Below, one piece after another: positions 1-35,756 of a DNA stretch of 35,756 bases. This DNA is from Pseudorhodobacter aquimaris (lineage in GTDB: Bacteria > Pseudomonadota > Alphaproteobacteria > Rhodobacterales > Rhodobacteraceae): assembly GCF_001202025.1 (NCBI RefSeq), contig NZ_LGHS01000053.1, positions 1 through 35,756 on the forward strand. The letters run 5' to 3'. The notes under the pieces were generated by a model. The model saw nothing but the letters and a program-made list of their open reading frames with translations, did no database searches and had not been told where the DNA came from. The position numbers and the translations under genes are program-made. Position 1 is the first letter of the stretch. Each line of letters starts with the position of its first letter.

Positions 1-1
1 G

Positions 2-175
2 GGGAAAAAACTAGGTCGTCAGATTGGGCACCGCCCAAAGTCGGACAAACTAGCACCCAGGGTCGTCCAAGCCGTCGCTGAAGGCCGAAGCTATCGTTGG
101 ATCGCTCGTGACCTCGGTATCAGCAAAAACACTGTCCTCGATATCGTGAAACGAAGCCGCCCAGAAACCTTATGA
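2..175 (+). CDS. Serine resolvase, C-terminal end (partial at window edge)
   Basis: An open frame enters from the window edge and stops with TGA at 173-175, giving 57 residues. The tail contains LGRQIGHRPKSD followed by a helix-turn-helix of the form VAEGRSYRWIARDLGISKNT. This is the usual end of a Tn3-family serine resolvase (TnpR): the linker after the catalytic domain and the DNA-binding HTH. The catalytic N-terminus lies outside the window. The stop codon falls inside the 38-bp terminal repeat at 169-206, as expected for tnpR read outward toward a transposon end. It probably belongs to the same kind of transposon as the tnpA fragment at 35062-35756. Confidence 0.8.
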   Translation, partial: GKKLGRQIGHRPKSDKLAPRVVQAVAEGRSYRWIARDLGISKNTVLDIVKRSRPETL

Positions 176-206
176 TACGATCCTGCCCCTATCCTCAATC
201 GACCCC
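169..206. repeat. 38-bp terminal inverted repeat of a Tn3-family transposon (resolvase end)
   Basis: Read on the minus strand the segment starts GGGGTCGATT and ends TAAG, and is exactly 38 bp long: the standard form of a Tn3-family end. It is the inverted copy of 35016-35053 with one difference (position 12 of the repeat). The transposon body lies to the left of it. The next five bases (ccgcc, 207-211) do not match the five bases outside the other end (agaaa, 35011-35015). Confidence 0.9.
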
Positions 207-249
207 CCGCCTGCTGACGGGGGCCTCAATTGTTCGGCGGCGCGGGCTG

Positions 250-1134
250 TTACTCGGCGGCCATCCGGTCTGCCTGCGCGGTGCGGGCCATAATGTAATC
301 CACGGCCTTCTGCGCCTCGGACGCGGCGCGGAAAATCGCGCGGCTGTCTTCCTTCATCGCCTCAAGCCATCCTTCGACATAGGCTGCGCTCTGGTCGAAT
401 TCCGGCTCCACCCCGATCTGCGCGCAAAGCATGCAGTTGCCAATTTCCGCGACCAGCTCCTCGAACGCGTAGGCCTTGCGGTCGTTGAACCGGCCCAAGC
501 GGTCCAGCCGCTTTGTCGCGCCTGTCCAGTGGGTCAGCTCATGCGCCAAGGTGCCGTAATACCCTGCGGCCCTGTGAAACGTCACGATCGGCGGCATGTG
601 AATGCGGTCGGTCTTGATGTTGTAATAAGCGCGCGGCTCCTCGGTGCTGTCGATCTGCGCGCCTGTCGCGGCAAAGAACGCCTCCAGCTCGGGGTCGGCC
701 TCGGTGCCAAGATCACTGGGCGGATCGGGCAGGATGTAGAATTCAGCGGGTAGGCCCTCGATCTGGTCGGCGTTGAACACCCGGTAGGCCTTGGCATAGG
801 GGATCTGGCGTTCCTCGCCGTTTTCGTCCTCGCGCTCGACGGTGCCGTATTTCACGACCGTGGCGGATTTCTCGCCCTTGCGGACATGGCCCCCAAGCTG
901 CTTGGCCTGATTGAACGTCATCCAGCGGGCTGAGCTGTAGTCCTTGACCATCGCTGTCGCCCAAAGCATCAGGATATTGATGCCTCGATAGGCTTCGCCG
1001 TTGAACCGTTCCGGCAAGCTGACCGATACCCCGCCACCGGTCCACGGCTTACGCCATGGCGGTGTTCCCGCCTCGATCTGCGCGATGATCTGATTGGTGA
1101 CATGGGAATAAACGTCAAACTTCTCTGCGGTCAT
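250..1134 (-). CDS. ardC: ArdC-type anti-restriction protein (ssDNA-binding + zinc metallopeptidase domain)
   Basis: 294 residues. The N-terminal part (about 1-130), with the block WRKPWTGGG and the later AYRVFNADQ, matches the ArdC N-terminal ssDNA-binding domain. The C-terminal half is a zincin-like peptidase with HELTH at residues 198-202 and a probable third ligand in AFEELVAEIG (about 225-232). ArdC proteins coat incoming single-stranded plasmid DNA and counter host restriction during conjugation. I chose the ATG at 1132-1134 because a very strong Shine-Dalgarno (AAAGGAGGG on the minus strand, 1141-1149) sits just upstream. The frame stays open to 1422, but that part has no family similarity. 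A 430-bp leader rich in inverted repeats precedes it. Family confidence is high. The molecular role is taken from the family. Confidence 0.88.
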   Translation of the reverse strand: MTAEKFDVYSHVTNQIIAQIEAGTPPWRKPWTGGGVSVSLPERFNGEAYRGINILMLWATAMVKDYSSARWMTFNQAKQLGGHVRKGEKSATVVKYGTVEREDENGEERQIPYAKAYRVFNADQIEGLPAEFYILPDPPSDLGTEADPELEAFFAATGAQIDSTEEPRAYYNIKTDRIHMPPIVTFHRAAGYYGTLAHELTHWTGATKRLDRLGRFNDRKAYAFEELVAEIGNCMLCAQIGVEPEFDQSAAYVEGWLEAMKEDSRAIFRAASEAQKAVDYIMARTAQADRMAAE

Positions 1135-1421
1135 TTGTGACCCTCCTTTGAGTAACGCGGGCCGGGTCTCTTCCCCTTTCCGCCAATGGGCGGGCCTTCC
1201 TTCTCTGTTGTCTGGAATGCCCATGCATTCCGGACGGCAGAGCAGGTAAGGGCAAAGCCCGTCCTGCGGCCTGGCGGGGCCGTGACAACCGGGTGGAGGG
1301 CGTGAATTTGGGAGGGAACCGCGCGCCTGCGCGTGGGAGGAACCGGAATTCTCGACCGGAACCGACGCCAAGGGCGGCGCTTGCCGGTTTTCTCGGACTT
1401 GCCGGGATGGCAGGCGGATCA

Positions 1422-1517
1422 ACAGTTTTTGAAAACTGTCAGGGTTGGGGTGAGCGGGCGTCAGCCCGTCGATCCCCTGCCCTGACTATCGCTCAAAGCG
1501 AGACCGGCGCACGCCGG
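1422..1517. promoter_or_regulatory. Hairpin array in the ardC leader
   Basis: Four consecutive inverted repeats fill 96 bp of the otherwise gene-free stretch 1135-1562. (1) 1422-1439, ACAGTTTT / AAAACTGT around a 2-nt centre. (2) 1438-1450 with 1474-1486, outer arms GTCAGGG / CCCTGAC and GGGG / CCCC, enclosing CGGGC-GTCA-GCCCG at 1455-1468. (3) TCGCT-CAA-AGCGA at 1489-1501. (4) CCGGCG-CA-CGCCGG at 1504-1517. Such density suggests a structure used as single-stranded DNA or RNA, or an operator next to a folded leader. A canonical promoter was not obvious in the leader. The rest of 1150-1421 shows nothing recognisable. Confidence 0.5.
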
Positions 1518-1562
1518 GATCACATATTTTCTATGGCTTATTTATCAGTGGTATTCGTCAAT

Positions 1563-2357
1563 TTATCCAACAAACTCAATGCAGGTGTACTGATATCCCC
1601 GCCCGGAATAATCAAAATATTGGCTCTCCTTCGCGCTTCGAAACTCATTCCAAGCGAATCCAGAATCCTGCGGCAATGCGCAGGTTTCACTATTGAGGTG
1701 GGCTGTAAGAGCGTGGGACGCCTTGGGTAGTTCATCTCCAAAGCAAAACGCTGTCATATACGGAGCTGATTTACTTTTGCTGCCCCAGACGACCATTCCA
1801 TCGCGCGACACGATAAATGCAACCGGCTTGCTGGACAGCCCAACAAATCGCAAAGCACTCGCCTGGAGTGAGCACTCGAAACGGTTTCCTATCTCGCACA
1901 GGGAATCTGTATTCCAGCCAATCCCGCTAAACTCATCTCGGAGAAGGTTGGCAGGCATAAGTAGCCACGACGCAAACACGTTGGCCTCGGTTTCTATCTT
2001 ATCCCTGAAATCGTTCAGGGTATCATCGCTGTCTTCGAAACGATCCCGCAAACCCCGATGGCACATGAAGTGTCCCAGCTCATGGGCATATGTGAACCTT
2101 TGACGCCGCTTGTTCTCGATTTCCGAGTTCAACAAAATCGTCCACTTGTCGGTGTTCTTTGTTTTAACAAGACACCCCTCGAAGGAATCGTAGCTGCCTA
2201 TCTTGGTTTTCAGTTCGCCGCCAAAATCGCTGTTTTGAAGTGCGCCATCAATGAGCTTTGAAATATCCAGTGGGTAAGTGTTCGGGCCGTGGTCCTGCCA
2301 GAGCCTTGTAAGGCGGTTGGCCTCCTTCATCGGAGGGCGGCTAATCGTCGTCGTCAA
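1563..2357 (-). CDS. ImmA/IrrE-family metallo-endopeptidase
   Basis: 264 residues from a TTG at 2357, or 255 from the ATG at 2330. The zinc motif HELGH lies at residues 92-96 (numbered from 2357) in the context FTYAHELGHFMCH. The block ETEANVFASWLLMP (about 122-135) supplies the usual third ligand region. ImmA/IrrE proteins are cytosolic proteases that typically cleave a partner XRE-type repressor and so switch on a neighbouring promoter. The gene lies directly downstream of such a regulator and overlaps or abuts its stop (2341), which points to translational coupling. The C-terminal part (about 150-264) contains VAFIVSRDGMVVWGS and resembles the extra domain seen in longer members. The start is uncertain: neither candidate has a strong ribosome-binding site. 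Confidence 0.85.
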   Translation of the reverse strand: MTTTISRPPMKEANRLTRLWQDHGPNTYPLDISKLIDGALQNSDFGGELKTKIGSYDSFEGCLVKTKNTDKWTILLNSEIENKRRQRFTYAHELGHFMCHRGLRDRFEDSDDTLNDFRDKIETEANVFASWLLMPANLLRDEFSGIGWNTDSLCEIGNRFECSLQASALRFVGLSSKPVAFIVSRDGMVVWGSKSKSAPYMTAFCFGDELPKASHALTAHLNSETCALPQDSGFAWNEFRSAKESQYFDYSGRGYQYTCIEFVG

Positions 2358-2664
2358 AACCTGAAACTATCCTCTCAATCGTGCGCTTGTCATTCTCAGA
2401 CAGTTTATGGAATTTTCTGAAAAAGGCATCCTCGATTTGTCGGTCAGAAGGCTCGTCTTGCGTATCGTCCAGGAAGAACTCTGGCGAGGCCCCAAAATGA
2501 TTTGCGATCTTTAGCAGCAACTCAGCGGACGGCTTGGCATTCTTCTTGTTTTCGAGCTGCCAGACATACGCCTTTGATGACCCTAGGACCGTCGCCAGCT
2601 CCTCCTGCGTCATGTTCTTGGAAGTCCGGATTTTTCTGAGCTTTTCGCCAAATTTTTCTGACAT
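2341..2664 (-). CDS. XRE-family helix-turn-helix regulator
   Basis: 107 residues. The N-terminal HTH_3 domain (about 1-66) contains LRKIRTSKNMTQEELATVLG and the recognition helix SKAYVWQLENKK. The acidic C-terminus (SGFDDDD) follows a region rich in EDAFFRKFHKLSENDKR. I chose the ATG at 2662-2664 because GGAGAGAA stands at a normal distance. The frame runs on to 2724, but that extension crosses the operator. The product probably represses the divergent promoter region 2688-2742 and is the likely substrate of the ImmA/IrrE protease encoded just downstream. That regulatory pairing is inferred from family behaviour and gene order. Confidence 0.85.
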   Translation of the reverse strand: MSEKFGEKLRKIRTSKNMTQEELATVLGSSKAYVWQLENKKNAKPSAELLLKIANHFGASPEFFLDDTQDEPSDRQIEDAFFRKFHKLSENDKRTIERIVSGFDDDD

Positions 2665-2687
2665 GCAAAATTCTCTCCGTTCGCGGG

Positions 2688-2743
2688 TTGACAGAAGTAT
2701 AGCGATCACTATATCTGATCGCAAGTGTAGTATTCGCTATACT
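2688..2743. promoter_or_regulatory. Divergent promoter with two nested inverted-repeat operators
   Basis: Between the XRE gene (minus) and the DUF3892 gene (plus) lie two inverted repeats that share bases. The outer one is GTATAGCGA (2697-2705) with TCGCTATAC (2734-2742). The inner one is GCGATCA (2702-2708) with TGATCGC (2716-2722). A plus-strand TTGACA at 2688-2693 and TATATC at 2710-2715 (16-bp spacing) would place a promoter over the inner operator. TATACT at 2738-2743 is a second possible -10. Repression by the XRE protein is the natural reading but is inferred. Confidence 0.6.
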
Positions 2744-2771
2744 TATGTAAACCAATACGGAGCACGAAAAG

Positions 2772-3035
2772 ATGGCTGACAGAAAAGTTACCGCGTCGGG
2801 AAAAGACAAGGACGGCGACATCACCAAGCTTTGCAAATCAGGCGAGGCATGGTCCCCACGGCTGAAGGCTGACGCGATCCGCGATATCGAAAACGGCACG
2901 CATACCTACTACGTCCAACAGGCTGGCACGTCTCGTGTCGACATCACCGTGGTGAACGGAGCGACTGGCAAATACCTTCGCTCGACCGCCGATAAATCGT
3001 CGAGCAACAACTTGGACAATCTCCCTGATTGCTAA
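2772..3035 (+). CDS. DUF3892 domain protein (first of two)
   Basis: 87 residues. It matches the DUF3892 pattern: an opening ITKLCKSGEAWS, then DAIRDIENGTHTYYVQ, then a strand-rich middle (VDITVVNG) and the closing signature GKYLRSTAD..NNLDNLPDC. The function of the family is not known. GGAG at 2759-2762 precedes the ATG. It is the first gene on the plus-strand side of the XRE/ImmA operator region and is followed 102 bp later by a paralogue, so both are probably under the same switch. No signal peptide or membrane segment is visible. It is a small, probably cytosolic domain. Confidence 0.75.
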   Translation: MADRKVTASGKDKDGDITKLCKSGEAWSPRLKADAIRDIENGTHTYYVQQAGTSRVDITVVNGATGKYLRSTADKSSSNNLDNLPDC

Positions 3036-3062
3036 GCCTATGACCCTACAACATCAGGGCTC

Positions 3063-3077
3063 GCAGATAGCATCTGC
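3063..3077 (+). other. Small hairpin between the two DUF3892 genes
   Basis: GCAGAT-AGC-ATCTGC forms a perfect 6-bp stem in the 102-bp spacer. It could set the relative expression of the second gene or partly terminate the first transcript. No T-tract follows, so a complete intrinsic terminator is not supported. Confidence 0.35.
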
Positions 3078-3137
3078 CTCTGCGGGTCCGTTTCAACCTG
3101 GCATCCTTGAATGTCATAAAAAGAAGGATATTACCTC

Positions 3138-3425
3138 ATGCCACAGGATCATCAGATCACCTGTATTATCCCAGACGGCGCGGACTCTGACCGGCGTATT
3201 GACAGCATCGGCGGAGCCACTGGTTCCAAGAGTGGTGGTCCTTGGTGCATTAAGCTCGATGTTGCCATCAAAGGTATCGAAGACGGCACTTGGCGCTTCT
3301 GGACCAGCGTCAATGGCAACTCGGTCTGGGTCATCATCGCTACGCGGAATGGAAAGAAATACCTGAAAACCGAAGCGGATGGTGCCGAACCGAATAACCT
3401 CCTTAGTCTGCCACGCTGTAACTAG
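3138..3425 (+). CDS. DUF3892 domain protein (second of two)
   Basis: 95 residues. The family signature is clearest here: the end reads KKYLKTEADGAEPNNLLSLPRC. It is preceded by an IKGIEDGTWRFW block that corresponds to the IENGTHTYYV block of the upstream paralogue. The ATG at 3138 follows AGAAGGA at normal distance. The two copies are clearly related but diverged, so this is an old duplication or two separately recruited members. The product is small, soluble and of unknown biochemical role. Its neighbours are the upstream paralogue and, convergently, a minus-strand small gene. Confidence 0.75.
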   Translation: MPQDHQITCIIPDGADSDRRIDSIGGATGSKSGGPWCIKLDVAIKGIEDGTWRFWTSVNGNSVWVIIATRNGKKYLKTEADGAEPNNLLSLPRCN

Positions 3426-3491
3426 CCCTCGATCCAGTCCAAGAGGGGCGGTCGCGGCGTCACCGCCTCGGTATGTATCAGTGGACCGAGA

Positions 3492-3773
3492 TCACAGAGT
3501 CAGAGGCTGCGCGTCCGGCTTATGATCGAACAGGATCACACGCCCGTCGCTGCTGCTCGGACTGTTGACCAGCACGAACGGCACATCCGCACCTTGTTTC
3601 TCATAGATGCAGCGGTATTTCATCTTGCCATCGAGCGGATCGCGCACTTGGTCGTAGCGATAGCTGTACTTGATTCCTTGATCGATCCAAGCCTCGACGC
3701 CTGCGGGCGTCACCAAGGACATGGGCTGCCCATCCAGCAGCAACGTTTTGCCCACGTTGAATACTTCATCCAT
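3492..3773 (-). CDS. Small hypothetical protein downstream of the relaxase
   Basis: 93 residues. I do not recognise the family. The sequence is soluble-looking, with the segment TPAGVEAWIDQGIKYSYRYD and a C-terminal half VPFVLVNSPSSSDGRVILFDH. The start ATG at 3771-3773 has a good ribosome-binding site (AGAGGAGA on the minus strand). It begins 35 bp after the relaxase stop on the same strand, so it is probably co-transcribed with the relaxase and may be an accessory of mobilization. It could equally be an unrelated cargo gene. Confidence 0.55.
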   Translation of the reverse strand: MDEVFNVGKTLLLDGQPMSLVTPAGVEAWIDQGIKYSYRYDQVRDPLDGKMKYRCIYEKQGADVPFVLVNSPSSSDGRVILFDHKPDAQPLTL

Positions 3774-3808
3774 CTTTCGGTCTCCTCTGTTTGTCCTGTC
3801 AGATCAAG

Positions 3809-5155
3809 TCACAGGCTGTGACCTTCGCCACGATCCCTGTCCCGCGTGTTTTCATTCTCGTTGTCATCGCGCTCCTGCTCGCGGTCGTTGTCCGGTTCCA
3901 GCCGCTCGCGCGGCTTGTTCAAAACGTCCTTCAGCCGCTCGTTGACAGACGGCTTGCGCTCCTCGCGCTCGATGTCCTCGGAACGGTCCTGCCTTTGACG
4001 CTGGGCCGGGGTCCGTGACGGTCTCGCGGCATCCGCGCCGAGGTCATTTTCGCTGAACCCGTCCAGCTTGTGAACCGCCGCCTGGCCGTCGCGCCCGGCG
4101 TCCTTCTCCATGATCTCCTTCAGCCGCTCGCGCGCGTAATTGCGACCTTCCGGCTTTGGCGTGTCGTCCTGGTCCCGTGACCGGCCCACGACCTGCGACA
4201 ACCGCTCGCGGATATCGTCCGACGTGCGCCCGTCGCGATCTTTCGCGGCTGCGGCCCTGAGCGCCGCCAGACCGGCAGAAACGCGGCCCTGCCCTGCCTC
4301 GCGCTCGATGCCGTAGGTCTCCCGCGCGATATCCAGCCGCTCACGCATTTCGCGGAATGCGGCGCGGGCCTGGCGGGCGGCATGGACGACAGCCCCGCGC
4401 TCAGTGACCGGGACGTATTCCCGGCCCTGACGCTCGGCCATCAACTTCGCCCGCCGCTCCATGGAATTGGCCGCTGGCCCCAGCTTCAGCTCGGGGTCGC
4501 GGTCCAGCTCCTCGGCCGTCAGCTTGTCGCCACGATCCAGCGCCGTCTCGCGCTGCTTCTCAAGTGACCGGTGATCGACACGCTCCATTTCGCCGACACG
4601 CTCCAGCGCGCGGTTCTGCAACTCGGCCCAGAGGCCACGCATCTGCTCGATCTCGACACCGCCGGTCTTGGCGGAATCGAGCACGCGGGTTTTGGTGGTG
4701 AAGCCCCCGGCTTCCAGCTTGCGGGTGGAAGTCAGAACATGGGCATGATGGTTGCGCTGATCGCCTTCGCGGTGCGGCGCATGGATCGCCACATCGACGG
4801 CTACGCCGTAGCGGCTGACCAGCTCCTGGGCGAAGTCGCGGGTGATCTGCGAGCGGTCCTCTGCGCTGATCTCGGACGGCAGGGCCAGTTCCCATTCGCG
4901 AGCGGTGACGGAGTTGCGGCGGGTCTCGCTGGCCTCGACCTCGTTCCAGAGGCGGGACCGGTCCGTGGCCCAGTCCGGCGCATCCTTGGGGGTCAGGATG
5001 AAGGTCTCCTCGATGCCCTGCTTGCGGGTGTAATCGTGGACGCGGCCTTCGCGCTGGCACTCGATGCGCTCCCCGACACGGTAGGCTGCCGCCGCCGTGG
5101 CAGAGCGCCCGGCGCTGCGTTTGATCGTCTTCACGGAGAGGTGGTAGCTGGCCAT
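3809..5155 (-). CDS. mobA: MobA/MobL-family (MOBQ) relaxase
   Basis: 448 residues. It nicks the plasmid at oriT and leads the strand into the recipient. The N-terminus MASYHLSVKTIKRSAGRSAT matches RSF1010-type MobA, with the candidate nucleophile Tyr25 in AAAAYR. The metal-binding histidine motif is HREGDQRNHHAHVL (residues 128-141). The C-terminal third is highly charged and low in complexity (many Arg, Asp, Glu). There is no helicase or primase domain, so the protein is shorter than Ti-plasmid TraA. I chose the start at 5155 (AGGGGAGG just upstream); the extension to 5218 lacks similarity. It is transcribed divergently from traD-traG with the oriT candidate between them. Confidence 0.9.
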   Translation of the reverse strand: MASYHLSVKTIKRSAGRSATAAAAYRVGERIECQREGRVHDYTRKQGIEETFILTPKDAPDWATDRSRLWNEVEASETRRNSVTAREWELALPSEISAEDRSQITRDFAQELVSRYGVAVDVAIHAPHREGDQRNHHAHVLTSTRKLEAGGFTTKTRVLDSAKTGGVEIEQMRGLWAELQNRALERVGEMERVDHRSLEKQRETALDRGDKLTAEELDRDPELKLGPAANSMERRAKLMAERQGREYVPVTERGAVVHAARQARAAFREMRERLDIARETYGIEREAGQGRVSAGLAALRAAAAKDRDGRTSDDIRERLSQVVGRSRDQDDTPKPEGRNYARERLKEIMEKDAGRDGQAAVHKLDGFSENDLGADAARPSRTPAQRQRQDRSEDIEREERKPSVNERLKDVLNKPRERLEPDNDREQERDDNENENTRDRDRGEGHSL

Positions 5156-5342
5156 GCGCCCTCCCCTCGCCCGTGATACAGATGACGACAAAGCGCGCCG
5201 CTGCTGACCCCGGCCCATGCCCGAACATGGACCACCGGGTCAGCCGTCTTTTCCCCGATGTACTGCGCCCCGCCCCGGCGCGGTGCGATAGGAAAAGACA
5301 GCCCGCTCGAAGCGAGCCAACGGCTCTCCGAGGCGCGGGCTT

Positions 5343-5406
5343 GCCAGTGATCTGCCCCCAGATCCCCAGCCTCATGGAGGGCGGGATATGGGGGCAGATC
5401 ACTGGC
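5343..5406. repeat. Long inverted repeat upstream of the relaxase gene
   Basis: Two perfect 18-bp arms (5343-5360 and 5389-5406, beginning GCCAGTGATCTG) enclose 28 bp. After one mismatch the loop continues with ATCCC (5362-5366) pairing GGGAT (5383-5387), then CCTC / GAGG around ATG. The whole 64 bp can fold into one extended hairpin. It lies 188 bp upstream of the relaxase start and about 310 bp from the nic-like motif. It may be part of the transfer origin, an operator for relaxase autoregulation, or the scar of a small element. Confidence 0.7.
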
Positions 5407-5684
5407 GGTTTGTCGGGGGCAAACCCGGTTCGTGGCGGCACCGTCAGGTCTGCCGGGGTGCGCGCTCGCACCGACACGAACCTCCCGCAAGGGAGACGCC
5501 AGCGGCAGACCGGCCCCCATCGTGGGGCATCGGGCGAGACGCTGGCGCGACCTTGCGGGGCGCGATCCAACCGCCGAGGTTGGGCTGGGATGGTTTGGAA
5601 GGGGCGGCGCGCCCTTCCATGTCGCGGCGGCACGCAGCGAAGGGGATGGCCATCGGCCGGGGCTTTGCCCCAGAGAGATCGCAC

Positions 5685-5730
5685 GCAAAGCTCGTAACCG
5701 CAGGTGAAGAGTTTGCATAAGTGCGCCCTT
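5685..5730 (+). other. Candidate oriT with MOBQ nic motif
   Basis: The plus strand reads TAAGTGCGCCCTT at 5718-5730. This is the nic-region core known from RSF1010/R1162-like MOBQ origins and is close to the Ti-type GCGCCCTT core. As in RSF1010, an imperfect inverted repeat lies just 5' of it: GCAAA.CTC (5685-5693, one bulge) with GAGTTTGC (5709-5716). The position between a divergently oriented relaxase and traD-traG is the usual place. If the plus strand is nicked, traD-traG enters the recipient first and the relaxase gene last. Confidence 0.8.
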
Positions 5731-5795
5731 GTCCTTTACAGGCCTACAGGTAAGCGCTATCGGTTGATCTGGCAAGAACAACTTCAACCACAAGA

Positions 5796-6107
5796 ATGTT
5801 TGGTGGCGAGGGTAGAGATTTGGCAGAAACAGAACTTGAGCGCGCCGAGAAACGATATGTCCAGGCCAAGGCCCGGCTTCAGGCGCTGAAGAACCGGGAA
5901 AGCACCAGACAGCGCAAACTCGACACGCGGCGCAAGGTGATCCTGGGCGGTGCGCTCATGGACCTGGCGGAACGGGATTCCGGGGCTGCCGCGATGCTCG
6001 ACCGGCTGATCCGCAACCTGCCCCGTGAACATGATCGCAAGGCTTTCGCGGACTGGAGGACGCCCGCCCCTGCCCCGTCCGGCTCTGATCCGGAAACGCC
6101 GTCCTGA
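5796..6107 (+). CDS. traD: TraD-type conjugal transfer accessory protein
   Basis: 103 residues (95 from an alternative TTG at 5820, which has the better GAGGG ribosome-binding site). The core ESTRQRKLDTRRKVILGGAL, followed by DLAERDSGAAAMLDRLIRNL and AFADW, matches the small TraD proteins found beside MOBQ relaxases in Ti/Ri and related plasmids. An N-terminal coiled-coil (ELERAEKRYVQAKARLQAL) precedes the core. The role is probably in the relaxosome or in linking it to the coupling protein. Its stop overlaps the traG start (TGATG), so the two genes are translationally coupled. Confidence 0.8.
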   Translation: MFGGEGRDLAETELERAEKRYVQAKARLQALKNRESTRQRKLDTRRKVILGGALMDLAERDSGAAAMLDRLIRNLPREHDRKAFADWRTPAPAPSGSDPETPS

Positions 6108-7780
6108 TGCGGAGCGTGATGCTCGTCCTCGGAGGGCTGTTCCGGTTCTTCGGTCGTTTGATCTTCACGCCCATCCTGTTGGGCTGGATGATCGGCGCTG
6201 TCCTGTTCGGCGCGATGATCGGAGCGCTCGTGGCCACGCCCTTCGTCTTCGCCTTCTTCGACCAGCCACCCGGCGAAAGCGCATGGCAGTGGCTGGTCTT
6301 CGGGCCGTTCATTTTTGTTGGTGGCGTCTTCGGATTCCAGTATTGGCGCATGGCCTCTGGCGCGGACGCCTTCTTCGGGCTGACCGGCGACAGCCACGGC
6401 TCCGCCCGCTTCGCCAACCGCAAGGAGCTGAAGAAACTCCAGCGGGAAGACGGCCTTCTGATAGGGCGCAACCCGCACACCGGACGGCTGCTGCGCTATG
6501 ACGGTCCGGCCCATCTGATCACCCTCGCCCCGACACGGGCCGGGAAAGGCGTCGGCACCGTCATCCCGAACTTGCTGGCGGCTGAACGCTCGGTCCTGGT
6601 CATCGACCCCAAGGGTGAGAATGCCCGGATCGCCGGGGAAGCCCGGCGGCGGTTCGGAACGGTCCACGTCCTCGATCCGTTTGAGGTCTCCGGGATGCCC
6701 TCTGCCGCCTACAATCCGCTCGACCTGCTGACACCGGACAGCCTTGATCTGGGCGAGGATGCGGCCTCCCTGACAGAGGCGCTGGTCACGGACCCGCCGG
6801 GACAGGTTTCGGAAGCGCATTGGAACGAGGAGGCCAAGGCCATCCTCGGCGGCCTGATCATGTTCTGCGTCTGCCACGAGGACCGCAACCGCCGGACGCT
6901 TGCCACCGTCCGGGAATATCTCACCCTGCCCCCGGAAAAGCTGCGCGCGCTGCTGGAGCTGATGCAGGACAGCGATGCGGCGGGCGGGCTGATCGCCCGC
7001 GCCGCCAACCGCTTCCTCGGCAAGGCGGATCGCGAAGCCGCCTCGGTGCTGTCGAACGCACAGCGACATACCCATTTCCTCGACAGCCCGCGCATTGCCA
7101 AAGTCCTGTCGCGGTCGGATTTCCACTTCTCCGATCTGCGCCACCGGATCACTTCGGTGTTTCTGGTGCTGCCCCCAAACCGGATGGACGCCTACAGCCG
7201 CTGGCTGCGCCTTCTGGTGTCTCAGGCCCTTCAGGACATCGCTCGGGACGCTGAGGCGTCCGTGAGGCCCCTGAGTAGCCCTGCAGGCGCTCAGGGAGGT
7301 ACGCAGCGCCTCAGGACGCCCACGCTGTTCCTCCTGGATGAGTTTGCGGCCCTGGGCCGTCTGGAGGCCGTGGAGCGCGCCATGGGGCTGATGGCGGGCT
7401 ATGGCCTCCAGCTTTGGCCAATCCTGCAGGACATGAGCCAGCTCAAGGACCTCTACGGCGAACGCGCGGGCACCTTCATTGCCAATGCCGGGGTGCAGCA
7501 GGTCTTCGGGGTGAATGACTTCGAGACAGCCAAGTGGCTGAGTCAGATGATCGGCCAGGAAACCGCTGGATTCCAGACTGACAGCTTCAAGCCCGGTGAC
7601 GGTCCCAGCTTCAGCAACAACCTCACGGGCCGCGATCTGCTCACTCCAGATGAAATCATGCAGCTCCGCCCGGAAAACCAGCTCCTGCGGGTGCAGGGGC
7701 AAGCAACCGCCGTGGCGCAAAAGCTGCGCTACTACACCGATCCCGAGTTCAAGGGGCTGTTCGTCCCGCAGGACCAGTAA
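6107..7780 (+). CDS. traG: Type IV coupling protein, VirD4/TraG family
   Basis: 557 residues. Two or three membrane segments occupy about residues 15-80 (LIFTPILLGWMIGAVLFGAM, VATPFVFAF, WLVFGPFIFVGGVFGF). Walker A is APTRAGKGVG (141-150) and Walker B is LFLLDEFAALG near residue 410. The RPENQLLRVQGQ block near the end is typical of TraG. The protein is an inner-membrane ATPase that couples the relaxosome to a type IV secretion channel. No mating-pair genes (virB/trb) are visible in the window, so transfer would need a helper system or genes outside it. It is a little shorter than Ti TraG (about 640 residues), mostly at the C-terminus. Confidence 0.92.
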   Translation: MRSVMLVLGGLFRFFGRLIFTPILLGWMIGAVLFGAMIGALVATPFVFAFFDQPPGESAWQWLVFGPFIFVGGVFGFQYWRMASGADAFFGLTGDSHGSARFANRKELKKLQREDGLLIGRNPHTGRLLRYDGPAHLITLAPTRAGKGVGTVIPNLLAAERSVLVIDPKGENARIAGEARRRFGTVHVLDPFEVSGMPSAAYNPLDLLTPDSLDLGEDAASLTEALVTDPPGQVSEAHWNEEAKAILGGLIMFCVCHEDRNRRTLATVREYLTLPPEKLRALLELMQDSDAAGGLIARAANRFLGKADREAASVLSNAQRHTHFLDSPRIAKVLSRSDFHFSDLRHRITSVFLVLPPNRMDAYSRWLRLLVSQALQDIARDAEASVRPLSSPAGAQGGTQRLRTPTLFLLDEFAALGRLEAVERAMGLMAGYGLQLWPILQDMSQLKDLYGERAGTFIANAGVQQVFGVNDFETAKWLSQMIGQETAGFQTDSFKPGDGPSFSNNLTGRDLLTPDEIMQLRPENQLLRVQGQATAVAQKLRYYTDPEFKGLFVPQDQ

Positions 7781-7798
7781 TCCGAAGGACGCCTCCCG

Positions 7799-8347
7799 AT
7801 GCAAGACCAACCCAACCTCCCTGCCCTCTCCGACGATGATCTGCGCGAAACGCTCGATCTCATGGCAACGGCTGTCGCCAGCATGTCCGACAGGATCGAC
7901 GATCTGACCGCCGTGGCGGACAAGCAGATCAAGGTTGCCACGGAAGCGCGGATCGCTGCCTTCGCCGCACGGGACCAGACCAATCCAAAAAAATACGGGG
8001 ATCTTCTTGGCCAGACACTCGACAGCCACCTGGGCGCAACCGCTGACGCGATGACCGAGATTGTCAGACGCCTTGGCGTCCAGACGGACAAGACCATCGG
8101 GGCCTTGGCCAAATCGGAAGATGATAGGTCCAAAGCCTATCGAGAGGTGTTCGAGCGGGAACAGAAAGCGGATCGTCTCAAAAGCCGCCTGCCCTGGTTC
8201 GGTCTGGGTGCATTGGTTGTGGCTCTGGTGCTTACCGTGACACTTCCTCGTTTCTTGGCCAGCAACGCGACCACATGCGCTGTCCTCGGGGCATCCTGGA
8301 CCACGACAACCACGGGTGTCGATGCGTGCGTGTTCTATCAGAGGTGA
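7799..8347 (+). CDS. Uncharacterised membrane-anchored protein of the mobilization operon
   Basis: 182 residues. I do not recognise a named family. Residues 1-135 are helical and charged, with likely coiled coil (DLMATAVASMSDRIDDLTAV; later SKAYREVFEREQKADRLKSR). One clear membrane segment follows (WFGLGALVVALVLTVTLPRF, about 140-160) and then a short tail with two Cys (TTCAVLG, VDACVF) that would face the periplasm. It starts 18 bp after traG with a GAAGGA ribosome-binding site, so it belongs to the traD-traG operon. A helper of the coupling protein is a reasonable guess. Confidence 0.7.
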   Translation: MQDQPNLPALSDDDLRETLDLMATAVASMSDRIDDLTAVADKQIKVATEARIAAFAARDQTNPKKYGDLLGQTLDSHLGATADAMTEIVRRLGVQTDKTIGALAKSEDDRSKAYREVFEREQKADRLKSRLPWFGLGALVVALVLTVTLPRFLASNATTCAVLGASWTTTTTGVDACVFYQR

Positions 8348-8395
8348 TGGGTGAAGCGCTTCAGATGGATAGTTACCCATGACTTGGAACTAGAG

Positions 8396-8450
8396 TTATC
8401 CACAGGCCTTTAGTGTTAAATATGTGTTAGACTCTGTGTTAAGCAAAAAA
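8396..8450. other. DnaA box and AT-rich segment of the replication origin
   Basis: A perfect DnaA box TTATCCACA lies at 8396-8404. It is followed by a short AT-rich run containing three copies of the heptamer GTGTTA(A/G) (from about 8412 to 8447), then an A-tract. This is a typical melting region beside iterons. Just upstream, ATGGGT (8347-8352) and ACCCAT (8375-8380) form an inverted repeat enclosing GAAGCGCTTC. Confidence 0.75.
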
Positions 8451-8498
8451 AATCGCGCACAAGCATTTGATAAGAAAGACGTATTTCGACACTTCCGT

Positions 8499-8635
8499 GT
8501 GTGAAAGTACGAAAGATTGTGTGTGAAAGTACGAAGGAACGTGGGTAAAAGTACGAAAGCCCTCCTCCTGTGTGTGAAAGTACGAATTATCGTGACTTCT
8601 CTCTAATCCAGCCCTACTGTGTGTGAAAGTACGAA
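8499..8635 (+). repeat. Iterons of oriV (five copies)
   Basis: The 15-mer GTGTGAAAGTACGAA occurs at 8499, 8521, 8572 and 8621. A variant GGGTAAAAGTACGAA is at 8543. The first three are exactly 22 bp apart (two helical turns), the others 29 and 49 bp. The last copy runs into the start of repA, so RepA binding there would also repress its own gene. Confidence 0.9.
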
Positions 8636-8646
8636 AGGATTTCGCT

Positions 8647-9690
8647 TTGACTGACGAGAGCGCGATCAACCGATCCCCCCTCCTGCCCGACAGGTATCCG
8701 CAAGGCGATTTCTTCGTCTGCGATATTTTTGATGCTGTTCCCAAGGCTGATATCGCCTCGATGGAGCATCCGATATTTTCGCTCTCGACCAAGCCGGATA
8801 CGCGCGTCCGGGAGTATGAGCACAATGGCATCAAGATCGCGATCAAACCCTCGGTAGATGGGCTCGCGACGGTCCATGACAGGGATATTCTGATCTACTG
8901 CATCAGTCAGCTCATGACAGCCATCAACGAAGGTAAGGAAGTGTCGCAAGCGGTTCGCTTCCGGGCTTTCGACATGCTCGTGGCAACCAACCGGAATACG
9001 GCTGGTTCGGGGTATGCTCAGCTCAAAGCGGCTTTGGAGCGGCTGGCTGGCACACGGATCAGCACCAACATTGTGACAGGCGGTCAGGAAATGTTCCGGA
9101 CATTTGGACTGATCGAAAGTGCCGAGGTTGTCCGGGAAACTCGTGACGGGCGGATGCAGGAAGTCGAGGTCAAGTTGTCGGATTGGGTGTTCAATGCGAT
9201 CCGGTCCAAAGAAGTTCTGACTCTTCATCGCGATTATTTCCGTCTTCGCAAACCTCTCGAACGCCGCATTTATGAGATTGCCCGCAAGCATTGTGGTGCA
9301 CAAAAGGAATGGCGGATCGGTCTGTCACTTCTTCAGAAAAAGTGTGGATCAAACTCCACGCTCCGCGAGTTCCGGCGTCTGGTCATGAACATCATCCGTG
9401 AAGACCAGTCGCACGACCATATGCCCGATTATTCCATCGAAATGGATGAGCAGGAGGACATGATCCTGTTCACAAACCGACAGAACGTCAAAGTGGTGCT
9501 GCCCCAAGCCGTGGCTCCGCAACTTGATCCGGATGTTTATGAAACCGCACGCATGCTCGCGCCCGGTCATGATGTTCACTACCTTGAACGGGAATGGCGG
9601 CAGTGGCTGCCCGAAACACCGCGCAATCCTGAAGCAGCTTTTCTGGGCTTCTGCCGTAAGTGGATGCAGAACAGAAAAAATACCGGATAA
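8647..9690 (+). CDS. repA: Plasmid replication initiator RepA (RPA family)
   Basis: 347 residues from TTG 8647 (AAAGGA at normal spacing). The frame is open from a GTG at 8623, but that start lies inside the last iteron. The opening SPLLPDRYPQGDFFVCDIFD and the core MEHPIFSLSTKPD, HDRDILIYCISQLMTAI and ERRIYEIARKHCG identify the alphaproteobacterial RepA initiator (RPA, Pfam PF10134). It binds the iterons upstream, opens the origin with DnaA, and probably autoregulates. It is convergent with the parA operon, and the two ends are separated by a repeat (9678-9705). Confidence 0.92.
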   Translation: MTDESAINRSPLLPDRYPQGDFFVCDIFDAVPKADIASMEHPIFSLSTKPDTRVREYEHNGIKIAIKPSVDGLATVHDRDILIYCISQLMTAINEGKEVSQAVRFRAFDMLVATNRNTAGSGYAQLKAALERLAGTRISTNIVTGGQEMFRTFGLIESAEVVRETRDGRMQEVEVKLSDWVFNAIRSKEVLTLHRDYFRLRKPLERRIYEIARKHCGAQKEWRIGLSLLQKKCGSNSTLREFRRLVMNIIREDQSHDHMPDYSIEMDEQEDMILFTNRQNVKVVLPQAVAPQLDPDVYETARMLAPGHDVHYLEREWRQWLPETPRNPEAAFLGFCRKWMQNRKNTG

Positions 9691-9705
9691 TTTTAAATAC
9701 CGGAT
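9678..9705. repeat. Direct repeats at the repA/par junction (candidate partition site)
   Basis: AAATACCGGAT occurs at 9678-9688 and 9695-9705, a 17-bp period. The first copy extends to AAATACCGGATAATT and recurs with one mismatch, inverted, at 10662-10676 upstream of parA. It overlaps the stop codons of repA and of the convergent small partition gene. Confidence 0.6.
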
Positions 9706-9986
9706 TTGTTTTTGTACAGCTTCCAGGCCTCTTCGATGATGACCCCTTGCTGAACGCCCCTGCGCCTTGCCTCGTTGGCAATTTCTTCTGAAATTCCGGG
9801 CATAACCTTCGCATGCACTTGGCCGGTGCGGGGGCTTGGCTTCCGTCCGCGCTTCTTCTGAGGCTCACGCGCAACAAAGCCAAGCTCTTCACCTGCCCTG
9901 TCGGTTTTCTCAACAGCCTGCGCGCTTCTGTCTTTTTCGCGTGTCTTCAGACGGCCAAGGTCGATGTTAAACGGCTTGTCGGTCAT
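9693..9986 (-). CDS. Small ParA partner (ParB-like/plasmid stability) protein
   Basis: 97 residues. The first half is charged and basic (REPQKKRGRKPSPRTGQ). The second half resembles a small ribbon- or helix-type DNA-binding region (VMPGISEEIANEARRRGVQQGVIIEEAW). It overlaps the parA stop by one base (TAATG). Small, family-poor DNA-binding partners encoded directly after a short ParA are the rule in compact plasmid partition operons. The assignment rests on gene order more than on sequence similarity. It would bind the centromere-like repeats at either end of the operon. Confidence 0.65.
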   Translation of the reverse strand: MTDKPFNIDLGRLKTREKDRSAQAVEKTDRAGEELGFVAREPQKKRGRKPSPRTGQVHAKVMPGISEEIANEARRRGVQQGVIIEEAWKLYKNKSGI

Positions 9987-10648
9987 TATCCCATTTCCCC
10001 GGCCAGGCGCTGATAGACCGCCTGCGCAAACTGCGCGGCATTTTCAATAGCGCCTTCCATGTTGCCTTGCGCTGGCATGGTATGCAGGTCGCCTCCGAAC
10101 TCAAAGAGCGCAGAGAAGGATGCGCGCTCCATCAGCGGGGGATTGATCAGATCTACACCTTGTTCCGCCAGAGACCCTGCGATGCCAGTATGCTGCTTGG
10201 ACTTGATGGCCTTTGTCATGGTGAAGACAACGGCATACGGAATCTTCCTGTCCAGCGCCTCTTCCTCTTCCGAGATGAGTTGCAGGGCGCGGACACCGAT
10301 TGTTGCGTCCAGAGTGGTGGCGCGCATGGGCGTGATGACGAGATCAGCCTGCGAAATTGCACGGGAAACAAGGCGGGACGCCACGCCTTCCAAGTCAACA
10401 ATCACGATCTGGCCGTCAGTATCGTGTCGCTTGATCGTTTTCACGATGTCAGATTCGCTGACGCTCGACAGAACACTGATCCGGTCGGGCAGCGGCCCCC
10501 GGTCTGCCCACAGAGTCAGAGACTGGTTGGGGTCGCAGTCCAGCATGACAACATTTGCGCCCGCATGAGCAAGCTCTGTTCCCAAGAGGACTGCCGTGGT
10601 GGACTTCCCGGCACCACCCTTGGGAGACGCTATGACGACTGTGGGCAT
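9986..10648 (-). CDS. parA: ParA-type partition ATPase
   Basis: 220 residues. The deviant Walker A motif is SPKGGAGKSTTA (8-19), Walker A' is VVMLDCDPNQS (about 34-44) and Walker B is QIVIVDLEG (about 79-87). There is no N-terminal HTH domain, so it belongs to the short ParA class, in which the partner usually acts as the repressor. It drives segregation of plasmid copies on the nucleoid. The ATG at 10646-10648 has AAGGAGG just upstream. The gene is followed by an overlapping small partner gene, and the repeat pair at 10662-10691 lies in its promoter region. Confidence 0.92.
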   Translation of the reverse strand: MPTVVIASPKGGAGKSTTAVLLGTELAHAGANVVMLDCDPNQSLTLWADRGPLPDRISVLSSVSESDIVKTIKRHDTDGQIVIVDLEGVASRLVSRAISQADLVITPMRATTLDATIGVRALQLISEEEEALDRKIPYAVVFTMTKAIKSKQHTGIAGSLAEQGVDLINPPLMERASFSALFEFGGDLHTMPAQGNMEGAIENAAQFAQAVYQRLAGEMG

Positions 10649-10661
10649 GGCCCCTCCTTAT

Positions 10662-10691
10662 AATTATCTGGTATTTGAACTAACCGGATAA
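10662..10691. repeat. Repeat pair upstream of parA (candidate parS/operator)
   Basis: The minus strand of 10662-10676 reads AAATACCAGATAATT, differing in one base from 9678-9692. A second core CCGGATAA lies at 10684-10691 in the other orientation. The same motif therefore brackets the par operon on both sides, as expected for a centromere that doubles as an operator. Confidence 0.55.
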
Positions 10692-10801
10692 ACTAAAAAA
10701 CCCGATTAATCAATAGATGCTTGGTCAGTCAAGGAGCGGCAGGGGAAGGCTGGCCTGCCTCGGCATTGTTCACAGCTTGGATTCCACACCAGACGATGCT
10801 A

Positions 10802-10829
10802 TGATTACAGATGATTACAGATGATTACA
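10802..10829 (+). promoter_or_regulatory. Triple direct repeat upstream of the antitoxin gene
   Basis: TGATTACA occurs three times with a 10-bp period (10802, 10812, 10822), ending 12 bp before the antitoxin start codon. Repeats on the same face of the helix are typical operators for ribbon-helix-helix antitoxins such as ParD/CopG. The repeats contain in-frame or out-of-frame ATGs that should not be taken as starts. Confidence 0.65.
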
Positions 10830-10841
10830 TTGGAGCACACT

Positions 10842-11093
10842 ATGCCGCAGCGCGCAGCATCCGAACCGATCACCATCCGCACGGCCAAGGTGGCCGAGAT
10901 CGACGCCTTGGCGGGCGCGATGGACCGTTCCCGCAACTACATCGTCAATCAGGCGATTGAGCAGTATCTTGAAGCCAACACCTGGCAGATGGAACGGATC
11001 AGAGACGGCATCGCCGCCACCCGCGAAGGCAAGGTCGCGCCTGCGGGCGAGGTCTTTGCCGGGATCGCAGCAAAGCACGGCTGGTCACGTTGA
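10842..11093 (+). CDS. parD: Ribbon-helix-helix antitoxin (ParD/CopG type)
   Basis: 83 residues from ATG 10842, which has GGAG at 10832-10835. The in-frame ATG at 10821 lies in the operator repeats. The N-terminus has the RHH pattern (ITIRTAKVAEIDALAGAMD, then SRNYIVNQAIEQYL), followed by a C-terminal part (GIAATREGKVAPAGEVFAGIAAKHG) that would wrap the toxin. It neutralises the downstream toxin and represses the operon. Its TGA overlaps the toxin start. It probably stabilises the plasmid. Confidence 0.88.
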   Translation: MPQRAASEPITIRTAKVAEIDALAGAMDRSRNYIVNQAIEQYLEANTWQMERIRDGIAATREGKVAPAGEVFAGIAAKHGWSR

Positions 11094-11398
11094 AGCAGCT
11101 GGTCATTGCTGAACCTGCGGCCCGCGATCTTGAAGGGATCGTGGATTACATCGCTCTGGATAACCCCGTTGCGGCTGAGAGAGTGTACTGGGGAATCGTG
11201 AGTGCGGCAGAGAAGCTGCCTGAGTTTCCGGCCTTGGGTCGCCCCGGACGCCACCCTGAGACGCGGGAGCTCAGCATTGCAGATTTTCCCTACCTGGTTG
11301 TCTACGAGGTTGGCCCCAAAGCTGTAACTATCCTAGCGGTATTTCACACCTCCCGCGATCTCGCAAAAGCGCTGAATGAGAGAATGCAGGCCAGCTAA
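11090..11398 (+). CDS. parE: ParE/RelE-superfamily toxin
   Basis: 102 residues, starting with TTG at 11090 that overlaps the antitoxin stop (TTGA). The features VIAEPAARDLEGIVDYIA, the central LGRPGRHPETRELSI and the C-terminal YLVVYEV..VTILAVFHTSRD are those of ParE-like toxins, which act on DNA gyrase. Other members of this fold are ribosome-dependent RNases, but the sequence pattern favours ParE. The complete length and the tight coupling suggest an active pair. Confidence 0.88.
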   Translation: MKQLVIAEPAARDLEGIVDYIALDNPVAAERVYWGIVSAAEKLPEFPALGRPGRHPETRELSIADFPYLVVYEVGPKAVTILAVFHTSRDLAKALNERMQAS

Positions 11399-11445
11399 TG
11401 GCGCTTATGTGTACGGAGCAGGGGTTCCTTGCAGCATGGCAGTGC

Positions 11446-11616
11446 TCAGTAGGGACTGGCGGCGAGTAGGCTACCCAAGTAACCGTCGCAACCTGTAAAA
11501 TATCCCGCAACCCCCTGCATGACGTTGGCCAGCGTTGGCAGATGCAGGTCGGAATAGGCAACTGGCACGGGGTTCCCTTGTCGATCCACCGGGTAACGAT
11601 ATGAATATGGCCCCAT
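11446..11616 (-). CDS. Possible 56-residue protein, unrecognised
   Basis: An ATG at 11614-11616 opens a frame to TGA at 11446-11448. The product is rich in Tyr, Pro and Gly (start MGPYSYRYPVDRQG, later LPTLANVMQGVAGYF). Its start lies inside the terminal repeat of the Tn3 remnant. It may be a chance frame or the relic of a gene disturbed by the transposon. The remainder of 11399-11608 shows nothing else. Confidence 0.2.
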   Translation of the reverse strand: MGPYSYRYPVDRQGNPVPVAYSDLHLPTLANVMQGVAGYFTGCDGYLGSLLAASPY

Positions 11617-11646
11617 CGGAAGGTTTGTGCGTAGGATTACTCTAAG
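11609..11646. repeat. Terminal repeat of a second Tn3-family element
   Basis: A 38-bp segment starting GGCCCCATCGG and ending CTCTAAG lies 22 bp beyond the stop of the transposase remnant. That is the same spacing logic as the end at 35016-35053. The first bases deviate from the usual GGGG. No partner repeat was found, as expected for a truncated element. Confidence 0.55.
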
Positions 11647-11668
11647 GGAGAACTTTCATAGAACTTAA

Positions 11669-12559
11669 TCACGTTCCCCAGTCTCTTGCTGGTCTGATGT
11701 TCAGCGGTCGCGCAATTTTGCGGTCAGCGGCGCCAGAATGCCAATCGAAGTCGCCGGATAGTATGACGTGCTCCCACCCGAGGGGCGAGGTGTGCGGAAG
11801 CAGCTTGGCGTCGTAGAGCGGGCTGGCCTGCTCGAGGTGGCTGGCCGCTTTGTCCATGTAGATCGTGTTCCATAACGTGATGGCGGCGATGACGAGGTTG
11901 AGCGCCATGGCCCGTTTCTGTTGGGCCGCGTCAGAGCGATCATGAATGCGCCCTTGTGAATAAGCAAATACGGCCTTGGCCAGCGAGTGACGCGCTTCAC
12001 CCTTGTTGAGACCTGCGTGGCTTTCCATGCGTAGGTCGGCGTTCTCGATCCAGTCGAGCATGAAGAGCGTGCGTTCGATCCGACCGATTTCACCCAGAGC
12101 GAGGTATAGCCGGTTTTGCTGGCGGTACGCCCCAAGCTTGCGCAGGATTTCAGACGGTTTGATGGATTTGTCACGTATGCTGGCCGCGAGCCGCATGATG
12201 TCGCCCCAATGCTGCCGGATCACCTCTTCGTTGATCGGTTTGCCCATGATAGGCGATAAAGTGGGCCACGCTTTCGCGCTCCCGAAGCAGGTCAACCTCC
12301 GGTCCGGAAAGTCGCGCAGACGTGGCGCGAAGGTCATCCCCAACAGATGGAACAGGGCAAAGACGTGGTCCGACACGCCGCCGGTATCTGTGTAGTGAAC
12401 GAGGGGATCGAAGCTGGCCGGATTGTTCAGGAGGCCATCGAGCACGAAAGGGGCTTCGCCTGCGGTTGCCCCGATGACGCTCGAATGGAACTCTCCCATA
12501 CAGGTTTTTACCCTGTCATCGAGTGTTGACAACAGGGGAGCGTAGGGCGAAAACCGCAT
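11669..12559 (-). pseudogene. tnpA: Tn3-family transposase, C-terminal remnant
   Basis: About 280 residues of the roughly 970 of a full Tn3 TnpA. Recognisable blocks are VIGATAGEAPFVLDGLL, YTDTGGVSDHVFALFHLLG, FAPRLRDFPDRRL, NADLRMESHAGLNKGEARH, ALNLVIAAITLWNT and the end SPLGWEHVILSGDF. The DDE-domain Asp and Glu of the missing upstream part are absent. The similarity fades upstream of about 12505; the first residues of the open frame (MRFSPYAPLL) are not Tn3-like and mark the breakpoint. The remnant cannot transpose. It forms the border between the plasmid backbone and the metabolic cluster, which may have entered by recombination at this element. Confidence 0.85.
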
Positions 12560-12606
12560 CGGGACATGCGCGAAGCATCCATCAGCACAGCAATCAGAGG
12601 CAGATC

Positions 12607-13674
12607 ATGGCAAAGCCCGGCAGAAACACCATTATTCTGGGCGGCCTGGCCGTTGTCGCCGTGCTTGGCTGGCTGGCCTGGGACCGGCTGCAACCCGCCG
12701 GTCTGCCGGCGGGTTTTGCCAGCGCCAATGGCCGGATCGAGGCGACCGAGGTGGATATCGCGGCGCTCACCGGCGGCCGAATCGCCGAAATCACCGCTGC
12801 CGAAGGTGACATGGTCAGCGCAGGCGATGTGCTGGTGCAGATGGACGTGGTGCAGCTGAACGCACAAAAACGTCAGGCCGAAGCGCAGCTTGCCCGCGCC
12901 GAAATCGGCGTCGAGACAGCAAGGGCGCTGGTCGCTCAGGCCGAGGCACAAGAGCGCGCGGCCCGGGCCGCGGTTGATCAGGCAGGCTCGGTTGCCGATG
13001 CCGCGTCGCGCAGGCTTGAACGCTCTGAGCAGCTTGCAAAGACCAGTGCGATCTCGCAGCAGGTGCTGGATGATGACCGCGCCCGGGACGCCCAGGCCCG
13101 CGCCGGTGTGGCCTCGGCCGAAGCCAGCCATGCGGCAGCGCTGGCGGGGGTCAGCAGCGCGCAGGCGCAGGTGGTCGATGCAAGTGCGGCCGTCGAGGCG
13201 GCAAAGGCGTCGATTGATGCGATCCAGGCCTCTCTGGACGACGCCACGCTGAAAGCGCCGCGCACGGGCCGGATCCAGTATCGCATCGCACAAGAGGGCG
13301 AGATTGTCGGCTCTGGCGGGCGGATCCTCAGCCTTGTCGATCTGGGCGATGTCTATATGACGGTTTTTCTGCCGACATCGCAGGTCGGCCGGGTGCAGGT
13401 CGGATCAGAGGTGCGCCTTGTCATGGATGCGGCGCGGGAATTCGTGATCCCGGCCACGGTTTCCTATGTTGCCGATGTGGCGCAGTTCACGCCAAAGACG
13501 GTCGAGACCGCCGATGAGCGCGAAAAGCTGATGTTCCGCGTCCGTGCCCGCATCGACCCCGAGCTGCTGTCGCGGCATATCGAATATGTCAAAACCGGCC
13601 TGCCGGGCATGGCCTATCTGCGGCTTGATCCGGATGCCGCCTGGCCTGACTTTCTTTCCAATGTCGTGAAATGA
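12607..13674 (+). CDS. HlyD/YhiI-type membrane-fusion protein
   Basis: 355 residues. One N-terminal membrane segment ([18 protein letters not shown], 8-25) anchors a periplasmic adaptor. The split lipoyl/barrel-sandwich parts are [20 protein letters not shown] and, after the coiled coil, [17 protein letters not shown]. Between them about 150 Ala-rich residues form a long alpha-hairpin. A beta-barrel region follows. It is closest in type to the E. coli YhiI/YbhG adaptors that partner ABC-2 exporters. The ATG at 12607 has AGAGG upstream; the open frame begins earlier, in transposon DNA. The stop overlaps the start of the ABC gene (ATGA), so the genes form one operon. The substrate is unknown. 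Confidence 0.88.
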
Positions 13675-16409
13675 CCGGCTCAGTTGCCGGGGTCTCCGGC
13701 CTGACGCTGCGCTATGGCAAGGTCACGGCGCTTGACAATGTGACGCTGGAGATCCCTGAGGGGCGCATGGTCGGGCTGATCGGGCCAGACGGGGTCGGAA
13801 AGTCCAGCCTTCTGTCGCTGCTGGCCGGGGCACGTGTGATCCAGCAGGGCAAGGTCGAGGTTCTGGGCGGCGATATGCGCGATGTGGCGCATCGCAACCG
13901 CGTCTGCCCCCGCACCGCCTATATGCCGCAGGGTCTGGGCAAGAACCTCTACCCGACGCTTTCGGTCGAAGAGAACCTTGATTTCTTCGGCTCGCTTTTC
14001 GGTCATGACAAGGCCGAACGCGAGCGGCGGATCACCGATCTGCTGGCTGCGACCGGCATGACGCCGTTCCGGTCGCGCCCGGCGTCAAAGCTGTCGGGCG
14101 GCATGAAGCAAAAGCTGGGTCTGTGCTGCGCGCTGATCCATGATCCCGATTTCCTGATTCTTGACGAGCCGACCACCGGCGTCGATCCACTGTCGCGCCG
14201 CCAGTTCTGGGATCTGATCGACCGCATCCGCGCGACACGGCCGGGGATGAGCGTGATCACCGCCACCGCCTATATGGAAGAGGCCGCGCGCTTCGACTGG
14301 CTGGTTGCGATGAATGCGGGCCGGGTGCTGGCCACCGGCACCACCAGCGATCTGCTGTCGCGGACCGGGGCCGACACGCTTGATGCAGCCTTCATCGCGC
14401 TTTTGCCCGAAGAAGACCGGGGCGAAGACAGTGCCGTGGTGATCCCGCCGCGGACCACCGATGACAGCGATATCGCCATCGAGGCCGAGGGGCTGACGCA
14501 GCGCTTTGGCGATTTCGTGGCGGTCGACAATGTTTCCTTCCGCATCCCCAGGGGTGAGATTTTCGGCTTTCTGGGTTCGAACGGCTGCGGCAAGACGACG
14601 ACGATGAAGATGCTCACCGGGCTTCTGGAGCCGAGTGAGGGCCGGGCAAAGCTTTTCGGCCATGAGGTCGATGCAAGCGATCTGTCGGTGCGCCGCCGGG
14701 TCGGGTTCATGTCGCAGGCCTTCTCGCTCTATTCCGAGCTGACGGTGCGTCAGAACCTTGATCTGCACGCGCGGCTTTTCGATATGGCGGCCGAGAAGAT
14801 CCCCGCCAGGGTTGACGAGATGATCGCCCGGTTCGATCTGGGCGACGTGACCGACAGCCTGCCCGAGGCGTTGCCGCTGGGTATCCGCCAGCGGCTTTCG
14901 CTGGCGGTGGCGATGATCCATGCGCCCGAGATCCTGATCCTTGACGAGCCGACCTCGGGGGTGGACCCGGTGGCGCGCAACGGCTTCTGGCGCATTCTGG
15001 CGGAACTTTCGCGCAAGGATGGCGTGACGATCTTTGTCTCGACCCATTTCATGAACGAGGCGGAATGGTGCGACCGCATCAGCCTGATGCATGCGGGCAA
15101 GGTGCTGGTCTCGGACACCGCCGAGGGGATCACGAAAGCCAAAGGTTGCGCCACGCTGGAAGACGCGTTCATCGCCTATCTTGAAGAGGCGATTGGCGAG
15201 ACGGCACCCGCCCCCGCCGCTGCGCCCGAGGCCGCGCCCGAGGCCCCCGCAGCCGGGGTGACCCATCACGCGCAGCAATCCGGCTTCAGCCTGCGGCGAC
15301 TGCTTAGCTATTCGCAGCTGGAAAGCCTGCAATTGCAGCGCGATCCGATCCGGCTGACCATGGCGTTGGTCGGCAGCCTTCTTCTGATGATCGTGGTGGG
15401 GCTGGGCATCAACATGGATGTCGAGGATCTGACCTTCGCCGCCCTTGACCGCGACCAGACCACCACCAGCCGCAATTATATCGCCGATATTGCGGGATCG
15501 CGCTATTTCATCGAACAGCCGGGCCTGACAAGTTACGACGAGATCGACGCAAGAATGCGCTCGGGCGAGCTGGCGCTGGCGATCGAGATCCCGCCCGGCT
15601 TTGCCGCCGATATCGCGGCAGGCAGGGATGTGCAGGTCGGGGCCTGGTTCGACGGCGCCAACCCCAGCCGCGCCAATACGGTGCAGGGCTATGTGCAGGG
15701 CATGCATGCCGACTGGATCACACGTCAGGCGCGTCAGCTTTACGGTGACAAGGCGAGCGGCGGCAGTTTCGAACTGGTGACCCGATACCGCTACAACCCC
15801 GACGTGCGCAGCCTGAATGCGATGGTCCCGGCGATCATCCCGCTGCTTTTGCTGATGATCCCGGCGATCCTGACCACGCTTTCGGTCGCGCGTGAACGCG
15901 AACTGGGCTCGATCATCAATTTCTACGTCACGCCGGTGACGCGGCTGGAATTTCTGCTTGGCAAACAGCTGCCCTATATCGCGCTGGCCATGCTGAATTT
16001 CTTCCTGATGATGGCCATGGCGGTCACATTCTTCGCAGTGCCCTTCAACGGCAGTTTTCTGGGCTTTACCCTTTCGGCGCTGATCTATGTCACCGCGACC
16101 ACGGCGCTTGGTTTTCTGGTGTCGGTCTTCATCGCAAGTCAGGTCGCGGCGCTGTTCGCGACCGCCATGCTGACGATGATCCCGGCGGTCAGCTATTCGG
16201 GTTTGATCGACCCGGTCTCTTCGCTGTCGGGTTTTGGCCGGGTTCTGGGCGAGATCTACCCCTCGACCTGGTTTATCACCGCCGCGCGGGGGGCTTTCTC
16301 CAAGGCCTTCGGAATGGCGGAACTGGCCGGGCCGATGCTGGCCATGGGCATCGCCATTCCGGTGATTATCGGGCTGGCGGCGGCCTTCCTGAAAAAACAG
16401 GCGAAGTGA
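13671..16409 (+). CDS. rbbA: RbbA-type ABC protein: two ATPase domains fused to an ABC-2 permease
   Basis: 912 residues. NBD1: Walker [10 protein letters not shown] (38-46), signature LSGGMKQ (141-147), Walker [11 protein letters not shown]; the usual switch His is replaced ([11 protein letters not shown]), as in E. coli RbbA. NBD2: Walker [10 protein letters not shown] (302-310), degenerate signature [10 protein letters not shown], Walker [10 protein letters not shown], and STHFMNEAE with the His present. After an Ala/Pro linker (about 510-530) comes an ABC-2 permease with one membrane segment near 565-585, a large outer loop, and five or so segments from about 725 to the end. The architecture equals that of RbbA (YhiH), named as a ribosome-associated ATPase, though the operon with HlyD and YhhJ-like partners points to export. 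The role is therefore ambiguous. Confidence 0.9.
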
Positions 16410-16416
16410 GGGGCGG

Positions 16417-17529
16417 ATGAACCTGCGCAACACCTTCAATCTGGGCGTCAAGGAATTGCGCGGGCTCTGGCGCGATCCGGTGATGCTGGTGCTGATCGTC
16501 TATTCCTTTTCGCTCTCGATCTGGACCTCTGCGAACGTCTCGCCCGAGGCGCTGACGAATGCCGCGATCTCGATCGTGGATGAGGATCAGTCGCATCTCT
16601 CCGCCCGCATCACCTCGGCCTTTTATCCGCCCTATTTTGTCGAGCCGCAGATGACCACGACGGCCGAGATGGATCGGCGGATGGATCAGGGGCTGGATAC
16701 TTTTGCGCTGAACATCCCACCGGATTTCGCGCGCGATGTGCTGGCCGGAAAAAACCCGGCGATCCAGCTGAATATCGACGCGACAAGGATGAGCCAGGCC
16801 TTCACCGGCGGCGGCTATATCCAGCAGATCGTGTCCTCCGAGGTTTCGGAATATGTGGCGGGCTACCGGGCCGAGACCGCGCTGCCGGTCGATCTGGCGC
16901 TCCGCGCGCGGTATAATCCCTCGCTGGATCCGAAGTGGTTCGGCGCGATTTCCGCCGTGATCCGGTCGATCACCATGCTGTCGCTGGTGCTGACCGGCGC
17001 GGCGCTGATCCGCGAAAAGGAACATGGCACGGTCGAGCACCTGCTGGTCATGCCCGTCACCCCGACCGAGATCATGTTTTCCAAGATCTGGTCGATGGGG
17101 CTGGTGGTGCTGCTGGGGTCGATCTTTTCGCTAAGTGTTGTGGTGCAGGCGCTGATGGCGGTTCCGGTGCAGGGCTCGGTCGTGCTGTTTCTTGCGGGCG
17201 CGGTGCTGATGGTTTTCGCCATGACGGGGCTTGGAATTTTCCTTGCCACCATCGCCGGGTCGATGCCGCAATTCGCGCTTTTGCTGATGATGGCGCTTTT
17301 GCCGCTGCAGGTGCTGTCAGGCGCGATGACGCCGCGGGAATCCATGCCAGAGATCATCCAGACCATCATGCTTGCAGCCCCCAACACGCATTTCATCATC
17401 CTCTCGCAGGGCATCTTGTTCCGAGGTGCCGGGCTTGACGTGGTCTGGCCCCAGTTCGCGGCGCTGGCGGCGATCGGGGTGGCGCTGTTCTGGCTGGCAC
17501 TGATACGATTCAAGAAATTCCTGCGGTAA
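16417..17529 (+). CDS. ABC-2 type permease (YhhJ-like)
   Basis: 370 residues. One membrane segment near the N-terminus (PVMLVLIVYSFSLSIW) is followed by an extracytoplasmic domain of about 150 residues. Five or six membrane helices then run from about 180 to the end (SITMLSLVLTGAALI, VVLLGSIFSLSVVVQALM, VVLFLAGAVLMVFAMTGLGIF, FALLLMMALLPLQVLSG). The signature IREKEHGTVEHLLVMPVTP is the typical ABC-2 cytoplasmic loop. It starts 7 bp after the RbbA stop with GAGGGG as ribosome-binding site. With the RbbA permease half it would form the membrane pair of the exporter, matching the E. coli trio yhiI-rbbA-yhhJ. Confidence 0.88.
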   Translation: MNLRNTFNLGVKELRGLWRDPVMLVLIVYSFSLSIWTSANVSPEALTNAAISIVDEDQSHLSARITSAFYPPYFVEPQMTTTAEMDRRMDQGLDTFALNIPPDFARDVLAGKNPAIQLNIDATRMSQAFTGGGYIQQIVSSEVSEYVAGYRAETALPVDLALRARYNPSLDPKWFGAISAVIRSITMLSLVLTGAALIREKEHGTVEHLLVMPVTPTEIMFSKIWSMGLVVLLGSIFSLSVVVQALMAVPVQGSVVLFLAGAVLMVFAMTGLGIFLATIAGSMPQFALLLMMALLPLQVLSGAMTPRESMPEIIQTIMLAAPNTHFIILSQGILFRGAGLDVVWPQFAALAAIGVALFWLALIRFKKFLR

Positions 17530-17534
17530 GGCAT

Positions 17535-18614
17535 ATGTTGGGCCGCCTGCTTCTGATCCTGACGCTTGCGCTTGCAGGCTGCGCTGCGCGTCCGGGGCCG
17601 GAAGTTCTGGCCCCCGATGCCGGTGCCCTGCCCGAGGGCGCCCGCCTTGTCCGGGTGCTGACCATGACCACCCGCGCGCCCGAGGCAAATCTGCCGGGGG
17701 CCTTTGGCGACTCTCGCTCCATCCGGCCAAGCTGGCTGGAATACGAGGTCTCGGTGCCGCCTGGCCATCGGCCGGGAAAGATTGAATGGCCGGATCGCAA
17801 TGGCAGCAGCGCCGACCGGAATTTCGTGATGCGCAGCCGGCAGACGCTTAGCCGTGACGCCTTTGCAAAGCGTCTCTCGCGCGAGGGGGTCGGGCTTTAT
17901 GTCCACGGCTTCAACACCCGCTTTCATGAGGCCTTGTTCCGCACCGCGCAGCTTTCGGTCGATGCGCATATCGAGGAAAAGCCTGTCCTTTTTACATGGC
18001 CCTCGGCAGGCTATCCGGGCGCCTATCTGGCTGATCGTGACGCGTCTGACTTTTCCCGCGCGGCGCTTGCCGATCTGCTGCGGCTTTTGACAAAGGGTCG
18101 GTCCGCTTCCGACGCGGTGCCGGTGCTGGCTCACAGCATGGGCGCGCGGCTGACGATGGAGACGCTGGTGCAACTGCGTCTTGCCGGGCGGGACGATGTG
18201 CTGGACCGGATCGAGGTCATCCTTGCCGCCCCGGATATTGATATCGATCTTTTCCGCGCCCAGATGGTCAGCCTTGGGCCGATGAAGCATCCCATCACGG
18301 TGCTCGTCTCCTCGGACGATCTGGCGCTGAAACTGTCGTCGCAGCTTTCGGCACGTCGGATACGGCTTGGGCTTGTCGATGTGCGTGATCCGGCGGTCCA
18401 GCGCCTGGCGGTCGCGACCGGAATACGGATCGTGGATATTACCGATATTCCGACCGATGATCCCGTCCACAGCCGCTATGTCGGCCTGCTTTCCGGCGAG
18501 GCCGGGGCTGTGGTTGAAAACACCCTTTTCGGTGAGGTACGCTTGGCGGGGGCCTTTGTCTTCAATCAGGTCGGTGGTGTCTTCACTGGCATCGGTGATG
18601 TGCTGGCGGATTGA
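17535..18614 (+). CDS. Lipoprotein alpha/beta hydrolase (DUF900 family), copy 1
   Basis: 359 residues. A lipoprotein signal (MLGRLLLILTLALAGC, lipidated Cys16) is followed by AARPGPEVL. The DUF900 hydrolase core shows the strand GVGLYVHGFNTRFHEA, then FTWPSAG, and the nucleophile elbow VLAHSMGARL. The acid is probably in APDIDIDLF. The substrate is unknown; an ester or thioester is possible. It follows the YhhJ-like permease by 5 bp and so belongs to the exporter operon, probably acting on the outer face of the envelope. A diverged paralogue sits at 31237-32382 and shares the whole layout, including the CAARPGPEVL mature N-terminus. Confidence 0.85.
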   Translation: MLGRLLLILTLALAGCAARPGPEVLAPDAGALPEGARLVRVLTMTTRAPEANLPGAFGDSRSIRPSWLEYEVSVPPGHRPGKIEWPDRNGSSADRNFVMRSRQTLSRDAFAKRLSREGVGLYVHGFNTRFHEALFRTAQLSVDAHIEEKPVLFTWPSAGYPGAYLADRDASDFSRAALADLLRLLTKGRSASDAVPVLAHSMGARLTMETLVQLRLAGRDDVLDRIEVILAAPDIDIDLFRAQMVSLGPMKHPITVLVSSDDLALKLSSQLSARRIRLGLVDVRDPAVQRLAVATGIRIVDITDIPTDDPVHSRYVGLLSGEAGAVVENTLFGEVRLAGAFVFNQVGGVFTGIGDVLAD

Positions 18615-18867
18615 GGCCGCGGCCTTGGCCCGGCGTTGGTGCCAGCGGCATTGGCCGGGTCATGGCCTCGACGTCGCGCCGTTTTGCCGGTAATCGTCCA
18701 TGATGATCAGGGCAGGGACAGGGGATTCCGTGTCCGCCGCCGGACGCCGATGCTTTGCCTGTTCAGTCCGGGGGCGGCTGTTTCGGCGGTTTGACGGCGC
18801 TTTACGACATGTCGTCGGCATCGGGCCTTGGGCGCAATGCCTATGTTCAAGAAAAATCTTGAACTCT

Positions 18868-18881
18868 TTGATTTCGATCAA
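18868..18881. promoter_or_regulatory. FNR/FnrL-type box upstream of the PHA synthase operon
   Basis: TTGATTTCGATCAA is a perfect match to the FNR-family consensus TTGAT-N4-ATCAA. Its centre (18874.5) lies 58 bp before the phaC start codon. A GCTAAC-like -10 at about 18901 would put the transcription start near 18913-18916, an activating distance of about -39 to -42. FnrL or a Dnr/Nnr-type relative would induce the operon when oxygen is low. The rest of 18615-18932 has no gene or clear terminator. Confidence 0.75.
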
Positions 18882-18932
18882 CACTCGTTGATAGTTCTGT
18901 GCTAACTTCCGCCGGTAAATTGGAGACGCGAC

Positions 18933-20690
18933 ATGGCCCTTACTCCCAAATCAGATGGCTCGGGTGCAACCGGCGATGAAAGCCTTGGCATCGAGGCTTT
19001 TCAGGCCGTTAACCGCATACGAGAGGCGCTCTCGGGACAGCTCAGCGGCGGGGTCTCGCCCGGCTCGCTGATGATGGCCTATGTCGACTGGGCCTTTCAT
19101 CTGGCGCAGGCACCGGGCAAGCAGATGGAACTGGGCGTCAAGGCGGGCCGCAAATGGCAGCGTCTCATGGCGCATCTGATGGCCTCGGCGATGGATCCGC
19201 AGGCCGCGCCGGTCATCACGCCCTTGCCGGGCGACCGCCGTTTCGCCGGTGAAGCCTGGGCGAAACCGCCCTTCAGCTGGATGTCGCAGGCTTTCCTGCT
19301 GCAGCAGCAATGGCTGCATAACGTCACCCATGAGGTTCCGGGCGTGACGAAGCACCACGAGGATGTGGTGTCTTTTGCCGCGAAACAGATCCTTGATGTC
19401 TGTGCGCCTTCGAACAACCCTTTTACCAATCCCGAGGTTGTGGCACGGACCTGGGCTACCGGAGGCATGAACCTTGTGAAGGGCTGGCAGAACTGGCTGC
19501 AGGACGTCGTCCGCCAGATCCGGCACGAGCCGCCAGAGGGTGTCGAGGCCTTTACACCGGGTCGCGATGTGGCGGTGACGCCGGGCAAGGTAATCTTCCG
19601 CAACCACCTGATCGAACTGATCCAGTATACGCCCACGACAGAAACCGTGCACCCCGAGCCGGTGCTGATCGTTCCGGCCTGGATCATGAAATACTATATC
19701 CTCGACCTCAGCCCGGAGAATTCACTGATCCGCTGGCTGGTGGCGCAGGGCCACACGGTTTTCGCCATTTCCTGGCGCAATCCGGGTGCAGAGGATCGTG
19801 ATCTGACGCTGGAGGATTATCGCCGGCTGGGCGTGATGGCCGCGTTGGATGAGATCACCCGTCTAATGCCCGATCAGAAAATCCACGCCACCGGCTATTG
19901 TCTGGGTGGCACTTTGCTGTCGATCGCGGCGGCTGCCATGGCGGGGAAGGGGGACGCGCGTCTCGCCTCGCTGACGCTGCTTGCCGCGCAGGTCGATTTC
20001 GCCGAACCGGGCGAGCTTGCGTTGTTCATCGACCCAAGCCAGCTGCATCTTCTTGAAAGCATGATGTGGAACCGCGGCTATCTCTCTGCCGATCAGATGG
20101 CGGGGGCGTTTCAGCTTTTGCGCTCGAATGACCTCATCTGGTCCCGGATGGTGCGCGATTACATGATGGGCGAGCGGACGGCGATGAATGATCTCATGGC
20201 CTGGAATGCCGACAGCACCCGGATGCCCTATCGGATGCATGCCGAATATCTGCGCAGGCTTTATCTGAATAATGAGCTTTCTTCGGGACGCTTCACCGCC
20301 GGGGGCAAGACAGTTCTGTTGCAGAACATCCGGGTGCCGATCTTTGCCGTCGGGACCGAGCGCGATCATGTCGCACCCTGGAAGTCGGTCTACAAAATCC
20401 ACCAGTTCACCGATTGCGAGGTGACTTTCGCGCTGACGTCGGGCGGGCATAATGCGGGGATCGTCTCTCCTCCCGGTCACCCGCGCCGCCGCTACCGGCT
20501 GGCGACCCGCGCCCATGACGACGCGCTTTTGCCGCCCGAGACCTGGGTCGAGGCCAATCCTGCAACCGAGGGTTCGTGGTGGACGCCCTGGCAGGCCTGG
20601 CTTGCCGCGCGTTCGGGTGCCCCCGCCGCGCCGCCCGCAATGGGCAACGCGCTGGCAGATGCGCCCGGCACATATGTTTTCCAGAGGTGA
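18933..20690 (+). CDS. phaC: Poly(3-hydroxyalkanoate) synthase
   Basis: 585 residues, the size of class I synthases. The enzyme polymerises (R)-3-hydroxyacyl-CoA into storage polyester. The lipase-like box is GYCLGG with nucleophile Cys323. Asp478 (GTERDHVAPW) and His506 (SGGHNAGIV) complete the triad. The N-terminal domain (about 60-240) carries NPFTNPEVVARTWATGGMN and leads into the alpha/beta-hydrolase core (EPVLIVPAWIMKYYILDL). GGAGA stands 7 bp before the ATG. It is first gene of an operon with three downstream enzymes (4-bp gap, then 4-bp overlaps) and lies downstream of the FNR box, so expression is probably raised under oxygen limitation. Confidence 0.92.
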   Translation: MALTPKSDGSGATGDESLGIEAFQAVNRIREALSGQLSGGVSPGSLMMAYVDWAFHLAQAPGKQMELGVKAGRKWQRLMAHLMASAMDPQAAPVITPLPGDRRFAGEAWAKPPFSWMSQAFLLQQQWLHNVTHEVPGVTKHHEDVVSFAAKQILDVCAPSNNPFTNPEVVARTWATGGMNLVKGWQNWLQDVVRQIRHEPPEGVEAFTPGRDVAVTPGKVIFRNHLIELIQYTPTTETVHPEPVLIVPAWIMKYYILDLSPENSLIRWLVAQGHTVFAISWRNPGAEDRDLTLEDYRRLGVMAALDEITRLMPDQKIHATGYCLGGTLLSIAAAAMAGKGDARLASLTLLAAQVDFAEPGELALFIDPSQLHLLESMMWNRGYLSADQMAGAFQLLRSNDLIWSRMVRDYMMGERTAMNDLMAWNADSTRMPYRMHAEYLRRLYLNNELSSGRFTAGGKTVLLQNIRVPIFAVGTERDHVAPWKSVYKIHQFTDCEVTFALTSGGHNAGIVSPPGHPRRRYRLATRAHDDALLPPETWVEANPATEGSWWTPWQAWLAARSGAPAAPPAMGNALADAPGTYVFQR

Positions 20691-20694
20691 CAAG

Positions 20695-22089
20695 ATGACC
20701 GGCACTCTGACCAACTATCTGTTTCACCAGATGAAAATCGGCGACCGCGCCAGTCTGCTGCGCCATGTCGGCCCCGAGGATATCGCGCTTTTCGCTGCGG
20801 TCTCCGGCGATGCCAACCCCGCGCATCTGGATCCGGGTTTCGCCGCCCATGGCCCGTTTGGCCATGTGGTGGTGCATGGCATGTGGACGGCGGCGCTGAT
20901 TTCGGCGGTGCTGGGCACCCGCCTGCCGGGGCCGGGGACGATCTATCTCGACCAGCAGATCCGCTTTCAAAAGCCGGTTTCCCCCGGCGATACCATAACC
21001 GCCGAGGTCGAAGTGGCTGAGCTGATCGAGGGTAAAAACCGTGTTCGCCTGACCACCACCGCCCGCAATCAGCTGGGCGAGGTGGTGCTTTCGGGTGAGG
21101 CGCTGGTGCTTGCGCCGGTTGAGCAGCTGACCTGGGTGCCGGGGAACCTGCCCGAGGCGGTGATCTTGCCGAAAGGTCGCTGGCAGGGCTTTGTCGAAGA
21201 GGCCCGGGCGCTGCCGCCGGTGCGGGCGGCGGTGGTGCATCCCTGCTCGAAATCCGCGATCCTTGGCGCGGTCGAGGTGCGGGACGAAGGGCTGCTGGAT
21301 CCGATCCTGATCGGCCCCGGCGCAAAGATCCGCGCGGCGGCAGAGGAGGCCGGGGTCTCGCTCGATGGCTTCCGGATCGAAGAGGTCGAACACAGCCATG
21401 CGGCGGCGGCGCGGGCGGTGGAACTGGCCGCGAAGGGCGAGGTCCAGGTGCTGGTGAAGGGCAGCCTGCATTCGGATGAGCTGCTCTCCGCCGTGGTCTC
21501 GAAAACCGGCGGGCTGCGCACGGAACGCCGGATCAGCCATGTCTATGCGATGGATGTGCCAGCCTACGGGAAGCCCGTGATCGTCACCGATGCCGCGATC
21601 AATATCGCGCCGACGCTCGAGCATAAGCGCGACATCTGCCAGAATGCCGTCGATCTGATGCGGCTTTTGGGGCGCGACCAGCCCAAGGTCGCGGTGCTGG
21701 CGGCGGTCGAGACGGTGAACCCGATGATGCCCGCGACGCTCGATGCCGCCGCGCTGACGGTGATGGCGGCGCGCGGCCAGATCACCGGCGCGCTGGTCGA
21801 CGGGCCGCTGGCCTTTGACAATGCGATCAGCCCCGAGGCGGCGGCGACCAAGGGCATCACCTCGCAGGTGGCGGGTGAGGCCGATATCCTGCTGGTGCCG
21901 GATCTTGAGGCCGGGAATATGCTCGCCAAACAGCTGATCTATTTTGCAGGGGCGACGGCGGCGGGGCTGGTGCTGGGCGCGCGGGTGCCGATCGTGCTGA
22001 CCAGTCGCGCCGATCCCTTGTCGGCCCGCATCGCCTCGGCCGCTTTGGCGAAACTGGTCGCGATCCGCAAGGCGGAGGGCAAGGCATGA
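20695..22089 (+). CDS. Bifunctional MaoC-like enoyl-CoA hydratase / phosphate acyltransferase
   Basis: 464 residues. Residues 1-140 form a MaoC-type (R)-specific hydratase domain with the catalytic pattern SGDANPAHLD (Asp39, His44) and GHVVVHGMW. Residues about 155-464 are a phosphotransacetylase/phosphotransbutyrylase domain, with VHPCSKSAILGAVEV, VLVKGSLHSDELLSAVV and the closing LTSRADPLSARIASAALA. The first activity would make (R)-3-hydroxyacyl-CoA, the PhaC substrate, from enoyl-CoA. The second would exchange CoA for phosphate and feed the kinase encoded next. The ATG at 20695 lies 4 bp after the phaC stop with AGAGGTGA upstream. The acyl specificity cannot be read from the sequence. Confidence 0.88.
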   Translation: MTGTLTNYLFHQMKIGDRASLLRHVGPEDIALFAAVSGDANPAHLDPGFAAHGPFGHVVVHGMWTAALISAVLGTRLPGPGTIYLDQQIRFQKPVSPGDTITAEVEVAELIEGKNRVRLTTTARNQLGEVVLSGEALVLAPVEQLTWVPGNLPEAVILPKGRWQGFVEEARALPPVRAAVVHPCSKSAILGAVEVRDEGLLDPILIGPGAKIRAAAEEAGVSLDGFRIEEVEHSHAAAARAVELAAKGEVQVLVKGSLHSDELLSAVVSKTGGLRTERRISHVYAMDVPAYGKPVIVTDAAINIAPTLEHKRDICQNAVDLMRLLGRDQPKVAVLAAVETVNPMMPATLDAAALTVMAARGQITGALVDGPLAFDNAISPEAAATKGITSQVAGEADILLVPDLEAGNMLAKQLIYFAGATAAGLVLGARVPIVLTSRADPLSARIASAALAKLVAIRKAEGKA

Positions 22090-23255
22090 CCCGCGATCTG
22101 ATCCTGACCTTCAACGCCGGGTCATCGACCATCAAACTGGGCTTTTACGCGCTGGAGATCGCCGGGCCGCGCCCGCTGGCCTCTGGCGTGATCGATTTTC
22201 GTGACGAACCTTTCGCGGTGCGTCTGAAGCGGGAGGGGGAGATGCTCTCCGGCCCGATCAGCGCCGATCCGGGCGATCTGACGGCGGTTCTGAACCAGGC
22301 TTTCGCCTGGCTGGCAGGGCAGTTCGATCTCTCGCGCCTCGCGGTGATCGGCCACCGGGTGGTGCATGGCGGGGATGTTTTCAAAGGCCCGGCGCGGATC
22401 ACCGATCGGGTGATTGCCCAGATCGACGCGCTGGCGCGGCTTGCGCCCTTGCATCAGCCGCAGAGCCTCGCGCTGATCCGGGTGATGCGGGCGCTTTACC
22501 CGGATGTGCCGCAGACGGCGTCATTTGACACAGCGTTTCACGCGACCAGCCCGCCCCTGATGCGCCGCTTTGCCATTCCGCGCGCGCTTTATGACCAGGG
22601 GATCAAGCGCTATGGGTTTCACGGGTTGTCTTACCGCTATATCGCCGGGCAGCTGGGCGATCTGGCTCCGGATGCGAAGGTGGTCGCGGCGCATCTGGGC
22701 AGCGGTGCCAGCCTTTGCGCGATCCGGGGCGGCGAGAGTATCGACAGCTCGATGGGGTTCTCGACGCTGGATGGCATCCCGATGGCGACGCGTTCAGGCG
22801 CTCTGGACCCCGGTGTCATCCTGCATCTGATGGGCGAGATGGGGCACAGTCTGAAACAGGTCGAGACCATGCTTTACCGCGAAAGCGGGCTGCTGGGGGT
22901 GTCGGGCTTTGAGGCCGACAGCCGCGAGCTGATGGCCAGCCCGCGCCCCGAGGCCGCCGAGGCGATTGACCTTTTCTGCCTGCGCATTGCGGGCGAGGTG
23001 GCGCGGCTGGCCGCCAGCATGGGCGGCATCGACGCCATCGTCTTCACCGCAGGCATCGGCGAACACCAGCCCGGCATCCGCGCCCGCGTGGCGGCGCGCC
23101 TGGCATGGCTGGGGGCCGATCTTGACCCGAAGGCCAATGCGGCGGGTCTGCGCCGGATCAGCACGGCAACCAGCCGCGTGAAACTCCTCGTCATTCCGAC
23201 CGATGAGGAAAGCATCATTGCCCGCGAGGCGGCAAGCGAAGGAACTGGGACATGA
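22086..23255 (+). CDS. ackA: Acetate/propionate-family kinase
   Basis: 389 residues, a standard size for AckA. Motifs present: LTFNAGSSTIK (8-18), VIGHRVVHGG, the catalytic region TASFDTAFH, YGFHGLSYRYI, the phosphate loop HLGSGASLCAI and the long STLDGIPMATRSGALDPG block, then VFTAGIGEHQP. It converts an acyl-phosphate plus ADP to the acid plus ATP, the second half of the phosphotransacetylase-kinase route. Its ATG overlaps the stop of the previous gene (ATGA) and its own stop overlaps the next start, which ties the four enzymes into one unit. Acetate, propionate or butyrate could be the product. Confidence 0.92.
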   Translation: MTRDLILTFNAGSSTIKLGFYALEIAGPRPLASGVIDFRDEPFAVRLKREGEMLSGPISADPGDLTAVLNQAFAWLAGQFDLSRLAVIGHRVVHGGDVFKGPARITDRVIAQIDALARLAPLHQPQSLALIRVMRALYPDVPQTASFDTAFHATSPPLMRRFAIPRALYDQGIKRYGFHGLSYRYIAGQLGDLAPDAKVVAAHLGSGASLCAIRGGESIDSSMGFSTLDGIPMATRSGALDPGVILHLMGEMGHSLKQVETMLYRESGLLGVSGFEADSRELMASPRPEAAEAIDLFCLRIAGEVARLAASMGGIDAIVFTAGIGEHQPGIRARVAARLAWLGADLDPKANAAGLRRISTATSRVKLLVIPTDEESIIAREAASEGTGT

Positions 23256-24016
23256 TTGATCTGAGCGGCAAACGCGGCCTCGTGGTCGGTGTGGCGAATG
23301 AGGCGAGCATTGCCGCTGGTTGCGCCCGGGCCTTTCGCGCGGCGGGGGCAGAGCTGGCGCTGACCTGTCTGAATGAAAAAGCACGGCCCTGGGTGGCGCC
23401 GGTTGCCGAAGAGGTGGGCGCCGACTTGCTGCTCGCTTGCGATGTGCGCGAGCCGGGCCAGCTGGAGGCGGTGTTTGACCGTATCACCGCCGAATGGGGG
23501 CGGCTCGATTTCCTGCTCCATGCCATTGCCTTCGCGCCGAAGGAGGATCTGCAGACCAGCGTGGTCAATGCCTCGGCCGAGGGGTTTGCGCTGGCTATGG
23601 ATGTTTCCTGCCATTCCTTCCTGCGCATGGCGCGGCTGGCGCGGCCCCTGATGCAGGCGGGCGGATCGCTGATCACCGTCAGCTTTTACGGCGCGGACCG
23701 GGTGGTCGAGAATTACAACCTCATGGGGCCGGTCAAGGCGGCGCTGGAGGCCTCCGTCCGCTATACCGCCGCCGATCTTGCGGGTGAGGGCATCCGGGCC
23801 TTTTCGCTGTCGACCGGGCCGGTGAAGACCCGGGCGGCCTCGGGGATCGGGCGGTTTGATGCGCTGATGGATGAGGTCCGCGCGCGCACGCCCTCGGGTC
23901 GGCTGGTGAGCATCGAAGAGATCGGTACGCTGGCGGCCTTTCTGGCAACCGAGGCCGCAAGTCCCATGAGCGGATCGGTGGTCTATGCCGATAACGGATT
24001 TCACACCACCGCCTGA
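23252..24016 (+). CDS. fabI: FabI-like enoyl-ACP reductase (SDR superfamily)
   Basis: 254 residues. The nucleotide-binding turn is GVANEASIA (13-21), as in FabI rather than classical SDRs. The catalytic pair is Tyr155 and Lys162 in NYNLMGPVKA, with the second Tyr in SFYGADR (146). The substrate-side block FSLSTGPVKTRAASGIG is also FabI-like. It reduces enoyl-ACP or enoyl-CoA with NADH/NADPH. As the last gene of the low-oxygen PHA/kinase operon it may serve as a dedicated sink for reducing power rather than housekeeping fatty-acid synthesis. A GC-rich palindrome (GCGGGGCCCCGC, 24024-24035) follows the stop but has no T-tract. Confidence 0.88.
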   Translation: MIDLSGKRGLVVGVANEASIAAGCARAFRAAGAELALTCLNEKARPWVAPVAEEVGADLLLACDVREPGQLEAVFDRITAEWGRLDFLLHAIAFAPKEDLQTSVVNASAEGFALAMDVSCHSFLRMARLARPLMQAGGSLITVSFYGADRVVENYNLMGPVKAALEASVRYTAADLAGEGIRAFSLSTGPVKTRAASGIGRFDALMDEVRARTPSGRLVSIEEIGTLAAFLATEAASPMSGSVVYADNGFHTTA

Positions 24017-24070
24017 GGCAGGCGCGGGGCCCCGCCCTTGACCGGGAGAGTACCGTAAAGTGTGGGGCAA

Positions 24071-25456
24071 TCATGCAGCCATTTCGGTTTCGGACGAAGG
24101 CTTCAACGCCGGATGCCATTGCTCGAACTTGGCGCGCAGGGTGCCATCGAGGGCTCTGGTTCGGGTTTGCAGCATGAGGTGCGCGCCTCGTTTTGACCAG
24201 CGCATTTGCTGCCGCTTGCCGAAGCGCTTTCCAACAACGGTGTTAACGGTGCTTTCGACAAAGCCGGTTGAAACGCGTTCACCGTACCGTCGTCTTTCCG
24301 CATAGTTCGGGATCATCAAGGCGTTGTTGGCGATGTAGGTCTCGAACTCGGACGCCGCCTTCCGAAGTGCCTTGATGCTGGCATAGTCCGTCTCGACAAT
24401 TTCCAGATCGATGGCAAGGTCTTCGATCGCTGCCTGACCATCGTGAAGGTTGCCATTCCAAAGGAACCCTTTGATCTGGCGCAGCAGGCGGGCAATGGCT
24501 TCGGCCTCTGCGGGATTGTGATGCGCAAGCCCTTTGACGTATTGCTGCATGACGGTGATGCGCATGGTGATGTGGAACCAATCCAGGATATGCTCAGAGG
24601 CAGGTGCCATGTGTCGCGCCATGTTGATGACCGTGTCTCCACCGTCAGTCATGAATGTCACTGGCTGGTTTTCCTGCCAACCCTGATCCTTCAGAACTTC
24701 ATGCAGTCGCCGCTTGGGCTTGTCATCATGACTTTGGACAAGCCCAAGGTAGCGGCTCGGGCGATCTGTGGGGATGGATTTGCCGACGGTGACCTCGAAA
24801 TGCGACTGACCAGCGTCGCGAGACCGAACATAGCCACCGTCGATACCGACGGTGATTTGGCCCTCAGGGTTGGGAAGCTGGGCGCGCTGGTGGGGACTGG
24901 TTTCAATGAAACTGTAACGCTCATTAGAAAGTTCGGCCTCCATCCGCGTGGCCACACGCCCCAGATGTCTGCGGATGGTGTCTGGATTTAGCCTCATATC
25001 AATCGGCAGGACATCTTTCAGCAGGTCAGTCGTGACCCCGAAAGATACAAGCGAAGCCCATTTCGTCTCAAGCCAGAGCAACTCCGGGGCAATATGGTCG
25101 GGCAAAAGTTCGTTCAGGGGGCTGAAAGTTTTGGCTGGACCATTGTGGCACTGGCAGGAATAGAAGCGCGGACTTTCAACGGCGATGTCACCGAAGACCG
25201 TCCGGTATCGAATTTGCCGGCGCCCTTTGCCACGAAGCTTTCGATCACAGCACGTACAGCGGGCATGTTTGATACAAAACGCTTCGCATTGCGCGGCAAC
25301 AACTTTCCGCTGGATGCCCAAAAGAACGGCTTTGCCTTCCTCTATGGACAGGCCGATGTCACCAGCAGCCTCAATGCCCTTGGAGAATGCGGCGATCCTA
25401 TCCGTGTGAGCGGTGCCATCTGGCGCAGTTATTGTGACGCTGATTTCGATATCCAT
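24071..25456 (-). CDS. ISKra4-family transposase
   Basis: 461 residues. The N-terminus (MDIEISVTITAPDGTAHTDR) leads to a Cys-rich zinc segment (CTCCDRKLRGKGRR and later FYSCQCH). The DDE catalytic core includes VGIDGGYVRSRD, FMTDGGDTV and HILDWFHITMRITV, the last being characteristic of the ISKra4 group; STGFVESTVNTVVGKR near the end supplies the probable Glu. I chose the ATG at 25454-25456; the longer frame to 25648 overlaps the resolvase gene and has no similarity. The protein appears intact, so the element may be active. The family name rests on remembered motifs. Confidence 0.8.
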   Translation of the reverse strand: MDIEISVTITAPDGTAHTDRIAAFSKGIEAAGDIGLSIEEGKAVLLGIQRKVVAAQCEAFCIKHARCTCCDRKLRGKGRRQIRYRTVFGDIAVESPRFYSCQCHNGPAKTFSPLNELLPDHIAPELLWLETKWASLVSFGVTTDLLKDVLPIDMRLNPDTIRRHLGRVATRMEAELSNERYSFIETSPHQRAQLPNPEGQITVGIDGGYVRSRDAGQSHFEVTVGKSIPTDRPSRYLGLVQSHDDKPKRRLHEVLKDQGWQENQPVTFMTDGGDTVINMARHMAPASEHILDWFHITMRITVMQQYVKGLAHHNPAEAEAIARLLRQIKGFLWNGNLHDGQAAIEDLAIDLEIVETDYASIKALRKAASEFETYIANNALMIPNYAERRRYGERVSTGFVESTVNTVVGKRFGKRQQMRWSKRGAHLMLQTRTRALDGTLRAKFEQWHPALKPSSETEMAA

Positions 25457-25478
25457 CTTCGGGGTCCTGCCTGCTTGA

Positions 25479-26099
25479 TTACATTGGTTCTGAATCTCTC
25501 GCCCGCATGATTGTCTGCCGACTGGTGCCCATTTCGCGTGCGATGGAGGAAACTGTCGCGCCATTGGCAATCTTTTCGCGGACCAACGCCTGCTGATCAG
25601 CCGAAAGGGTTGATGGGCGCCCCAGTGTTTTGCCTTGCGCTTTCGCACGCGCCAGCCCCGATTGCGTGCGTTCGATCAGAAGGTCTCGCTCGAACTGGGC
25701 AACTGCGTTGATCACACCCATCGTCAGCTTGCCCGCAGAACTGGTCAGATCCACGCCGCCCAAGGCGAGGCAATGCACACGGATGCCCAAGGTTTCCAGC
25801 TTGGCCACGGTGGTACTGACATCGATCGCATCGCGCCCCAGCCGGTCCAGCTTGGTCACGACAAGAACATCGCCACGCTCCATCTTGTCCAGAAGACGCG
25901 CAAATCCCTTCCGCTGTGCGATGGCTTGTGAGCCGGAAACCGTCTCGGTAATGATCCGGTGTGGCTCCACCGCAAATCCTGCGCCAGCGATCTCCCGGAT
26001 CTGGTTTTCGGGGTCCTGGTCGACGGTTGATACTCTGGCGTAGGCGAATGTTCTGGTCACAGCACTGCAATTCTGTCCGGAAATGTTGTCCAAAATCAT
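25479..26099 (-). CDS. Serine resolvase/invertase
   Basis: 206 residues from ATG 26099. A GTG at 26060 would give the more usual compact start (TRTFAYARVSTVDQ). The catalytic Ser is in YARVSTVDQ. Other family blocks are VSGSQAIAQRKGF, VVTKLDRLGRDAIDV, AVAQFERDLLIERT and AKAQGKTLGRPSTL, ending in an HTH (GATVSSIAREMGTSRQTI). It lies between the transposase and the pRiA4b ORF-3 gene inside the element and probably resolves cointegrates, with TGTCC-rich sites just upstream (26073-26159). Its C-terminus resembles the tnpR tails inside the two 387-bp miniature elements. Confidence 0.88.
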   Translation of the reverse strand: MILDNISGQNCSAVTRTFAYARVSTVDQDPENQIREIAGAGFAVEPHRIITETVSGSQAIAQRKGFARLLDKMERGDVLVVTKLDRLGRDAIDVSTTVAKLETLGIRVHCLALGGVDLTSSAGKLTMGVINAVAQFERDLLIERTQSGLARAKAQGKTLGRPSTLSADQQALVREKIANGATVSSIAREMGTSRQTIMRARDSEPM

Positions 26100-26159
26100 A
26101 CACCTGTTCGATACAGGCTCAAGATAATTTATGGACAGATCATTACGTCCTGTCCGGAA
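26073..26159. promoter_or_regulatory. Candidate res site of the element's resolvase
   Basis: CTGTCCGGAA occurs at 26073-26082 and 26150-26159. A related TTGTCC is at 26086-26091 and an inverted GGACA at 26133-26137. CCTGT-TCGAT-ACAGG forms a hairpin at about 26103-26117. Clustered half-sites beside a serine recombinase gene are what a res site looks like. The site overlaps the resolvase 5' end. Confidence 0.4.
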
Positions 26160-26179
26160 CCGAACCCTTCTGAACACCC

Positions 26180-26845
26180 CTACCGCATCTGCTGGTGCAT
26201 CAGAGTACGGTGTTCCCCGGCACGAAATCGCTTGTTCACATCGCCCCGTGAAAACTTGTCCTCAAGGAAAGGTTGACGGGCCTTGATCCGCTCCATCGCT
26301 TCTTCAACATCGTCATTCAGAAAGTCAGACACTTTCCTCTCGGGGGCATTCGCCGCGACGATGTCTTCAAGAAAATCTGACATCACGCCCATGTCGCGCC
26401 ATGCATCATACCCGTCAGCTTCATCCCGGCGCTCTTGATACCCGTGTGGCCCCCCACAATCTTCCGGCGGACAAGCCCCCGAACCGCCCGTGCAGATCGG
26501 ATAAGTCTTCTTTGGTGGAGGGTTGATCGCCTCAAGGCGGATTTCGTACTCCCAATGATCGCCCATATCATAGACATACGAGAACCGCTCATTTTCGCGG
26601 AACCCAAACTGGTACAGTGACACATCCGGGTTCGCGGCAATCAATTCGAACGAGCCATACCGCACAGCATGAATGTCAAAGACAAACAGATGAATGCCCT
26701 CCCAGCCCATGGCTACCTGTAGAATGCCGTGCAACTCGCGCACGGTCGTCGAAGTAGGCACCAACACCCGCCGCCAGATCATCGGGCTGATGCCGAGAAG
26801 GCGAACTTTCAACTGGTAGATTTCCGGGGCGGCAGACATCAGCAA
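26180..26845 (-). CDS. Plasmid pRiA4b ORF-3 family protein
   Basis: 221 residues. The family (PRiA4_ORF3, also linked to IS1096 accessory genes) is recognised from YQLKVRLLGISPMIWRRVLV at the start, then TVRELHGILQVAMGWEG, the FRENERFSYVYDMGDHWEYEI block and the Cys/Gly stretch CTGGSGACPPEDCGGPHGY. The biochemical role is unknown; it is common as a passenger in insertion elements. An in-frame ATG at 26839 is an alternative start. It is the promoter-proximal gene of the element's three-gene unit. Confidence 0.82.
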   Translation of the reverse strand: MLMSAAPEIYQLKVRLLGISPMIWRRVLVPTSTTVRELHGILQVAMGWEGIHLFVFDIHAVRYGSFELIAANPDVSLYQFGFRENERFSYVYDMGDHWEYEIRLEAINPPPKKTYPICTGGSGACPPEDCGGPHGYQERRDEADGYDAWRDMGVMSDFLEDIVAANAPERKVSDFLNDDVEEAMERIKARQPFLEDKFSRGDVNKRFRAGEHRTLMHQQMR

Positions 26846-26907
26846 GCATTGGCATCGTCAAATCCCCAAAGCAACTGCCCCACACTTTGCGGTGCTCTCG
26901 GCACCTG

Positions 26908-27170
26908 GGGGTCGATTCCGGCTCAGTGCAAAATAGTACGGTAAGCTTGCTCTGACGCCCACAACCATATGATTGTTAAAGATTTAATCTGATTCGTGTT
27001 GTTGGCATATGTCTCAAACGCTGGTTTGTGATATCGCCCTAAAAATGCCTCACAGAGGCTCGAAACGGGCATCTTTACCCGTTTCTCAATGAAAATACCG
27101 CAAACGGTGGCTCCAAAACCAGTTGACAAATCCTTAGAGTGCTTTTTGACACTGAGCCGGAATCGACCCC
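26908..27170. mobile_element. 263-bp Tn3-type miniature element (TIME-like)
   Basis: Both ends are 38 bp long, start GGGGTCGATTCCGGCTCAGT and finish TAAG (26908-26945, and 27133-27170 on the minus strand). The inner halves of the repeats differ. The interior (188 bp) is AT-richer than its surroundings and encodes no recognisable protein; it has two CATATG sites. No matching 5-bp duplication is present (acctg on the left, aagtt on the right). It sits 8 bp from the ISKra4-like element. It would need a Tn3 transposase supplied in trans. Confidence 0.75.
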
Positions 27171-27295
27171 AAGTTCGTTTATCGGCATTACAGGTAGCCC
27201 TGTTCCACCTTACGCTTTGCTACCTCTGACAGAGCATCAACCGCTAGTCCCTCGTGGCGTCATTGCAAGATTTGTTCGTTGAGTAACGCTAAGGG

Positions 27296-29149
27296 TTAAG
27301 GTGATTTAATTAGCCTTGAGATATCACGCACGGCTCCTTTCGCGGCACTGGTAGTCAAAGCCGCATAGGCTTGCAGTGCCTTGGACACTTTACGCTTGCG
27401 CAGCACTGCCGGATGCCAGCCGGTTACATCTTGTGTGGCGCGGCGGGCAACCAAAGTTGCACCATCGACGGCTAGGTGGATCGAACGGTTTGGGATGTCG
27501 ATCTCGATCTTGTCGCCATTTTTTACCAGCCCGATGGTGCCACCTTCTGCTGCTTCGGGCGAGACATGCCCAATAGATAGACCGGAGGTGCCGCCAGAGA
27601 AGCGACCATCGGTTAGCAAGGCGCAGGCCTTTCCCAAGCCTTTGGATTTCAAATAAGACGTGGGATACAGCATTTCCTGCATGCCAGGCCCGCCGCGCGG
27701 CCCCTCGTAGCGGATCACAACCACGGCACCCTCCTTGACCTTGCCGGTCAGGATGTCGCTGATGGCGGATTCCTGGCTCTCGCAGACATGAGCGGTGCCT
27801 ATAAATTTCAGGATCGAGGCATCGACCCCAGCCGTTTTCACAATACAGCCTTCTGCCGCGATGTTGCCAAACAGGACCGCAAGGCCGCCATCCTCGCTGA
27901 AGGCATGGGCCTTGGACCTGATCACGCCCTTTTCACGGTCCTTGTCCAATTTCTTGAACCGGTTTTCCGTGCTGAAGGCCTGCGTGGTGCGCACGCCCCC
28001 AGGGGCCGCTTTGAACAGGCTCTCGGCCTCAGGGTTATTGGCAACCTTGATGTCCCACTGCGCGATCGCTTTGCCCATCGTCATAGAATGCACAGTGCTG
28101 CAGTCGTCGTTCAACAACCCGGCCCGCGACAGCTCTCCCAAGATAGAGAAGATGCCACCGGCGCGATGCACGTCTTCCATGTGGACGTTGGCGATGTTCG
28201 GCGAGACCTTACACAGACAGGGTACCTGGCGTGATAGACGATCGATGTCGTCCATCGTGAAATTGACCTCGCCCTCGCTGGCGATGGCCAGCAGGTGCAG
28301 CACAGTATTTGTCGATCCGCCCATCGCGATATCTAGGCTCATCGCATTCTCGAATGCCTCAAACCTAGCAATCTCGCGCGGCAGCAAGCCTTTTTCCTCA
28401 GCCTCGTAGTGGCGCTTGGTAATATCGACGATGCAGCGACCGGCCTCCAAGAACAGGGATTTGCGGTCAGCATGGGTGGCCAGCGTGGACCCGTTTCCGG
28501 GCAGCGCCAGACCCAGTGCCTCGGCCAGGCAGTTCATTGAATTGGCGGTGAACATACCGGAACACGATCCACAGGTTGGGCAGGCGTTTTCCTCGATGTT
28601 CTGGACCTGCGCGTCGGTCAGCGTCTCACTGGCGGCTGCGACCATCGCATCGACCAGGTCAATCTTGGTCATCTCAAGGTCCGCGATGTCGATCTTACCA
28701 GCCTCCATCGGGCCACCGGACACGAAAATCACGGGGATGTTCAATCGCATCGCGGCCATCATCATGCCTGGCGTGATCTTATCGCAATTGGAAATGCAAA
28801 CCATCGCGTCGGCGCAATGGGCGTTGACCATGTACTCCACGCTGTCGGCGATGATCTCTCGCGAGGGGAGTGAATACAGCATCCCGTCATGGCCCATCGC
28901 GATACCATCATCGACGGCGATCGTGTTGAACTCTTTCGCGACCCCCCCGGCCTTTTCGACCTCTCTAGCGACAAGCTGGCCCAGATCCTTCAGGTGGACG
29001 TGGCCGGGAACGAACTGGGTAAAACTGTTGACAATGGCGATGATAGGTTTGCCAAAATCGCCGTCGGTCATCCCTGTCGCGCGCCAAAGACCACGGGCAC
29101 CCGCCATATTTCGGCCATGTGTACTTGTTCTCGAACGATAGTGAGGCAT
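27296..29149 (-). CDS. ilvD: Dihydroxy-acid dehydratase
   Basis: 617 residues, full length. The enzyme dehydrates 2,3-dihydroxy-3-methylbutanoate or -pentanoate to the 2-keto acid in valine and isoleucine synthesis. The iron-sulfur region is intact: [10 protein letters not shown] (Cys122) and [17 protein letters not shown] (Cys190, 193, 196). [20 protein letters not shown] and the C-terminal [23 protein letters not shown] are highly conserved. It resembles the E. coli-type enzyme closely. The start at 29149 has AAGGTGG upstream; the open frame to 29317 lacks similarity. The gene stands alone between a miniature element and an IS110 copy with no other ilv gene, which suggests capture from a chromosome. 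The 125 bp behind it (27171-27295) hold nothing recognisable. Confidence 0.93.
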
Positions 29150-29425
29150 CTTTTCCACCTTAGACAAACTATGCTCAGTGTACGTCCGTAACGCGAGGAA
29201 GAAAATGGGCCAATCACCCAGTATCGTCCGGTCACTGGCGTTTGCGTCTAGGTGGCTTGTAGCGTGGCTGGTCAGCCCTATCGTAGATCGTGCCACCTGT
29301 CTGATCTGGTCGGACACTTACACCCTCCCAAAAGCGACATGGTGTGATTGCGGCGGCCGCTCTCCAGTGGCGAACGAGGTCCTGTTACATTGGCCTCATG
29401 GAAACAAGCCGTGAGGAGAACGACC

Positions 29426-30466
29426 ATGACGCATTATGCAGGATTAGACGTATCGCTCAAAGAAGTTTCGATATGTGTTGTTGATGACGATGGGGAGGTT
29501 GTGGCGCAGGGCACCGCGCCAGCTGATCCGGAAGGAGTGGCAGGTTGGTTTAAGAACCGATCCCTGACCCCAAAGCGTATCATCCATGAAAGTGGGCAGC
29601 TTTCGATCTGGTTGCAGCGCGGGATGGTGCAGATGGGTTTACCTGCGATCTGCATTGATGCCCGCAAGGCTCACAAAAGCTTATCCGCTCGGTTGAACAA
29701 ATCCGACAGCTCCGACGCAGAAGGTCTGGCCCAACTCGCGCGGATGAACTGGTTCACGCCGGTTCACATTCGCAGTGAAGAGTCTGATCGGTTGCGGGCG
29801 TTGGTCGGAGGGCGAGAGCGTATGATCCGTCTGCGCAAGGATCTGGAAGGTCATATTCGGGGCGTTTTGAAAGCCTTCGGTATCCGCATGACGGGGATCA
29901 GTCAGGCGCAACAAAGGCAAGGGTTCCGTGATCAACTTGCCGCAGCTGGCGAAACCGATCCGGTGCTGCGCACCATCGCAGACGGGTTCATCGCCGCTCA
30001 CATCACGCTGTGCAACGCGACCGCTGACTTTGATGCCGCATTGAGAGCGAAGTCGAAAAGCAATCCCATCACGCGCCGCCTCATGACCATTCCAGGCGTT
30101 GGTCCGATTGTATCACTCAGTTTTGCAGCACTCATCGACGATCCTAACCGGTTCAGTAAAACTTCAGATGTGGGGGCTTTTCTCGGTTTAACGCCGAGGC
30201 GTCACCAATCGGGTGAAATGGATTGGTCTGGCCGTGTCTCAAAATGTGGAGATGCCGGAATGCGTGGGCTTCTTTTTGAAGCGGCGTCCTGCGTCATCAG
30301 GCAAGTGAAGCGCTTCTCGGCGCTGAAGTCTTGGGCCGTTCGACTGGCTGGGCGGCGGGGCTTCCGCAAAGCCGCCGTTGCCACTGCGCGCAAGATTGCA
30401 GTGTTGATGCTGACGCTCTGGAAATCAGGAACCGACTATCAATGGACACATGAGGCCACTGCCTGA
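29426..30466 (+). CDS. IS110-family transposase
   Basis: 346 residues. The N-terminal RuvC-like DEDD domain begins YAGLDVSLKEVSICVVDDDG (catalytic Asp8). Further blocks are ICIDARKAHKSLS and NKSDSSDAEGLAQLAR. The C-terminal Tnp2 domain has MTIPGVGPIVSLSFAALI and AFLGLTPRRHQSG, then GMRGLLFEAASC with the conserved Ser/Cys region. GAGGAG precedes the ATG at 29426. IS110 elements lack classical inverted repeats and use a bridge RNA from a non-coding end. The candidate ends here are 29300-29425 upstream and 30467-30564 downstream, neither of which carries a gene. The protein looks intact. Confidence 0.92.
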   Translation: MTHYAGLDVSLKEVSICVVDDDGEVVAQGTAPADPEGVAGWFKNRSLTPKRIIHESGQLSIWLQRGMVQMGLPAICIDARKAHKSLSARLNKSDSSDAEGLAQLARMNWFTPVHIRSEESDRLRALVGGRERMIRLRKDLEGHIRGVLKAFGIRMTGISQAQQRQGFRDQLAAAGETDPVLRTIADGFIAAHITLCNATADFDAALRAKSKSNPITRRLMTIPGVGPIVSLSFAALIDDPNRFSKTSDVGAFLGLTPRRHQSGEMDWSGRVSKCGDAGMRGLLFEAASCVIRQVKRFSALKSWAVRLAGRRGFRKAAVATARKIAVLMLTLWKSGTDYQWTHEATA

Positions 30467-30476
30467 ACTGAATTCT

Positions 30477-30511
30477 CGCCCGACGGGCGGGAAGCGAAGT
30501 CCCGACGGGAC
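30477..30511. repeat. Twin hairpins behind the IS110 transposase
   Basis: CGCCCG-A-CGGGCG (30477-30489) and GTCCCG-A-CGGGAC (30499-30511) are two perfect 6-bp stems sharing the centre CCCGACGGG. They lie 11 bp after the transposase stop, in the short non-coding end of the element. A structured RNA, a transposase end-site or a double terminator are possible. Confidence 0.5.
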
Positions 30512-30605
30512 GGAGGTAAATCGATCTCGTAAAAACGGTTGGGACGTGGCGGTTGCCACATAACGGGTTCCTCCCAACAAAGGTACGTAATGCGACATAG
30601 CGTTC

Positions 30606-30635
30606 ACGCCATGATGTTAGTCTGATGGCGTTTTT
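30606..30635 (+). terminator. Intrinsic terminator inside the miniature element
   Basis: ACGCCAT (30606-30612) pairs with ATGGCGT (30625-30631), followed by a T-run (30631-30635). The same structure is at 33809-33838 in copy 2. It would end plus-strand transcripts entering through the left repeat. Confidence 0.55.
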
Positions 30636-30668
30636 CGTGTTTTCGCCCCGCCCGTTTTGCTGCTCTGT

Positions 30669-30780
30669 TTATGCTGCCTTTTTCGGGGGCAGGATGCCAA
30701 GGGTATCGCGGAGCTTTTCCTCGGAGAAGTCGTACTCGCCGAGCATGTTGATATGTGCCCATGACATGGGCGAATGGGAG
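30669..30780 (-). pseudogene. tnpA 3' remnant in miniature element copy 1
   Basis: The minus strand ends with SPMSWAHINMLGEYDF and a tail finishing LPPKKAA before TAA. This is the C-terminus of a Tn3-family transposase (compare SPLGWAHILLTGEY at the end of the 35062 gene). About 35 residues remain; everything upstream is deleted. Confidence 0.8.
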
Positions 30781-30781
30781 G

Positions 30782-30913
30782 CGATCAGCATTATCGGCGG
30801 ATCAGCAGGCTGAAGTGAGAGACAAGATCAAAAACGGCGAGACGATCTCAGCCATTGCACGCCATTTTGAAACCAGCAGGCAAACAATCATGCGCGTCAG
30901 AAATCAGGGATAA
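30782..30913 (+). pseudogene. tnpR 3' remnant in miniature element copy 1
   Basis: The plus strand encodes ALSADQQAEVRDKIKNGE, an HTH (ISAIARHFETSRQTIMRV) and a stop at 30911-30913. It is the DNA-binding tail of a serine resolvase, similar to the end of the 25479 resolvase. The catalytic domain is deleted. Confidence 0.8.
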
Positions 30914-30951
30914 TCCTATGTCGCATTTCGTACCTTTGTTGGGATAGACCC

Positions 30952-31107
30952 GGTGAGGACCGAGGTGTGGAGATCGAGCGCAATATTGAGAGCGCAGGGC
31001 ATGCCCTCACCCAACAGGACCGGGAGAGGGAACGCGTGCTGGAGCAGGAGCGGGCGTTGGAACGGCAGCGGGCCGCTGAGCGCGAAGGGCCCAGCCATGA
31101 AAGGTGA
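30952..31107 (+). pseudogene. C-terminal tail of a truncated gene, relaxase-like
   Basis: The frame is open right from the miniature-element border and stops at 31105-31107, giving 51 residues. They are almost entirely Arg, Glu and Gln helices (TQQDRERERVLEQERALERQ), with no start codon of their own. Such tails end MobA/TraA-type relaxases, so this may be the 3' end of a relaxase gene cut by the element. Low complexity makes the identification weak. A weak promoter-like pair (TTGACT 31145-31150, CAGACT 31168-31173) follows. Confidence 0.35.
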
Positions 31108-31236
31108 AAAGGTGATGGTATGTATGGATGCGGCAAAGGTCTGCTTGACTGTCCCGCTTGCCCCATGCAGACTAACAGACGGTAATCAGAAGAGTTTTGG
31201 TCAGATGAACTGACCTACGGCGGCAGGGGCAGCAGA

Positions 31237-32382
31237 ATGGACATCAGACGAGGGCGCCTTTGCGCCGATTTCATATCCTGCCTCATGGTTCTGGCTGCCG
31301 TCCTGTCCCTGAGCGCCTGTGCGGCCAGACCCGGGCCCGAGGTTCTGCGCATTACCGAGGCGCACGTTCCCGGTGCACAGACCGTCACCGTCTATGCCGC
31401 CACAACCCGCGCACGGGCGGCCGGGAATGTGAATGTCTTCACCTCGGGTCGCGCCAGCCAGCCAAATTACGCGTCCTTTGACATCTCGGTGCCGCCCAAC
31501 CACCAGCCGGGCCGGATTGAATGGCCTGAAGAGCAGATCGATCCGCAGACAAGCTTTGCTACAGTGGGACAAACCAATCTGACCCAGCAGGGCCTTCTGC
31601 AGCAGGTGGCGGGATCAGGGGACGGTAGGAAGGACGTGGTCATTTTCATTCATGGCTACAATTACAGCTTCCCCGAGGCGCTGTATCGGCTGACCCAGAT
31701 AAAGGTAGATGGCAATCTGGACGAGACCCCGATTCTGTTCGCCTGGCCCTCTCAAGCCGCCGTTGCGGGTTATGTGGCCGACAAGGAATCCGCAACCTAT
31801 TCGCGCGATGCGCTGACTGATCTGCTGGCCGCGCTGGCACGCGACAGCCGCATCGGCACGATCACCGTCTTTGCCCATTCGATGGGCGGCTGGCTGACGG
31901 TGGAAGCGTTGCGCCAGTTGCGTTTGTCGGGGCAGGACGATGTCTTTAACCGTCTGACGGTTGTGCTTGCAGCGCCCGATATCGACGTGGATGTATTCCA
32001 GGCGCAGATGCAGGTTATCGGCCCGATGACGCCGCCAATGACGGTGCTGGTCTCGTCCGATGACCAAGCGCTGCGCGTCAGCAACCGGCTGAGCCGCTCC
32101 CGCGCGCGCATCGGCGCGCTGGACATCACTGACCCGGCCGTGCAGCAGGCTGCGCGCAAGGCCCAGCTTGCGATTATCGACATCTCCAGCGTCGAGGCCT
32201 CGGACGGTCTGAACCATGACCGCTATATCAAGCTGGCCACCCTCTATGCCAACCGGCGCGACGAGGGGGGCGACACGCCTGGACCCGGTCTTCGCAGCAC
32301 CGGTGCCTTCGTGTTCAACACGGTGGGCGCCACCATCTCCAGCCCCTTCTCAATCATCGGCGAGGCTTTGGAGGGTGGGTAA
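31237..32382 (+). CDS. Lipoprotein alpha/beta hydrolase (DUF900 family), copy 2
   Basis: 381 residues. The signal peptide ends at a lipobox LSAC (Cys28) and the mature protein begins CAARPGPEVL, as in the paralogue at 17535. The DUF900 core contains SVPPNHQPGRIEWP, VVIFIHGYNYSFPEALYR, LFAWPS and the elbow VFAHSMGGWLTVEALRQLR, with LAAPDIDVDVFQAQM after it. It is probably an envelope esterase or lipase tethered to a membrane; the substrate is unknown. Its stop overlaps the likely GTG start of the DUF4105 gene, so the two act together. A second in-frame ATG at 31285 would also leave a lipoprotein signal. It travels inside the composite element. Confidence 0.87.
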   Translation: MDIRRGRLCADFISCLMVLAAVLSLSACAARPGPEVLRITEAHVPGAQTVTVYAATTRARAAGNVNVFTSGRASQPNYASFDISVPPNHQPGRIEWPEEQIDPQTSFATVGQTNLTQQGLLQQVAGSGDGRKDVVIFIHGYNYSFPEALYRLTQIKVDGNLDETPILFAWPSQAAVAGYVADKESATYSRDALTDLLAALARDSRIGTITVFAHSMGGWLTVEALRQLRLSGQDDVFNRLTVVLAAPDIDVDVFQAQMQVIGPMTPPMTVLVSSDDQALRVSNRLSRSRARIGALDITDPAVQQAARKAQLAIIDISSVEASDGLNHDRYIKLATLYANRRDEGGDTPGPGLRSTGAFVFNTVGATISSPFSIIGEALEGG

Positions 32383-33403
32383 GACCGGGCCGCAGCCTGG
32401 GCGCCGACTAGGATCTGGCCGAGGGTGGCTTGCCGGGGCGGCCTTTGCGCTTGGTGTGCTGATCGCCGCGGCGCTTGTCGGTCTGACCGTTCGCTTTCAA
32501 CTGGACGGTCCGGCGCGCTGGTTCTGGATCCTGGTCGTCGTCGCGACGGCGCTTGCCGTTCTGGCGCTGCGCGCGACAGGGCGACGCAGCGCCAGCCGGG
32601 CGGTTCTGCTGGCCTCCATTATCGGTGCTCTGGGCTGGTGGCTAACGATCCGGCCTTTGGGGGATCGGGACTGGGCAGCCGATGTCGCTTATGGCGTGAC
32701 CGCGCGGATCGAGGGTCAGACCGCCATTTTGGACCACGTGCGCAATTTTGATTGGCGCAGCAAACAGGACTTCACCTCGCAGTGGGAAACGCGCCGCTAT
32801 GACATCAGCACGCTGTCATCGGTCGATCTTGCCACATCGACATGGGATAATCCGGCCATCGCCCATACGCTGGTCAGTTTTGGCTTTTCGGACGGGGCAT
32901 ACCTGACCTTTTCGGCCGAGATCCGGCGCGAGCGGCACGAATCTTTTTCCGAGATCGGTGGTTTCTTCAAGAAATTCGAACTGGTGTTGATCGCAGCCGA
33001 CGAAGCCGACATCCTGCGGCTGCGCACCAACATCCGCCGCGAGGATGTCGCTCTGTACCGGCTGAATCTGACTCCAGCGCAGCGCCGCGCGCTGTTCATG
33101 ACCTATCTGGAGAAGGCCAACCAGCTGGCGGCCCAGCCCGCTTTCTATCATACGATTACCGCCAACTGCACTACAATCATCTTTCAGCTGGCCCGGCTTG
33201 TCGCGCCGGGTATCCCGATGGACTGGCGCATCCTTCTGTCCGGCTATCTGCCAGATTACCTGCATGACCACGGGGTGACCGACGCCGGGCTGCCGCTAGA
33301 GGAGCTCAGGGCGAACGCCCGTATCAGCGCCAAAGCACAGCAGGCCGATCCCGCCATTCCCTATTCCATCGCCATCCGGGCTGAGGATCCGTCCAAGCGC
33401 TGA
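32375..33403 (+). CDS. DUF4105 (Lnb-like) membrane protein
   Basis: 342 residues from GTG 32375 (GAGG at 32362-32365), overlapping the hydrolase stop by 8 bp. The open frame starts earlier but inside the hydrolase gene. Three membrane segments come first (GAAFALGVLIAAALVGLTV, WFWILVVVATALAVLAL, AVLLASIIGALGWWLTI). A periplasmic DUF4105 domain follows with SWDNP-type block STWDNPAIAHTLVSFGF, the ISAEIRRE-like TFSAEIRRERHESFS and the conserved Cys in ITANCTTIIFQLAR. DUF4105 is related to the periplasmic domain of Lnb, a lipoprotein N-acyltransferase of Bacteroides, with Cys as candidate nucleophile. Coupling to a lipoprotein hydrolase suggests a joint role in envelope acyl chemistry. That is an inference. 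Confidence 0.82.
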   Translation: MGKTGPQPGRRLGSGRGWLAGAAFALGVLIAAALVGLTVRFQLDGPARWFWILVVVATALAVLALRATGRRSASRAVLLASIIGALGWWLTIRPLGDRDWAADVAYGVTARIEGQTAILDHVRNFDWRSKQDFTSQWETRRYDISTLSSVDLATSTWDNPAIAHTLVSFGFSDGAYLTFSAEIRRERHESFSEIGGFFKKFELVLIAADEADILRLRTNIRREDVALYRLNLTPAQRRALFMTYLEKANQLAAQPAFYHTITANCTTIIFQLARLVAPGIPMDWRILLSGYLPDYLHDHGVTDAGLPLEELRANARISAKAQQADPAIPYSIAIRAEDPSKR

Positions 33404-33767
33404 CCGCCGCCGGGGGGGGGCGCAAGGCGGCGTGCTCTGGCCTCCGTCGCCGCCCGCGCAAACGCCCGTTAAGCGCTCTCCAACTTGCCCCGGGTCTCCA
33501 AGAAGGGGTCGCTTGCTTGGACGTTCCGGTGTCGCAAACCTCGGCTCGATCGTGTTCGGTCCATACCCGGCTTAGATCTGGATGGAAATCGACAGATCTG
33601 CGCGTCCTTTTCGGCCAGCGTATGAGCGCCGGCGCAGTTCGCATTGCGCACGTAGGCAATGACGGGAACGCCGGCCTCCGGCAGCGCGCCAGCGAGAGCG
33701 CCGCCTCGGATTCCGGCCGCAAGCGTTACGAGGGCGGGCCTGTTTTTATCGAGTATTATCTAAAGTG
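33404..33767. other. Gene-poor stretch between DUF4105 gene and miniature element copy 2
   Basis: It begins with a run of eight or more G (from about 33411). The minus strand keeps a short protein-like stretch (LPEAGVPVIAYVRNANCAGA) in a frame that does not continue, which looks like the decayed end of an unidentified gene. Nothing else is recognisable. Confidence 0.35.
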
Positions 33768-34154
33768 GGGTTCCTCCCAACAAAGGTACGTAATGCGACA
33801 TAGCGTTCACGCCATGATGTTAGTCTGATGGCGTTTTTCGTGTTTTCGCCCCGCCCGTTTTGCTGCTCTGTTTATGCTGCCTTTTTCGGGGGCAGGATGC
33901 CAAGGGTATCGCGGAGCTTTTCCTCGGAGAAGTCGTACTCGCCGAGCATGTTGATATGTGCCCATGACATGGGCGAATGGGAGGCGATCAGCATTATCGG
34001 CGGATCAGCAGGCTGAAGTGAGAGACAAGATCAAAAACGGCGAGACGATCTCAGCCATTGCACGCCATTTTGAAACCAGCAGGCAAACAATCATGCGCGT
34101 CAGAAATCAGGGATAATCCTATGTCGCATTTCGTACCTTTGTTGGGATAGACCC
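33768..34154. mobile_element. 387-bp Tn3-derived miniature element, copy 2
   Basis: Same length and, by eye, same sequence as copy 1 at an offset of 3203 bp. The tnpA tail ends at 33872-33874 (minus strand) and the tnpR tail stops at 34114-34116 (plus strand). The 5-bp flanks are aagtg (33763-33767) and aataa (34155-34159), so no duplication is visible. Confidence 0.85.
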
Positions 34155-34227
34155 AATAAAGATTGCTCATCTGTCCCCCAAATCATTGGGGTTCGTGAAT
34201 CATGACACCAACCCAGCATCAAGTCGA

Positions 34228-34764
34228 TTAATAGGTCCTGAACCTAGAAATCCCTCTTCGGAGGAGCTCGACGGCGCGCATCGCCACTTGCCTGCGTTCG
34301 GTCGTTGGGCCAGAGTGAACCGCTCCGCCAATCATACGCAACAGCAACACGATATCAGAGGGGGCAATGTCGGGGTCGACGCTCTTGTCTTGCTTTGCAA
34401 TGGCCAGCGGTGTCTCAAATATCCCGACCAACTTTTTGTGACGGATCGCCAATTGGTCGCTGTCGATATCTGCCGCATCCCAAATGGCGTGGCTCACTTC
34501 ATTTTCCACCACTTTGACGGCAGCCTCTGCCAGAAGGTCCCAAAAGTCATCAGAATGAAGGTCGAGTTCATCAAGAGCCTCATCGACAAGGGCTAGAAAC
34601 AACGCTTGTCGATTTGGGAAGTTTCGATAAAGCGTGGCGCGGCCGACATTCGCGCGTTCGCGGACAAGTTCCAACGGAGCCGTGACACCAAATTCAGAAA
34701 ATACAAGCTTAGCGGCGGCCAATAGGCGTTCGCGGTTTTTTTGCGCATCAGGGCGTTGTTTCAT
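34228..34764 (-). CDS. TetR/AcrR-family repressor
   Basis: 178 residues. The N-terminal TetR HTH runs from about residue 9 to 56 (RERLLAAAKLVFSEFGVTAP, then VGRATLYRNFPNRQALFLAL). The C-terminal ligand domain is helical and includes SDIVLLLRMIGGAVHSGP, typical of regulators that sense small hydrophobic molecules and control efflux or catabolic genes. The ATG is at 34762-34764. The 54-bp palindrome at 34797-34850 lies directly upstream and is the probable operator, controlling both this gene and the divergent truncated gene at 34934. Confidence 0.9.
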   Translation of the reverse strand: MKQRPDAQKNRERLLAAAKLVFSEFGVTAPLELVRERANVGRATLYRNFPNRQALFLALVDEALDELDLHSDDFWDLLAEAAVKVVENEVSHAIWDAADIDSDQLAIRHKKLVGIFETPLAIAKQDKSVDPDIAPSDIVLLLRMIGGAVHSGPTTERRQVAMRAVELLRRGISRFRTY

Positions 34765-34796
34765 TGGGCGCGGGTGCTCCTATAATTCTAACGCAG

Positions 34797-34850
34797 ATAC
34801 GGACAAAAGTGTCCATTTGTCAATTGACAAATGGACACTTTTGTCCGTAT
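34797..34850. promoter_or_regulatory. Perfect 54-bp palindromic operator/divergent promoter
   Basis: All 27 bp of each half match the other (axis between 34823 and 34824). Nested inside are two GGACA-N4-TGTCC palindromes (34801-34814, 34833-34846) and a central ATTTGTCAATTGACAAAT. TTGACA reads outward on both strands (34824-34829, and 34818-34823 on the minus strand), with GTAT-type -10 sequence near each outer edge. Two TetR dimers could therefore cover two symmetrical promoters. Confidence 0.85.
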
Positions 34851-34933
34851 TGGGCTGAGAGGAATGAGTACAACGTGATTTCCGTGAAAAAGCACAATGC
34901 CCAAGAGCGATGAGCGTTTAGAAAGCCTGAGAC

Positions 34934-35015
34934 ATGTCAAATGAGACCTCCCCACCCCCGTCAAACCCCAGCAAACCAGTAGCGCAGGATATGCCCACTG
35001 ACACTGGGCCAGAAA
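34934..35015 (+). pseudogene. 5' end of a gene interrupted by a Tn3-family transposon
   Basis: An ATG at 34934 opens a frame of 27 codons before the 38-bp transposon end at 35016. The residues are polar and Pro-rich (MSNETSPPPSNPSKPVAQ, then MPTDTGPER), like the cytosolic N-terminus of an HlyD/EmrA-type or other membrane protein. It lies divergent from the TetR gene across the palindromic operator and so is its likely target. Two even shorter frames between 34864 and 34920 look spurious. Confidence 0.5.
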
Positions 35016-35053
35016 GGGGTCGATTGGGGATAGGGGCAGGATCGTATCATAAG
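35016..35053. repeat. 38-bp terminal inverted repeat of a Tn3-family transposon (transposase end)
   Basis: It starts GGGGTCGATTGGGG and ends CATAAG, is exactly 38 bp long and faces inward to the tnpA gene at 35062. It matches 169-206 inverted with a single difference, so both belong to the same transposon type. Confidence 0.9.
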
Positions 35054-35061
35054 GATTTTGA

Positions 35062-35756
35062 TCATAGTTTTGGCCACCTGTATTCGCCTGTGAGGAGGAT
35101 ATGCGCCCATCCGAGGGGCGAGATGTGCGCCAGCAGGTCGGGTGAGCAATCCAGACCGGCACGGCGGCGGCTGGTGACGGCTTGGCCGAGGTGTTTGGTG
35201 TTCCAGTAGATGATGACAGCGGCGAGCAGGTTCAGGCCGGCCATGCGGAAGTGCTGGCCTTCGGTGGTGCGGTCGCGGATTTCGCCTTGGCGGCCAATGC
35301 GCAGTGCGTTTTTCAGAGCATGATGGGCCTCACCCTTGTTCAGGCCGATCTGGGCCCGGCGCTGCATGTCGGCATCGAGCGCCCATTCGAGGATGAACAG
35401 CGTTCGTTCCACCCGTCCGATTTCCTTGAGGGCTTCGGCGAGCGCATGCTGGCGAGGATAGGCTGCGAATTTGCGCAGCAGTTGGCTTGGCGGCATAACG
35501 CCGGCGACCATGGTTGCGGCGCTGCGCAGGATGTCTGGCCAGTTGGCAATGATAAGAGCCTCGCGGATTTTGCCGCCTATCAGGCCCTTGAGTTCCTTTG
35601 GGGTGATCGCTGGATCGAAGACATAGAGCCGCTTGGAGGGCAGATCGCGGATGCGGGGGATGAACTGGAAACCCAGGAGGGCTGTGACGGCGAAGACGTG
35701 GTCGGTAAAGCCGCCAGTGTCAGCATATTGCTCTTTGATTTTGCGCCCGGTCTCAT
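35062..35756 (-). CDS. tnpA: Tn3-family transposase, C-terminal part (runs off the window)
   Basis: About 231 residues of the C-terminus are present; the frame is open to the window edge. Blocks include QYADTGGFTDHVFAVTALLG, FQFIPRIRDLPSKRLYVFD, AQIGLNKGEAHHALKNAL, LNLLAAVIIYWNT and SPLGWAHILLTGEYRW before the stop at 35062-35064. It is related to, but clearly different from, the remnant at 11669-12559. The stop lies 8 bp from the terminal repeat. Nothing shows that this copy is broken. The transposon inserted into the TetR-controlled gene. Confidence 0.92.
   Translation of the reverse strand, partial: ETGRKIKEQYADTGGFTDHVFAVTALLGFQFIPRIRDLPSKRLYVFDPAITPKELKGLIGGKIREALIIANWPDILRSAATMVAGVMPPSQLLRKFAAYPRQHALAEALKEIGRVERTLFILEWALDADMQRRAQIGLNKGEAHHALKNALRIGRQGEIRDRTTEGQHFRMAGLNLLAAVIIYWNTKHLGQAVTSRRRAGLDCSPDLLAHISPLGWAHILLTGEYRWPKL

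Follow-up and report, generated by a model that had tools for sequence, protein, structure and literature searches.

The three-protein architecture of the Escherichia coli YhiI-RbbA-YhhJ transporter is presumably also that of the exporter described here; we know of no PHA or pta-ackA partner operon of the E. coli genes, and in older E. coli work RbbA has been described for its ribosome ATPase activity. For the neighbouring metabolic genes, the available text of PMC8231600 describes a Burkholderia sensu lato cluster, phaC-phaJ/pta-ackA-fabI (PhaC group D1), whose four genes match those of the window, the unusual phaJ-pta fusion included; there and in the available parts of PMC5789663, an operon of similar gene content in Sinorhizobium meliloti, orfA-pta-ackA-fabI, is cited as co-transcribed (Summers et al. 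1999). A predicted FixK regulon (PMC2908626, in the portion available) comprises a phosphoketolase together with an HlyD, an ABC subunit and a permease (RSP3160/3159/3157), so that a low-oxygen regulator is predicted there for an HlyD-ABC-permease set like the one in the window; RSP3159 may be an RbbA. According to the accessible parts of the Bradyrhizobium reports, phaC2, perhaps of the same clade as the gene in the window, is a FixK2 target, and the microoxia-induced set includes it along with genes for a phosphoketolase and for an HlyD adaptor.

The window, i.e. the whole stretch of 35,756 nt analysed (Pseudorhodobacter aquimaris, contig NZ_LGHS01000053.1), carries between 12607 and 24016 the genes that the first-pass annotation had read there: hlyD-rbbA-yhhJ, a hydrolase gene, phaC, phaJ-pta, ackA and fabI are confirmed by Pfam and NCBIfam models, with all frames open (Table 1). 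The latter genes are of the phaC-phaJ/pta-ackA-fabI operon type, in which the NF006045 fusion lies between phaC and ackA and is followed by fabI. The description of the genes as nearly all overlapping holds for hlyD/rbbA, pta/ackA and ackA/fabI, which overlap by 4 nt, but at three other junctions the genes stand 4-7 nt apart, and between hydrolase and phaC the distance is 318 nt; this last gap makes two transcription units likely. HlyD was scanned as a longer reading frame (12523-13674), relatives being annotated with the 12607 start, and for the fusion the likeliest start is 20695, which the annotation of relatives also uses, and not an upstream ATG (20452) inside phaC.

Table 1. Features of the mobile block and its borders (positions in the window).
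Feature	Position	Strand	Evidence and remarks
Tn3 transposase fragment	11669..12559	-	PF01526; adjoins block on the left; tetR stands there in several relatives
Conserved mobile block	12498..24048	+	blastn homology to Paracoccus, Rhodovulum, Gemmobacter plasmids or contigs; ~11.5 kb
Palindrome CCCTGT...ACAGGG in hlyD promoter	12510..12540		possible TetR operator, read by eye
HlyD-family periplasmic adaptor	12607..13674	+	PF13437, PF16576
RbbA, fusion of two ABC ATPase domains and an ABC-2 permease	13671..16409	+	NF033858
YhhJ-like ABC-2 permease	16417..17529	+	PF12698, PF01061
DUF900 alpha/beta-hydrolase, predicted lipoprotein	17535..18614	+	PF05990, 3.4e-54; lipobox LALAGC
Perfect FNR/FixK box TTGATTTCGATCAA	18868..18881	+	52 bp before phaC; sole perfect match in window
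-10-like hexamer	18902..18907	+	read by eye; would imply a class II layout, with the FNR box at about -41
PhaC-type polyhydroxyalkanoate synthase	18933..20690	+	PF07167, PF12551, both over cut-offs
PhaJ (R-enoyl-CoA hydratase/MaoC)-phosphotransacylase fusion	20695..22089	+	NF006045; motif GDANPAH
Acetate/propionate kinase AckA	22086..23255	+	NF005462, 577.2 bits (cut-off 486); motif GHRVVHGG
FabI-type enoyl reductase	23252..24016	+	NF005717, 405.8 bits (cut-off 337); YNLMGPVK (Y-x6-K) in alignment
ISKra4-family transposase	24071..25648	-	annotation of matches; adjoins block on the right; gltS stands there in some relatives

The assignments are clearest for RbbA, which scores 1518.6 bits with its family model (cut-off 1050) and matches PF00005 twice as well as PF12698, and for the fusion (696.7 bits, cut-off 282). 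In PhaC, GYCLGG, ERDHVAPW and SGGHNAG align with the Cys, Asp, His triad of solved synthases, and we take these aligned residues to be catalytic. The HSMG motif of the hydrolase is invariant in an alignment of six sequences; its structure model, built with five sequences, is of modest confidence (pLDDT 67.8) and yielded only weak esterase matches in Foldseek (TM ~0.35), and a PDB sequence search with the hydrolase gave no meaningful match. No TolC-like family was found among the scanned window proteins.

Judged from its replication, partition and mobilization genes, the contig looks like a plasmid, as had been proposed, and a mobilizable one: protein scans of the window revealed ArdC, a MobA/L relaxase, a TraG-like coupling protein, an RPA-type replication protein, ParA and parDE, and the mobilization region (204-8347) has 92% identity to a Sulfitobacter plasmid. 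A search for overlap between the two contig ends, as a sign of circularity, found none, and searches of the window for RNA families at gathering score and for tRNAs were likewise empty. The suggestion of a portable unit is borne out by a near-identical block in three genera, Paracoccus, Rhodovulum and Gemmobacter: blastn of the window gave 11,554-bp alignments at ~96.2% to relatives L007, L008, L009, L012, L087 and L093, and one of 11,541 bp to L088. In Paracoccus aminophilus JCM 7686 the block is located on pAMI8. Five block copies in relatives are 99.7-99.9% identical to one another, which points to recent movement, and the copy in the window is a recombinant with a breakpoint near 20.5-21.0 kb. 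The bordering elements differ among L087, L088, L089, L093 and the window, as seen in a non-systematic look for matching insertion sequences; no convincing gltS match was found in the window. Beside hlyD, a divergent TetR gene is present in L087, L089 and L093 and missing from the window, and the hlyD-promoter palindrome, in an alignment, is only partly kept in L089 and L010. With its usual neighbouring TetR gene lost, the exporter may be constitutive on this plasmid. The TetR encoded at 34228-34764 was rejected as the lost exporter regulator, sharing 28% over 53 residues with that of the relatives.

Shortage of oxygen probably induces the eight-gene cassette. The FNR/FixK box before phaC, perfect by the definition TTGAY-N4-RTCAA, is kept in diverged relatives while the flanking bases change (one mismatch in L007 and L012), and of the related operons, 38 of 86 have a perfect box ahead of them (29/75 with the mobile clade removed), as against 20 of 431 control promoters. 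Encoded in the genome are an FnrL-type regulator, namely a Crp/FNR protein whose start is cysteine-rich (CGECPIRHRAVCSRC), and, on the chromosome, a paralogous cluster, permease-RbbA-HlyD divergent from phaC-fabI-phaJ/pta-ackA, where a perfect FNR box precedes phaC and another a phasin gene. By its conserved predicted box, the phaC unit would belong to the FNR/FixK regulon and hlyD would not, the hlyD promoter in the window containing no perfect box. Among relatives, perfect boxes occur in 8 of 35 hlyD upstream stretches; at L064, L078 and L083 the divergent hlyD and phaC have a single perfect site between them, at L065 one with a single mismatch, and at L070 two separate sites. None was found in the fetched stretches of six RbbA-PhaC pairs (L112, L117, L118, L120-L122) or in the A. 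pusense island. Since some linked loci and the hlyD of the window are without perfect boxes, low-oxygen control is not universal; the earlier low-oxygen claim gains support for the phaC unit, from its box, the enrichment and the regulator, and not for hlyD.

Alternatively, the phaC genes could form a phosphate-starvation operon under PhoB, like the homologous S. meliloti operon, which is PhoB-controlled as cited in the available text of PMC8231600 and PMC5789663; in Haematobacter, moreover, a Na/Pi symporter follows gltS. We regard this as quite improbable, as the surroundings of phaC in the window contain no Pho box; the lone 3-mismatch match lies at 32813. With the mobile clade excluded, sites with <=2 mismatches precede 1/75 relatives' operons versus 1/431 controls, and those with <=4 mismatches 15/75 versus 75/431; the 3-mismatch cut-off alone is nominally higher (5/75 versus 9/431, p 0.04). 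PHO-box control of the phaC unit was rejected, with no consistent support in the window or in the 75 relatives.

With slightly better than even confidence, we view the locus as an 'acyl-CoA relief' cassette for low oxygen, which moves horizontally and comprises two transcription units. As oxygen falls, an FnrL-type regulator would bind the observed box and activate the phaC promoter. Judging from their families, PhaJ, PhaC and FabI would turn short acyl-CoA species into one another and into polymer, re-oxidising NADH, and Pta and AckA may convert surplus acetyl-CoA, perhaps also longer acyl-CoA, via acyl-phosphate to acid and ATP. The linked HlyD-RbbA-YhhJ pump and lipoprotein hydrolase would most likely export or remodel a hydrophobic or acidic product of the same energy stress. 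Plasmids would then carry what is probably a cassette for fermentative ATP and a carbon sink from genus to genus, among bacteria that are generally regarded as respiratory. Against this explanation count the score of PhaC with the class I PHA synthase model TIGR01838 (539.9 bits, below the cut-off of 622.65), the three other phaC genes and the PHB-depolymerase-family gene in the cell, and the dispensability of Bradyrhizobium PhaC2 for PHB, as reported in the text available.

The same enzymes might instead serve a reductive butyrate route with the polymer as fermentation substrate, leading from 3-hydroxybutyryl-CoA to crotonyl-CoA (PhaJ), butyryl-CoA (FabI, NADH), butyryl-phosphate (Pta) and finally butyrate plus ATP (AckA), which would account for the hydratase-phosphotransacylase fusion and for the enoyl reductase in the operon. 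With phosphate butyryltransferase TIGR02706 the Pta domain reaches 293.3 bits (below the cut-off of 410.5) versus 63.6 with pta TIGR00651, and among PDB relatives the best is a phosphate butyryltransferase; yet the domain lies over the cut-off of phosphate acetyltransferase NF008852 (460.4 versus 413 bits). AckA reaches 316.1 bits with TIGR00016 versus 37.1 with butyrate kinase TIGR02707, and Val occupies the pocket position in 74/74 kinase motif matches, found with a pattern that misses variants at the preceding residue; we take this Val as a substrate indicator against butyrate. FabI action on CoA esters is only presumed, and fabI is present in just 39 of 80 phaJ-pta loci in the stretch examined. 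We consider the butyrate route unlikely.

The first-pass annotation had staked the joint unit on recurrent linkage across genomes, and such linkage was found. RbbA stands beside the operon in 30/80 loci overall, any other tested neighbour in <=10/80, where the neighbour counts needed one aligned piece covering 45% of the query and may be low. With the mobile clade and betaproteobacterial loci set aside, 22 of 47 phaJ-pta loci have RbbA in the examined flank; conversely, when RbbA operons were fetched from other genomes, 6 of 22 had PhaC on a flank. Both RbbA and the full-length fusion are present in 9/193 alphaproteobacterial genomes versus 1.5 expected (Fisher p 5e-7, kinship uncorrected), being <=20 kb apart in only 2/9 random genomes with both. 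On plasmid islands of Shinella, Pseudorhizobium and Agrobacterium, gltS and genes for arginine deiminase are present as well; phosphoketolase, cytochrome bd and arginine deiminase were rejected as constant neighbours, each occurring in a minority of loci.

Two independent stress cassettes, an exporter expelling unrelated toxic compounds and a phaC-ackA set for energy metabolism, may also travel together since plasmids and low-oxygen islands collect such genes. Consistent with this possibility, to which we give appreciably less credence, the layouts vary (same direction, divergent or downstream), the operon occurs without exporter in plasmid stretches of Haematobacter (L090) and Paracoccus AK26 (L092, L104), the other 16/22 RbbA operons are without PhaC in the stretch fetched, and in P. 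denitrificans RbbA follows CoA-transferase genes, with phospholipid genes ~2 kb downstream. It is opposed by the frequency of RbbA beside the operon, far above that of any other neighbour and spread over many alphaproteobacterial families (by record title), and by the one FNR site common to divergent hlyD and phaC at L064, L078, L083 and, with its mismatch, L065.

That RbbA is a ribosome-associated translation factor and not an exporter, as the family name implies and as a 2025 translation paper naming RbbA 79 times in its available text (PMC12096078) would favour, appears extremely improbable. In 22/22 fetched RbbA loci, RbbA has genes for an HlyD adaptor and for an ABC-2 permease on its flanks, the best-scoring solved relatives of its ATPase-domain sequence are lipid-moving ABCA transporters, and a paper that tied RbbA to protein synthesis and oxidative phosphorylation has been retracted (PMC12169533, retraction notice). 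Among 14 control genomes, the RbbA family is matched in E. coli only. Going beyond the cassette favoured above, PhaC-linked HlyD-RbbA-YhhJ could be dedicated to export at low oxygen, with PHA-derived hydroxyacids or oligomers, or a membrane lipid released by the hydrolase, as cargo, the clade's 'storage' PHA synthases working mainly with export and acyl-phosphate ATP; we hold this to be rather doubtful. If true, the orphan RbbA family would gain its first physiological setting. In any case, for a protein long assigned to ribosomes, the pairing with an often FNR-marked phaC-pta-ackA offers a testable setting: oxygen limitation and acyl-CoA overflow.

Compared with the described systems, the metabolic half had its gene set read correctly and is an operon already known (PMC8231600, PMC8222739, in the parts available), a point that the first-pass annotation did not make. 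Whereas the S. meliloti operon is PhoB-controlled, the window has an FNR box and no PHO box, and the main text of PMC2908626, as far as available, contains neither "hydroxybut" nor "acetate kinase". No published RbbA-PhaC link was found among the papers listed in literature searches, in one case 8 of 148; PMC11989028, in its available text, mentions both RbbA and HlyD. The operon and the microoxic/FixK control of parts are already in print, and the recurrent partnership with the RbbA exporter is apparently the unpublished part. The contrast is plainest with the betaproteobacteria: RbbA is in the examined flank of 0/8 betaproteobacterial loci (8 kb on each side), whereas it is present in the window.

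The eight genes named in the first-pass annotation are all present as open reading frames recognised in family searches: an exporter operon (hlyD, rbbA, yhhJ) with a DUF900 hydrolase gene, and phaC, a phaJ-pta fusion, ackA and fabI. The start of the fusion gene is most likely at 20695: relatives are annotated in this way, and the longer open reading frame matches the family only from residue 84 onward. The hydrolase carries a lipobox, PhaC its catalytic triad and FabI the Tyr-Lys motif; against the class I synthase model TIGR01838, PhaC scores 539.9 bits, under the cut-off of 622.65. Membership in these families suggests roles of the cluster in polymer, acid and ATP metabolism; a Pta model speaks against an alternative reading as a butyrate route.

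The cluster is real and mobile, and its proposed portability is borne out by near-identical copies of the block in several genera. It aligns over 11,554 bp at ~96.2% identity with Rhodovulum marinum, Paracoccus sp. M683, P. sediminis, P. lutimaris, P. yeei and P. aerodenitrificans, and over 11,541 bp with Gemmobacter fulvus; five of these copies share 99.69-99.87% identity pairwise. The window copy is mosaic in sequence. In 500-bp steps, it shares 98.4-100% identity with the five copies left of ~20.49 kb and only 81.6-91.2% right of ~20.99 kb, where a Pseudogemmobacter copy (L010) reaches 92.8-95.8%. The left edge joins a Tn3 transposase fragment; the tetR gene that lies divergently in three other loci (L087, L089, L093) is gone here, and is not annotated in the G. 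fulvus copy either. On the right, the block is bordered by an ISKra4 element at the place taken by gltS, 3' of fabI, in L090 (Haematobacter) and L093 and by a short gltS remnant in L089. The window spans all of contig C53 (35,756 bp; the assembly totals 3.8 Mb in 77 contigs) and encodes ArdC, MobA/L, a TraG-type coupling protein, an RPA replication protein and ParA.

Features of the contig and of paralogous loci in the same genome
Feature	Position	Context
Eight-gene block	window 12498-24048	starts: hlyD 12607, rbbA 13671, yhhJ 16417, hydrolase 17535, phaC 18933, ackA 22086; fabI 23252-24016
FNR/FixK box	window 18868-18881	sole perfect match within the window
parDE-like pair (CopG-type antitoxin, ParE toxin)	window 10821-11398	close to partition and replication genes
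Plasmid-like stretch	window 204-8347	matches plasmids of Sulfitobacter and other roseobacter-group bacteria
Tn3 transposase C-terminal fragments	window 11669-12559; 35062-35511	block's left edge; near contig right end
ISKra4-family transposase, resolvase, pRiA4b ORF-3-like gene	window 24071-26845	~92% identity in Roseovarius and Sulfitobacter plasmids
IlvD/Edd-family dehydratase gene, open	window 27296-29317	mobile elements either side
387-bp perfect direct repeat	window 30565-30951; 33768-34154	flanks the next two genes
Second DUF900 lipoprotein hydrolase	window 31237-32382	with the next gene in a 2.8-kb part at 99.5% identity on small Paracoccus marcusii and P. yeei plasmids
DUF4105/Lnb_N gene	window 32216-33403
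Third HlyD-RbbA-permease operon	L096 (contig C69) 7344-12232	beside alternative F-type ATP synthase subunit genes; also adjoins FtsH-like protease and phospholipase-D-like protein genes
Third PhaJ-Pta fusion	L095 (contig C70) 8643-10028	divergent from heavy-metal P-type ATPase with MerR gene; then GAPDH and aldo-keto reductase genes

A search for conserved linkage between the two halves, proposed earlier as a check, found RbbA in the flanking sequence covered at 30 of 80 phaJ-pta loci (the best 80 of 579, from named genomes): upstream in the same direction at 9, upstream and divergent at 16, downstream at 5. Within these best 80, RbbA occurs at 26 of the 59 loci flanked by 8 kb or more on each side and, once the mobile clade is removed from these, at 22/55; the latter divide into 22/47 non-betaproteobacterial loci (including one gammaproteobacterium, L075, lacking RbbA) and 0/8 betaproteobacterial ones. 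Each other neighbour tested occurs at no more than 10 of the 80. Among 193 alphaproteobacterial genomes, 21 have RbbA over the NF033858 cut-off and 14 a full-length fusion (count read from result rows); nine have both, where independence would predict ~1.5 (Fisher p 5e-7, not corrected for kinship), the two lying within 20 kb only in the present genome and G024. Viewed from 22 RbbA operons of other genomes, PhaC is divergently adjacent in six (three genera), and gltS, arginine deiminase genes and a fusion at ~12 kb neighbour one each. In a PhaC tree of 67 rows, with two long outgroup branches, the 65 cluster-type sequences group in a single clade (100/99) that excludes two other PhaCs of this genome, and RbbA-linked members are spread across it. 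The exporter half is clearly a recurrent partner of the phaC operon.

The same genome holds a chromosomal paralogous cluster (contig C14), in which permease-RbbA-HlyD is divergent from phaC-fabI-phaJ/pta-ackA, with a perfect FNR box ahead of phaC and a second one ahead of phasin and universal stress protein genes. Plasmid islands of Shinella sumterensis (L149), Pseudorhizobium flavum (L148) and Agrobacterium pusense (L105) carry a related set: a DUF900-type hydrolase (41.5-43% identity to that of the window), ackA, phaJ-pta, phaC (not annotated in L148), TetR, gltS, rbbA-yhhJ with hlyD (the L105 sequence ends before the hlyD side) and arginine deiminase genes. These islands fit a picture in which acyl- and carbamoyl-phosphate would yield ATP. 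L105 and L148 contain no perfect FNR box, and L149 a single one, before the arginine genes. On a Sulfitobacter sp. SK012 plasmid (L103), two perfect FNR boxes lie between an alternative F-type ATPase operon and a divergently oriented phaC-fabI-phaJ/pta-ackA.

Because matches to the FNR/FixK consensus with one mismatch allowed are no more frequent in the window than in shuffled sequence (3 versus a mean of 2.77), the box before phaC carries weight by its position and conservation. It is retained in alleles with differing flanks, with one mismatch in two copies (L007, L012). A perfect box lies in the 320 bp upstream of the first operon gene at 38 of 86 related loci (of 87, those with enough upstream sequence) versus 20/431 control promoters taken from these loci (Fisher p 1.4e-19), and at 29/75 without 11 mobile-clade loci (p 1.5e-14); these p-values overstate independence, because the loci are related, several rhizobia having one common site. 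PHO boxes showed no consistent enrichment in this comparison set. A Crp/FNR protein whose N-terminus bears a cysteine cluster is also encoded in the genome. The low-oxygen role originally proposed gains support for the phaC unit, which is most likely FNR-controlled as judged from its promoter. Upstream of hlyD, a perfect box is present in 8/35 relatives; among the 22 RbbA operons of other genomes, 4 (L107, L116, L126, L127) have one on the hlyD side, and the six PhaC-linked operons lack one. Where hlyD and phaC diverge, one perfect site is common to both directions at L064, L078 and L083, and one with a single mismatch at L065; L070 has two separate sites.

No description of an RbbA-PhaC partnership was found among the open-licence papers listed in literature searches. 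Relevant passages report a four-gene metabolic operon in Burkholderia group D1 (PMC8231600), phaC2 and pta-ackA in one operon of Herbaspirillum (PMC8222739), and pta-ackA-fabI genes induced by root exudate in Burkholderia and Rhizobium (PMC5789663); PMC8231600 and PMC5789663 both cite an S. meliloti operon. On regulation, Bradyrhizobium phaC2 is named as a FixK2 target (PMC10888616), and phaC2, a phosphoketolase and an HlyD adaptor are reported to be induced under microoxia (PMC6515984); a FixK regulon predicted in PMC2908626 includes an HlyD-ABC-permease set. The recurrent partnership of the exporter with PhaC is the most valuable lead; the metabolic half is a known operon, low-oxygen control of parts is likewise known, and the window cluster is a variant of that operon.
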